Shown one piece after another: positions 1 through 64,000 of a DNA stretch of 64,000 nt. A program made the translations under genes and the position numbers. A model generated the notes under the pieces. That model was not told the DNA's origin and ran no database searches. It saw nothing but the letters and a program-made list of their open reading frames with translations. The stretch covers positions 18,245 to 82,244 of the forward strand of contig JAPJBO010000977.1 of NCBI GenBank assembly GCA_030068145.1. The letters are read 5' to 3'. Each line of letters starts with the position of its first letter. Position 1 is the stretch's first letter. This DNA is from Diplonema papillatum (lineage: Eukaryota; Euglenozoa; Diplonemea; Diplonemida; Diplonemidae).

Positions 1-742
1 GTAAGTGGCGAGGTCCAAACCATGAAAATTGGGTTTCACCTATCTTTTAAGCCTCCTCAGTCGAAAACTAGGCCGGAAAATGAAATTCCTGTCTCCAGAG
101 GACCCTTCAGGGCCCCCATGCATGGGTGCATGCTGCCGGCTTAAGTCAGTTTCATTTTTGTCGAAAAAAGTTTGCCCCCCCCTAGGCATAGTGGTCAAAC
201 GATTCGCATTATCGCATATTATCGCATTTGGGATTTGGGCGCCAATTATCGCATTTTCATTCGCATTATCGCACGATTATCGCATATTATCGCACATTAT
301 CGCACGTGCGATAATGATTATCGCACGATTATCGCACATTATCGCAGCTTCTTTGGAAGACCCGGAGCGAGGCAGGATGGCTTGTCAGGCGCAGAAAGTG
401 AGAAAAGGAGTCCGCGGAGCTCGTTGCGAGCCTTTCTCACTCGTACACTCCTCTAGAATGCGTCGGTCATCCGCCATGCTACCGTGACGCTTCGACAACT
501 GACATCCGACCACTACCAGTGTCACCTAACTTGACAACTACCATGGCTCGATCCCTTCTTGCGCGAACCGCCTTGGTTGGTGGTGGCTGGTGTGCAGAAG
601 CTTCGGTACGTTGTGGGTGTCCATCACGCTCTCAGAGTTCCTTGTATTTTCTCCTGCTTCATCCGGAAGTCGTCCACCGAACAACTCTTGCACTGGTAGG
701 CGCCGCCTGACATATCCATGACTTCGCACCCACTTCCGTACC
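1..742. other. Non-coding DNA with an ATTATCGCA repeat cluster
   Basis: I see no gene here. Between about 200 and 346 the 9-mer ATTATCGCA recurs about ten times with irregular spacing, in both orientations. Positions 296-315 form a perfect 20-bp palindrome made of two such units meeting head to head. The rest is unique-looking sequence without a recognisable protein. Confidence 0.6.
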
Positions 743-1170
743 CTACTCATAGCTGAGACCATCGTCAGCAACCCGACGACAGACAGATGCCTCTTGCAAT
801 GCCAATCTCTGGCTGGTGGGTGAGCTCACCTCGCGGGATCGCGTAGCGCTGCGGGCTCTCTTCTTCTTTGCAACTGCACGGCCTACGGCGGCGGCTAACG
901 CCTTGATGGGAAACTTCAGTTTCCATTGAGCGAAGGGTACGTCCTGCAGATACACGGGTTTGGAGCAAACTGCTTCTATGCCGTTTAACATCACTTTCGT
1001 CCTCCTTCCAGCTGCAAAACGTGGGCGGTGCATGATCCCGGCATTGCGGCGTACCCAGGCAGCGTAAGAGCATACACCTTGTCGCCACTTCCCGGGAAGG
1101 CTGAGGCTCCCGTGTCAGCAACGCCGAAGTCGCTGATGAAGACGATGAAAGAGAGCTTGCACGGTTGCTG
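743..1170 (-). pseudogene. Retroposon-family coding remnant (copy A)
   Basis: On the minus strand this segment encodes, across two frames, a peptide shared with two other places in the window (58106-58683 plus strand and 63143-63418 minus strand). The most conserved core is QWKLKFPIKALAAAVGRAVA followed by a lysine/arginine-rich stretch. An upstream block with a CADSG/VADTG and FPG motif matches the 58-kb copy at the DNA level. The reading frame shifts near 1015, so this copy is broken. It lacks the (CT)n tail of the others. I infer it is the C-terminal coding end of a retroposon; the protein family itself is not recognised. Confidence 0.5.
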
Positions 1171-1274
1171 ACCAGTGCTGATGGCCTGCCTCTTTTTAGC
1201 GCTGGTGCGTCGACATCTCTTACGGCGTTTATCTGGTTCCGGCTGTTTCACTGGGGCTCGCCGAGGTACAAGTC

Positions 1275-1593
1275 ATGGTTGGTCTTGTTTGTCGGCTGTG
1301 TGTCGAGTTCCAGCATGACACTGCCTTCGTGCAAGCCGGCTCATGGTCCTGTTGTCTTCTGAAGACCTCCATAATATTATGCTTCTTGCAGTGCAAGCCG
1401 ATCCTGCGGCCGTACCTCCTGCTGGCGACGGCGTCCATGGGAGCCCTCGCGCCACGGTTCAATTTCAACCTGGAGCATGTCGCGCGTGACCGCAACACCG
1501 ACGCCGACGCGCTGAGCAACGCGGCGATGGACCAGGTGCAAGCGCAGACATCTCCCGAGCAAGAACCAAGAAACCCCACGAGGAAGTTCACTA
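1275..1593 (+). pseudogene. Retrotransposon RNase H fragment (copy 1)
   Basis: The frame contains FNLEHVARDRNTDADALSNA at roughly 1467-1526. This resembles the C-terminal motif of RNase H domains in reverse-transcriptase polyproteins, where a histidine-valine-arginine element is followed by N..ADALAN. A related copy lies on the minus strand at 5935-6672 with the same spacing. There is no start codon context, and no RT domain or other catalytic RNase H motif is visible nearby, so this is an isolated fragment of a LINE or LTR polyprotein. Element class cannot be decided. Confidence 0.55.
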
Positions 1594-1727
1594 CGATTCC
1601 TCACTCCTCGTCATCAACGAGACTAGCCCGACAAGGCGGTTGCCAGCCAGCTTCTGAAGTACTGACTTCTCGCTCCCTAAATGTTACCACCACACAGCGA
1701 CAGCGTCCCCTCCGTAGGTTCTGCACC

Positions 1728-1768
1728 TGAAGGAAGTCAGGTGCAGAACTTGCACCTGACTTCCTTCA
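1728..1768. repeat. 18-bp perfect inverted repeat
   Basis: Positions 1728-1745 and 1751-1768 are exact reverse complements separated by a 5-nt loop (gaact). Transcribed RNA would form a stable hairpin. No gene is adjacent. Confidence 0.8.
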
Positions 1769-1945
1769 TACCCTTCCCCAGGTCTTCCACGAGTGACCCC
1801 GCTCGTTCTCGGGCCTCTTTGCTGTTTTTGGAGCTAGCTTTGCGACCGTCTTTGGAGCTGGCTTCGCGAGCATGGTTCTTCCTGTTGGGTATACGTTTAC
1901 TCCTGTACCCACTTGGTTGAGTACTGCCGGTGACTACGTATACGT

Positions 1946-1999
1946 GCGTACGCGTACGCGTACGCCAAAAAAAAAATCGGCGTACGCGTACGCGTACGC
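1946..1999. repeat. CGTACG-rich hairpin with oligo(A) loop
   Basis: Positions 1946-1966 and 1979-1999 form a perfect 21-bp inverted repeat built from alternating CG/TA steps, with a 12-nt loop of ten A plus TC. Alternating purine-pyrimidine arms of this kind are prone to cruciform or Z-DNA formation. Confidence 0.8.
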
Positions 2000-3161
2000 G
2001 TACGTACGGCCGTACGCTGACAGCATTGCCCTAGGGGGGGGGGGGGGGGGGGACAGCGCTCTTGTTAAGGATCAGCCACTTTGGCCGGATGGCCGGATAA
2101 ACCAGACCCCCCCCCCCCCCCCCCCCCCCTCTACAGTGCAGTTGCCTTGGAGGCTGGGTGGTCAAATTCTCTAAGGTGAAATGGTCAAAATTCCCTGCCA
2201 AAAGTGGGCCCACAAAAATTTTCCAAAGTGTGGTATTTGGGGTATTTGGGGCAAAAAAAAAATTTTTTTTTTCTGACCGCCCACCGTGGTGACCACCTTA
2301 GAGTGTGACAGGTAGCGTCTCCCCCCTCCACAGTGAAAATAGCCTGAGGGGGGGGGGAGGGGGGGGGGGTCAGCCGGCTGATGGATGGATGGATGGTTCT
2401 TAACAAGATGCCTGGGGGGGGAAACGGAAATGAGGCGAAACCCATGGTTTCTACGCGTTTTTTCGGCATTTTTGCCCCCCTACCCCAGGTTTTTCACCAA
2501 AAAAAAACTTTTCGAAATCTCAGCCATTCTGAGCCATCGAGCCATCGAGCCATCGAGCCACCAGTGGCTGCCACTGGCGGCTGCCACTGGCTGCCAGTGG
2601 CTGTCCCCCACACTGTCATCACGGTCACTGACAACTTGACAAACGTGACCACCGGTCTTCAGTCTACCGGAGTCTAGACCTGTTGTGAAGGGTCCACGAT
2701 TAGAAACCGTGTGCACAATTGTATTCCAAGGCAACTGCACCAAAACCAACTGTGTTCCAACACAATTCTATTCAGCTGGACGGACTCTGAAACCGGCCAA
2801 AAAAGACAATTGTATTCAAAGGACACAATTGTATTCCAAGACAATTGTATTTAGCCCCCCCCTGATATTTTCCTGTAGAGTTGATCAAGATAGTACATGT
2901 TTCCTTAGTAGTACGTTTTGTTCATGGTACGGTCTCGTATCCTGTTCTGTTCTGTAGGGCGGAACGAAGCCCGGGCCAGACGAGGCTGGGATAAGGTCCA
3001 AAACAGTACGTTCGCCAAGTTTGTGCCCATAACGGGTATACGGTCCAAGAAGTTTCCAAGCAGATCCAGACTCGAGAGAGCGTCACTGCTGCGTGTCTTG
3101 TTCCCGGATTAGGATGACACACACTACTACTACAAATATTGACAAATAATCAAACGAACAG
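2000..3161. other. Non-coding, homopolymer-rich DNA
   Basis: There is no recognisable gene. A G19 run (2034-2052) faces a C23 run (2107-2129), and a further G-rich block lies at about 2347-2370. Short satellites include GATG (about 2380-2396) and GCCATCGA (about 2536-2560). A CAATTGTATTCCAAG-like unit repeats between 2718 and 2850. The 3' end may hold the intron preceding the LamG gene. Confidence 0.5.
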
Positions 3162-4944
3162 GTGTGTGGACGACGATACAAGCCCATTTTCCCGGGGTGA
3201 CTGGTTCTGTGAATGCACTGGCGGCATGAGAGATCGAGCTCGTCCCGCAGTCTGCGCTGCCACGTCTTTTGTGCAAGATGCCTTGATTAGGTATAACGAA
3301 GGAGACGATCATGTCATCGGAAACGCCACCGATCTAGGGTTGTTTAACTCGTCGTTTGCTGTCTCGATGTGGTTGTACGGCGATACTTGTCCCGCTTCGG
3401 GTTGCACGTCTCACACACAGCAATATGTGTGGGATATAAGTCCGGTTTTTGGGTCGACGGACACCTCAGCGCCGAGGGGAGAAACATTATCCTTCGTCTA
3501 CCAAAGCAGAGAGTACAGTGTTTATTGGCCGAAGTCACGAAATTGCGCGGTGAAGAAAGATATGGTAGGGTATTACATCGACACGAACACGTGGCTGCAC
3601 CTCGTCATCAACTACGACATGGAGGCTCGAAACTTGACGATGTACGTGAACGGCGAAACGTACTTTGTCTGCGATGATTTTGATCCCTTCTACGGTACCG
3701 GACCGATCGCCATTGGCACGCGCTCGTCGGGGGGGTCATTCAGAGGGTATTTAAAAGAGTTCAGGATCTGGACACACGCCTTAACCAAAGAATCTATTGA
3801 TCGCTTGAATGTCCCCATGGAGCAACTGGATACCGTCGTTCCGGTTGTGTTGTTTTTGCAGACGAATTTTACGTTGAACCTGCTTCGATTCGCTTCGGCG
3901 AGTCAATACGGGTACGTAGCCGGAAATACGGTTACTTTGGGCATCCCCGCGGCCACAGCAGTGACGAACGAAGGCTGTCTACGTGGAGGCCCCACACCAA
4001 CGCCAACGGCTGTACCGGTGATCACCCCAGCACCACCGGCAAACACCGATGGTTGCGTGTTCATGAATCTGATTGGCTTCAGCTACACGACAGGCGTTGC
4101 CAACCAGCCGGCGGACTGTGATGGATCTTATACAGTTAGTGGCACCGGTGACCACTGGGTCAAGCATAACGGCCAGCGCGAGTTGTGGAGGTCCGCGGGT
4201 GATACGTACATTTGCACGCTCCCGGGTGGGTCTGTAAACTCGCCACATTTTGGGTTCTACAACGCCAGCTGGTGGGGGTCGCATTTGACGTGCGTGGTCT
4301 TCGCTACGCCGATGCCCACCCCGGTGCCGACGCCTTTGCCGCCTGGAAAAACGTATAGTCCTCCGACCAACGCGCCTCCAACGCCGCTCCCTGCGTGGGT
4401 CAAACCGACTAAGGCACCTGAAACTGTGCCTCCAGCTACCACAACTCCGGTATTCCTCACCTCGAGTCCAGGTTCGTCGTCGGAAAGTAGCACAAAGCAG
4501 CCAATCTGGGTCACTGCTACACCGGTATCTTCCTCCCCTGCAGGTGCAGCCGCTGGTTCACCGTCAGACGATTCCATTCCAGGCCATTTCTACCCGATTC
4601 TTGTTGTCTGTGGGCTCCTTCTTGTCGGGTCATGTGCTGTGTGGGTCCGCGTGTACCAAAAGCGCAAAGAGGATCTCGACCGGTTGAATGCGATCAAGGC
4701 AAAGATGAACAGCGGGGACGGGAGCCGCGTGCTAGACTTCCCGCTCGTGTACAGTCCGGATGGGAAGAAGAAATCGCTGCCCAACTTCGAAATGCCGGTG
4801 AATATGCAGGAAATGAGCACACACGCCCTCACACCAGCCACACCGAAAGTGCTTGGGGACCGACCTTCCTTCCGGCAGGTGGCAGAGATATCTCCTGCAG
4901 TCAGTTTCCGTTCACCCGGTCTCCCTGAGACTTACGTACTCTAG
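3162..4944 (+). CDS. LamG-like type I membrane protein (3' exon)
   Basis: The predicted protein looks like a cell-surface receptor or adhesion protein. Codons at about 3340-3790 encode a laminin-G/concanavalin-like jelly roll, with WLHLVINYD followed by MYVNGE and an AIGTRSSGG turn typical of LamG_3. A second Cys-containing extracellular segment follows (4045-4290). A Pro/Thr/Ser-rich stalk runs to about 4580. One membrane helix (PILVVCGLLLVGSCAVWV) lies at about 4593-4646, then a basic stop-transfer and a cytoplasmic tail of about 95 residues. No signal peptide or in-frame ATG precedes the Cys-rich start; the first ATG is at 3226. I therefore place a probable 3' splice acceptor (aacag) before 3162, with the signal sequence in an upstream exon I cannot find. 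Function beyond surface binding is inference. Confidence 0.7.
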
Positions 4945-5783
4945 CTTGACTCACAGTAGCTTGACCAACAGAAACAGTTCTAAACCACAATGCATACCAC
5001 TCATTCCACGAACACGTGTCACAGATTTTGCTTCGTGCGATCCGCCATGTTTAGGCCTACACTCTAGTGTGAGGCAGAATCGTGTTGGGACATCAACCCC
5101 ACCGTCTGGGAGACCTGGTACTGGATCCCTATAGTGATCGGTTGGGGAAGGTGCAAAAGTGGGGACTGCTACAGTAGTCCCGCACGGGACTTGGTCCTCG
5201 TGTGAGACAAATGAGCTTGTAACCCGCTTTGAGAACTCCGGGGTCCGGCATGTGTGCCGTTTTGACGAGATCCATGTTGGCTTCCTACTCATGGGCGACC
5301 AAGGCAGGGACTCACAACTCAAACGACGAACCATACCGCATACAAGTGTCGTCTCCCGTCTGGCCAATCTGAAACACGACGATGCCCGGCGCAACGATTG
5401 TATCGTTATGGCGAAGGTAGTGCTCCTTTCGCGGTATTGCACGGCGGAGAGTGGGCAGACTGCGTCCGGTCGGCGTGCGACCCCTCGCCATTGACTTGGT
5501 GGGGATGCTGCACTTTCGATGTTTCGATTTGACATTTTCCCAGAGGCGAAAGCACCTTTTCATGACCAAATCAGTAAAACGGGGTCCATTACAGAAGACC
5601 AGGCGAGGACTGGGTTGGACCCCGCCCTTGACAAGCCCATTTAAACACGTACTTGGATTTCGTCGTAGTTGAAAATAGAACAATGAAAGTATGAAAAAGA
5701 GAGAGAAAAGGAAAATAAATAGCCGAAGGGCGCCCATCATCTTGGACCCAAGCAAGGATCAGGACGGGGGAGACCCTGCCTGA
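4945..5783. other. Intergenic, no gene seen
   Basis: This is the downstream flank of the LamG-type gene. Short frames on both strands show no family resemblance, and no repeat is obvious. Confidence 0.4.
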
Positions 5784-5850
5784 AGGAACCAACCACCCCC
5801 GGGTGGGCTAGTCTGACACGAGTTGTCAACGGGGGAAAAAAAAAGAACAG
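5784..5850 (+). repeat. Two-hairpin, A-tailed short repeat (copy 1)
   Basis: The core GGGCTAGTCTGACACGAG followed by TTGTCA and a G-rich stretch ends in an A9 run. The same arrangement recurs at 8460-8520. In both, GGG(T)GGGC-type and TGACA-N5-TGTCA hairpins precede the A tract. The layout suggests a small polyadenylated retroposon end, but only two copies are visible. Confidence 0.5.
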
Positions 5851-5851
5851 C

Positions 5852-5879
5852 TGTGTGTGTGTGTGTGTGTGTGTGTGTG
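5852..5879. repeat. (TG)14 microsatellite
   Basis: This is an uninterrupted TG tract next to the sequence 5892-5921. The reverse complement of 5892-5921 is found again beside a (CA)n tract at 23667-23728. Confidence 0.9.
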
Positions 5880-5934
5880 GAATTCAATTATGAGTAACCC
5901 CTGCTGCGGAATATAGCCCAAGCTTTTAGCTTTC

Positions 5935-8459
<2,525 letters not shown>

Positions 8460-8520
8460 AAATCAACTGCCTTCGGGTAGGCTAGTCTGACACTAGTTGT
8501 CGTCGGGAAAAAAAAAAAAA
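8460..8520 (+). repeat. Two-hairpin, A-tailed short repeat (copy 2)
   Basis: This copy matches 5784-5850 around GGCTAGTCTGACACTAG plus TTGTC and ends in a long A run. It ends about 40 bp before the kelch start codon at 8562, so it may form part of the 5' leader or proximal promoter. That role is inference from position only. Confidence 0.5.
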
Positions 8521-8561
8521 ATGCCAGGTTCCCTGGGTCGTGCTCAAAGAAAAATCAAGAA

Positions 8562-9584
8562 ATGACCGATCCGATCATGCTCGGCACGTGGGAAGTCAAG
8601 CAAGTCGTTCTGTCGTCGAACCACGCCGGAAGCGAGGACTGGGTGGAGCTGGCCGCCCATCGCGGACACAGCGCAGCCGCTGGCGAGGCGGTCGAAGGGA
8701 GGATTGGTGTCATCGCGGGACCAGACAGAGCGTACTGCGTTGACTTACGGTCCATGCGCAAGGTTGCCCGCGGCGTTCAAGTCTACCCCGCGGAAGAAAT
8801 GCACCCCTCGACTTCCATTACGGGCCCGTGTGCAGCGATAGCCGCCGGGTTGCTGGTCGTTGGCGAACACGAAGCAGTCGTTTTGCCCTGGAAACCAGAA
8901 GCCGAGGCAGCAGCCCCATCCCCTACGCCTGCTCCCCTTCACGGCCACTCCATCGTAGCGCACGCAGGAGATGCCTACGTGTTTGACGGGGCTTCCGCCT
9001 CGTTGTGGAAAGTGGTGTGCTCCGAAGCGGAGGCGGGCGTTTCTTTCGAGAAGGTAAACGCGTCCGGCGACGCGCCGAGCCAGCGGCGGAATCAGGCCAT
9101 GGCCAGCGTGGCCGGGTGCCTGTTCGTGCATGGCGGCGCGGGGACTGATGCTGAGCTGTATGCCTTCAACCTCGCCACCCAGTCGTGGCACTGTTTGAAG
9201 ACGGGCGGTGCCGCTGACGTGCAGCCACCAGGCCTGGAAGGACACTCGCTGACGGTAGTTGGAAGGCGCCTGGTGCTGTTTGGCGGGTTAGTTGGAGGCG
9301 ACCCGTGGAATGTGAACACCGAGCTGTACGTAGCAACCTTAGAAGACGGAGGCGCCGTGGACTGGTCTGCGGGACGTGGCCGCAATCCCAACGACGAGTC
9401 GAAACCGTCTCCTCGTGGGTACCACGCCGCCACAGCGGTGGTGACGCCTTCCGGGCTCGCACTCGCAGTGTTCGGTGGCGTCAATCAATCAAACGAGGCC
9501 ATCGTCCACTCCCCGATCTACCTGTTGCGCTTCAAAGACGCCCTCGCTGCAGAGACCGCCGATGGCTGGAAGCTCAACGATGCG
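8562..9584 (+). CDS. Kelch-repeat protein (first exon or 5' part)
   Basis: The frame opens with ATG at 8562. It encodes beta-propeller blades of kelch type, with hydrophobic stretches ending in double glycine or an equivalent: DAYVFDGASAS, CLFVHGGAGTD, RLVLFGGLVGG and LAVFGGVNQS, each followed by a loop and an aromatic (SLWKV, SWHCL). Blade spacing is about 50-60 residues. Such proteins usually act as protein-binding scaffolds in the cytoplasm. After codon 341 (KLNDA) a good 5' splice site (GTATTG at 9585) occurs. The open frame past it to 9773 turns into low-similarity sequence and runs into a repeat, so I end the exon at 9584. The propeller looks incomplete, and no downstream exon is recognised. 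Confidence 0.7.
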
Positions 9585-9770
9585 GTATTGTTTTTTCTCG
9601 TTCGGTCAGGGCAGCAGAAAATGAGGGCAACAGGTCGGCGAGAAGGAGGCCAGCCCCACTGCGGTTCTCCCGACGAGAGCTGGCAACTGGCAGCGACCGC
9701 CACACATTTTCTAAACCCGTCGGACCCAAGAGCTAATGCAAGTGAAACGGCGAATACGAAATCATTTTCG

Positions 9771-9844
9771 TAGTGGGGCGACCGGGTACTCCTCGGAGAG
9801 ATGGTCCCTGCACTCTAACTCGTCTCTCTCTCTCTCTCTCTCTC
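9771..9844 (+). mobile_element. Short 3' end of the (CT)n-tailed retroposon (copy D)
   Basis: Positions 9771-9844 are nearly identical to the last 70 bp of the element inserted at 58106-58683, including the CGGAGAGATGGTCCCTGCAC core and the CT tail. Only the 3' terminus is present, as expected for a strongly 5'-truncated retroposon copy. It lies just downstream of the kelch exon, probably in an intron. Confidence 0.7.
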
Positions 9845-12776
9845 ATTTTTTTTCTTGAAAGTATGCCAATACTGCAGGGAATAGTTGACTAGACCTCTTG
9901 AGTTTGTGCTGACCACGAATAGGGGAGTCGGGAGAACCTACAAAGCCAAAAGCAGGACCGACCCCCCCGTTCGTGAGAAAAAGCGAAGAATAAAAGCACC
10001 TTCTTTTTTCCATCTATCTTTGTCAAGAGCTGCAACTCAACTATTCCCACAGAACGTCAAGCGGACGGTCGGACGCCATCTGGCCTTCTGCGACTGCACT
10101 GTGAGCTGAGCTGGCCGTCAGTCTGCCAGGTGGAGTTCTCGCACAAAACGGAGACAAGTAGTACCGTGTTAGTTACGCCTATCTTGATGTATTTTGTCTC
10201 CCGACGAGGGCGTCGTGAGCCCCATGCAGCGTTCGACTTACTGTTGCCTTGAGCCAGATGGCGGGACTGAGCTTCAGCTGCGTCGCTCGTGAACGTGACG
10301 TCTCACTCCAAGAAGTAGCACCGAATGTCAACACCAAGGTCTTGCAGTTGGGAATTCGGTGCACCTGCGCAGTAAGCTTACGGGGAACGATGAACGGCAG
10401 AGCGATTCTATTTGTTGAGGGAAGACTGCGCATCGTACGCGGCTGAATCAGGGGGTTTCATCAGGGGTTTTCCCAACCCGATGCCCTTTGTACCCGTGTT
10501 ATTGGGGAACGAAGCGAAACACGGAAGGCCCCTCACCACTTGAAATTCACTTGTTGCCCCCATTCGCTTTGCCGGGAGAGAGGCGGCACTTGATCGTAGC
10601 CCGACAAAAAAAATACCCTCGAACAATCTCCTGTTCCCGGTTCCGAACCCACGAGACGAAAGTTCGCGAAACTGACTGGCCCACCATACAAACAAAATCC
10701 GAAGAAGGAAACAAGTCCAAACAATTGAGGAAAGAAGAACCGCTGGTAACGCCACACGCAACGATGAGAATGAGAAGGCTGGGTTTCAAGGCAAGCCGGC
10801 ACGTTGCTTGGCTCGCTGTTGCCCCGTGGTACGAGTTCAAGCAAAAGACAAGGCGATCTAGGTGGTCAGCCCAACGTAACACGACGACACCCGCAGTTTG
10901 TTCTTCGACTCGCTTGGATGGCTCACTGCCTCGCGAAACCAGGGACGGCAAATTGGTCCTCACTCTCCCCAAAAAAAGAAAGGCCGACCTTCCCCTTGCT
11001 CAGCGCGCGTGGCGTGACCCCTGAAGCAACCCGATTGTCTCGGCAAACTGCGTTTTGGCCGACTCGCTTATCAGGCACGTGTTCCCCCCATGTTTGATCC
11101 TTCGGATCATCGAAGGGTTCCAAGATTGCCCGAGTTCGAGACCGAGTTCCCACGAACCCTGTCCGCGTGTCTTGAATAAATTAGAACGCGCGGCGGCTTC
11201 CCTTTTTACGCTCGCACAGCATTTCAGGACCCACACATTCTGGACGCACTCAAGCGACTCGAGCATCGGTGTGTCTACATGTTCCAATCAAGTTGCCTTA
11301 TGCGCGTGTGTTTGCGCGTGCCGGTCCCAGAAAAGTCGTGTCAAAACAAGGGCCGACACGGATCCTTGCTCAGATTCGCGGCAGAAAACTGCTCCTTTTG
11401 CTGGACTTTTCTTGCCTTGAACACCAGTCTATAAATCGTCAGGCGGAGACCTCTTCTTCCGATCTCGTCTCAAAAAAAGGAATCGAAAAGAAAAAATGGG
11501 TCGATACTGCCGGCAGAACCACCCAGGGAGAACGACAAGGGAGAACGTACAAACATCAGTCGGCAACACAAAGCACGTCTTCTCCTGGGAGGATTGCGTC
11601 GATAAATTCGTACCGAGCCAGAGAAGCTAACCGTGCCGACATGTGCCTGCCTAACTCAGGCAACTCTTCAGGTACGAGCCATCCCTAGCCCACCTTCCTC
11701 TCTTACCTTCAAAACAGACGAAAAAGGAAGGGTGAAGTTTATTCAAGAGTTGTTCTCACGCGGATCGACAAAAGACCCGCCGTTGAGCCCCAACTAATGG
11801 TTTGCTTGGAAGATCACGAGCTAAGTGCGCACAACACTTGCGGCAAAAGGAAAAAATGCCGGGACCCAGAACACCACAGGGAACCCGTTGTCTCTCCTGA
11901 CTTCCTTCCTTGCTTACGGAGTCTTGCACTCACCTTTTTCTCACCTTTCCTTCGAAGAAGACTTGATGCGTGCGCAGTGCTTCTGCCTTAACTACAACGG
12001 CCTCTCGGAGTTGGGACCGGCCAAAAGGTACGGAAACGCCGCGAGACAACGTCTTTCCTGTACGTCTACTTGCCCGTCCCATCACCATCATTCGTGCATT
12101 ACACTCGCAGCTTCGTAGCATGTTGCGCATTCCGCTTTTCCTTTCTGAGCAGCAAGGCGTCGTTGGATGGGCGAGAGAGACGTAGGTACCCAGCTACCAA
12201 GCCCGAAGGCGCACTGAGCCATGCCAGCCGCGCGGCTGAGAGATGCGTGTCTCCGTTCAGAGGATGGGTGGATCACGGCCTTTGTTGAATGATTTTGGCT
12301 CGGCCATGCATCCATCGTAGTGACGCGCGAGTGAATACCGAAGCGCAACGTCGTCGACACGTCGGTCGAAGCCACCGTGATAAGCACTTTCAACTCAGTC
12401 GAAGCAAAGCGCTGCTACGACGCACGATTTCAATTCCCTGGCTCAAGGTGTGGTTCGTCTCTGCCCGGGTGTTTGCTGTGCTCAAGCGTTGAGCAGTAGT
12501 ATCGGCAGTCAACGGAGGGTCGAAGAGACGCTACGAGCTGGGCAGGGATACCCTTCAAAAACTCGAGGAGTTGGCAGGTGGAGGCGGTGCCACTCTCCCT
12601 TACCCTCTCGCAGAACAGCATTCCCAGCTGAGACACCTCAGTACGGCGCCCCTTGACCCACTCCATCTAATAGTATCTTCGCCGTATAGTCGCACGACTG
12701 ACACATCAATCATAGACCGAACTTTCAGGAGAGGGCAAAGCTTCTGAAAAGAAACGGCAACAAGCACATACACACA
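9845..12776. other. Long gene-poor interval
   Basis: No gene is supportable over nearly 3 kb. A fragment of the hairpin repeat family (GAAGACTTGATGC, then GCAG-TGCTT-CTGC) lies at 11951-11994. The last 100 bp form the leader of the ankyrin gene. Frames up to about 180 codons on both strands lack domain resemblance. Confidence 0.5.
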
Positions 12777-13403
12777 ATGGCGTACGATGACGCAGCAGAC
12801 ACACCGCTGTGGGAGGCGGCGGCAGTGGGCAACGTCGAGCGTGTCCGGGAGCTGCTGTGCTTTGGGGAAGACCCAGACAAGCGGTACGAGGGGCAGACAT
12901 CGTTGATGTTTGCGGCCGCCGGCGGGCACCTGGCCGCGTGCCAGCTTTTGATAGCGAACGGCGCCGACGTGCACCTGCGCGACTCCTACCAGCAGACCAG
13001 CCTGCACTGGGCCGCGCGGAAGAAGCGGCCTGAGATTGTGCGCCTGCTGCTTTCGGAAGGGAGCGACCCGCATGCCCGCAGCATTCTGTACGGGGAAACA
13101 CCCGCCGACATCGCGAGGCTCTCGGGCGACGTCGTCCTCGTCCGGCTTCTCGTCTACGAGCTGCCTTCGGTGGCACCCAGCCGAAGGCCGCCGTGTGGCG
13201 TGGACACCAAGGAGGCCGGCGGCAACCCGGCGCCGGAGCCCCCGCAGCCGGTTCCGAAGCTGCCGAGGCCTGGCGTGAAACCCCCCGTGCAGCCCGCGTC
13301 GCCCGCAATCGACGCGGCCCCCCCGCCGGTCGTCGCGCCCCCGATTCCCGAGAGGAAGCGCGTGCCTCCGCCGCCCGAGCGGCTGACCAGTGTGGGTGCG
13401 TGA
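12777..13403 (+). CDS. Ankyrin-repeat protein with proline-rich tail
   Basis: ATG at 12777 sits in a good context after an A/C-rich leader. Four consecutive ankyrin repeats cover residues 7-130; diagnostic pieces are TPLWEAAAVGN, TSLMFAAAGGH, TSLHWAARKK and ETPADIARLSG, each followed by a hydrophobic helix such as VRLLLSEGSDP. Ankyrin stacks mediate protein-protein contact. The C-terminal 75 residues are rich in proline (PPPERL), possibly binding SH3- or WW-like partners. The frame stops at 13401, but a possible donor (GTGGGT at 13391) means a further exon cannot be excluded. No enzyme domain is present. Confidence 0.75.
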   Translation: MAYDDAADTPLWEAAAVGNVERVRELLCFGEDPDKRYEGQTSLMFAAAGGHLAACQLLIANGADVHLRDSYQQTSLHWAARKKRPEIVRLLLSEGSDPHARSILYGETPADIARLSGDVVLVRLLVYELPSVAPSRRPPCGVDTKEAGGNPAPEPPQPVPKLPRPGVKPPVQPASPAIDAAPPPVVAPPIPERKRVPPPPERLTSVGA

Positions 13404-13689
13404 CCCCCCCTCCACGTGCCGAACGACGGTATCTCCGAGTAATTGCACGACACACCCACACACACCCAGCCACGTGCGCGCGCAACGTGCCGATCTGTCC
13501 CACCTGCCGCCAGTTTCTGCTGTGCGTACCACCCGCAGCATTTTGTTCAGAGAACACGAAGTGATCCAACGAATACGGAATGTGGAAGTTAGCGTGCTAC
13601 ACGCAACTTGCTGCTGCAGCCGCCAGCGCTCTTCCTTGACTAACTTTGTAGGAAGTACCCCGGGAAGCCGCCAGCGGCACATGACCAAG
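13404..13689. other. Short intergenic flank
   Basis: This is sequence between the ankyrin gene and the MITE. No feature is recognised in it. Confidence 0.4.
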
Positions 13690-13972
13690 GGGAACGTGTC
13701 AGTTAGACTTACTAGACGGCGGACAATGTCCGGCATGAGGGAGGGGAGAGGTCTCGGGCCTTAATTTTTATGGTTTGCCGTGCCGCCAGATGTCCGCCAC
13801 CGCGCGGGATCAAAAGGGGGGGTGGGGGCGAGGGGCGTCGGCCACAGTAGCCTATAGGGCAACCCCATGCTTTGCCATGCCGTCATCTGTCCGTCAAAAA
13901 ATATAAAGGCGGGGGAGGGGGGTTCTCCGCTATGCCGGCAAGTGTCCGCCAAAGTCTAACTGACACGTTCCC
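13690..13972. mobile_element. 283-bp MITE with 21-bp terminal inverted repeats
   Basis: The first 21 bp (13690-13710) and last 21 bp (13952-13972) are exact reverse complements, starting GGGAACGTGTCAGTTAGAC. Homology continues inward for about 20 more bp. The element is flanked by AAG on both sides (13687-13689 and 13973-13975). The flanks joined together (gaccaag-ttgcaa) match the uninterrupted sequence at 23155-23170, which acts as a paralogous empty site and supports a 3-bp target duplication. Inside, three diverged copies of a TTGCCGTGCCGCCAG-TGTCCGCCA-like unit occur. It has no coding capacity, so it must be non-autonomous. CMC/Harbinger-type elements make 3-bp duplications, but superfamily is uncertain. 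Confidence 0.8.
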
Positions 13973-14360
13973 AAGTTGCAAAACCACCAAGTGAGGAAAC
14001 AAAATGTGCTGCAACCCACACGAAACAGATACGTCTGGGTTAGTGTCTGAGCGCAACGTCTGGGTTAGTGTCTGGGCGACTACATCGCATTCCCGCCTGC
14101 CGGTTGGTTTCCTTCGAAATGGTGGGTGCCCGGGTCGGCTTGTCGGTGTCTGTCAACCCCAGAGGTATTGGGTTGCTCCCAACGCGTCGGTGACCGTCTA
14201 CCGAACGCAGGTTGACAGCTCTCGGTGCGGCTGCAATGTCCAGCTGGGTAGAGCGTGCCCTCTGCACAGGAGGGGCGAGCTGCTTGACGGCGTTCGGCAC
14301 AAAGTTCTTACCACCGCCGGAAGGAACTGGCTCGAACAAGACTCGCATATTTGTTTTGCC
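13973..14360 (+). repeat. Dispersed repeat P (copy 1), interrupted
   Basis: Positions 13973-14080 and 14289-14350 match 23161-23300 in order and orientation. Shared blocks include ATGTGCTGCAACCCACACG and AAAGTTCTTACCACCG. Here about 200 bp of unrelated sequence (14081-14288) separates the two halves. Both copies sit beside genes: this one upstream of the hAT-derived gene, the other right after the stop codon at 23147. Confidence 0.65.
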
Positions 14361-14623
14361 ATCTCCCTCCTTGCTAGCTCCCACCAAGTCCACTGAACTG
14401 GGCGCATCCCTTTCCCAAGAGATGCTGTCCACGCATGAATGGCAGAATGGAAGAATTGACAAAACCCACGAATGTTCTCGCTTACTTCTTTCGTGTCGTT
14501 CAGCAGATGCTGCGAAAACGAGCTGCGCCACTGTGCTATCGGTATTTGTGGTACACGTAGTGGGTGGCGCTAAAAGTACATTTGCGCCGGTAAAGACCGG
14601 CGCCCAGCGAGACTAGAGGTAGC

Positions 14624-14885
14624 AGTTAAAGTTCGGGAAACAGTAAAGTTCTGGCGAAGCAAAGTTCTGGTGAAGCTAAGTTCGGCGAAGTCAGCAGCAA
14701 AGTTCGGGCGATGCTAAGTTCTGGTGAGTCAAGTTCAGGCGAAGCTAAGTCAAAGCAAAGTTCGGGTGAACTTCACCGTGAAGCTAAGTTCTGGGAGGCG
14801 AAGTTCTGGTGAAAGCAAAGTTCCGGCGAAGCATAGCAAAGTTCGGGCGAAGCTAAGTTCGGCGAAGCAAAGCAAGGGGCAACAG
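14624..14885 (+). repeat. Degenerate 17-bp tandem repeat, probable intron
   Basis: About fourteen imperfect copies of a unit close to AAAGTTCTGGCGAAGCT run from 14624 to about 14872. They end just before a CAACAG acceptor at 14880-14885. Frames through the array read as Lys/Ser-rich repeats, but the array looks intronic because the conserved protein begins right after the acceptor. Confidence 0.6.
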
Positions 14886-17800
14886 GTCGGGCACTACATC
14901 TTTGTGAAGGTTCCCGGGACGCCGCTTGCAGTATCACCGAGCGAAGTTGCGCGCATCAAGCGCCTCCTCAACATCCCCGCTCCGAAGACGTGCTCGATTG
15001 AGGACTCGCCCTCAACTCTTCCCCACAATTCAATCCGTTTGGAGGGCTGGGAGCACTGCGTGTACACCACCAGTGCTTCAGATTCTGAGGCGTGGGTATC
15101 AACAGCTCTCGAAAAGCTCGGAGCTCTTGCTGGGGCCGGAGGGTTCGCCGCAGCCAAGAAAGGTCAGTTCGGGCCGGAAGTTTGCGGTTATGTCGCTGCT
15201 TGGGTCGTTGCGAGAATAAAAGAAGGGAAGTCAGCCGGCAGCTGGAACAAGAGCTTACTGTTGTCGTGGTGGGAGAAAGAGGCGAAGCATTTTGTAGGAG
15301 ACGAGGTGGCGGCGAGCTACGCTGAGGGCATATCGACAGGCTACGTGTCCCCACTTGCACTGGACAAGCTTCGTTTGTACGTGTGCCATTCGCAGCAAAG
15401 AACGAATCGAACACGTTGTGCTCAGTTCAGGACGGAAGCGGAGTGTCAGAAAGTTGTCCCCGCGATGGCAAGGTTCCTTGCACAACACGGTCTCGCTACG
15501 GCTTTCTTTGTTGTTGTGCCCCAATCTGCTATGACGTACCATTGTTTTATCGTGCATTTGTGGCGCAAAGCTCCCGGAAAAACAAACGTGGTTGACTTGA
15601 AGGAAGGCAGGTTTTCTGGCGGGCAAGATCTGGCTCTGCATCGTTTGGGCAAGCACTGCTTCGACCGCCAGGACCGGTTGCTTATTTGCCTTATATGCCG
15701 AGGTGCTGTGCGAGCTGGCCACAAGTTACCGCCATATTCGCCAAACTTCGTCACTGGCATTGAAAGCCCGAAGACGAACGCACAGACGCAGCATCGGCAG
15801 TCGAAGTATCACGTTGAAGCGATTAGCTTCTTAGAAGCTATGCAAACCAAAAAAGAGGCTGGCGGAGATGACCGACCGATGCTAGGGCACGGTGAGGAGG
15901 CGCGGTTCTCGGCTGGGATCTCTGCGCCGTGGGCATGTGAGGCAAACGGCGGTGAGGAGGACAATGCTCTCTTCAATCTGCACAGCAGGTTATATGTGGG
16001 CATAAAGACAGGTCTCAGCTACGAGAACGCCTTGCACCAGCTTCAAGGTGAAGCGCTTCAGGGTGTCGCGCTGCCGGGTCGGTATACTAACCCGACTCAC
16101 GTCAAAGAGATGATTGACATTTGGGTGGGGATTCTCCGGCAAAGAGTGCGGCTGGAGCTCCTGCGCCATGGTGAAAGCTTCCTTCGTCCTCTGTTCGTTC
16201 GCGAAGCTTCTCTGGACGCCGGGAGGAACCTTTCGAGGGGACTGAGCCTGCAGTCTCGCCACATTTTTAGCTGGTGTTCTGACGACGGTTCCCCACTGAC
16301 AGGAAAGAAGAAGGGCGCTGCTGCGTTGCTGACGAAGGCATCGGGGCACGAGATAGCTCTGAGCCTCGATGCAGCTCACAAGATGCAGAACTCGGTGAAA
16401 TTCTTGCTGCAGGATCCCGAGTTCCAGTACGTAGCAGACACAGCTTTCCGGATTTTTTGTGCGAGTACTTTGCTCCGTCGCGAGTTGGCAAAGCTGATGA
16501 AAGGGACAGGGGTACAGCCGAGGAAAGCTGATGGGAGTTGGCGAATTCGATGGCTTCCGAAATGGCAGAGGTCACTCGTGAAGGCTTCGGTCATGAGGCC
16601 GTGGTGGGTACGGATGTTCGAGACGAAACGGAGTGTTCTCAGACGCACGAAAAGTAAAACGACCAGGAAGGAAGCAACATCGTTACTGCCCGTTCTGAAG
16701 GATCCTCGGTTCGTCGAGAGTCTCCAGTATTTCTGCGACTTGTTTGCGATCCTGGCAGGTCCGCAGTTGAAGAGCCAGCTAAGTGTGGGCCACGGTGTCC
16801 ACATTGAGGCTTCCATCGCTCTGGCGCAACAGCAGGTCTCGGCCATGACAACCAAACCTGGGATTCCCCGGAATCTGAAAGATTTGCACATGAAAGTCAT
16901 CAGCGTCCTTGTGCCCGCGAGCCGTTTTTCCCCCCATGTGCTGGCAGCGACCCAGCTCCTTTCTGCGGCAGTCCCGCCCCCGACGGCTAAAGAAACTTTC
17001 AAAAAGTGCACTGGTGGCGAGTCCGAGGATGAGGGATCCAAACCACTGGCGCAAGCTCAAGCTCCGAAACAAGCTAAGGTGTCCAAGCTTTCTACGGCAG
17101 TCCCACCCCCGATGGAGAAAGAAACTCCCAAAAAGCGCTCTGGTGGCGAGTCCGAGGATGAGGGATCCACACCACTGGCGCAAGCTCCGAAACAAGCGAA
17201 GCTGTCCAAGCATTTTTTGGCCGACAACGCGGAGATCAGGAAAACGGCGTTCAGGACCCTGTTTAGCCAACCTGCATCGGATGCTAGCCGTGCACCCGGT
17301 ACTGCACTGCCTCCCGGATCACGGAGTCCTGTTGCGAAGGCGAAAATAAGCCCAGCTGCGTCGGGCAACGCACCCCCTGCAAAAAAACGTCGAAGTGAAG
17401 TAGCTCCTAAAGCATCGCCCCCGCCGAGTGGATCTGATGCGCAGACATGCCCGAAGCCCGCGCCGAAAAAACCCACACCGAAGAAGACTCTGCAGGCTCA
17501 AGAAGGCGCATGGAGAACCATGTGCAAACTCGCGAGAGTCGACACGAGCTTCCGCAAGAAAGACCTGATGAACCAGTGGGAAGCAGTTCGTCAGAAAGCT
17601 GTCCTCAACGAGGGCAGCTATGAAAACTTCTGGTCCGCAACGGTTGCAGAACTTGAACGGACAGAAGACAAGACAGGGATTGCAGTCGCCACAAGCCGAG
17701 TTCTACAAGTGGCTCTGTGCTGTAGCTGCCCGAGCAGCTGTGGGATCGAGCGAGACTTTGGGTTGATGCGCGCTCGCTTGGATCCCGCGAGGATCGAAAC

Positions 17801-18278
17801 GTCGCTGAAAGCAGTCAGCAACGAACTCTTTTTGGTTCGAAACGGACCGAACCCGGCAGAAGCAAGGGAGTTGCTTGCTGAGGGGATGCTGAGTTGGGAG
17901 TCCTCGAAGAGACGGCGGGCAGCAGGGGGTGGGCGGAAACAGAAGGAGAAGAAGGATGGACACAGTTCGTTCCGTCAACTGCTTCAGAAAGTGAAGAAGG
18001 GTGAAGACGCTGACGTGACTGGAAAGGCTCTGGCGAAGCTCCGTCCGGCTGTCAAGAAGATTGCTGACGAGAACATCGTCATAGCAGGAATAATTGCTCT
18101 TCTTGCTGTGGTCGCGTCGTTGGTCGACGCGCCTGCGCCAGATGATTGTAGCAGCGAAGTTGACCAACGTGACGAGGTGATGGACGACATCGACGCCGAG
18201 GAGGAGGTGGAGGAAGATGACGCCGAGGAGGAAGATGAAGGGGGGTCCGAAGCGTCGATTCCGTCGTCGTTTGCCTAA
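14886..18278 (+). CDS. hAT-transposase-derived protein
   Basis: The protein resembles the hAT-type transposase relatives of the ZNF862/DUF4371 group. At about codons 480-560 it has SDDGSPLTGKKKGAAALL, followed by an AAHKMQNSVKFL helix, the counterpart of the usual DG...TG...CxxH segment. Then comes FRIFCASTLL with a following RIRWLPKWQRSL, equivalent to the RWL segment. Near the C-terminus, CGIERDFGLMRARL plus a NELFLVRNG strand matches the hAT dimerisation module. Between them are two tandem PPP-KET-KK-GGESEDEGS repeats and a Lys/Pro-rich linker; the tail is strongly acidic. There is no ATG for the first 190 codons, so an upstream exon is expected, joined at the acceptor before 14886. Whether it is an active transposase or a domesticated gene is undecided; no terminal repeats were found. 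Confidence 0.6.
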   Translation, partial: VGHYIFVKVPGTPLAVSPSEVARIKRLLNIPAPKTCSIEDSPSTLPHNSIRLEGWEHCVYTTSASDSEAWVSTALEKLGALAGAGGFAAAKKGQFGPEVCGYVAAWVVARIKEGKSAGSWNKSLLLSWWEKEAKHFVGDEVAASYAEGISTGYVSPLALDKLRLYVCHSQQRTNRTRCAQFRTEAECQKVVPAMARFLAQHGLATAFFVVVPQSAMTYHCFIVHLWRKAPGKTNVVDLKEGRFSGGQDLALHRLGKHCFDRQDRLLICLICRGAVRAGHKLPPYSPNFVTGIESPKTNAQTQHRQSKYHVEAISFLEAMQTKKEAGGDDRPMLGHGEEARFSAGISAPWACEANGGEEDNALFNLHSRLYVGIKTGLSYENALHQLQGEALQGVALPGRYTNPTHVKEMIDIWVGILRQRVRLELLRHGESFLRPLFVREASLDAGRNLSRGLSLQSRHIFSWCSDDGSPLTGKKKGAAALLTKASGHEIALSLDAAHKMQNSVKFLLQDPEFQYVADTAFRIFCASTLLRRELAKLMKGTGVQPRKADGSWRIRWLPKWQRSLVKASVMRPWWVRMFETKRSVLRRTKSKTTRKEATSLLPVLKDPRFVESLQYFCDLFAILAGPQLKSQLSVGHGVHIEASIALAQQQVSAMTTKPGIPRNLKDLHMKVISVLVPASRFSPHVLAATQLLSAAVPPPTAKETFKKCTGGESEDEGSKPLAQAQAPKQAKVSKLSTAVPPPMEKETPKKRSGGESEDEGSTPLAQAPKQAKLSKHFLADNAEIRKTAFRTLFSQPASDASRAPGTALPPGSRSPVAKAKISPAASGNAPPAKKRRSEVAPKASPPPSGSDAQTCPKPAPKKPTPKKTLQAQEGAWRTMCKLARVDTSFRKKDLMNQWEAVRQKAVLNEGSYENFWSATVAELERTEDKTGIAVATSRVLQVALCCSCPSSCGIERDFGLMRARLDPARIETSLKAVSNELFLVRNGPNPAEARELLAEGMLSWESSKRRRAAGGGRKQKEKKDGHSSFRQLLQKVKKGEDADVTGKALAKLRPAVKKIADENIVIAGIIALLAVVASLVDAPAPDDCSSEVDQRDEVMDDIDAEEEVEEDDAEEEDEGGSEASIPSSFA

Positions 18279-19406
18279 GACTGTTCAGGCAATCCGCGAT
18301 GTTCAAGTTAGTCACGTCCAACGTTCTTTGTGCCGTGAGCTCCAGGTAGTGAAATTCTCGACGATTTCCGCCCCCTTCGTTTTCTATCCGCACAAGGAAG
18401 CTCTACCCCGTCTTTCATCTTCGAAAAGCCTTCTGTATGCTGTCGTAGGGTTGAGAGGGACATGAAAAGACCGGGTAAATGAAAAGGCCACCCAGTTCCC
18501 CGGGAGAACGTCCACGTCAGGCATCTCATGCGAGAGTTCGGAAGCGACTTCGCAGCTCCGGATCTCTCACGTGGCACAGCTGCAAATATTTGCGAACAAG
18601 CGCGTGCGCCGCGTGGAGTAGATGACGACTGGCTACTTGTCACTACGGTTTGCTACAAACTGGCGTTTTTACTTGACTCAGTTGGGCACGCCGCAATGTG
18701 CCTCACAGGTTCCCTGCAGTAGCTAGCATCAGGTTTGCCACACAACCAGCATGCTAGCTCCTCGTGGGGCCCGGATCTGCTGATTCGCACGGGTTTTAAG
18801 CTCAGAATTCAGTTTCGCAGGGAGAAAAAGCTGGTGAATTTTTTGAAGTGTGTGACTGATTTCGAAAATTCTCTAAGTACAAATATGCCCAGTACGTGGT
18901 CACCCCCCACAAAAATAAGCAAACGCCGAACGCCGGCCCAGATTCTTATTTCTGCCTATGGGCCCACGGCAGCGCAAGCCAGCTAACGGTGGTCGCGCAT
19001 GCAACCTGTCTGCTCGCGGTCGCGCCGGCCCGGCCCGCAACCGCAGCCGCCATATGGCGGCCACATTCGCCCGTGCCCACACGCCGGCCAGCTCATCCCA
19101 TCGAGCTAGCAATCCAGCTAAGGAGCACAACCGAGGATCCCGTAGCGTCAGCGGTCCGGCCAAGGAACGTAGCCGAGGTCCGTTTGGTAGAACAGCGCAT
19201 TAAACATGAGTTTAATTCGCACACCGGAGCGGCGCCTACGGCTCCGAAGGCACCCGCACCGAAGGAGAATTAAACTCTAAACTAAGAACGCCAAAAATGT
19301 TACGACCCCCAATTGCGACCGCCAAAATTACCGCTTATGCTGAGTTTTCCCCTGTTTAAGGTCGCCGGTTGTACTAAACACAGTGCTGCCCTTCAGCACA
19401 CATCCC
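18279..19406. other. Intergenic region
   Basis: No gene is seen. There is a 16-bp perfect palindrome GCCGCCATATGGCGGC at 19046-19061, and a loose inverted pair of GAATTAAA-like motifs between 19209 and 19276. Part of the 3' end may be an intron or leader of the next gene. Confidence 0.4.
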
Positions 19407-22400
19407 ATGCACGCAATATGCCGCTGGAAAGCACTCCTGCACAGGCAGCCGGAGAGTACGGCGACAGAAGAACAACAAGACGCGCGGTGTGATGGAGCGA
19501 ACGAAGGTGGAGACACAGCCGAAGAGGGCAGCAGCACGATGCTCAACAACGTGCGGCTCATCGGCAGGCTCGAGCAGAGGAGCCGCGCAGCCCGCTTCCG
19601 TGTGGCCACGGCGCAGAAGGACGCAGCGCTGGCCCAAGGCGCGGATAAGAGGGCGGACACGGTGTTCCTGAAGGGCGACGAAGAGCTCTACTCGAAGGAA
19701 AACTTCGCGAAGCGGTACAGGCTGCGCAAGACCCCGGCGATCCACGCCGAGATCGAGCACTGGTGGGCCCAAGTGTCCGAACGGGGCAAGATGACCTACC
19801 CGGCCTACGTCGCCGTCTTCAAACCCCTTTACTTCCGCCTCGTCGCCCAGGGCACCGACAACCGGGCCCAGGAAGCAGTCGACAAGGACTGGATCAACGA
19901 TTCCGGCGGCTCTGACTACCTCAACGGCGACCAGTTTTTCTACAGTGTGTTCGGCCTCGCGGACCTGTGGTGCAACTCCTGCGAGGCGGGGGAGTACGTC
20001 GAGTTTCTGCGGGAGCTGCGGGTGATGTCGGCCGCGAACTACGCGGTGTACAAGGCGAACTTGCCGAAGCCGCCCGTCGGCAAGCCGAAGCGCGCGTCGA
20101 AGCAGCCGAACCAGTGGCGGGCGATGCGCCTGGCCGACCGGAAGGAGGCCCTCGTGGCTTCGGCGCGGCGGCGGAGGAAGGACGCGGCGGCGTCAGAGGA
20201 GCACAGGCGGGCGTGCGAGTACCGGGAGCGGTTCGAAGTGCGGGGGCTGCTCGACGACGAGCCAGCCTGCGGGCCGTGGGCCACCCGGCAGCAGCAAGGG
20301 GGCGGCGCGGGGTTTAAGCCGTTTTCGGCCGCTTTCCCGGGGATTCCGCCGACGCTCGGGCCGGCGGGCACCGCGCTCGACCGCAGCGGCAACCTGGCGG
20401 CGATGGGGTTCGTGCAGTCGGCGTCCCCGTACCTCGTCCGCCAGTTCGAGCACCAGCCGCGCCCGAACACAACGCACCCGTCCTACACCTCGGCGAGCCA
20501 CGTGCACACGTCTTTATACCCCCCGTCGTCTCTCCCGTACCCGACGTCCCCTCGTCACCGGTTTCTCCGCTCCCCACTTCCTTCACCCCCTGGCACCCGC
20601 ATCCAACCCAAACGGGCGTCGCCCCCGCACGCCAGGCCGCCCAGCCGCGGGGGGGTTCTACCCATCGCAGACGCGCCGTCCGCGCAGCCGGACTTGGCGC
20701 TTTCGCCCATCGACCCGGGCAACACGCCGAAGCTCGCGGCCCAGTTCATCAACGCAAGCAGCAACCGGGCCGTGTACGACCCGCTGGTGCCGCGGTACCG
20801 CCCCGGCACGATACCCGGGTCGAGGGGCGGGAGCGGGGATCCTGCGAGGCTGGCGTCACTCAAAGTGGATGCGCGGGGAATCGCGGGCGCGTTTTGCCAC
20901 GACAGCGACGGCACGGAACCCGGATGCCCCCCCGGAGCCGACTGGGGTCGTGCCGGTGCGGTGAGTGATCGGGCGCTCCTCCAAGCCGGGCTCACCGTGT
21001 GCTCGCAGCCGGATATCGATGGCGACGGCGGGAAGACGGGCTGCGGGTCGGAACCGCTCGACTACGAATCCCTCAGCGATGCCCAGTTGCGTTCGGCAAG
21101 CCGCGAATCGTCGTCCGGAGGCGTCAGAACGAAGCCAGCACATCATCAGAACGGCGCGGCGGCCCTGCGTAGCGGTCCTTCGCACACGCCGCACCGCGAA
21201 TTGTCCGTGATGAGCAGACAACCCGAGCCGGCCGCCGCAGACCACCAACCCAGCATCGAGGCAGCCTTCGGTTGCCCGGCACTCGGTGTGATGCAGAACA
21301 ACTCCTGGGGTCGATCAGCACCGGCACTCAACGGCCCGCAAAGCGATTGGGGAAGGCAGTTGCACGCAGGGGTTCACGACACTTCGACCGCATTATTCCC
21401 GTTGAAGAACGCGGTTGTGCTGCCCCGGACTTCTCCCCGCCATCTTACTCACGAGGCGACGAAGCAGCTCGGCGTGAGCCCCGTGCACGTGGCCCCGCAA
21501 CCTACACTCGCGGCGTGCATCGCCGACACCGGAGGTGAGCCGGTCGCGACTCAAAGGACTAAGCGGCTCATTTCCTTAGCACGCAAGCGATCCGCGTCTC
21601 CCGACCACGCCACGCCGACCACCACCACACCCCTGTCCCCCTTCCCCGACGGCGTTGCCCGTGCGCCGATGCTGTACGGTGCTTCGTCCGTCAACACCGC
21701 GATGCACTCCCCGCACAAGAATCCGAAGCTCGACCCGTCGAACCGGGCCCTGGGCATGTCCTCTCGGATGATGCCCATCGAGCAGTGCCTGATGGCTGTC
21801 CTCGCCTCGTCCGCGCACCACGGCGCGAACCCGCTGCGGGAGTGGGTGATGCTGCTCGTCGAGAAGCAGCTGTCCATCACCGAGTGGTGCGACGCCGTCG
21901 GCCTCGAGTCGCGCGAGTTCCTGCGCTGGGTCTGCGAGCAGATCCGTGAGCCGGCCGGCGGCGGCGGCGCGGAGCACCGGCGTTCCGGCTGCGACAAGGC
22001 CGAACCGGAACAGGACCACACCATCCTCGCTGAACAGGACAGCCAGGAACCGGGGAAAGGACCGGAGGGAGGCCCGTCCGTGGAAGGCACGGCGGCGCCG
22101 GAAGCCTGGCGAGGGCGGACTGCTGCGGGCAACGGGCGAGCGGCGAAACAAACTGAAGGGCACGCCGGCCAAAGGGGAAACCGAAGGCCGGGAACCGTCG
22201 GAGAACCGGAAAACGGCAAAGGAAGGTACATCGCCGAAGAGGAAAAGTCGCCCAAGGGAACTGGGAGACTGCGCGAGCAGAGTGACAGGGCCGATGGCGA
22301 GCCACGACGTATCGCGCCGGGGTGGGCAGTCGAGATGCGGCTGGATGGCGACGGCCCGGCTGGCCATGGGGCGGCGGCGAGGGCCGCCGGCGCGCGGGGG

Positions 22401-23147
22401 GCGGCCGGCAAACGCGGCGCCCGCAGCCGAGTCAAGCTGGTCGATCCCCCCAACGGAGAGTGCGACGATGCGGACGCCGCCGGGTATCCGTCGAGCCGGC
22501 TTTACCACGCGGTCATCGGCGCGTACGTCTCCCGCGCGCACGCCCGATTTTCCGGAGAGTCCGGCGATTTGAAAGCCGACTGGCGGCGCAAGGCGACGCG
22601 GGAGGGCCTCGCCTCGAAGCAGTTCAGCGCCCGGCACGCCATCGACGAGGCCGACTTCCGCCGGTGGCTCGCGTCGAACGCGCAGAACGACGCGTTCCGA
22701 TCCATCGAAGACACCGTGCGGCACTACATTTCGGCGACCCCTCCGCTGGTCCAGCGGTGGAAGGACCGCGCCCTGCAAACCGGGGTGTCCGCCGCCCGGT
22801 TCGCGCAAGACCACGGGCTTTCCCTGGGCAAGCTGGTCGGCTGGCTCGTCAACGGCACAGTCTCCGACCAAAACGTGCTGACCGCTGCTTGGGACTTCGT
22901 GTTGCCTGCCGCAAATCCGCCTTCCGCCGGCGTCGCCAAGGACAAGGGAGACAAGGCCGCCCTGGCAGACAGCCTCGACAACAAACTCGCCAAGCGTGCC
23001 GTGCAGACCGTCGAACAGGTCATTCTCTACAAGGAACCTGACGTGCCGGTGGCGGCAAACTCTTTGAGGGACATCTTCGAGAAACTGTCGCACCGCTCGG
23101 ACGAGTTGCTGCACGAATGTGGGCAACCCATCGGGGCTGGCGCGTAG
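19407..23147 (+). CDS. Large unknown protein with EF-hand-like region and W-repeats
   Basis: The function is not recognised. The first ATG is at 19407, another candidate at 19539; an upstream exon is possible. About 19789-20010 encodes MTYPAYVAVFKPLYFRL, then an acidic loop region and FYSVFGLADLWCNS plus AGEYVEFLREL. This pattern recurs in protist proteins and looks like a degenerate EF-hand pair. The middle third is low-complexity, rich in Pro, Ser, Gly and His. The last third has three related helical units at about 21830-21940, 22530-22690 and 22720-22860; each reads roughly as basic-aromatic, then FA/FS..H.[IL]....L..WL (KQFSARHAIDEADFRRWL and ARFAQDHGLSLGKLVGWL). The fold may be helix-turn-helix-like, suggesting DNA or protein binding. 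Codon use is strongly GC-rich and uniform. Downstream lies a decayed copy of its own 3' end. Confidence 0.6.
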   Translation: MHAICRWKALLHRQPESTATEEQQDARCDGANEGGDTAEEGSSTMLNNVRLIGRLEQRSRAARFRVATAQKDAALAQGADKRADTVFLKGDEELYSKENFAKRYRLRKTPAIHAEIEHWWAQVSERGKMTYPAYVAVFKPLYFRLVAQGTDNRAQEAVDKDWINDSGGSDYLNGDQFFYSVFGLADLWCNSCEAGEYVEFLRELRVMSAANYAVYKANLPKPPVGKPKRASKQPNQWRAMRLADRKEALVASARRRRKDAAASEEHRRACEYRERFEVRGLLDDEPACGPWATRQQQGGGAGFKPFSAAFPGIPPTLGPAGTALDRSGNLAAMGFVQSASPYLVRQFEHQPRPNTTHPSYTSASHVHTSLYPPSSLPYPTSPRHRFLRSPLPSPPGTRIQPKRASPPHARPPSRGGVLPIADAPSAQPDLALSPIDPGNTPKLAAQFINASSNRAVYDPLVPRYRPGTIPGSRGGSGDPARLASLKVDARGIAGAFCHDSDGTEPGCPPGADWGRAGAVSDRALLQAGLTVCSQPDIDGDGGKTGCGSEPLDYESLSDAQLRSASRESSSGGVRTKPAHHQNGAAALRSGPSHTPHRELSVMSRQPEPAAADHQPSIEAAFGCPALGVMQNNSWGRSAPALNGPQSDWGRQLHAGVHDTSTALFPLKNAVVLPRTSPRHLTHEATKQLGVSPVHVAPQPTLAACIADTGGEPVATQRTKRLISLARKRSASPDHATPTTTTPLSPFPDGVARAPMLYGASSVNTAMHSPHKNPKLDPSNRALGMSSRMMPIEQCLMAVLASSAHHGANPLREWVMLLVEKQLSITEWCDAVGLESREFLRWVCEQIREPAGGGGAEHRRSGCDKAEPEQDHTILAEQDSQEPGKGPEGGPSVEGTAAPEAWRGRTAAGNGRAAKQTEGHAGQRGNRRPGTVGEPENGKGRYIAEEEKSPKGTGRLREQSDRADGEPRRIAPGWAVEMRLDGDGPAGHGAAARAAGARGAAGKRGARSRVKLVDPPNGECDDADAAGYPSSRLYHAVIGAYVSRAHARFSGESGDLKADWRRKATREGLASKQFSARHAIDEADFRRWLASNAQNDAFRSIEDTVRHYISATPPLVQRWKDRALQTGVSAARFAQDHGLSLGKLVGWLVNGTVSDQNVLTAAWDFVLPAANPPSAGVAKDKGDKAALADSLDNKLAKRAVQTVEQVILYKEPDVPVAANSLRDIFEKLSHRSDELLHECGQPIGAGA

Positions 23148-23154
23148 TTCACGC

Positions 23155-23310
23155 ACGACCAAGTTGCAAGTGAGGAAAAAATGTGCTGCAACCCACACGA
23201 AACAGATACGTCTGGGTGTCTGGGCGCAAGCGTTCAGCTCAAAGTTCTTACCACCGTCGGAAGGGAACTGGCTCGAACAAGACTCGCATTCCTCCGACCA
23301 CTCGTCAACG
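23155..23310 (+). repeat. Dispersed repeat P (copy 2), MITE empty site
   Basis: This is the uninterrupted version of the repeat at 13973-14360. Its left end (gaccaagttgcaag) is the sequence that the MITE at 13690 split in the other copy. It starts 8 bp after the stop codon of the preceding gene. Confidence 0.65.
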
Positions 23311-23384
23311 CGTTGCATGTTCTTTTTGCCAATGTCTCTACCGAGCGTTCCGCGCCTCAGGCTCCTCTAGAGCGACGAGGGTGG

Positions 23385-23535
23385 CTGCAAAACAAAGCCG
23401 CCCTGTCAGACAGTCTTGACAACAAGCACGCACTGTCGGGCACGTCATCATCTTATCGGAAAGCTAACGTACTGATGACGGCGAATTTCCTGAGATACAT
23501 CTCCAGCAGAAGGCATCGCTGGCACAAGGGGAAGC
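23385..23535 (+). pseudogene. Decayed duplicate of the upstream gene's 3' coding end
   Basis: The frame reads NKAALSDSLDNKHAL and continues to ANFLRYI. It matches DKAALADSLDNKLAK and ANSLRDIF in the last 65 codons of the gene ending at 23147. DNA identity is clear over the first 40 bp and then fades. The two copies are separated by repeat P, so the duplication probably predates or accompanied the arrival of that repeat. Confidence 0.6.
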
Positions 23536-23666
23536 AGTCAGCAGCATTGCACTACGCTGGATGAAAGGTGCGTGCCAACACCCCTATGGCAGCGCCGTGG
23601 CCAGCAACATTGCAGGTCGCTGGAAGACAAGGAGTCGCGTCCACCGCCGTAAAATCAGACCCCAAA

Positions 23667-23668
23667 CA

Positions 23669-23699
<31 letters not shown>
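23667..23699. repeat. (CA)n microsatellite next to a retroelement end
   Basis: The CA tract is followed by TGGGCTATATTCCGC and a GCAGGG block (about 23701-23728). These are the reverse complement of 5892-5921, where a TG tract also lies alongside. Confidence 0.8.
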
Positions 23700-23701
<2 letters not shown>

Positions 23702-23728
23702 GGCTATATTCCGCGCAGGGATTACCCA

Positions 23729-25155
23729 CAACTGAGATCTAACACACCCACAACCATACACTCGTTCTCGCAGTACAGTTCTCTCTCATAGTACCCGTGA
23801 GCATGCTGACGTGCTTTCGCACGACGCTGCTCACGGACATTTCAACCCGAGCGCGTTCAGTCCAGTTTCCAGTTTGGTCACCCCTTAGCCATTTTGCAGT
23901 TTTGTTGGTCCTCGTACATTGAACCCCGCCGATGCGAGATAGACATTCTGGTGTCGGTTGCGTTCCAGATGGATCATTAGAATAGAACAATAGAACTTCG
24001 TCTAGCGCTGGACAACCGCCTGCCACTTCGGCGTCAGTCACATCAGCCAGGTTCGCGCAAGGCTCGCAACGGCAGCAGAGTGACAAGGGGGCTACATGAC
24101 GCTCGCATCAGGAGCAGCTCTGCTTCCAACGAGAACAAACGGAACCTGCCCTTTTTCAACCTCAGAAATCACTCCAGCAACAACGTCACGCCCTTATATT
24201 CGTCGCTCATCGCAGGGCATTCTAGGTATTTCTACGGCACAACGACCATCGACATGCGTACGGAAGAACCGACCCTTCAACAAGTTTTAGCCGACTCTGC
24301 CAAATGCGATCGAGAGGTCATGAGAAGTGTTCAAATGCGATCGAGAGGTCATGAGAAGTGTATGTCTACGGATAATTAAGCAAGAGCCTAGAGACAAAGC
24401 GTCAGAATGGGCCACTTGGCTGAATTTCTATTTGCAAAAGGGAGTATACTGATTGGTGAGTGGGGTTTGTCCCAGAGGAAGAAGTTTTTGTTTGAAAGGA
24501 GGAACCAAAGCAAGCAAAGAAACAAAGTCGCCAGACATCAGAACGACGTATATCGTCGACTGCACACAAAACCCTAATTCTTTTTACGCATGCTCAGCTG
24601 ATTGGTACGCCGCATGGGGAGTTGTGTATAACAAGCGCGAACGACAGTACTGTTACCTGACTTCAGTGCTTCAACGGGAGTCCTAGTGACCCGCGCTTGA
24701 AGAATTCTCAGTGCCTGTCTGGACTTACGAGCTTTGGAGCACCGCCTTGATGTTCAAGAGCAAACCGGAGTCGATGTTAGTCGGCCTGTGCACAGTACGA
24801 ACCATTCTTCTCAGCGCGTTTGACTCTCGTTTCTCGACACCGAATTCATGTGGATTCGGGATCAAAAGGCTTCCCTATCACAAGTTAATCCAACTAAAGC
24901 ACAGGAAGAACCGAATGCAAAAAAAGAAAGGAAGCCCAAGACCAGCGAACACGGGAAGGGCGCGGGAGTGGTGGACTGGCGGCACAAGGCGCGGGCGGGG
25001 GGGGTGTCAGGGACCGACACCACATCCCCCGCCCCGAATCCGTTCCCTCTTCCACCAGCGTCTTTCTCTCCCTGCGTCATTTTTTTGTGGCGCCGCGCCC
25101 AGCGCCGGCTCCGCGCACGTGGGACTGACTCGCGTGTTGTAGGCAGGCGAGCCGT
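23729..25155. other. Intergenic region with small repeats
   Basis: No gene is supportable. A 31-bp unit is tandemly duplicated at 24301-24361. A segment at about 24523-24572 (GTCGCCAGACATCAGAACG and on to a GTCGAC motif) resembles sequence at about 32478-32520 and 32938-32990, upstream of the giant gene. It is therefore a third copy of a short dispersed repeat. The last 100 bp form the leader of the metacaspase-like gene. Confidence 0.45.
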
Positions 25156-28100
25156 ATGCCGCACCCCGGCAGGGACGCGGCGCGGAAGCCGTGGGGGTAT
25201 GGCAGTGGCGGGCCGCAGGCGGCGAAGAAGAGAGGGGGGTCCCGGGGCAGGAGCACGTCGAGAGGCGGCGGCACCGGCGCGCTGTCGCCGGCCGGCGCGC
25301 GCGAGACCGTGGAGCGGAGCCTGTCGCTCGGGGCGAAGGGCGCCGGCGCTGCGCAGGACATGACGAAAAAAGCGTGCCTGCTCACGCGGGAAACCGGGCA
25401 GGCCGCCGACCAGCTGGAAGCCCGGGTGATGCAGCTGGAAGCAGCCCTGCGCAAGGAACGAGCAGGCGCTGGGCACCTCCACGAGACCATGTCCCGTCTC
25501 AAGCAGCAGAACGCCTCCGTACGCGCACTGTCGGTCACGAACGAAGCCGCGCGGACCCACCGCGACTCCATTGCCGCCACGCGCTGGAGCGCCATGGGGG
25601 CCCAGACGTACACTCTGGGCGACATCAGCGACTACCCCTCCCTCGGCTCTCCGCCCGACCCCATTCCAGGGGTCACCAAAGCCCTGTTCATCTCGTGCAT
25701 CACCACCGACAACACCCCGCTGGAAAGCCTCCCGCACGCTGATGACGCCGTGCTTTTGTTCCAGCACACGTTGACCCGGCACGGGCTCGCCGCCACCCAG
25801 CGGTATCTGTCCTCCGACCATCCGTCCGACGCTCTCCCGACGAAGCAGGAGATCCTCGAGTCGATCGAGTGGCTGGTGGGCGACGCGCAGCCCGGGGAGT
25901 GTATGGTGTTCGCGTTTGTAGGGCATAGCGCGAACATCAACGGCGAGTCGTCCAACGGCGGGGTCGCGCCGTGCGACTGGGGCGCGGAGGGCGTCATCAA
26001 GGAGGAGCAGCTGACCGAGGCCCTGGTCGGGACCCTGCCCAAGGGCGCCAAGCTCACGTGCTTTTTCGACGTCGCGCACGGCGGCGTCGGGATGCTGCTG
26101 CCGAAGGTCTGGCTCCGGGGGCGCGGCGCCACGCGCGACGACTCGGACTTCGTCGACTACAGCACGCCGGCCACCGTCCGTGCCCTCACGACCGCTTGGT
26201 CCGAAGAGCCGCCGGCGGTCGGGTCGCTGCTGCGGGGGCTTGCGCGGGTCTTCGACGACGCCGGGCCCGAGATGCCCGTGGCAGACCTCCTCAACGGCCT
26301 CGAGCGCGCCCCGGTGCGCGGCGAAACGACCGTCCGCTACGGGACGACCGAAGACGCCGCGGGCACGTGGCGCGACGCGATGTTCTACATCGGCTCCGAG
26401 CCCCAGCGCTTGGACCTCAAGCGCGGCGCCGCTGCGGCCCCGGGGGGAAGCGAGCGGGTGCACTCCGCCGCGAGAAGCTCGCTGGGCCCGATCCCGGAGA
26501 TCATTGAAGAAGGGCTGATCAGCAGCGGGAAAGGGGACGCCGGGTACGTAAGCGACGACGCGCCGTACTCGTCGGCCCCCGCGGAGGGGACCACAAAAGA
26601 CCGGAGGTCCGTGGCCCAAGAAGGCAGGGACCTGGAAATAATGATGCTGGAAGAACCCGTGGTGACGAGCACGCAGAGCACCGCGAAACCGATGGCGACT
26701 TCCGCTTCGGAAGTCAGCGCCGTGTCCTCTGGGAACAGCCTGCGAGGAACGGCCCGCGTGACGGGAGCGTCGAAAGCGCTGCTCGTCGTCGCGAACCCGG
26801 CCGAAACGAATACGATCACCCGGTTCCTGCACCGCCAGGGCTTCGAATCACGCCTCCGCGTTTGCCCCGTCGCGGAGTACACCACCGACCACCTGCAATG
26901 GCTCGTCGACGACTGCCAACCCGGCGACAGTCTCTTCTTCTTCCTCTCCCAAACCTCACGGTACGGAGCCAACCAACCCTGCCTGACCTCGACGACTAGC
27001 TTTCTTTCCAGCCACGTGCCGTACGGCGCTCGTTGCACGTGGCTCTTGCAGTGCGACAAAATGCTGCTGCATCCCTTCGAACGGTACGTTAAACCGTCCG
27101 CGCACGGGTTGCAATCGTTCGACCCGCCTGACGCGCACAGCCAAACGGATGGGATGATTGTGTGCATCTCAGGCACGCTTTCCGCGTACGTTGCCGCGAT
27201 GCACCGCCACGTTCAGCCCACCGTGTCGCAGCTGGCCACGTCGATGAGCATGATCCTGAAGACCTGCGGCGACGACCCGACGGCGATCACGATCGGCTGC
27301 TCTCGCAGGTGGACCCTTCACACGCGGCTCCATCTGGGGATCCTCCCCGTCGACCCAGTCGCCGGCGGCAGCGACGACGGCCCGACAGCGCTCGACTCGG
27401 CGGCCGACGAGCCCCCCGCCCAGCGGGCGTCGAGCCACATGAACCGAGCGCCGGAGGAATACCCGAGCGTCGCCGGGTTTGTGAAGGGGCCCCTCTCGTC
27501 CGAGCACTTCGGCGCGGGGTCCCAGCGGGGGCACCCGGCGGCGTCGCCTTCGGTGGAAGGCCCGGTGCACAAGGCGGCAACGCCGTCGCTGGCGCCGGTC
27601 GCGATGGCGTCGGTCCCGTCGCTGGCGCAGAGCCACACGGGCTGTTCGTTCGCGGCCGCGCGCAGGCCGGCGTCCGCGCAGAAGGACGCGGGGAAGGACG
27701 ACCTCACGCCGAGGGCCCGCCGCGACCTCGAGAACTTCGAGCGACAGCTAGACCTGCGCCTCGACGGCGGCGTCGACCGGAGCCCCGCCGCGGGGCCGCC
27801 GGTGGACGGGCCGAGCGAGACGCGGCTGCGCGAGTTCTGCCGGCGGTACTGCCGCGACAAGCTGCCGACGGTCGCGTCGCTGCTGCGTGAGCACGCCGGA
27901 GGGGGAGAGGCGGCGCTGCTCGACAGCTTCGCGGCGCAGGCGGGCGTGCGGGGGTACTTCGCGGCGCAGAGCAAGCTCGCCGGGTTCTACGGCCGGGTCA
28001 ACCCGGCACGCATGGACCGCATCGACGAAATCCTCGACGAGTACCTCAACGCGTGGGACGACCTGTTCCGCGACCTGGAAGAGAGGTACGGCGTCCCCAT

Positions 28101-29583
28101 CGAAGAGGAGCCAGCCAGCGCCGCCGCCCGCAGCAAGCCGCACGCGAGAGGCTTTCCGGTGGCCCAGCAGCAGCAGCAGCACGCGAATTCGGACGGCGGA
28201 CGGGCGAGCCGGAGGCGCGGGTCGTCGCCCAAAATCGGGGGCTATGCGCAGCTCCACGGCGGCGCCGCCACCCTGGGCGGCCAGCGGAACCTGGCCGTCG
28301 CGCTGCAGTACAACGACTCCCCGCAGCCGCAGCGGGCGGCGGACGCGGGACCGCCGGCCCCGCTGCAGCACAGCGCGCACGCGGCGCTCCAGCAGCAGCT
28401 TCTGCATCCGCCCTCCCCGTTCCCCGGGCCCCACGGGCAAGGGCAGCACCAGCCGCTCCCCACGGCGGCGGCGGCTTCGTCTCTTTTCCCAACCGATCGG
28501 GCGCCCCAGCAGCAGCAGCAGCAGCAGCAGCTGTCGCACTCGGGCGCCGCGTCCCCGCTTTTCCAGCAGGCGCGGGACCCGCGCCGCCACAGCCGCGAGG
28601 CGCACCCCGGGGCGGAGGCGGCTTCCGCGCTCTTCCCGGACGTCCCCACCCACGCGGAAAGCCACCCTCAGCTGCAGCACCCGCAGGCGTACGCGCGCGG
28701 GCAGCCGCAGCCCGCCTTCAACCAGCCGCATCAAATGGACGACGGGTTTCCTTCTCTCCCGTTCGACCACGCGCGCACGCAAGGGCAGCACCAACACTCC
28801 GCTCCGGACACGCACCCGCACTCTCGAGGGCCGCAGAACAGCTACTCGGCAGCCGCCGAAGCGGCCCCTCAGTTCCCGCCCGCGCACGGCCAGCACCCGC
28901 AAGGCCAGCCGTACTCGATGTCCGCCTACGACAGCCAGCCGAACGGCGGGGCTGCCCAGTCCCACCACCACGCGGCCTGGCGGGCGGACGGCGATTTCGG
29001 GCCGAAACGGTCTCTCTCGTCGTTCCCGGGCCCCGAGCCCGAGCACCACCCGGCCGACCGCCCGCAAGGGGGACCCGGCGAGCCCTTCGGGCTGAAGCTG
29101 CCGGGAGCGGCGACCGCGGAGGGCATGCTGTCCCCGCAGCCGACGCGCGAGAATTCGCCGTCGGCGTTCCCTCAGTACCCACCGCACCGGTCGGCGGACG
29201 CGGCCGGCGAGCCCGCCGCCTGCCTCGCGCCGTACTTGTCGTCGCTCCCCTCCATCGCCCCCACGGCGCCCAGCAGCACGAAGCTCCCGGATGGAGGAGA
29301 CCGGGAAGCCTTCGAAGACGCCGAACTCAAGAAAAAGCGGAACTCAGCGGAGGAGAGATACCAGGCCCTCAAGCACCAGACCGACGCTTTCCGAGCCAGA
29401 GTCGAGGCGCTGAAAGAGGCTAAGAAGAAGGCGCCCGTGGACCCGCTTTACATGGACCCTCCGCTTGAGATTGGGAAGCCGTTGGCCGACCGAACGAACG
29501 TGGCGACTGTGGTGGACACGGTGTCGCTGAAGGACACGTGGCCGCACTGGGTCACGCCGGCTCTCAGGACGCGCCCTGGCTGA
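25156..29583 (+). CDS. Tandem pseudo-metacaspase-like protein
   Basis: ATG at 25156 opens a frame of 1,475 codons. The basic, coiled-coil N-terminus (residues 1-150) is followed by a C14 caspase/metacaspase-like p20 fold at about 172-330: KALFISCITT, an HADDAVLLFQ helix, PTKQEILESIEWLVGDAQPG, FAFVGHS and LTCFFDVAHGGVGM. The histidine (H257) is kept, but the catalytic cysteine of the usual D-x-C-H-S-G is alanine (A307). A second copy at about 537-650 (KALLVVANPAE, HLQWLVDDCQPGDSLFF) has lost both residues. Residues about 890-980 contain two units of a protist motif ending in NPARMDRIDEILDEYL and LFRDLEERYG. The rest is Gln/His/Pro-rich with a polyQ run, then a C-terminal coiled coil. I infer a scaffold or regulatory pseudoprotease, not an active enzyme. 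Confidence 0.7.
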   Translation: MPHPGRDAARKPWGYGSGGPQAAKKRGGSRGRSTSRGGGTGALSPAGARETVERSLSLGAKGAGAAQDMTKKACLLTRETGQAADQLEARVMQLEAALRKERAGAGHLHETMSRLKQQNASVRALSVTNEAARTHRDSIAATRWSAMGAQTYTLGDISDYPSLGSPPDPIPGVTKALFISCITTDNTPLESLPHADDAVLLFQHTLTRHGLAATQRYLSSDHPSDALPTKQEILESIEWLVGDAQPGECMVFAFVGHSANINGESSNGGVAPCDWGAEGVIKEEQLTEALVGTLPKGAKLTCFFDVAHGGVGMLLPKVWLRGRGATRDDSDFVDYSTPATVRALTTAWSEEPPAVGSLLRGLARVFDDAGPEMPVADLLNGLERAPVRGETTVRYGTTEDAAGTWRDAMFYIGSEPQRLDLKRGAAAAPGGSERVHSAARSSLGPIPEIIEEGLISSGKGDAGYVSDDAPYSSAPAEGTTKDRRSVAQEGRDLEIMMLEEPVVTSTQSTAKPMATSASEVSAVSSGNSLRGTARVTGASKALLVVANPAETNTITRFLHRQGFESRLRVCPVAEYTTDHLQWLVDDCQPGDSLFFFLSQTSRYGANQPCLTSTTSFLSSHVPYGARCTWLLQCDKMLLHPFERYVKPSAHGLQSFDPPDAHSQTDGMIVCISGTLSAYVAAMHRHVQPTVSQLATSMSMILKTCGDDPTAITIGCSRRWTLHTRLHLGILPVDPVAGGSDDGPTALDSAADEPPAQRASSHMNRAPEEYPSVAGFVKGPLSSEHFGAGSQRGHPAASPSVEGPVHKAATPSLAPVAMASVPSLAQSHTGCSFAAARRPASAQKDAGKDDLTPRARRDLENFERQLDLRLDGGVDRSPAAGPPVDGPSETRLREFCRRYCRDKLPTVASLLREHAGGGEAALLDSFAAQAGVRGYFAAQSKLAGFYGRVNPARMDRIDEILDEYLNAWDDLFRDLEERYGVPIEEEPASAAARSKPHARGFPVAQQQQQHANSDGGRASRRRGSSPKIGGYAQLHGGAATLGGQRNLAVALQYNDSPQPQRAADAGPPAPLQHSAHAALQQQLLHPPSPFPGPHGQGQHQPLPTAAAASSLFPTDRAPQQQQQQQQLSHSGAASPLFQQARDPRRHSREAHPGAEAASALFPDVPTHAESHPQLQHPQAYARGQPQPAFNQPHQMDDGFPSLPFDHARTQGQHQHSAPDTHPHSRGPQNSYSAAAEAAPQFPPAHGQHPQGQPYSMSAYDSQPNGGAAQSHHHAAWRADGDFGPKRSLSSFPGPEPEHHPADRPQGGPGEPFGLKLPGAATAEGMLSPQPTRENSPSAFPQYPPHRSADAAGEPAACLAPYLSSLPSIAPTAPSSTKLPDGGDREAFEDAELKKKRNSAEERYQALKHQTDAFRARVEALKEAKKKAPVDPLYMDPPLEIGKPLADRTNVATVVDTVSLKDTWPHWVTPALRTRPG

Positions 29584-29994
29584 TGGACGGGCAACTTTTC
29601 CGCTCGGTGAAGATCCATTTTTCCTTCTTGGGATCTTCAAAGATTAATACTGAAAACACATCAAGAGAAAGGTCGGCTAGCGTTCATCGCAAGACGAAAA
29701 AACCAAACTGCAATCCAGGGCTTCTCTCCCTCGAAATAATACCCGCCCTTGCTCTCTCATCCTATGGCCTGGAGCGCCTAGGAACTGTCGGAACGCGAGT
29801 AGTACGGGTCGGGCTCGAGAGGAAACTGCCGGAAGTGAAGACGACAAAAACCTCACTCTAAAGAAAGGAAACGCATGTGTTGCCGAGGTTAATGTGCAGT
29901 TTGCCCAGTTCAAAGAACAGACACCTCAAACGAGCGGCAACTTTTTTGCCAGCGCGTCTCAGTTTGCTCCGTTTAGCTGTGTCGCTTAGGCGGC
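29584..29994. other. Downstream flank, no gene seen
   Basis: This is probable 3' untranslated and intergenic sequence of the metacaspase-like gene. No domain or repeat was identified. Confidence 0.4.
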
Positions 29995-30175
29995 GGGACA
30001 TGGCTTGTGATGGCTGACGTTGGGTTGTAGCCGTGTTGCGCAGAAGGCGGCTTGGAAACTGGTTTCATCACTACAGGTCACGATTGAACTGTCGGGATTG
30101 TAGGCACTGACCAACCTAAAACTAAGATTTTCCCCCTGCTCCCGTTGTCTCCGGCTGTAGTTCGCAGAAGTACTC
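29995..30175 (+). repeat. Dispersed repeat Q (copy 1)
   Basis: This stretch matches 51063-51300 in order: TGTGATGGCTGA, TTGTAGCCGTGTTG, CATCACTACAGG and TGTCTCCGGCTG. It also contains CTAAAACTAAGATTTTCCCC at 30116-30135, the 3' motif of the hairpin repeat family. Copy 2 lies in an intron of the giant surface-protein gene. Confidence 0.6.
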
Positions 30176-30940
30176 CTTGTGCTCACCGCACAAACAAAGT
30201 AGTTGCAGCTGATCTTTTTTTCTATATTCGACGTGTAAGCAATAGGAAACAGGTGACTTCGTCGTTGGCTTATCTCTTGAATTTGCGTCTCTTCTTCCTA
30301 TTTTATTAAAATGTCCACTAAAACTGTCAACCGTCACAAACAAAATGTAGTCGAAAAAGTACTTCCGAATGCGGATCTTCAGATTCCTGGACACCCCTTC
30401 TTCTTTTTTTGAATAAAGCAAAACTACGCGTTCCTTCTTCTTAGCTCCGCTTAGAACGCACACGCAATGAAGAGGAAAACAAAAGGTGCACCCTCCACAC
30501 GACTTTCCTCTCACCCGCCCTCCTATTAGACTAGAACCCATCCTTTTGTCTTCAACAAAACTACGTCCTTCCAGCTTGTGAAGTGGCACCCCTTTAGAGG
30601 GTGACAGCAAGTGATGGTTCCTTCTAAACAACTTACTTGTCACGCAGGTGACAACTGGCTGGCTACTTTTCTTGTCATCGAATGTACTCCATCCATGACG
30701 AGTGCAGCTTTAAAGACACGGACCACACGGATCTGCGTGCACTTTTCAGCCGTCAAGCAGCGGCTGCCGGCTTATCCCGTGACACCTTTTATGTGTAGTT
30801 GGTTATCATGAATAGACTACATAGAAAGAGCAGCGTTGGCGCTCATACAGGTTTGTTACCAAGTTGCTTTCCTAATGCTTAACGGCCTTCTCACGTGGGC
30901 GGCCCTGAGATTACCCCTCAGGTGACTTTAGCCAACTTCA

Positions 30941-31409
30941 ACGTACTTGTCATATGGGTCGATGCCAAGCCCCCAAATGCGTCCCAAACCCCCGTAATAG
31001 CACACCTGGCTGGTGCGGTGAACAGGCAGGAGTCTTGGGGGGCTGGCAATGAGGAATCTCCACGTAAAAACAGGAGTCTCCGAGGCTAATTTGGTGCGCG
31101 CATGGTTTCTTTCTCCCGGTGCTGACCCTTGCCGCCCATTCCCAGACCACAGTGGCAAATCTGAAAAAAATTCCTGTTTTTGGCCCTATTTTGGATCATG
31201 CGGGAGGGGGGGATGGGGGCACCATACCCCCCATCTGGGTGGGTTTGTGAGCTCCTATGCATGGCACGGGGCCCATCTGGTAGGAAATATCACTCAGAAG
31301 TTGTTTTTGGGGTGATCCTGGGCCCAGAAATACCCGGGTTTGACTTAGATTTTTTTTGAGCTGAAAAAGTGCAAGGGGGGTTTGGCATCGACCCATAGGA
31401 CATGTACGT
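30941..31409. mobile_element. MITE-like element with 34-bp inverted ends
   Basis: Positions 30941-30974 and 31376-31409 are inverted repeats with three mismatches in 34, containing TATGGGTCGATGCCAA. The 401-bp interior has no coding capacity and includes G- and C-rich runs. Both ends read WVDAKPP when translated outward-in, a by-product of the inverted repeat. A clear target duplication was not found. Confidence 0.6.
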
Positions 31410-32396
31410 ATGCACGTACATGATGTACGCTGCACTTATGAGAAACTAATCCCTTGTGCCTGCATTGAAAACGTGCCTTGCATTGTATCCCTCCCGTGGA
31501 AAATGAAACACGGGAAAAGAAGACAGTAACAACTAGAGAAAACACGTTTCGTTAGATAGTGTCACCTTGGTCCAACCTACCGCAAAAAAACTGGCTGCTT
31601 TCCCTTCATTCCATGCGCAAGAGTTTCAGCAAGGTGTTGATCGAGTTCCTTTACGGCCGCAGCCGGAGTAAAAGCTCGCGGGGGGGTACTGAAGGATCGA
31701 TGCACAGCCACACTACATGTGGCGAGGCTCGGAACAGGATGCAAAACAGGATGCAAAACAGGATGCAAAACTGCTACCCAGATGGAGACATATTTTGGCA
31801 CGGCGTAATTAGTTCACGCAGAGTCGTGGAAATGCTGGACGACGTGTATGCATCTCGTCCGTAGACATGAGTAGAATAACCAAGCCCTGTAAGGGGTAGA
31901 GACCGCCCATCTCTTGTGAGAAGTTCAAGAGCACACCGGTCTCCGACAGTTTGTGAAGACATTCAGCTACGGGGCCGAAACCCCCCGGACAACTCCCGCA
32001 AGATGAAAGCAGAAGTCTTGAGCCGCGTGTTGGATGGAGAAGCTGGCATCCTCCCACACTCTGGCCGCCCCACTCTTCGGAGGGACAGGACCCAACGGCA
32101 GCAGGTGTCAAGGGGGCTACACACACACACACACACACACAGGAAGAAGCGTCTGCCAGAGCGGAGACCTGTTGCCGGTATAAACCATCGTGAAGGAGAT
32201 GGCTGAGGCCGCGGGTGCAATTCTGCACAGCCCACGGACTGGAGCGTTGCGGCGAGTGTGAAGCTGACAATGAAGGGATCGCGAGGTGCTGTTTGAGGCA
32301 CCACCTCCAGTTGAATACGGACCCTACTCGCAACCTGCGGGAGCATCAGCGGTTACTTGAAACTGAAGGAGGCGTGGACGCCTACCACGTCAAAAA
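31410..32396. other. Intergenic, small tandem repeats
   Basis: There is no recognisable gene. A CAGGATGCAAAA unit repeats three times near 31735-31770, and a short (CA)n tract lies at 32119-32140. This may contain the missing 5' exon of the giant surface-protein gene, but I cannot identify it. Confidence 0.4.
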
Positions 32397-32551
32397 CGGT
32401 CTACAACACACACACGCAAACCCGGAGAAACCAAAAAAAATCTGTACGCCCATTCGGGATCGCAGGAAACACAAAAAGTCGCCATCCACCAGAACGACGA
32501 AAGTCGTCGATCGTAAAGAAAAAGAAGCAACCCGTGTTACGCATTTGACAG

Positions 32552-32880
32552 CTGCGCCAAGACACCACAACGAGAGCCGCAGGAGCAGCGGGCACCCGGG
32601 ATGCCGGCTGATTTGGCTGGAGGCGGCTGCGGCGGCGGCGGCAGTGGCCGCGTTCGATGCCGCGGACGGGGCTGTGCGGCGACGGCGTGTGCGGCACGTT
32701 CCACGCCGCCGCGCAGCAGTGCGCCTGAGAGGGCGGCTTGACCGGGCCCCGCTGCGCTGCGCCGTGCGAGGCGGGGCGGACGGGCACCTTCTGCAACTAG
32801 ACGAGGGCGCCGCTGCGGGCGGTCTTCCCCGTCTCCTTCACGCACTCCCGCGAGCCATACTTCGATTCAGCCGTTGCCAC
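32552..32880 (+). pseudogene. Dead tandem copy of the giant gene's first visible exon
   Basis: This stretch matches 33018-33330, offset by 466 bp, including the same TTTGACAG acceptor just upstream. Relative to the live copy it lacks 12 bp around the Cys-Gly-Leu-Cys segment. It has two in-frame nonsense changes: TGA at 32726-32728 (TGC in the live exon) and TAG at 32798-32800 (GAG in the live exon). The intron sequence upstream is duplicated too (about 32400-32551 against 32898-33017). This is a tandem duplication followed by decay. Confidence 0.8.
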
Positions 32881-33017
32881 TTTGAGCCCTGGACTTAAAT
32901 ACACACAAACGCAAACCCAAACAGGAGAAACCAAAAAATAGTTGCCATCCACCAGAACGGCGTAAATCGTCGACCGCACACACAAAGAAAGAGAAGCACG
33001 TGTCACGCATTTGACAG

Positions 33018-36000
33018 CTGCGCCAAGACACCACAACGAGAGCCGCAGGAGCAGCGGGCAGCCGGGGATGCCGGCTGATATGGCTGGCGGCGGCTGCGGC
33101 GGCGGCGGCAGTGGCCGCGTTCGATGACGCGGACGGGTTGAACTGCGGGCTGTGCGGCGATGGCGTGTGCGGTACGTTCGACGCCGCCGCGCAGCGGTGC
33201 GCCTGCGAGGGCGGCTTGACCGGGCCCCGCTGCGCTGCGCCGTGCGAGGCGGGGCGGACGGGCGCCTTCTGCAACGAGACGAGGGCGCCGCTGAGGGCGG
33301 TCTTCCCTGTCTCCTTCACGTACTCCCGCGGCTCGTACGCGTCGCCGGCGTGGCCGGTGGTGCCGAACTCCGAAGTCAACGTCACCGTCGTCCCGTCGTC
33401 CCCAGCGTTCTCTGCAACCATGTTTCACCTCGAGGCCCGCAGGCTCCTCGCACAGCCCACGGCCCAGCCCGCGTCCTCGGATCTGACGCCTTTGTCCTCA
33501 ATCGCCTCTGGCGACTCGTCTCTCACCTTCGTGTCAGGTCCCACCTCCAATGCTGAAGTCGCTCAGAGAAACGCGTCGACTGTATCCGGGGAGCGTTCGT
33601 TGAGCTTCGTTTTGAAGTTCAACCAAGCGACGACCGAGGCGCTCATACCGGAGCTCTGGCAGTGCAGGGACCCGCTGACTGAGGAGCAAAAGAAGGCGCT
33701 CGACTTGCTCAAGGCGAGCACCGACGGGAAGACGTGGACGGCGGTCATCGACGACTTCGTCCGGACCAGCGAGGCGTGCTGGAAGGCCGCGTCGGCGCGT
33801 TTGGTCGGGTCGTCCGCGCAGGGCGCGGCGCAGACCGCGGCGCTGCTGTTCAGCTTCGGCAGTCTGGCGATCACGGAGCCTGGGCGGTTCCGCGTCGCGT
33901 TCCGGCTGGCGGGCAGCGGGCAGGCGGCCGCGGTTTCGGGGCCGGTGGAAACGGTGCTCCCGCCCTGCGGGGCGCCGGGGCTCTGGCACGAGGTCGACGC
34001 GTGCGTCTTCGACTGCCGGGCCGGCGGGCTCGCCGCTTCGGGCGCCGGCAGTGCGCCGCGGTTTGCGGCGGCGCCCGAGCCGGTGGCGTGCGTGCGGACG
34101 CTGCCGCGCAGCGCGCGCTTTCTGACGGTGCGGCTCGCGTCGCCGGCTGTCTTCTCGGCCGACCTCGCGGTCACGCTCTACCAGCCGCTGGCCACCGCGC
34201 CGGCGCTGTGCTGCGCCGGCGGCGCGCACTGCCTCGAGGCCGCCGGGTCCGGCCCCGTCACCCACGGCGCCACGACGCTGCGGTGCGCCTGCGAAGGGTT
34301 CGAGGGACACCTTAACGGGTACCCGGCGACCCGCGCCGACGCCGACGCCGCGAAGGTGTGCACGCCGTGCGCGACCGACGTCTCCGGGAGCGTCTGCGCG
34401 GCGGCGGCGGCGGTGGGGCTGGTCGTCAGCGATGAGGACCGCGACATCGCGTCGGGTGCTGAACGGATCGTGGCGTTGGAGGTCAGCCCGCAGACCGCGT
34501 TCACGGTCGAGCTGACGGTGCCATCTGGCGACGTCGACGCCTCCGTCGGCTTCGCGCAGTGCCCTGGACAGGTCCCGGCGAGCCCGGCCTCGTCGATCAC
34601 CGTCCCCTGCAGCGGGCACGGCGCGTGCATGCTCGGCGACCTGTCCTCTGGGCAACCCGCATACTGCTCGTGCGCGGATGGGTATGAAGGCCCCGCCTGC
34701 GACGAGCCCTGCTGCAGCGGGCACGGCGCCTGCGGCGAGAGCGGGTGCGCGTGCGCCGCCGACGGAGCCTCCGGGTTCTGGGCCGGCGGCGCGACCCGTT
34801 GCGGCGGCGGGCCGTGCTCGGCGCCCGGCGGCGCGCAGCGGACGCCGGCGGACCACTGCGTGTTCGCGGCCCACGGCGCCGCGTACGCCGGCTGCGGCGC
34901 GAACGGCAGCGACGCCGCGTTCCCCGCGGCAGACCCCGCCAGGGTGTGGGTGTCGTGGCGAGGGCTCGAGGCGGCCGGCGGCGCGGAGGTCGACTACTTC
35001 GGCATCACGTACGAAGAGGTGCGGGCTGACCCGCGGTGCTACGCTCCGCAACGGGTGACCGTGTACGCGACGAACCCCGTCGACGCGACGGCTCCTTCCC
35101 CGGCCGATGTCGGCGCGTGGCAGTCGGGACTGCCGTGCGGCGTGGTGCTGTCCCGGGTGCTCGCCGCCGGCGCCGCGTGTCCCGCCGATTCGACGTGGGA
35201 CTCCGCGGCCTCGCAGTGCCGGTGCGACGAGCGCAGCCTCTGCGCGTGGGGTAAGTGCGTGCCTCTCGGCGACGACCGGTGCGGTTCCCCCGCGGAGAAC
35301 GGCACGTGCAGCAGCGCGTGGCCCTGGGTCCGGACGGTGGCCGTCGACGGCTTCTGCCGCTGCCCGACGGTGCAAGCGGACAACGACGAGCTGACCGCGT
35401 TCGTGTGCGACGACGGCGTCTGCGTCGAGCAGGTCTCGCGGCTGTCGTACCGGTGGACCCAGGAGCAGCTCGCGGGGCTCCGGCACTGGGACAACGCGAC
35501 GAGCCCCGACATGCAGTGGGCAGGAGTCACCGGCTCCGCCCGGTTTCTGCACGAAGTCACGTCCTTCGTGCAGCACGAGCCCGCAGCCGACGGCGGCGTC
35601 CGGGAGATCGACGCGACGGCGTGGGCCTCGAAACTGTACGAGGGTCTCCGCTTCGGGACCTTCGACCTCTCGTTCGTGCTGGTCACCGAGCCGCTCGCGG
35701 GTTCGGGCGCCGGCGCCGACGCCTGCCAGCCGGCCGTGAAGGCGGGGTCGGTCGCGCTGGTGACCAAGCTTCGGGAGGGCGGGGGGCGGTCGCGGCTGTT
35801 TTTTGCCGGAGAGGCGCCCGGGCGCTCGGCGGCGCAGAGCAGCCACCCGTACTACGCCCTGTGGACGGCCGACGGCGGCGCGGAGCTCGCCGTGGGCGAC
35901 GCCGCCGGCGTGCGGGAGGTCAGGCGGTACGAGGCGGTGGAGGCGCGGCCGGCGGCGGACGAAGGCGTGTGCGACGAAGTGTCCGCCATCAACGCTACGA

Positions 36001-39000
36001 GGCCGACGACTGACTGCGCGTGCGGGAAGCGCGCCGACGAGACGGCGATCGGCGGGCGGTGTAACTGCCCGCAGGACACCTTTTTCCAGGACCCGGCGGA
36101 CTTCGTCCAGGTCGGGAGCCACATGTTCTTCCTCGCAACCGCCGACTGGGAAGGCGTTCCGCCCGACGGATCCGCGCCGTGCGACAGCGATTCGACGGCG
36201 AAGCCGTTCCAAGGCTCGCGCGAGATCTTCTACACGAAGGGCCTGCCGCAGACGCGGCAGGCCCGGGCGGCCGCCGTGCGCTCCGACGTGCGGCTCGGGT
36301 CGTCAGCGTACCCCGTCCTCTCCGCCGAGCGTACCGAGGCCGAAATCCGGGAATCCGTGCTCGGCATGCAGGTGTTCACCCGCGCGAAGGAGCTGGTGAA
36401 GGCGCGGAACCCCGCCTGCGGGTTGCCAACCGCCTTCGACCCCTGCCCGGGCGACCCGCAGCACTACCCCGAGATGCTGGTGTTCGCCGCCGCCCCCGGC
36501 GGCGGCGATCCGGTTGCCGTCGAGCTGGGCGCGTCGCTGCAGCCGACGGTGCGCTCGGAGCTGCTCCCGCGGGTGCTCGCGCTGCCGCTCTCCGCGGCCG
36601 GCGTGCCGGCCGCCGGAGTCGCCCCGGTGCACGCGGCGCCGAACGTGCAGTTCCCGTCGTACCTAACACCCATCCCCGCGTCGCCGGAGGCGACGCGGAT
36701 CTTCTTCCTGGGCCAGGCGCGCCGCGCGTTCCTCCCGGCGAACTACTCGCCCCTCGGCGCGTCCCGCGGGTACGGTGCCGCCGTCAGCGGGCACCAGTAC
36801 GTCGTTCCCACCCGGCTCTCCGTCTTCGTCTCCGACGGCACGGCCGCCGACGCCCGCGAGCTGGTGGCAGCCAGCGGCGTGAACGTGAAAAGCTGCGAGC
36901 ACCAGCAGGGACACCCGGGCTTCGTGCACTTCAAGGACGCCGTTTACTTCGTCTTCGACGACGGAGACGGCACCGGGCCCCAGTTGTACCGGCACGACCT
37001 CGCGGCGCCGGCTTCCGCGGCGGCGAAGATCGAATTGGGGGTCTTGCGGGCGGTGAACGCGACGCACGACGCGGTTGTCGCGCTGAAGCCGTGGCTCCCG
37101 CCGCTGAACAAGGGGTACTTGAAGCTGCAGGTCGTGCCCGGCGGCGAGTTCTTGGTGCTCGGCCTCGGCTCGCCGGCGCGCGGGTGGGAAGACGAGGACG
37201 GGAACCCGTCGGGGAACGGGTGCCTGCCGGCGAAAACGTGCGGGTTGAAGCCGCACAGCTTCCGCAAGGCCTTCCCTTGCTTGAACGCCACGAGGGGGCG
37301 GGTCGAGCTCTGGCGGTGGGACGGGAACGCGAGCTTTTCCGAAGAAGGCGCGCACCTCACCCGCATCGCGCACCCCCCGGCTTCGCCGAATTTTGCGTCC
37401 GGCGCGACGGACCCGAAGTGGCTGCACGCGACGAAGGACGGGCTGTTCTGGGTCGCGCACGAAACCGGGATGACGCACATGGGCGCGTTCCTGAATCGGT
37501 CCGTCGACGGCGTCGTGTACCCGGCGGACCAGTTCGTCGACAGGGAGAGGCAGACGGTGTACTTCGCGCCGTTTTCGACGCTTTCGGAGGGCGCGGCGAC
37601 GACGCTCGAAGCGCGCGGCGTGTGGTCAACAGGGGTCCCCGCGGAGCCGTTCCAGTGGACGAACTGGGGCGGGCACGTCTACTTCTGGAGCCACGACCCG
37701 GCCGAGCTGGCGGAGGCGTACGACGCGTTCGACAGTGCGGCGGGCTCCTGCTTCCCGCCGGGGCGGCTGCAGGACGTGGTGTACCGGGATGACATCGGGC
37801 GGCTGCAGTTTTCGAAGGTCATGTCGGGGGTCAACGTCCCGGCGTACGCCGGCTGCGGCCGGAACTTGTACCGGATGCGCAGCGACGGCACCGCGGCGCC
37901 GGAGCTCGTCCGCGCGGGCACGCCGAACGACGGCGTCGGCGTCCCGCGCACGCAGTGCTGCGGCACCACCTTCGCGTCGGGGATCCCGTCGGCGAACTGG
38001 CCCAACGCCTCCGGCTTCACCATGTCGGACGTCGGCGGGCCGCAGGCCGGGCGCAGCTGCTCGTACGGCAGCGATGGGTGCGAGCCGGACCCGTCGCTCG
38101 GGTACCCCGCCGGCGAGCCCGTCTTCCCGAAGGGCTGTACCCCCTGCTTCTTGCCGCGGGGGTCGTTCCCCGTGCTCAGCGGAGACACCGTTCGCGACTT
38201 TTTGTACCCTTCGTTCACGACGCCGAGCGACACGCTGTACTCGTTGAACACTTCGTGGTCGTACCCGCACACCGGGTGGTGGCACACCGGATTCAACAGC
38301 ATTTGGACGGACGAGCGCGTGAGCCGGGCGGCTGGGGTTGCCGTGAACTCGTCGGGGTATACCGAGGTGGGGAAGTACCACATCCGAGGGCACGAGCTGT
38401 ACCGCCCGGGCGGGTTCGCGTGGCGCGAGCACTGGCCGTCGGTGATGGCCGTGTGGGAGGACGCGGCGCCGGCGGCCCGCGACGACTGCGGTGACTGCGC
38501 CGCAGGGTACTACGGCGCGGGCTGCGCGCGGGCGTGCCCGCTGTCCCCGCGGGCCCTGCTGTGCCCAGCGGAGGACGAGGCCGGCTGCCGGCCGCCGGCG
38601 TGCAGCTGGAACAACGGGAGCCAGGTCTGCGAGTCGGTCACGTGCGACGGGTACCCCTGCGCCGACGGATACTACGGCAACGGCACCTGCCTGTGCCCTG
38701 GGATGGGCTTCGCGTGCCAGGAGGTCGAGCAAGTCACCACGCTCTCGTTTCCCGTCTCAGCAGATGAACCGATCATCGTCGGACCGGAGTGCCCTGCGGG
38801 CTCGCTGAGCAACACGTGCGGCCACCCGACGACCGCTACCTGCAGCATGCTCTTCGACTGCGGTGCCGCCGGTGACGAGCCGTGCTGCGGGCGCGGCCCG
38901 GAGCCGATGCAGGTGTCCGGCAGCCGCTGGGTGCTGCTCTCGTTCTTCAACGTCGAGGTGCCCGCCGGCTCCGTCGCGTCCGCGACCCTGAAGCTAGTCG

Positions 39001-42000
39001 AGCAGGACGGCGGGGGCTGCGATACCCGCGCGGACATCGCCGTCGACGGCTGGGTCGGCGGCGCCGCGCCGGACGCGATCGCAGCGGCGATGGAGTCGAC
39101 CCTCAGCTTCCAAGCCGTCGTTGCCGCGCTCGGCTCGGCCCGGCGGTTCGCTTCTTTCGCGTCGGGCCGCACACAGCAGGCAGCGAGGTACGTGTCCCTC
39201 GACTCGGGTCTCTTCCCCGCCGGCGGCACCGTCAACGTGACGCTGGTCCTCCGCGCGGATCCTAGCACGCAAGACGGCGCGTGCGTGCCGTTCTACGCCG
39301 CGCGGGAGTCCCGAAGCGACTGGGCGGCCTTCTGCGCGGCCGGCGGCGGCCGCTGCGTCAATGGCGCGGCGCCCGGCGGCCGGAACGAGCGGGTGCCGGC
39401 GCGGCCCGCCGACGCGTCGTGGCTCGTCCTCGACGTGCTGCCGCCCGCTTCCCCGGGCAGCCGGCGTGCCCCGTCCGCCCTCAGCCGCGTGTTCGCGCTC
39501 TTCGGCATGACGACCGGCGACGACCACCCGCCTGCGGCGGCACCGCCGCCAAGGACAGGCAGGGCCGGCGTCGTACAGTCGGCCGGCTTGTCCCTCCGCA
39601 GGGCAACTGCGCTGTCCGCGGCGCCGCCCGCGTTCGGCGCGTTTTCACCGGTGGCGACGCTGCCGCTCGTGTCGGCCCCCGGCTGCACGCTGTCCGGCAG
39701 GGCGGTGAGCGAAACGTGCACCATTTTGACTCCGGGAACCAGTGGGTACGCGGTGGTGCGCCTGACCGCGATCACGTCGTCCAAGTACACGGCGCGCGTC
39801 TCGTACACCCCCCGGGGCACGTACAGCGCGGCGCGGCCCGGTTCCTGCGCCGACGACGAGGCTTCCGGGCACTGGGGCGGCGAGCTCTGCCTCGACTGCA
39901 AGTTCCGGTACAGCGGGGAGAACTGCACAGACTACGTTCCCGCCGTCTGCGACGCGGCCAGCTGCCCGGCGGGGCGGGGGGTGTGCCTGCCGGACTCGGG
40001 CGCGGGGAACACGCGGGTGATGTGCGCGTGCGAGGCCGGGCTGGGCGGCGTCGCGTGCGACATACCTTGCGACGCGAAGACGTGCGCGCACGGCAGCTGC
40101 CGGGAGGACGGCTCGTGCGCCTGCTTCGGAGACGACTCGAACGGCCACTGGGCAGGCGCCGCCTGCGACGCCTGCGTCCGCGGCTTCTTCGGCTCCCGCT
40201 GCGCGCTGCAGTGCTCGTGCAGGTACGGCCTGTGCGACACAACGTCCCCCACCGGGTCGTGTCTCCCGGGAAGCTGTACAAGCCAGTTCGCCGGCGAGAG
40301 GTGTGACGAGTGCGCGGAAGGGTTCTACGGCTCACTGTGCGAAACTGAATGCTCTCCAGCTACTTGTCATCAAGGGTTGTGCGACGCTGGAGGCAACTGC
40401 AAATGCGACGAGGATTCTGGTTTCTACGCGGATCTGAACGGGACGTGTACGGCGGCCTGCTACGACGACACTTGCTCTGGTAACGGGTTGTGCCTTGCGA
40501 GTGACATCGGGCTCGACCCAGCAGCACCTTGCACGTGCTATCTTTCCCCATACGCTGGGTTCTGGGACGTCGCGACCAACTGCACGACTTGCAAGCCTGG
40601 GTTCTGGGGTGTGAACTGCACAGACCCGTGCGACTGCAACTCAGCCGGGTTATGCGACCTCGTGACGGGGGTCTGCGCCTGCTACGACGACGACGTGAAC
40701 GGGCGCTTCCACGGGGAGCGCTGCGAGCGGTGCCAGGAAGGGTATGCCGGGGACTGCACGTCGAGGGCCACGACCGTGTCGGGTCCGAGGATCGGGAAGG
40801 CGTACTCCATCGACGGCGCGGAGGTTGTGCCGAAGGCGGAGGCCGCGCGGGTGGCCGGTTCTCTGTTTTACACGACGGCCGACGACGTCGAAGCGCGGGC
40901 CGCCGGCACGTTCGCGGAGAAGAGCCTGGCCGACGAGGAAGACCGCATCATCGCGGGAACGACGGAGGAGGTCATCTTCGCGTCGTCAGGCAGGCGGAAG
41001 GGAGCCAGCCGGTCGCTCATCGTCGACGTTTGGGCGAAGACACTGGGACCCTCCATCGACTTCAGAGGGAAGGCCGCACGGCAGTTCGCAGTGCACACGC
41101 GGAGCCCTACCAACGCGTTGTTCGGGCGGAGTGTTCGCGGCATGTTCCAAGACGGCCCGTACTTCTTCTTCGTCGTGGCCGACGACTCCCGCTCGTACAT
41201 TGGCAGGACGTGGGCGGTGTACAGCGAAGCGTGCCCGCTGTGCCTGCACCCTGAAAACGTCGAGGTAGGCCTGCAGCACCTGGACGCCGACAAGGCGCCG
41301 TACGACTTCGCCGCGTCAAAGACGTGCAGCGTCGGCTGCCCGGTCGGACAGCAAGTACTGGTGTCCCGCCGCGACGCGCCGGGGGCCCCGATCCCGGAGC
41401 AGCCAGGGCTGATCGTCGCGATCAACGCGACCAGCCGGCGGCCGTGGGTGGTGCTGGAGTCCGGCGCGCCGTGCGATGCTGCCGCCGCCGAGTGCCTGCC
41501 GGGACACCCGCGGGCGCACCTCCTGCAGAATTCGGGCATCCGGCCGCTGGTCGCGGTTGCTTGGCTTCGGCCCACGGACGGCGCGGCCCGCGCCGCCGCC
41601 GCCGGGGCCGCCTCGCAAAGCTACGAGATCGTCGCGTGGAAGTTCGAGCCGGCGGGGCGTGCGGTGCACGCCGTCGTCCTCGAATCAGACGTTCTCGCCA
41701 ACGGGACCCGAATCCCCGCCGTCTACCACCTGCAGCGCGTGCCCACTGCCGGGTTCGAGGCGTTTTCGACACCGTCCCCAACGCCATCCCTGCGTCTCAC
41801 CCACTTCGACCCGACCGTCTCGAACGCTCGCGTCGACACTCTGCACGTGTACGCGGAGCCGGGGACGGGGGAACCGGTGGCGTTGGTGTTCGGGCTGGAC
41901 ACCCGCGGGCTGCCGGTGCTGCAGAAGATCAACCTGCCGAGCGCGGGGCGCCCGGGGTACAAGGTTGTGTTCTCGGTGACGCCCGGCGTCTGCTCGGCGG

Positions 42001-43784
42001 TGGTGTGCCGCCGGCAGGAGGCCGTCGTGCCCCTGCGCGGTCTCCGCGCCGCGCGGAACGAGACGGCCGTCGCCGGCGACGAACACGCGGTCCTCCTCTT
42101 CGCGCGGTCCGAAGCGGCGCCGGGGCTCACCCGGTACGCCGTGCAGCGGCTGGACCTCGCGAACCTGAAGGAGCAGAGCGTCGCGCCGCTGTTCGGCCAC
42201 GGGTACTGCTCCCAGTTCGACTCGAACGCCACGGCGTGCGAGTCGGCCCGGTGCGTGTGGGGGGCTTCGGAAGCGCGGTGTGGGCGGCCGGTAGCGGGCG
42301 TAGTCGGTGATTCCGGGCTGATGCAGGGGATTGGGTTCGCGTCGTTTGACCCGGATTTCGGGTTCGTGTACTTCTCTGTCGGTGCGGAGAACGCGGCGTC
42401 GCCTTCGCTTGTCTTCAAGGTAGACGCGTTGTCGCTGCGGGCCGTCCTGCAGCGGCGGATGGATTACGGGCACGTTGCCACCGAGGTGGAGGCTCTCGTC
42501 GCCGGGCACTTCGACCGCCCGCGGCGGGCGCTGCTCGCTCTGACGCACTTTTCGCGGACGTCGATCGCGGTGATCCCCGCGTACGACACGGTGAGCATCT
42601 CGCCCGACGTCGCGGACGCGCCGATCGCCGGCACGCTGGTGACCGTCAAAGGCGTCGGGTTCACCTCGCTGCGCGGCGCGTTCCACCCGGCCTGCTCGAT
42701 GGGCCCGTCGGTGTCGTCCGGGGCGTTCGAACTCATCGACGGCGAGCTCGTAGTCGTGTGCACAGCAGCAGTCCCCGAGACGTACACGGCGTGCAACTGG
42801 CTCGCCCTGGAAGTCGCCACGAACCGAGCGGACCCCCGCTGGACGGAAACCGGGACCCTCGTGAAGCGCATCAACACCGCGCTGATCCTCTCCCTCAGCA
42901 CCGAGCGGCGGGACAACGGCTCGTGGGTCGCCATACCGGACCCGGAGGCGGCGGTGGCGATGCCGGGGCCGCTGGAGACGCCGTGGGGCACCGGCGCGGG
43001 CGGCGACTTCCAGCTCATCAAGACCGTGCAGGCGGTAACGACCGGGCCGTTCGACCGGAGCGTCGTGGTCGCGGTGCACGGCGCCGGCTTCTTCGAGTCG
43101 CCGAACGTGCGGTGCAGCTTCGGCGCGAACGTGACGGCACCGGCCACCGTCGTCTCGGCCATCCGCCTGCTCTGCCTGCAACCCCGGCTGGCGGAGCCCA
43201 TGCGGACGACCGTCGAAGTGACGCTGGACGGGCAGGTCTTTTCGCGGAACCGCAGGCCGTACTACGCGGTCGGCGACGCCGTCGCGATCGAGGCGTTCTA
43301 CACGTGCAGTCCGTTCGCCGACGCGTGCACGAGCGGCCGGCTCGGGACGGTGGGCAGCGGGCGGGTGGTGACGCTGGACCCGGTGGTGGTCATCTTCAAG
43401 GACTCCGCGGGGACGTTCGTCGGGTCGGTGTGGACGAAGGGCACCGTCGGGAACGTCTCCCTGCAGGCGTCGGCCGGCGGCCTGCCGCTAGCCGGCGGCT
43501 CGCTGTCGAAGCCGCCGGTCGACGGGCGCGTCGTCTTCGAAGATCTCCGCCTCGAACTGCCGCTGGCGGGGACTTACACGCTCACCTTGAGTTACTCCGA
43601 CGCAGAGCTGCCGGTGCCGCTTGTGGCGCAGCTGCCGCTGACCGTCTCCGGGGGCGCGCCGCATCGCATCGTCATGCTCTCCGGGCCTCCTGCGTATTCG
43701 AACAACCGCGCCAAGCTCACGGTGCAGCCGAGCATCCGCATCCTCGACGTGGCGGGCAACGCCGTCACTGACGGGGAGCTCACG
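33018..43784 (+). CDS. Giant EGF/IPT surface protein, exon A
   Basis: This exon of 3,589 codons starts after a TTTGACAG acceptor at 33010-33017 and ends at a GTGTGT donor (43785). After a hydrophobic Ala-rich stretch come an EGF-like unit (about residues 42-85) and an EGF pair near 528-600 (CSCADGYEGPACDEPCCSGHG). Residues about 940-1810 have ELWxxDGT/hyalin-like blades (SVFVSDGTAADARELV, NLYRMRSDGTAAPELV). More EGF modules lie at about 1820-1895, and a laminin-EGF run of about seven at 2277-2582. Two IPT/TIG immunoglobulin-like domains lie near 3190-3255 and 3337-3417 (VVVAVHGAGFFESPNVRCSF). All of this should be extracellular. Signal peptide and start codon are not in view. Exons B to E complete the protein; adhesion or recognition is the likely role. 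High GC over long open frames supports coding. Confidence 0.8.
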
Positions 43785-44086
43785 GTGTGTGGCGCTTCGC
43801 GTTTTTTGTTATTTGTATAAGCACTTGCTCAGCAGGAAATACCAGTTGCGAAATCTCAAATAGTAAATGTGCCGTAGCCCAGTGGCGGGCGTGAGCGTTC
43901 AACGAAAAAGACCGCCTCGGTCGAAATGAGCGCAAGGCACATGAAATGTTGGTATCACAAACTACCAGGCCACCGCAAACAGATTTCTTACCGTTTCTAA
44001 CGGCACCGACACCAACGACTCCCCATGCATGAAGAGGCAGTGCTCTGCCTTAACATTAAACTAAGATTTTCCCCCCTTACTTGCAG
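43785..44086 (+). other. Giant gene intron A/B (phase 0)
   Basis: The intron runs from GTGTGT at 43785 to TTGCAG at 44081-44086. It contains a copy of the hairpin repeat at 44022-44079 whose CCCCCC terminus abuts the acceptor, so the repeat supplies the pyrimidine tract. Confidence 0.75.
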
Positions 44087-47000
44087 GTGGTCGCCAGCTT
44101 CGGAAACTTCCCCGGCGACCTTCGAGGCCCGGACGGGACCCCGTGGATCGAAATCCGGAGCGGCGTCGGCCACCTGGCCGGGACCGCGTACGACTTCGAA
44201 GGCCTCGAAGTCAGGGCCGCGCCCGGCGCGCCGATCCGCGGCCGGAGGCTGCAGTACGTGCAGCGGGGACTCGCAGTAGAGCAGCTCGACTTCGACCTGC
44301 TGTTCACCGTGCACGACGCGCGCGGCCCGGTGGAGGGCCTGAACACCCTCTCCAGCACGCTGCACATGGTCGACTGCTCGACGGATTACGTCGGGAATTC
44401 GAAGCTCTCCTGGATCGAGCCGGAGGAACAACCGGCGTTTTCCACAGCCCCGATCATCGTCAAAGGCTGGGAATTCCGTGACGTCGGTGACCATGGGCAG
44501 TACAAGTGCCAACTGTACGAAGCATCGACCAACGTTTTGCTCGGAAGCGTCGACGCGACGTACCTCGACTCTTGCTCTGTGTCATGCTTGCCGCCGAGCA
44601 CCGTCAGAAACCACGCCGCGATGTTCCGAGTGGTCCCGGTACTGTGCTGCGCGGACGCGCCGTGCCCGCAGACCGCCGAAGAGGAGGCGAACTGCATGCC
44701 GGAGGAGCTGCCGTCGTTCAACTCGTTCAACATGTCCCTGCGGAAGATCAACTTCTACCACCGGTACGTCGGCCAGCCCGTCACCCTGGGCGTCTGGAAC
44801 TTGGTGCGCAGCCTCCCAGACGCAAAGCTGGAGTACCACCCATACGACGACGCGTTAGAGGTGCAGGCTTTGGTCTCGCAGCAGGTTCAGCTGAGCCCGT
44901 CGAAATCGCTGGGCGCGCGGCTGTCGAAGTCCGGAGATTACCTGTACAAGCAGTACGAAAGAGACGACTTCGAGTACTCTCTTTGGCTGCATTCGGACTC
45001 GATCGTCAACAAGGAAACGGTGCTCCGTGCGGACGAGCACGTGACCATTGCAGGGGCCCGGTTTTGGAAGCCGAACGACTGGCAGCACGCGTCGACGGTC
45101 AGCCTGCTCGAAAGACACCTGCCGGAGACGTCGTTCCGCGTGGCCCTGCTGGACGACGCGGTCGGGCTGCACAACTGGCAGGGCAACTGGGTGGCCGACC
45201 AGAACGTCATCCGCGACGGCGTCGCGCTCTCGTCGCAGGTGACCATCCGTGTGACGCCGCTGCTCACGGCCGAGGACCCGGCGACCGGCCGGAAGCTCGG
45301 CAGCGTCCGCCCGGCGGACAAGCGGTTCCACTGCGTTTTCTCGGTGAACGGCGGGCCCGACGTCGACGAGCTCTACTCCGCGGAGATGAACCACTCGCGC
45401 GCGGTGTTCGAAGGCGTCGTGCTGCGGAGCCCGGCGAAGGGGACCTACCGGGTGCTGTTCCAGCACTCAAACAGGTTGATCCGCGACGTCGAAGCGACCA
45501 TCCGGATCCTCGAAGGCCTCCCGGACAGGGTCGTCTTCGACGACGAGAAGTACCCTCGCGGGGTGCACGGCGTCCCGTCCAACACGCTCACGAACGCCCG
45601 CGAGCTCACCAGGCAGCCGCGGTTCCGGCTGCTGGACAAGGCGGACAACACGCTGACCGACCTGCCGTCGAACCACGACATCCGGGTTCGGGTGAAGGGC
45701 ATCGCACCTTCTTGGCCAAGGTGCCTGCCAGCGGTCGCGTGCGACCCGTCTGACGACGCCTGCGAACAGCCGGATCCGTCGGCCCCCGGCATGTGGGGCG
45801 TGCGGGATCCTGTCAACCCGGGGGTCTGCTTGTGGAACACGCCGGACCTCTCGGACACGTCGGCGACCGCGGCGGCGCGGCGGAGCCAGTACGACCCCGT
45901 CTTCGACTCGAGCGGGATCGCGGCGTACGGGCTGTCGTCCGCGGCGATGAACATCTGGGCCTCGCGGGAGGGCGCCGGCTACGCGGTCACCTTCGCGTTC
46001 TACGGCGCCGGCCTCGAGCAGTTCGGGTACGCGCTGCCGGACCTGACGACGGCGGTGCCCATCGTGGCCGCGCAGTGCCCGGGGAACTGCCCCGTGGGGG
46101 ATAAGGCGTGCTGGTTCGAGCCGACGTTCGTCAATGCGGAGGTCGACGCGGCAAGCGTCGGCGAGACGCTCGTCATCTACGGCGACTACTTCGACGTGGC
46201 CACCGCGGGGCGGGCCGCCGACGAGCTGCGGGTGGAGCTCGACTTTTTCGTCAACCAGACGCACCTCGTCTGCCAGGTGCAGGCGACGCTCCGCGACGCC
46301 TGCAGCTTGGTCACCGTCGTGCCGACCTGCGAGTACCTGTGCGTCAACCTCCACCCGCCCGAGGAGTATTCAGCCGCAGACCGCGAGAGCTGCTGTAAAA
46401 CCGGCTTCAAAGCGGACGAAGCCACGCTCTGCGTCTCGGCCGCCGTCGCCACCCTCTCCGCGCCGACCACTCAACGGCGGGCAGTCAGTCTCGATGTAGA
46501 TCCCGCCGGGAACCATACGATCGCTCCTCTGGTGGATGACGGCGTCGGTGAAACCCTGTTCGCCGCCCACCACCGGGCCTTCGCCGTGCTTTCAGAGGCG
46601 GTCAACCCGTTCGCCTCCCCGGCGATCACTTCGCTGAAGGTGGCGACGACCTGCCCGTCTGCGTCCGACTGCTCGGCGCCGCTGTCGACGGCACGCGCCT
46701 CGACCGGGCCGCCGAAGGTCGGACAGGCGACCCAAATAGGCATGGCCGAGAGCGAGCTCGCGCTGTCGGCCGTGGACCGCACCCACCGCTCGTCGTCGCT
46801 GGTGGGTCCGATCGCCGTCACGGTCACGACGAAGGACACCAGCGGAAACGACGTCTGGGCGAAGGACCAGCAGACGCGGCGGGTGCGCCTCACCCTGCAG
46901 AAGCGCATCGGGGCGGGGCTCCGGGACTGGCGGGGAGCGGACTGCTCGCGCGCCGAGTGCCTGCCGCACGCGGATCGGTCGCCGGCGCGCTGCGAGGACC

Positions 47001-48253
47001 CGACGGAGGAGTGCGTCTTTTTCGTGGCGACCGGCGCCGCCGTGGGGGCAAAAAGCGACATGCTCCCGGTGGCCGGAGAGGCCGAGCTCACCAACGGTTC
47101 GGCCACGTTTTACGTCGTCCTGCAGGCGCCAAAGGCGCGCACGTTCGGGTTCCAGGTTGCCGACGTCACTCCGGTAGGGACTGCGGGTTACGCTTCTTCG
47201 CGTCTTCCTTCGTGTACGGGACCTTTGCTTCACCCGGAGACCGCCGCCGATATCGGATTGGGCTTCGTCGTGTCGACTTCGGCCGGCGACCACCGTCTGC
47301 CGTATCTCGGCAGCGACGCGTGCAGCACCGTGATAGATGGGTACGCGACGCTGTGGACTCTGAACGTCGTGAAGGGAGACCCCCATCACCTCGCCTGGGG
47401 GGCGCCGCCCGCGTCGGAGGTGCAGAACGACGCCGCGCCGGTGGAGTATGTCGTGCAAGTCCGCGACTTCGCGGACAACGTCCTCGGGAAAGAGGACGTC
47501 AAGAACGCGTCGCAGACGGCGTGGGTCAAGGTGTCCGTCCAGGCGACGCGGCTGGTTCCGGAACTGCGGAGGAACGCGACGGCGTCGCTGCTGTTCGCGC
47601 GGAGGGACGAGCCGTACACCATGGAAAGGATAGAGGCGCTCGAACGGGAAGCGTGCGCCATCGGGATCGCGGACGGCGGCCTGTCCGTCGACTTGGGCGG
47701 GGGCCAGAACCCGAGCCAGGCGCACTTCGTGTTCACGACGCTGCGCGTGTGGCACGGCATGTCGTGCCTGCTGACGTTCTCGGCGCGAACAGACGACCCC
47801 GCAGCTTCAGACGCGCAGATCGCGCTGGCCCACAAGCTCAACGCGAACACCGAACAGCTCCTGACCGCGACGGTGGCCGCGGCGTCGTGCTGCGAAGCCG
47901 GAGCATCCGTGTGCACTCGGTTTGCGTACAGCTTCGAGTTCGGATGCTGGGACCAAAAGGCGAGGCGGGTCATTGACGGACCCAACAACGACCCTTCGTC
48001 AGACGGCAGCCCGTTGGCCCGTGTGTCGGCCTCGAACCCGTACGCTTGCCTGTACGAGTGCGGCAGGTGCGAAGAAGGCATGCAATGCTACGGCAACACC
48101 ACGCTGCGCAACGAGGAAGGGCACTGGAGGGAACCGACAACGTACCGGTCGTGGGCCTGTGACACAGACAACTGCGTCGCTGGCGGCCTTGGCGACAGCC
48201 TAGGAGCAAGTGCGAGCGTCGTGCTTGCCTTGTCAGCCGCTGAGCGCTCAACG
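44087..48253 (+). CDS. Giant EGF/IPT surface protein, exon B
   Basis: This exon of 1,389 codons continues the extracellular region in phase 0, reading VVASFGNFPGDL at its start. It is predominantly beta-rich with scattered Cys pairs. It has further IPT/filamin-like segments, for example around 46110-46330 (SVGETLVIYGDYFDVA and FFVNQTHLVCQVQA). Several linkers resemble those at the end of exon A (LPDRVVFDDEKYP against APHRIVMLSGPPAYS), indicating a repeated domain of about 150-250 residues. It ends at AERST before a GTATGT donor at 48254. Multiple N-x-T/S sites fit an exposed glycoprotein. No catalytic motif is visible. Confidence 0.75.
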
Positions 48254-48714
48254 GTATGTCGCCTTCCTGCTCCTTCGTTTCCTGCTCGTTTCCCCCTTTT
48301 GAGTGATCCACAACAGGAAACTTTCCATAAACTTACTAAGAACTTCCCAAGTACTTGCCAAGCACACCCCACGTACACCTCAAATATGGTAAATGCGATT
48401 TCTGGCGATTTTTTTTGCATTTAGCACGTCCCGTGAACTTCCCAAGTACTTCCCGAGTACACCCCTTGTACACCCAAGGAAGGCCACCGGATCACACCAT
48501 GAAAACCGTTTTGGCAAAGGTGGGAACGTGAAGACGTACCTGCGTGATCCCGAAAGTCGGAGAGCCGAAACCGCGTACTGGGCTTTCGGAAATGGTCGTT
48601 GATCAAATCCGGACCGCACTCCGGACTCCGAAGCTTTCACGGCAGCCCTCACCTCAGCTACGCAGCGTGCGTTGATGGGACTTTCCTCGGCATAATGTAG
48701 AATCGAACCGACAG
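48254..48714 (+). other. Giant gene intron B/C (phase 0)
   Basis: The intron runs from GTATGT (48254) to GACAG (48710-48714). It has paired CTTCCCAAGTACTT and GTACAC-type direct repeats near 48343-48475 (two similar CCAAGTACTT...CACCCC blocks about 95 bp apart). It has no coding potential. Confidence 0.7.
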
Positions 48715-48972
48715 CTACAATGCGCGGAAGGATCAGAGGGTCCGCTGTGCGGCGTGTGCTCGCACGAAGTGTCCGCTGAAGCGCCGGAAGGTTACGCACG
48801 CAGCTGGGATACGTGCGTCGCGTGCCCGTCACATACGACCAGCTACGTGCTGATGCTGGTCGTGTTGCTCAGCTTCATCGCCATCGTCTGCTTCCTCGCA
48901 GCACTCGGCGCGCGGGCGGCTTCGGCACCCAAGCTGGCTATCATGCTGAAGATGCTGCTCAGCCACGTACAG
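48715..48972 (+). CDS. Giant surface protein, exon C (CxxCP and membrane helix 1)
   Basis: The 86 codons begin LQCAEGSEGPLCGVC and continue to TCVACPSHTTSYV. This is the GxLCxxC...CxxCP cysteine module that, in many protist surface giants, comes just before the membrane. A strong helix follows (YVLMLVVLLSFIAIVCFLAA, about 48843-48902). The exon then ends KLAIMLKMLLSHVQ at a GTATGG donor (48973). The KxLLSxxQ ending is the usual junction to the following FxxxxxxPW segment encoded by exon D. I assembled this exon by phase and motif fit; it is too short to stand out otherwise. Confidence 0.75.
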
Positions 48973-49598
48973 GTATGGAACCCGCCGCCGCCATTCTCTC
49001 CTTTTCCGGCCACCCAATATTGTTGGCGCCCTGCAACAAAAGCTCCCGAGCAGACTCGCAAGCCCGAGAGTGAGCGAATATCCTCGGGACGCAACGCGAA
49101 TCCAAGAAGCAAACCACTACTAACGAGGGACTTTCTCCGTTCCTCCACGACAGCGCGCGCACCCCCTCTTTCAGCATCTCCTTCAAGTCTTTTTGCGTGC
49201 CAGTCAAACGCCGTCACAGGCAACTGACCGAGCGAAATATCACCGGAGGCACAAAGCTGCCAACAATCGGAACGTGGAACGCCAATTGGAGACAGTGTAC
49301 ATCTCCGGAAACACGACAGAAAACCACCACCACCAAGCCGAACCTCACAAAACGATCAAAAAAAGTCGAAGGACACCCAATCTGTACGTCCCACGGGATC
49401 GTCGGAAGCACAGCACAAAATACTCGCGGGACTGCCTTGTGCTCATTTCGAAGGAGGCCAGAGGGGGAGAAAACAACACAACTACAACAGTTGGGCTTTT
49501 TTGCTGAACGCTTACGCCCGCCACTAAACCCAGCACTTCTACCTCCTTTGATCTATCGCAACTGGCAGTCTCCTCAAGCATTAAAAAAAAAAACACAG
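48973..49598 (+). other. Giant gene intron C/D (phase 0)
   Basis: The 626-bp intron starts GTATGG and ends AAACACAG. Positions about 49378-49415 resemble 32440-32478 upstream of the gene (TCTGTACG...GGGATCG), another trace of a dispersed repeat. Confidence 0.7.
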
Positions 49599-50831
49599 GT
49601 TGTCGGGTTCGTGGCCGACCTGGCGGTCCCGTGGTCGCACGGCACGCAGCGCTTCTTCGACGTCGCGTCGCACGTGCTGCCGACGGGCGACTTCGCGCCG
49701 GTGACGTGCGCGTGGGGGATCGACTACGCGGACAAGGTGCTGCTCTGGGTCCTCGTCCCGGGCGCGGTGCTCGCCGTGCCGGGGCTGCTGCTGGGGCTCA
49801 CGGCCCTGCGGCGGTACCTGTACCCGGACGCGTCCGAGCACCTGCGCCGGCGCCCGGTGGAGCACGCGCCGGAGTGCCTCTCGCCGTACCACTGGCTGTA
49901 CGACTGGTGCGTCGCGGACGGCAGCCAGAGCGAGATGCGCAACCAGATCGCGAAGCACACCAACGCATCCCCCGAAGACAGGGGAAATGCTCGGTTCAAC
50001 GTAGAAGCCCGTCTCGCTCCCCTGCCGAGGGAATCCGTCCGCGACGTGAAGGAGCTCGAAAGCCTTGAAGCCGTGGTGGGCACTTCATACGCCCCGGTCA
50101 AGGTCCAGCGGCTGGCCCTCGACGAGGCGCAGCCGGACAGCTATGCGGCGAGCACCGTGTTCTGGGAGGCGCGGCTGACCCCGGGAGCGTACGGCTGCTG
50201 GCTCTGCCAGCGCTGCTGCTTCCTGGAGCAGCTGTTCCCGACGCCGGGCGTCGGGCGCGCCGGGCAGGCCCCGCAGATGGACGAGTTCGTGTCGCGGCGG
50301 TGGTTCCGGTGCACGGTGCCCGGCCACGAAATCACCGAAGCCAAGCTCCGCGTCGCGTTCCGCGGCTCCCTCCTCGAAGCGGCGGTCGCCCGGTTGCAGT
50401 TCTTGGAAAAAGCGGCGTACCGCGCGCAGACCCGCCACCGGCTGACCGACCGTCAGATGCTTGCACTCGCCGAAGAGCTGTTCCCGGCGAACCCCATGGA
50501 AGACGGAGCCTCGGACTCTCACTCGAGTGCGAGTGAAGACGAAGGCGGTTCGAACCTGATGACGGCCGACAAGTCGACGACGCACAAGGAGGCCCTCGCC
50601 AGGGCGCAGAGGAGCCGGGCCTACGCAGTGGCCGAGGGCCCTCCGTTCCCCGCCGAGGAGCATCTGCACTTCGACTTCCCCGACGCCGACCCCGCCAACA
50701 ACGCGGCGACCACCGTTTCGGTGGCCGCAAACGGCGTCGTCACCTTCGCGCAGCCGGAGGACGAAGCCGCGAAGGTCTCCCTCCGCGCCCGCAAAGACGC
50801 CGCCGTCGCTCTGGTGACGAAGCTGCAGGGG
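49599..50831 (+). CDS. Giant surface protein, exon D (membrane helix 2, cytoplasmic)
   Basis: The 411 codons begin VVGFVADLAVPWSHG and reach CAWGIDYADKVLLWVLVPGAV. They match the conserved membrane-proximal module of protist EGF/GCC-type giants (Q-V-x-F...PW...C...Y...L). A second membrane helix is at about 49737-49808, followed by RRYLYP and a largely soluble region with a Cys pair cluster (CWLCQRCC), acidic Ser-rich linker and charged helices. It ends KLQG at a GTATGT donor (50832). The part after helix 2 is probably cytoplasmic and could carry signalling or cytoskeletal contacts, though no kinase or other enzyme domain is present. Confidence 0.75.
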
Positions 50832-51062
50832 GTATGTGGGGATTGCGGGCATTTACCTTTTTTTCAACCACTTTTGGGGCAGCAGTCAGTTGTGAGACTG
50901 GCAGGAGCAGCGTCACCTCCCCTAGCGAGCTCTCGGATCAAGCTGCGTCTGATGCAGTTGTATGGATCGCCTACATACACTCAGCCGCGCGTGCCTTCAT
51001 TGCGAAGGTTACTGCTGCGGCCTTCTGGGTGGCAGCTGTGTCAGGTCAAGTAGCGACATCTG

Positions 51063-51300
51063 AGGCCCTGTGATGGCTGAGTGCACACCTAAGCAGGGCT
51101 GCATCCTCGTGTTGTAGCCGTGTTGTGTATAAGGCTTCGTGGGGGCCTGGTCAACCACCTCATCACTACAGGGCACAAACCTTTCTCGACAGTGATTGGA
51201 CAGTTGGGACTGCCGGGGTGGGTCTCCATGAAGAAGAAAATTGTAAAGCAAGACCTGCCCCCTGCGCCTGCTGTCTCCGGCTGCTTCGGCAGACGACACA
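51063..51300 (+). repeat. Dispersed repeat Q (copy 2)
   Basis: This copy aligns piecewise with 29995-30175 through TGTGATGGCTGA, TTGTAGCCGTGTTG, CATCACTACAGG and TGTCTCCGGCTG. It is longer than copy 1 because of extra sequence between blocks. Confidence 0.6.
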
Positions 51301-51608
51301 TACTACTACTACTACTACCAACCACTTTTGACGCCGCGCGTGAGTGTCGACTATACGGGGGTAAAGACCGTGGGAACTCAGGAAGCGGCCCTCCCTAACT
51401 GCCCCCTTCCCCCTATTTTGTTTTTAGCCACACGAATGTGTGAGGAAACTGAACCGCCCAAGTAGGACCTTCTGATCATGATCATTTGCCAATTTGCCTG
51501 CCCCCTGAAACCACGTCCAGGATTTGGGCTCAGGGTAGTGCGGTCAACGAAAACTCGAGTTTCTCTTTTCTACCTTCTCCTACTCTCGCGGTGTACTGGT
51601 TTACACTT

Positions 51609-51745
51609 TCTTCGACGAAGACTTGATGCTAGCATCAAACATGCATGAGAGGCAGTGTTCAGCCTAAACATCAAACTAAGTTTTTCCCCCGTGGCTTATC
51701 GGACCGAACCACGGCCCAGATAGGACCAGGTGGTTGCAATCCCCC
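51609..51745 (+). repeat. Hairpin repeat joined to DDE-transposon end
   Basis: The left half holds the perfect palindrome TTGATGCTAGCATCAA (51623-51638), then GAGGCAG..CAGCCT and AAACTAAG-TTTTTCCCCC. The right half, from CCCGTGGCTTA, matches 62211-62300 beside the decayed DDE transposase. Related copies are at 11951-11994, 44022-44079 and 60961-61040, with a fragment at 30114-30137. Confidence 0.65.
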
Positions 51746-51958
51746 GCCAACGCCGCTCTTCGGCAACGCGAGTCACGGCAAAAAGCATGAGATGGCCGGC
51801 TAACGTAGTAGCGGGCTGCGTTAGTGTGTCGCACCAAGCCAAACTCTCAGACTCTGCGTGTTCGACTGTCGATTCGACTGTGAGTGGCCTCGCCGATCGC
51901 TATCGGCCGAGGCGATCCTGTTTGGTCTTAGCGCAACCATTCATTTCACACATCACAG

Positions 51959-52171
51959 AACGCCTACTTGCCCATAGAAGGCAGCAAGACGGCCCATGAG
52001 AAGCTGAGTGCGATCAAAGTCAGTGCAGCCGGAAGTACGTCTGTGTGGAGGTACACGAGAAACGACGTCGTCACTGGCGAGACAATGGAGTGGTTCTCCA
52101 AGGAGGACCCGGTTACTCCGCCGCGCTCTCCTAAGCGAGGATGGTATGCCGCCACATTCTCCTTGAAGTAA
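51959..52171 (+). CDS. Giant surface protein, exon E (probable C-terminus)
   Basis: Seventy codons follow a CATCACAG acceptor and end at TAA (52169-52171). The sequence begins NAYLPIEGSKTAHEKL and later reads ETMEWFSKEDPVTPPRSPKR, a plausible cytoplasmic tail with a proline-directed phosphorylation-type motif. Phase 0 matches the donor of exon D. Codon use resembles coding DNA less strongly than exons A-D, so the link is an inference from splice phase and position. The alternative is that the gene ends in another exon further on. Confidence 0.5.
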   Translation, partial: NAYLPIEGSKTAHEKLSAIKVSAAGSTSVWRYTRNDVVTGETMEWFSKEDPVTPPRSPKRGWYAATFSLK

Positions 52172-52360
52172 GAAAAGGCAAGTCCTGCGGAAGTTACTTG
52201 GTTGAGGAAGAATCGGCAAAAAATGGTCAAAATCTGAAGATTCCCAAAAGCCGTTATTTTGCGTTATTTTTTCCCCGTTATTTTGCGTTTTCGACCGCAC
52301 GGCGAACTCCAGCCTCTGAGCTGGAGTGAATCGGGAGGTCCTAGGAGAGGGCGTGGGCAC

Positions 52361-52560
52361 ACCCGCAAAGGGCATGTGACACCCGCAAAGGGCATGTGAC
52401 ACCCGCAAAGGGCATGTGACACCCGCAAAGGGCATGTGACCCCCGCAAAGGGCATGTGACACCCGCAAAGGGCATGTGACACCCGCAAAGGGCATGTGAC
52501 CCCCGCAAAGGGCATGTGACACCGGCAAAGGGCATGTGACACCCGCAAAGCGGGTGTGGA
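52361..52560. repeat. 20-bp tandem array, ten copies
   Basis: The unit ACCCGCAAAGGGCATGTGAC is repeated nearly perfectly ten times, the last partial. Variants with an initial C occur at 52441 and 52501, 60 bp apart. It lies about 190 bp after the probable end of the giant gene. Apparent minus-strand open frames are by-products of the repeat. Confidence 0.9.
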
Positions 52561-53384
52561 AACAGGGGATCTCGGTGGAAATACCTTGGTTCTCATAGGT
52601 ATTCTGGACCGGCCTTGTTTCTTTTGGAATGCAACATTCAACCTCTTAGAGTTGGTGCTGCTCACACACAGAAACCCTACGGTAGCGTCACCTCAAGCAA
52701 GCAAGCATTTCAGTGACGGACGTAGGAGGGGACTGAGCTGAGTCGGCGGGCTGCCTTTTGGAATTGCGTTGTTGCTGAGGTTGCGCAGGTGTTAGATTCT
52801 ACGTTTGCAACTACCAAGACGACGGGCTTGACTCAGATCCGTAGCCCGAGCCTAAATACGAGCCTAATATGTCAAAGCAGGACTCAAATCTCGCACCACC
52901 TACAGTGAAATGCCGTGGTACGCAACGATCCCGCTGCGAGGCGAAGAAGAAGTTGTTACCGACGATCAAGAACTGCTTGGTATGGTTCAACGGCACAGGA
53001 GAGAACTTTTTTTACGCCAGACAAAGAACCGAAGGGATCCCAAGTGCTGTAACTACCGAACACGTGTTGCGAGGTAGATCATGTGGGTCCATCCCTACAC
53101 GACAAGACACGCAAACACAACCGGGAAAATAGTCCTGGGTGGATAAACAACGTTGTGTGAGCGATGAACAAATCTGATTGTGGTTCAACCGTTGTATTCC
53201 CTATCCCTATATTTCCTCCCTTCTAGCGTTCTACAGCACATTTCAACTGGTGGATAGTGCGTTGCTCAGGGTAGTCGAAGGCCTGACAATCACACTAATG
53301 CAACAAATTTACACAACTGGTGGTTGGCTGCTGCGTGATGCAAAACTGATAGCCATTTTGCAAAAGGTCGAAGCTCCCCCCCAC
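52561..53384. other. Intergenic spacer between two arrays
   Basis: I see no gene or repeat in it. It separates the 20-bp and 41-bp minisatellites. Confidence 0.4.
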
Positions 53385-53915
53385 CCTCAAAACGTAGTGG
53401 AAACACTTTACCCTTGATGGGGACACCTCAAAACGTAGTGGAAACACCTTACCATTGATGGGGACACCTCAAAACGTGGTGGAAACACTTTACCCTTGAT
53501 GGGGACACCTCAAAACGTGGTGGAAACACCTTACCATTGATGGGGACACCTCAAAATGCGGTGGAAACACTTTACCCTTGATGGGGACACCTCAAAACGT
53601 AGTGGAAACACTTTACCCTTGATGAGAACACCTCAAAATGCGGTGGAAACACTTTACCCTTGATGGGGACACCTCAAAACGTGGTGGAAACACTTTACCA
53701 TTGATGGGGACACCTCAAAATGCGGTGGAAACAATTTACCCTTGATGGGGACACCTCAAAACGTAGTGGAAACACCTTACCATTGATGGGGACACCTCAA
53801 AACGTGGTGGAAACACTTTACCATTGATGGGGACACCTCAAAATGCGGTGGAAACAATTTACCCTTGATGGGGACACCTCAAAACGTAGTGGAAACACCT
53901 TACCATTGATGGGGA
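53385..53915. repeat. 41-bp minisatellite, block 1
   Basis: Twelve full units and one partial unit of a 41-bp repeat start CCTCAAAACG. Units differ at fixed positions (ACGTAG, ACGTGG or ATGCGG; CTTTACC, CCTTACC or AATTTACC). Units 8-13 alternate as an ordered three-unit set, giving a 123-bp higher-order repeat. Confidence 0.9.
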
Positions 53916-54204
53916 ATGATCCTCCAGCTGCGTTTCCTTTCCGTGCCCCAGTTCTCGCTTCTGCGGCGCTCGTTTTGCTGCCGCTTCTACGCGCAGCTCT
54001 CTTCCGCCTTGCTCAGGGATCAAAACGGGAATGAGAGAAACACGGGCTACTTACCAAACAAACGAAGGGGTGACGAAAAAGAAACGAGGACGGGGGTGTG
54101 TGTGGGGCACTTACATTTCTTGTTCACCTGGATGAGGTTTCTGGTTATACTAGCTGGGAGCACAGTGCACTTCGCTGGGATAATTCCCCCGATAAATCGT
54201 CAGA
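53916..54204. other. Non-repeat insert inside the minisatellite
   Basis: About 289 bp of unique sequence splits the 41-bp array after GATGGGGA; the array resumes with ACACCTC at about 54204. No coding or element hallmarks are visible, so it may be an insertion or a captured fragment. Confidence 0.6.
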
Positions 54205-54206
54205 CA

Positions 54207-54698
54207 CCTCAAGACGTGGTAGAAACACTTTACCCTTGATGGGGACACCTCAAAACGTGGTGGAAACACCTTACCATTGATGGGGACACCTCAAAACGTG
54301 GTGGAAACACTTTACCATTGATGGGGACACCTCAAAATGCGGTGGAAACACTTTACCCTTGATGGGGACACCTCAAAATGCGGTGGAAACACTTTACCCT
54401 TGATGGGGACACCTCAAAACGTAGTGGAAACACCTTACCATTGATGGAGACACCTCAAAACGTGGTGGAAACACTTTACCATTGATGGGGACACCTCAAA
54501 ATGCGGTGGAAACAATTTAACAATGATGGGGATACCTCAAAATGCGGTGGAAACACTTTACCATTGATGGGGACACCTCAAAATGCGGTGGAAACACTTT
54601 ACCCATGATGGGGACACCTCAAAACGTGGTGGAAACACTTTACCGTTGATGGGGACACCTCAAAATGTGGTGAAAACACTTTACCATTAATGGGGACA
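54207..54698. repeat. 41-bp minisatellite, block 2
   Basis: Twelve units of the same 41-bp repeat follow, the last ones more diverged (ACAATGATGG, TTAATGG). Units 6-8 show the same three-type order as in block 1. The array stops about 315 bp before the Penelope-like ORF. Confidence 0.9.
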
Positions 54699-55013
54699 CC
54701 TTCTCATTGATGGGGGGCTCTCCGCCGGCTACTCTACAAGACATATAAGCCCATACAAGCCCTGTTAGGTTGTTAGTACCGTACCGTTTGGGCGGGGGGC
54801 TGCGCCCCCCGAACCCCCCCATCTTTTAAAGAAGATTTTTGAGGATTTTTGATCAAACTTTCGGAGAACGATGCTGTAGTTTTGCCTGCGGAAAAGAGCT
54901 TGGAAGGGAATCGAACCTGGGTGTACGTACAGGCAGGGGGGAAATAATTGCCCGCGCCTTCAAAATTATAAAAGGTGGTAGCCGTACCCCCCCCCCCCCC
55001 CGTGGACCACACG
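54699..55013 (+). promoter_or_regulatory. 5' leader of the Penelope-like element
   Basis: Between the minisatellite and the first ATG lies a perfect 8-bp GC hairpin with a 3-nt loop at 54793-54811, then a C-rich run, an A/T-rich stretch and a C14-15 tract before the start. The exact element boundary is not determinable from one copy. Calling it a promoter or leader is inference from position. Confidence 0.35.
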
Positions 55014-58000
55014 ATGGCCCCTTGCCGTGTGGCCCTAAAAAACGCCGCAGGACCGCTTTTGGACCTGTCAGCCCGACACGTTGATAGACCCAAAGTAAAA
55101 AATCCCACACCCGTCTCTAAATCGCCATTGAAAGTGCCTAGGAAGCATAACCATTCGAGGCGGAGTGCTGCGTCGTCTACCACCACCGAGTCCGAAAACA
55201 TGAAAGTTAACTACTTTGATGATGAACTCGACGGAACAGACGCTAAGGTAGTCGTCGGATATCCGATTCGGACAGATGACGAATGCCTTATTTTCCGACA
55301 GCGCCACTCCCAGGAAGGACCTGAACTTGTTGGTCGTTTCCCAGCGACACGGAGAGAGGGAAAGGAAGAGAAACGCTGCGACAAAGGTCACCCCAGACCC
55401 CAAGCGGCCCCCAAAACAAAGAAGCCCTGCGAGAAAGGTCTTTCCAGACCCCAAGCAGCCCCAGAACAGAGGAACCGTGGAACGACTAGCCACCCGGTTC
55501 ACAACGATCGACAAAAGGAGCGCGAACAAAAGAGGCCGCAAAAAGAAAAACCCAGAGCACAAGCACGAAAACGCCGCCAAGAAAAATCGGAAGAACGACC
55601 ACGTGACTCTGAGGCAAAAAAACAAAACGAAAAAAACCAAAAAAACCAAAAAAACAATAAAAGTGCACGCGCCAACAGAAAAGAACGGCGAAAACAAAAA
55701 ACAAACCGGCCCAAATCTGACACTCGTTTCCTCGCCGCTTTTGTCCACACGCGCCGCCACCCTGACGACGACGACGACGATCACGGAAGCCGAAGAAAAA
55801 GCGCGATCGAAATCTTCTGGAAGCGATACGGCACAAAAGTGTCGAATGGGCGGAACAAATGCGGAACCGACCGAAGCGACGTCGCCGACAGCACGACGGG
55901 AGTGATCTACGTACTTCTGAACGAAGGGGGCACCGTCCTCTACGTGGGTCAGACGTCGAAGACGGCCGAGGTGCGAAACAGCAAGCACTGGGAAAATCGG
56001 AACTCAAAGGGCAACCGTGTATCGCAACAATTACGAAAGCGAGGCCGGAAGCTCTACGCGTGTCCGATACAGAATGTTCCGGAACGGCTGTACGTACAGC
56101 CCGCTGACTTCGCGCGCGTGGCTCTCCCAATCGAAGATTTTTGGATCAAATGGCTAAACCCGCCATTGAACATGACGAATCGGCGACAGGGAGAGAGGGT
56201 CAACAACAAGGCTGCAAAGAAGAAGAGGAGGCAACGTCCACCGCAACGCCTCCGCAAACGACGCACCGACGGCAGCGTCTGGCACCGCATGGAAAACGAC
56301 GAACTCCACATTGACACCTCCCCGGGCTTCTGTTCTGGGTTGAGGAAACAGTTGGACCACCTGTTGACACTCCCACAGGACCGACTGGGAACCTACGACA
56401 TGTCAACATGGCATCCCAATCGCGCCCTCCGCCTACGCACGTGGCTGAGAACCTTCGTTCAAGGAAAGGACGTCACAGACAAAGTACGAATCCTTGAACG
56501 ACTCCTCAGTGCGCGCATCCGCAACAGAACCGAGAAACCGGCGGCCCCCCCACGACGGTATTTCAAGCTGACGCATCATCACCCGGCACAAGACCGGACA
56601 GCAATAGCCGGCGTCCTGTCACGCGCACGGGTTCGCGAAACGTGCCCCAACCCGGCCGTCCTCAAAAACCTCATGGTGAGCAACCGCCTGAAGCCACCTT
56701 TGGTAACCCTCGTCAGCAACGTCACCGAAGTAAGTTACGAAGCGAATCAACCGACTAGCTCAGGTTCGGTTTGTCCATGCATGCAGCATATGACACCACA
56801 CCGCCCGGATCTTGGTGGACACGCTTTAGGACTTGCAACGGATCTGAAGACTGACGAAGCCCTCCTTTCACTTTTTCGAAAAGGACGAAAATACCGGGTC
56901 GCGAGTAGTCCGATGACTATGTACGACTCGATAAGACACGACGTCGAAGAATTCGTGAACTCGAATTTCCCGAAGGCGAGCGAGGACGAGAAGACCAGAT
57001 TTTCAACGACTCTGGTCGAAGAGTTCGACGCCGTCCTTGGAACTCTCAACGCGCACACCGACGAACCTCAACTCCGAGACGCCTTACGCACCCTGAAGAA
57101 GCTCCAGGAGCACCTCGTGTTTCTCCCTGTAGATAAGACGTCCCATGACTTCGGGTTTATCTGCAAGGAAAAATACAAGGAGCTCTTACGGGACGAATTA
57201 CAACAGAGCTCAACGTACCAGGAAGTTGGCGAGTCGATTGATGACGTGCTCGAACGACACCGTGACTTCAACAAGTCACACAAGTTCGTACACGCCGACA
57301 ACCTACCGTACCTTTACGGCATCCCGAAGCTCCACAAACCCGAACCACGGATGCGGTACATTGCCGGCGTGTCGGAGAAAGGAAACGTTGAGAAGAAAGA
57401 CGAACAGAAGGACCGAGACGAAAAAGGCCGCGACAAGAAACGAATGAAGACACGTGCATCCACAACCCCTGCACACCAAGAAGCCTCCGGTTTGCTGAAG
57501 CTGGTGCTAGCAACGCTCCGAAGCAAGGACGAAGCGGCGTTTTCGCAAACGGGGATACGTCGTTTCTTCGTCGTGGAGTCGGTCGATGACGTAGCAGTAC
57601 ACATAAAGACGAACTACGCTCGACTGCGCAAAAAAGCGCCACGAACCTTCGACTTCAAAGAGATGTACACGAAGATTCCGCAGAAGCAGATTGTTGACTA
57701 TGTTATGTCTGCGGTTGCAGAGGCTTTCGAGTACATGAAGTCCGAAAAAGGAGCGAACGTAGAAGCCCAGCGCGCCAAACACCGTTTCGAATTTGGGAAA
57801 CCAGACGAATCGAACACGACCTCCTACAATGTCGAAGAGATTCGAGCACTGGTCAGCTTCATTGTTGGTAACACCTTCGTCACCAACGGTGGAACATGCT
57901 ACCAGCAGGTATCCGGAATCCCCATGGGCGGCAATGCAAGCCCAGACCTCGCCAACTTATACTGCTACTGGTGCGAAAAGCAGTACATCGACGGCCTGGT

Positions 58001-58105
58001 CGCGAAAGGATTGCAAGAAGAGGCCAGGAATCACGCCGACAGCGTCAGATTCATTGACGACTTCCTGACCTGGGGTGTTCGACCACCGCCGGAAGATATC
58101 TACGG
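55014..58105 (+). CDS. Penelope-like element ORF, part 1: GIY-YIG and RT
   Basis: Starting at ATG 55014, residues 1-285 are very rich in Lys, Arg, Glu and Gln, as expected for nucleic-acid binding. A complete GIY-YIG nuclease follows: GVIYVL at 296-301, LYVGQT at about 309-314, an arginine in EVRNSKHW, and the closing E..WIKWLNPPLN. Then come a Pro/Arg linker and the RT: FLPVDKTSHDFGF, LYGIPKLHKPEPRMRYIAG, TFDFKEMYTKIP (Asp about 880), QQVSGIPMGGNASPDLANLY and RFIDDFL (Asp about 1015-1016). These are Penelope-type motifs, and all catalytic aspartates are present. The protein should nick target DNA and reverse-transcribe from the nick. The frame breaks at residue about 1031 (DIYG) where the retroposon lies. 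An earlier or later start (ATG at 55200) is possible. Confidence 0.85.
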
Positions 58106-58683
58106 AAGGGGCTGCAAATTGGGTACCTTATGCGAGCTATCAACGACCTGTGCTGCGCCGACTCAGGAGTCGCCTCCTTCCCTGGGAAGTGGCGGCAGGG
58201 GGTCTGTTCCCTCCGCTGTTTTGGTGCGCCGGCTATGCCGGGTTGTACCCACCGCCCACGCTTTGCGGCTGGACGGAAGACCGAGTGGATGTTGGGCAAG
58301 CTGGAAACAATTTGCGCCCGTAACAGCTGGAACGATGCCGTGCCTGAATATCCGCACGACGTACCCTATGTTCAGTGGGAGTTGAGATTCTCTGTCAAGA
58401 TGCTAGCCGCCGCCATAGGGCGGGCTATTGCCAAAAGGAGGAGAGCCCGCGAAACAACGTGCCAACACACGCCTGCCAGGCGGTCTCGTCCGCCAGTCAG
58501 AACGCCCCCGGCTGCGCCACCATCGGTGCAACAATCATCTTTGACAGGGCCACGGCTCGCTCCGCGCCCACGGCGCAACGACTTGCGCCCGCCGTAGTAG
58601 TACGGGATAGTAGTGGGGCGACCGGATACTCCTCGGAGAGATGGTCCCTGCACTCTAACTCGTCTCTCTCTCTCTCTCTACGG
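58106..58683 (+). mobile_element. (CT)n-tailed retroposon inserted in the RT (copy B)
   Basis: The 578-bp insertion is flanked by TCTACGG (58099-58105 and 58677-58683). Removing it rejoins the RT frame exactly between the FIDD motif and the thumb. It encodes PYVQWELRFSVKMLAAAIGR and a basic tail, homologous to copies A and C, then the conserved 70-bp 3' end and a (CT)n tail. Copies differ in their 5' ends but share the 3' end, which fits target-primed reverse transcription of a LINE- or SINE-like element. Confidence 0.75.
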
Positions 58684-60103
58684 CATGGAGTATGGTGAAA
58701 CGTCGAAAGGTGTCGACGACGTAGTCTTTTTGGGGATGCGGATCCGGATGGAGAGGAATGACAAGACGGACTTCATTCGGATGTCTGTCCTGGACAAGGG
58801 TGAGGAATTCCCCTGGAATCCGATAAAGTACACCCACGTCGAATCCACGGTACCACGAAACACCGGAACCTCGATCTTCAAAGGCGCACTGATCCGAGCA
58901 GCGCGCATCTGCAACAACATGCCAGATCTGAAGGTCGAGGTCATGAAGGTGTACTACAGACTTCGGAACCGAGGATTCTCTGGACGGGAACTCCGGCGCA
59001 CGTTCGACACGTTCGTGGCACAAACGTACGGAAAGTACGAATTAGATGCGCGAGTGCTGTCACGGTTTCACCACTTCGTCGGAAAGGCCTATGACGAAGG
59101 TCGCCCGACCAACGAGGAAAAACCGTACATCAGCATCCGCACGCCGCAACCGCCCGACGGCTCACCGAAACATCCACCCGGGAGAACCTCGCCGCAGTCT
59201 ACGTCGCCGCACAAATCCGAACCCACCAGCACTACGCACCCTGCGACGAAACCAACAAACCCACCTGGACGCAACGGCATAACGAACATTCGCAACTCAT
59301 GTTTCTTCGCCGCCAGCGTGCAGTTCCTGGCGCGAAGGACGTCCTTCCGACTACAACTCGCAAACCTAACGCACCTGGACACCAACCAGCAGATGGTGCA
59401 GAGGCTGTTCACGGATTTCGACGCAGGCCAAAACATCCACGGTACAATGGCCACACTCCGGAGCCTCGTGTTCAACACGACGGCAGACGACTCCGCGCAT
59501 CGGGACGTGCACGAACTGCTGACGTGGATACGCTCCTGCGTGACGGGCGACGACGACGACCAAGCTACGGTGACATACTCCCGTTTGACAACGTGCACAA
59601 TATGCAAAGAGTCTTCACGAGCATCGCCGGCGTCAGAACCGTTCCTGATGCTTGAACTCAAAAACAGGGAGAAGCCCTACACCGAGTCAGTTGAGGATCT
59701 GATAAAGAAAGTGCAAAACAAGAGAGCAACCAAAGTGGACGACTTCCCCTGTAGCACCTGTAACAAAAGGACCGTTGGATCTACGAAGGAATATTACACA
59801 TTTCCAAAGCAAATGGATGTAACACTGCAACGAGCACAGCTATCGAAAAAAACACGCGAAGAAATAAAAATACCAGCCCGCACCCCGATCCGACAAACCA
59901 TACTGATCGGTGAAGACTCCTACACGGTAAAAGGCTTCATTATCCACACCGGAAGAGCAACGGCAGGTCATTACTATACCGTGTTAAAGGAAGACGATGA
60001 ATGGGTGTGCTACGACGACCAGCAAGTATCCGTACTCTCATGGGAGGAATGTGCCAGGAGGTTCACAACCAATGGCTACGTCATCTCTCTCGAGAAAGCG
60101 TAA
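58684..60103 (+). CDS. Penelope-like element ORF, part 2: RT thumb and USP deubiquitinase
   Basis: The first 140 codons are the Penelope RT C-terminal region (VVFLGMRIRMERND, ESTVPRNTGTSIF, YRLRNRGFSGRELRRTF). After a Pro/Thr-rich linker, a compact USP (peptidase C19) domain of about 270 residues follows. The Cys box is NGITNIRNSCFFAASVQFL, with the nucleophile codon at 59300-59302. The His box is AGHYYTVLKEDDEWVCYDD, with His at 59969-59971 and the Asp after it. Between them two Cys pairs, CTIC and CSTC, form the zinc-ribbon finger typical of USPs. Known USPs cleave ubiquitin from proteins; here the enzyme could shield the RT or its targets from proteasomal decay, or process the polyprotein. 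It ends at TAA 60101-60103. All active-site residues appear intact. Confidence 0.8.
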
Positions 60104-60305
60104 ACACTTTCACCTGGTGGAAGTAGTGCCCCGTGGCGGTTGGTTACGAGCCACAACCCAATTTGTAAACCCCCTTTTTTTAAAGAAAAACGGACGAAGG
60201 GAGGAGGAAGTGAAGCCATAGCACATGGTTTCAAACCACGGAGTCCTGGACTCCTTACCCACACTTCTTCAGTAAGGCAGACGCACAAAAGGACGGTGCC
60301 ACGGC

Positions 60306-60705
60306 ATGATTCGGCAGCCGCCCGCGGCAACGAAAAAGGAGACGGCGACGACCGGACGGGCGACCAAAAGGCCGCCACCAACGCCAGGAACCAGCGAACG
60401 ACCAGCGCTGAAGAAAAGGGTCGAAGGAAGGCCCGATCGCCGGCCGCAAGCGGAAGAAGACGAAGGCGACCACCCCCGACTCAGGGGTGCATCGAAGGAA
60501 GAAGAAGGTACCGAGGGCAAGCAGCTCTCAGAAACGACCGGGGACCACGGGCACACCAACGCCCTCGAAAGTGAAAAACGGACACACGTGCCCGCCCTCG
60601 TACTCGCCGACTCAGTCTCTGGAATCGCAAGAAAGCCAAACCCCGCTAGCTCCACAAATGCTCGACCTTGACGACGCAATGGCAGGTGACGACGTCATCC
60701 GATAA
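60306..60705 (+). CDS. Possible small charged ORF downstream of the retroelement
   Basis: ATG at 60306 opens 121 codons rich in Lys, Arg, Pro and Glu. Another frame overlapping from 60487 ends with the more protein-like SLESQESQTPLAPQMLDLDD and a stop at 60705, so a frameshift may lie near 60500. Composition resembles the basic N-terminus of the retroelement ORF. It may be a second element-encoded product or just 3' untranslated sequence. No family is recognised. Confidence 0.25.
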
Positions 60706-60960
60706 CCTGACTTTCAAGGCAGTGCATGTTAATCCACGTGGTTCATGTACTTCAAAGAACTCAATGCTAAACGAACATCGACGTGGGCGGCATAGAGAAA
60801 GAAGAACTACTCTACGGCACCAGAAAGTCCAAAAATACCATGGTAAAGAAAATTAAAATGAAAATTAAAAGTAAAAGGAGAAAAAAGAAATTGTCGACAA
60901 CGAAAGAAAAAACAGAAAAAACAGAAAACGAAAAAAAGAAGAAAAAAAGACTCTGCATTC

Positions 60961-61040
60961 CGCGAAGAAGACTTGATGCTAGCATCAAACACTTAGAGGC
61001 AAGTAGCGCCTGAACACGAAACTAAGATTTTCCCCCCGTG
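60961..61040 (+). repeat. Hairpin repeat (copy next to the DDE transposon)
   Basis: This copy has GAAGACTTGATGCTAGCATC with its full palindrome at 60973-60988, an AGGC...GCCT hairpin, and ACTAAGATTTTCCCCCCGTG. In the copy at 51609-51745 the CCCCCGTG is followed directly by GGCTTA sequence; here that continuation appears only at about 62211, after the tandem arrays. Confidence 0.65.
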
Positions 61041-61062
61041 AATTACTTTTTACCCCCGACAC

Positions 61063-61523
61063 GTACTTTCCACCCCCCGAAAAACGGGGGGTAAAGAGTA
61101 TAAATCCGGGGGTATAGAGTATAAATCGGGGGGTATAAATCGATGTCGGGGGGTGGAAATTGTTGTCGGGGGGTGGAAAGTACTTTTCGGGGGGTGGAAA
61201 GTACTTTTCGGGGGGTGGAAAGTACTTTTCGGGGGGTGGAAATTTTTGTCGGGGGGTGGAAAGTATTTTTCGGGGGGTGGAAAGTACTTGTCGGGGGGTG
61301 GAAATCTTTTTGTCGGGGGGCGGAAAGTATTTATCGGGGGGGTGGAAAGTACTTTCGGGGGGTGGAAAGTACTTTTCGGGGGGTGGAAATTTTTGGTCGG
61401 GGGGTGGAAAGTACTTTTCGGGGGGTGGAAAGTACTTTCGGGGGGTGGAAAGTACTTTCGGGGGGTGGAAAGTACTTTCGGGATTTTCGGGGTGGAAAGT
61501 ACTTTCCGGGGGGTGGATTGTTT
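61063..61523. repeat. G-rich tandem array (GGGGGGTGGAAAGTACTTTTC unit)
   Basis: About eighteen copies of a 20-22-bp unit containing a run of six or seven G. The unit varies between GGAAAGTACTTTTC and GGAAATTTTTGTC in its second half. The plus strand could form many G-quadruplexes. Long frames across it are artefacts. Confidence 0.9.
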
Positions 61524-61564
61524 TCTGGAGCGCGGCGGGACACTGTACTTGCACACACGAGAAT

Positions 61565-62135
61565 CGACCCGCAAACCCGCGAACCCGCATATCCGTTCCC
61601 GCAAACCCGCATACCCGAACCTGCAAACCCGCAAACCCAAACCCGCATACCCAAACCCGCATACCCGCGTACCCAAACCCGCAAACCCGAACCCGCATAC
61701 CCGTTCTCGCAAACCCGCATACCCGTTCCCGCAAACCCGCAAACCCAAACCCGCATACCCAAACCCGCAAACCCGCGTACCCAAACCCGCAAACCCGCAT
61801 ACCCGAACCCGTATACCCGTTCTCGCAAACCCGCATACCCGTTCCCGCAAACCCGCATACCCGAACCTGCAAACCCGCAAACCCAAACCCGCATACCCGC
61901 GTACCCAAACCCGCAAACCCGCATACCCGAACCCGCATACCCGTTCCCGCAAACCCGCATACCCGTTCCCGCAAACCCGCATACCCGTTCCCGCATACCC
62001 GAACCTGCAAACCCGCAAACCCAAACCCGCATACCCGCGTACCTAAACCCGCAACCCGCATACCCGAACCCGCATACCCGCAAACCCGCAAACCCAAGGA
62101 ATCGCAAACCCGCAAACCCCGCATACCCGCAAGCC
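61565..62135. repeat. Telomere-like degenerate CCCG array
   Basis: About 570 bp of 7- and 8-bp units: ACCCGCAA, ACCCGCAT, ACCCGAAC and ACCCAAAC. The minus strand reads GGGTTTGC/GGGTATGC, resembling a diverged telomeric repeat. Larger blocks (CGTTCCCGCAAACCCGCATA and neighbours) recur, showing higher-order duplication. Confidence 0.85.
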
Positions 62136-62419
62136 CGCAGACCTGCAGATTGTGGCTGGAACTGTTTTTGGACACTCAGGTTCCGCGCTGATGATGGTCC
62201 GCCTTATGTGCCCGTGGCTTAGAGGACCGAAACACGGCGCAGACGGGACCAGTGCGGTGTTGAGCACATACCCATTCCAAGCACGTTCTTGCAATCCCCC
62301 CACCCCCCAGTGCTGATGCTAAGGCCCCTAAACTCGGCATCGTTGTCAGCCGGACGGCAAGTGGGGCCCTTTTGAGGCTGCTTTTGGGGTGTTTCCCAGA
62401 GGAGTAAACGTTGCTTCCG

Positions 62420-63700
62420 TTTGTTTGGGCTTTCTTTTGTGAAAGTCAGGGTGCAAAGACGAGCCTGCCCACAGAGCACTTTTGAAGGCAGAATCTATGT
62501 CTGCATGTGATTGCCAAGTATGAGTCCGCGAGCCACTTGCACACCTCGTCACGGGTTGGTGCAGGAAGCTTCGCACTGTTTTCTGCAACAAGCTGTTGCG
62601 AGGACCAGTCTATCCACTTGGAACGAAGAAGTCGTCGCACCTTCAGATTGCAGGCGCTCTGGTCGCCAACATTCAAGTGACCTGACGTGTTCGGAGGTAC
62701 AATGAACACCAGCCAGCCCCGCGATCTCGCCTCCTTCACGACAGGAATGCTGTAGTGCGACTTGTACCCATCCACCATAACGAGAAGCCCATACTTCCCT
62801 GAGGGGAAGCTGGGTAATGTACAGCTGTACTCGAGCATTACTTCGTAGTCGCACACCTTCTTTTTGGCACGTGAAGTGCACGTTGATGTCGTGCTTGTGC
62901 CTGTTCTGGTAAAACGTGGGGCGGCCCCGTCCTTCCGTGATAGTTTTTGGCCCCTGCCAAACAACAAGTGGGTCCATCCTCACCTTTTCCGACACAGAGA
63001 TGTTTCTTTGGGTGTGCACCCCCCAGCTCAGGATAGCTGTCATGTTCCGCTTCTCGTTTCCAGCGGTGCATGCTCTGACCCGGGGCTCCACACTCTTTAC
63101 TGAGCACACCGTGGACTTCGCCAACGGGAGACAAATCTTCCAGAGAGAGAGAGAGACGAGTTAGAGTGCAGGGACCATCTCTCCGGGGAGTTTCCGGTCT
63201 CCTCACTTCTCTTCGCACTGCTACGGCGGGCGTAAGTCTTGCGGCTCTGCTACAGTGAGTGGCGGCACCGGAGTTGGTGCTGCAGCGGGCGCTCTGGCCG
63301 GCGGGCGAGCTCGTCTCGCGGGGGATCGCCGCCTTGTAACGCTGCGGGCCCTCTTCTTCCTCGCGACTGCGCGGCCTACGGCGGCGGCTAACACCTTGAT
63401 GGGAAACTTCAGCTTCCATTGATGGATCGCTTGGCGGGCAAGCGAAATAACCGAGTCGTTCCTGAGAGCTGGAGAGTGGCATATGAGCCAATCCTCCTTG
63501 TTGTTATCTTGTGTGTTCGCCGGAAACGCGACCACCAAGTTTCTAGATTCTTTGGGGGTCCAGGTGATGCCCTTCGTTCCCCTCATATTCGTGCTGCGAC
63601 GAGAGGCTCTTCTCCGTGAGACGGGTGTGTCAACTTCAATGAACTCAATAGGACGGCCAGGATCAAATACCCCTTGATTCCCCTTTCTGCAGAGCTTTTG
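62420..63700 (-). pseudogene. Decayed DDE-type (pogo/Tigger-like) transposase
   Basis: On the minus strand, codons near 63070-62900 read NEKRNMTAILSWG and DPLVVWQGPKTITEG. After a frame change near 62875 comes GLLVMVDGYKSHYS, then VFIVPPNTSGHLNVGDQSAC and a KVRRLLRSKW helix. This is the DDE_1 pattern: VDG.xSH with the second Asp, PPNTS..L...D with the third. The upstream end (LARQAIHQWK) is separated by the retroposon at 63143-63418, which removed 5' context of the first Asp. With one frameshift and one insertion it cannot make a full protein. Its flank (62211-62300) matches 51681-51745. Confidence 0.6.
63143..63418 (-). mobile_element. (CT)n-tailed retroposon inserted in the DDE transposase (copy C)
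   Basis: This 276-bp copy reads on the minus strand from the WKLKFPIKVLAAAVGRAV coding segment to the conserved 3' end and a (CT)n tail at 63143-63156. It is flanked by CTTCCA at 63137-63142 and 63413-63418. Removing it rejoins the transposase frame. Its 5' end is shorter than copy B, consistent with 5' truncation. Confidence 0.7.
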
Positions 63701-63919
63701 CATTCGGAAGACCAGCAGAAGGAAAAAAACCGCAACTTACCACGGGCAACCAAGGATCTGTATCTCCCAACTTGGGGGGCCCAAGAGATATTTTCCCGCC
63801 AGAACCTCCCAGAGAAAAGTACCCAAAAAAAAAAAATTTCCGCTGCGCGGGGCCAAAATCCCCCCCCACAGTAAAACACCCAAAAAAAAAAATTTCCCCG
63901 TGCGCGACCCCACCCCACT

Positions 63920-63979
63920 CCCCCCCGTGTATAAGATCGCCCTCATTTCTCAAAAAAACCGATCTTATACACGGGGGGG
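63920..63979. repeat. 20-bp perfect inverted repeat, possible element end
   Basis: CCCCCCCGTGTATAAGATCG (63920-63939) and its exact reverse complement (63960-63979) flank a 20-nt spacer. Weaker symmetry continues outward (GCGCGA against GCGCGAT). It may be the tip of a palindromic element that runs off the window. Before it, 63820-63900 holds two A-rich/TTTCC direct repeats. Confidence 0.7.
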
Positions 63980-64000
63980 GAGGGCGCGATCTAAACACGG

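Follow-up and report, generated by a model that had tools for sequence, protein, structure and literature searches.

We found that a retroelement at 54972-60103 of the window, the whole stretch of 64,000 nucleotides that was analysed from Diplonema papillatum (Euglenozoa), a flagellate of marine habitat, is, judging from its sequence, a Penelope-like retrotransposon of the N-terminal-nuclease kind, whose single protein ends in a predicted deubiquitinase. It encodes, in this order, a basic N-terminal region, the GIY-YIG nuclease, the CxC motif, a reverse transcriptase (RT) with Asp motifs, the thumb and a C-terminal ubiquitin-specific protease (USP), and the window holds what its DNA identifies as one copy of a multi-copy element, broken by a nested repeat insertion. 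We propose, at a probability of roughly 0.5, that a clade of Penelope-like elements has exchanged its C-terminal deubiquitinase (USP, OTU, Josephin and perhaps Ulp1), and that ubiquitin removal is a selected step of retrotransposition.

The first reading frame, ORF1 (open over 54972-58385, forward strand), contains the basic N-terminal region, the GIY-YIG domain, the CxC connector and the RT fingers and palm up to motif C. In-frame ATGs are present at 55014 and 55200, among others, and the gene model of one relative (P0009; relatives carry P numbers), 93% identical over 801 aligned positions, starts at the ATG equivalent to 55200. The initial annotation had claimed a full N-terminal GIY-YIG domain, and indeed PF01541 matched ORF1 residues 310-397 (55899-56162, forward strand) with an E value of 1.2e-5 and 26 bits against a cut-off of 22.6, and the domain could be aligned with P0008, P0009, P0014 and P0015. 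Translation reads the nuclease motifs VIY...YVG, then PIEDFW and PPLN, the Glu and Asn of which we take to be catalytic. Among the relatives, the GIY-YIG score exceeded the Pfam cut-off in P0008, P0009 and P0015, stood exactly at it in P0020 (22.6) and fell below it in P0014 (20.9); a CxxC before Y[VI]G was absent from the nucleases of the window, P0009 and P0020 and present in those of P0018, P0019 and P0035. Between nuclease and RT, translation gives the connector motif CPC...GHA (56772-56825, forward strand); by a strict regular expression CxC...GH[AV] occurred in 13 of the 36 retrieved proteins, and several others start downstream of the motif. The palm of the RT (57645-58061, forward strand) was likewise read by translation, with motif A 'TFDFKEMYTKIP' (TFDF..MYTKIP) at 57645-57680, motif B 'GIPMGGNASPDLANLYC' (GIPMGGNASP) at 57915-57965 and motif C 'RFIDD' at 58047-58061; re-translation thus confirmed the RT motifs with all Asp residues claimed earlier, and the RVT_1 match in the window was weak (E 0.03, 14.5 bits against a cut-off of 29.6). 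Since RVT_1 stayed below its cut-off wherever it was listed, relatives included (best E 1.1e-6), the RT call rests on the motifs and the relatives. The A5 profile gave no match in the PDB. The nuclease lies N-terminal to the RT, at residues 310-397 against 888-1032 in the window, and at residues 86-129 in P0020.

The frame had been described as continuous apart from a later insertion, and both halves of that description held. The insertion (58106-58683, no strand assigned) measures 578 bp, ends in (CT)n and is bounded by 6-bp CTACGG repeats; it shifts the reading frame, introduces stops and breaks ORF1, and pieces similar to it are present elsewhere in the window. P0001, P0002 and P0005 lack it, and P0001 reads straight across the insertion point unbroken. 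ORF2 (58601-60103, forward strand), in a frame different from that of ORF1, begins with the end of the insertion and, with element coding restarting at about 58679, continues through the remainder of the RT (thumb) and a proline-rich linker into the USP. Rfam gave no match of any kind at E <= 1 across 53000-62500, and hence none to a hammerhead ribozyme, and no pseudo-LTRs were found at the element in the single broken copy scanned, the direct-repeat scan of 53500-61100 (at least 25 bases, 14-base seed) returning only 41-bp tandem arrays.

The USP (peptidase C19) domain occupies 59276-60082 on the forward strand and was recognized by Pfam, by PDB matches and in a six-row USP alignment. Absence of an HMM match to USP in the C-terminal part had been named as a refuting result; instead, PF00443 (UCH/USP) matched ORF2 residues 226-494 at E 4.6e-17, with 62.9 bits against a cut-off of 23.9, over profile positions 2-251 of 254. 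A PDB sequence search with the USP part retrieved 58 sequences at E <= 0.01; every one of them bears the name of a ubiquitin or Ubl carboxyl-terminal hydrolase, and human USP15 ranked best (E 2.7e-10). The Cys box, CxxC-CxxC and His box attributed to this C-terminal C19 domain are all present, with the triad at 59300-59302 (Cys), 59969-59971 (His) and 60017-60019 (Asp) and the zinc-ribbon CxxC pairs at 59594-59605 and 59750-59761. In the alignment of full USPs the Cys, His and Asp of the triad are kept in six out of six, although just 15 out of 234 ungapped columns show no variation; by alignment a single zinc Cys is lost in each of P0020 and P0022, and in P0021 an Asn is not aligned at the oxyanion position. 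Identity between P0001 and P0005 was 35% in the USP, 35% in the linker, 59% in the palm and 76% in the thumb, so that in this comparison the USP diverges faster than the RT, a pattern compatible with an arms race and also with weak constraint.

Further copies with the USP in frame and with conserved Cys and His were sought and found. P0001, P0002 and P0005 are unbroken RT-USP proteins with 99, 71 and 45% identity to ORF2, and P0020, P0021 and P0022 are RT-USP proteins with 29-36% identity to P0001; the USP match of each of these six, as of the window, lies above the Pfam cut-off. P0020 (1499 amino acids) contains GIY-YIG, RT and USP within one protein, P0021 is an apparent Rhynchopus transcript bearing a Trinity transcript tag, and P0022 comes from another contig. 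Member sequences numbered 18 for P0001, 10 for P0020 and 7 for P0002, where one protein may count in several sources. P0014 shows only the USP Cys box, under the cut-off, at the point where its gene model stops; the P0016 model lacks a USP, its thumb being followed directly by the zinc finger, and in P0008 no more than a scrap of the USP is left, and these two may be false splices or copies devoid of the USP. No relatives were confirmed in IMG/VR and GTDB genomes, from which records of the window's own genome were possibly left out. These comparisons support a fusion of GIY-YIG, Penelope-type RT and USP that is real, multi-copy and old. The initial annotation knew of no such fusion with a USP, and in agreement with this we found no earlier description of a deubiquitinase in a Penelope-like element in the literature searched.

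Other protease families occur at the same C-terminal position. P0033 carries an OTU domain there (Pfam E 1.8e-6, above cut-off; PDB match to OTUD1, E 8.4e-6), and the extension of P0023 is probably an OTU too, absent from the whole-protein Pfam listing and scoring 19.2 against a cut-off of 23.3 in a segment scan. In P0025 Josephin reached 28.8 bits against a cut-off of 26 in the cut-out segment and 24.4 against 26 in the whole protein, and the PDB search gave no Josephin match and two unrelated weak ones. The tail of P0024 is perhaps a Ulp1-like protease, a lead taken from a motif seen by eye only (GHWYTVHW / ESLDN / GAQTDSWSCGYWALN), which Pfam did not support and for which the PDB search gave two unrelated weak matches. 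P0026 has a Josephin-like tail with no catalytic Cys and with Arg in place of His. A terminal zinc finger is common to P0020 and P0016, of one RT family, and to the OTU-type P0023 and P0033, its last part being found also in P0014; it is kept across the change from USP to OTU.

In RT trees, which held no named reference Penelope-like element among their rows, the 12 extension-bearing rows formed one clade (100/99, two different slices) against 9 rows without extension, and support was 100/100 when three long outgroup rows were removed. After the IDD motif, all nine rows without extension end within 143-166 residues, whereas P0001, P0020, P0023, P0024 and P0025 run for 492-965 residues beyond it. 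The fewest changes of protease type on the tree were 4 for five states, including the Ulp1-like lead and 'none', with P0026 left out and P0014 scored as USP, P0023 as OTU and P0024 as Ulp1-like; as this is the lowest number possible for five states, the tree alone shows no repeated swapping. In the best tree the USP rows did not group together, although a single USP clade was not rejected (AU p 0.24). The best human match was USP15 for the window-family USP and USP12 for that of P0020, the mutual similarity of the two being weak (25-26 bits), a divergence which would fit separate captures and also fast change. Given the nine relatives without extension, deubiquitinase activity is not required for spread in general. 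The presence of different ubiquitin-removing families at the same place suggests that ubiquitin stripping matters for the spread of these elements, and that the activity, removal of ubiquitin or a ubiquitin-like protein, rather than one particular protein would be selected.

Penelope-like elements with an N-terminal nuclease (Naiad, Chlamys) and a CxC motif between nuclease and RT were reportedly described by Craig et al. 2021; their known hosts belong to the green lineage, slime moulds, animals and Ectocarpus. The Chlamys nuclease is not known to carry the CCHH motif, nor are N-terminal-nuclease elements known to carry a hammerhead ribozyme. The present element resembles them in its N-terminal GIY-YIG, CxC connector and RT and in that no hammerhead was found, and it resembles Chlamys in a nuclease lacking CxxC; it differs in its diplonemid host and in the C-terminal tail of its clade, which is of USP, OTU or Josephin type or perhaps Ulp1-like and in some members includes a zinc finger. 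PLE/Chlamys is named in an extract of PMC12477816, and an extract of PMC12910113 states that GIY-YIG is shared with no retroelement subclass other than Penelope-like; ORF1 of the window contains GIY-YIG and RT together. Ubiquitin-removing enzymes are known already in DNA transposons and RNA viruses. Like the element, Ginger1 DNA transposons bear a C-terminal protease, OTU or Ulp1, one or the other per family, in all listed families but one (PMC2836005, in extract); unlike it, they have a DDE integrase-type transposase and terminal inverted repeats and no RT, and such a transposase was not among the Pfam matches of ORF1 or ORF2, which have RT motifs instead. A Trichomonas protein with transposase_11 and peptidase C19 and the OTU-bearing Helitrons/Helentrons (extracts of PMC2836005 and PMC6431247) also join a mobile-element protein to a deubiquitinase, which in one case belongs to the USP (C19) family, but these are DNA transposons, not retroelements. 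Turnip yellow mosaic virus (TYMV), too, encodes a deubiquitinase together with a polymerase, and its PRO/DUB reportedly saves this polymerase from being degraded (PMC5695851, in extract); TYMV, however, is an RNA virus, and PRO/DUB has an OTU-like fold and is also a polyprotein protease.

We give an even chance to the C-terminal deubiquitinase stripping ubiquitin in cis from the RT complex or chromatin during retrotransposition. The nuclease would nick the target and there the RT would copy the element RNA, a mechanism already put forward for other Penelope-like elements. The protease would free the RT-RNA complex of the element itself, and perhaps also chromatin or repair proteins at the nicked site, of ubiquitin, which would protect the complex from degradation or eviction until insertion is complete. 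The nearest tested parallel is the TYMV OTU-like protease rescuing its own polymerase; of the three roles offered by the initial annotation, self-stabilization and interference with host ubiquitin signals are both candidates. It is possible, if rather unlikely, that the enzyme acts mainly in trans, removing ubiquitin or a ubiquitin-like protein from host histones, silencing factors or repair proteins and so countering silencing or steering nick repair: that the USP changes more quickly than the RT, and that several protease families occupy one position, would agree with a conflict in which the host keeps changing, and Bao et al. 2010 proposed that the Ginger1 OTU/Ulp1 activate downstream repair factors (PMC2836005, in extract), but an enzyme fused to the RT would more likely act on a substrate close by. 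We consider it improbable that the domains are chance host-gene passengers without function, as host DNA transduction by L1 and Penelope-like elements (PMC6431247, in extract), the variable linkers and the lost catalytic residues of P0026 might suggest. Against this, the triad persists in every full USP down to 29% identity over the RT-USP part (P0020 versus P0001), and three recognized deubiquitinase families occur in one RT clade with no other Pfam domain above its cut-off in the scanned tails. USPs cleave after ubiquitin, yet the Pfam scans of the window and of 17 whole relatives listed no ubiquitin-like domain, and each of several protease families at this position would have had to acquire an identical new specificity of cleavage; processing of the element's own polyprotein is therefore very improbable, despite the C-terminal position behind a variable linker and the fact that TYMV PRO/DUB performs both jobs (PMC5695851, in extract). 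Finally, chimeras are common among the Diplonema gene models for this family (P0003, P0006, P0008, P0010-P0013), but the chance of a gene-model or assembly artefact placing an RT element upstream of a host USP gene is negligible, because the window DNA reads thumb, linker and USP uninterrupted in one 500-codon frame and the same order is common to six distinct proteins, one with a non-Diplonema tag, its recurrence at 99, 71 and 45% identity ruling out a host gene or assembly accident.

With this finding Penelope-like elements may be recorded in Euglenozoa for the first time, and the word Penelope is absent from the Diplonema genome paper; the Diplonema genes currently labelled ubiquitin carboxyl-terminal hydrolase 26 (P0002) and 16 (P0020) are explained as retroelement proteins. 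A retroelement clade with a deubiquitinase fused to its RT would make ubiquitin control of transposition testable by one point mutation.

The element at 54972-60103 on the forward strand combines a GIY-YIG nuclease, a CxC motif, a reverse transcriptase (RT) and a C-terminal ubiquitin-specific protease (USP, PF00443), with the GIY-YIG domain and the RT motifs in ORF1 (54972-58385) and the RT thumb and the USP in ORF2 (58601-60103). The fusion claimed in the initial annotation was borne out by RT motifs A, B and C and, in Pfam searches of the ORF parts, by matches to GIY-YIG (E 1.2e-5) and USP (E 4.6e-17), but the Pfam RT profile barely matched (E 0.03). Because that profile is only touched, we base the RT assignment on motifs A, B and C and on the relatives; among 17 of these scanned whole, the profile was listed in 10, at E 0.094 to 1.1e-6, all below the cut-off. 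The Cys box, both CxxC pairs and the His box said to be preserved in the USP are indeed all there, together with the Asp, and in a sequence search of PDB the domain matched USP15 best (E 2.7e-10). The later insertion proposed to split the frame was located at 58106-58683 (578 bp, flanked by 6-bp repeats and ending CT-rich); similar pieces at three other sites of the window (about 63142-63422, 9770-9839 and 851-1137) suggest a dispersed repeat that inserted here.

Protein searches with both ORF parts led to near-identical proteins, with DIPPA_ locus tags, of the euglenozoan flagellate Diplonema papillatum. Among the 36 retrieved related proteins (P0001-P0036), other copies carry the USP in frame behind the RT, namely P0001 (870 aa, 99% identical, cluster of 18 member sequences), P0002 (867 aa, 71% identical, 7 members, annotated as ubiquitin carboxyl-terminal hydrolase 26), P0005 (45% identical), P0020, P0021 and P0022. 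The stretch from the RT through the USP end is unbroken in P0001, P0002 and P0005, whose gene models start within the RT, and the nuclease part is present in P0008 (79%) and P0009 (94%). P0020, from a distant family of the same species (1499 aa, 10 members, annotated as hydrolase 16), unites GIY-YIG, CxC, RT and USP (E 1.3e-20) in a single protein that ends in a zinc finger; P0014 of this family stops soon past the USP Cys box. Beyond Diplonema, RT-USP occurs in P0021 (EukProt, tag Rhum_TRINITY, which we take to be a Rhynchopus humris transcriptome) and in P0022 (an ENA contig). A MAFFT alignment of the six full USPs has 234 columns without gaps, of which 15 do not vary. Among these 15 are the catalytic triad of Cys, His and Asp, two zinc Cys, and the QDAHE-box Asp and Glu. 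The oxyanion Asn and two other zinc Cys are each kept in five of the six, single losses that may be alignment shifts. P0001 and P0005 share 59% identity over the palm, 76% over the thumb and 35% over each of linker and USP; for P0001 and P0002 the values for palm, thumb, linker and USP are 80%, 88%, 43% and 68%. Thus, the USP evolves faster than the RT and, between distant copies, keeps pace with the linker, but it has retained its catalytic residues.

Other protease families were found at the same place in the last protein search (profile A3), which gave 31 proteins among the 8000 candidates sharing most words. Behind its RT thumb, P0033 has an OTU domain (E 1.8e-6; PDB match OTUD1, E 8.4e-6), and its relative P0023 has an OTU-like domain, below the cut-off in a segment scan (E 0.0018) and not listed in the whole-protein scan; the Cys and His boxes of OTU are conserved between the two. 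The OTU of P0033, at about residues 316-400 of that protein, is also weakly similar (E 0.16) to a PDB chain (11nq) with the name RNA-directed RNA polymerase L. The Josephin domain of P0025 scores 24.4 bits in the whole protein, under the cut-off of 26, and 28.8 bits, above it, as a segment alone, and a PDB search gave it no Josephin match. The related tail of P0026 lacks the catalytic residues, and P0024 has a putative Ulp1 site, seen by eye and matched by neither Pfam nor PDB. USP, OTU and Josephin are different cysteine protease families, which we do not term unrelated folds because they distantly share a papain-like core. From the IDD motif to the end, the nine extension-free proteins (P0018, P0019, P0027, P0028, P0030, P0031, P0032, P0034 and P0035) have 143-166 residues; P0001, P0020, P0023, P0024 and P0025 have 492-965 residues beyond this motif.

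A terminal zinc finger, CxxC...RGLxxHxxxC, is common to P0016 and P0020 of one RT family, the latter with USP, and to the OTU-bearing P0023 and P0033; the P0016 gene model has the finger and no USP, P0014 retains its last part, and the window family has none. Since the same finger ends proteins with USP and with OTU, the protease looks, from these sequences, as if swapped between fixed neighbours. RT trees were built from 21 of the 36 proteins, a set biased by a search that began from RTs bearing USP, with chimeric, redundant or short rows (P0003, P0004, P0006-P0013, P0015-P0017, P0029 and P0036) left out. The 12 extension-bearing rows formed one clade against the nine without, with support of 100/99 with two different RT cuts and 100/100 once three long outgroup rows were dropped; branching inside it should be read with caution, as there are long branches and the rows of P0022 and P0033 are half filled. 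The USP rows were not monophyletic in the best tree, and a single USP clade was not rejected (AU p 0.24). Four type changes for five states (none, USP, OTU, Josephin and Ulp1-like, without P0026) are the minimum possible, so repeated swapping does not follow from the tree; one gain with later replacements fits it as well as several gains.

The element fits the Penelope-like elements (PLEs) with an N-terminal nuclease, and Chlamys rather than Naiad, as judged from its motifs, the RT trees containing no named reference element, because GIY-YIG stands ahead of the RT, the CxC motif is present, the nuclease resembles that of Chlamys in lacking CxxC, and Rfam found no hammerhead at the element. The diagnostic features of these PLEs, and of Chlamys versus Naiad, were reportedly set out by Craig et al. 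2021. Passages in the literature place the nuclease of canonical elements of one clade at the C-terminus (PMC11167929), describe GIY-YIG as shared with no other among retroelement subclasses (PMC12910113) and report Ectocarpus Chlamys elements as new to its supergroup (PMC12477816). The many retroelement gene models given in the Diplonema genome paper (PMC10161547) include LINE, SLACS, R2/jockey and TATE types; as word beginnings, Penelope and ubiquitin have no occurrence in the main text of that paper. The initial annotation knew of no described PLE with a USP, and in the open literature searched, with subscription papers, preprints and Repbase outside that scope, no PLE with a deubiquitinase was found.

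The element sits between tandem arrays, a 41-bp array on its left (53385-54701) and G-rich and ACCCGCAA-type arrays on its right (61081-62150), so insertion into repeats would fit. Elsewhere on the forward strand, the window has a Laminin_G_3/concanavalin-like lectin domain (3118-4941, E 1.8e-15), a Kelch-repeat protein (8481-9770, E 1.3e-21) and, in GC-rich DNA, an open frame of 3601 codons with weak EGF-like matches (33015-43817). The Diplonema gene models P0003, P0010 and P0011-P0013 exit the element inside the USP, all at sites no more than about 30 bases from a common point (about 59569-59605), for example after VTYS or YSRLTT beside a GT, and then run into unrelated sequence, the last three being annotated as UNC93-like, dynein intermediate chain 2 and STIP1-like; P0004, marked partial, ends at the same point. 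This common exit may reflect a splice donor wrongly called in the annotation, or else RNA of the element may really be spliced into host genes.

The sequences show the architecture, its copies, their conservation and different protease families at one place, and because of these different families the activity itself, rather than one protein, would be what counts. Related domains are known from DNA transposons: Bao et al. 2010 (PMC2836005) report that Ginger1 carries OTU or Ulp1, that Mutator carries Ulp1 and Helitrons OTU, and that a peptidase C19 occurs with a transposase in Trichomonas, and they propose that such domains act in repair during or after transposition. A deubiquitinase acting in trans, on host ubiquitin signals, seems the less likely alternative; since the protease is fused to the RT, its substrate would be nearby. 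The tested parallel is the PRO/DUB of TYMV, which deubiquitinates the viral polymerase and rescues it from degradation (PMC5695851). We give action in cis, on the element's own RT complex or target, a probability of roughly one half: the nuclease would make the nick, the RT would copy the element, and the C-terminal tail would strip ubiquitin in cis.
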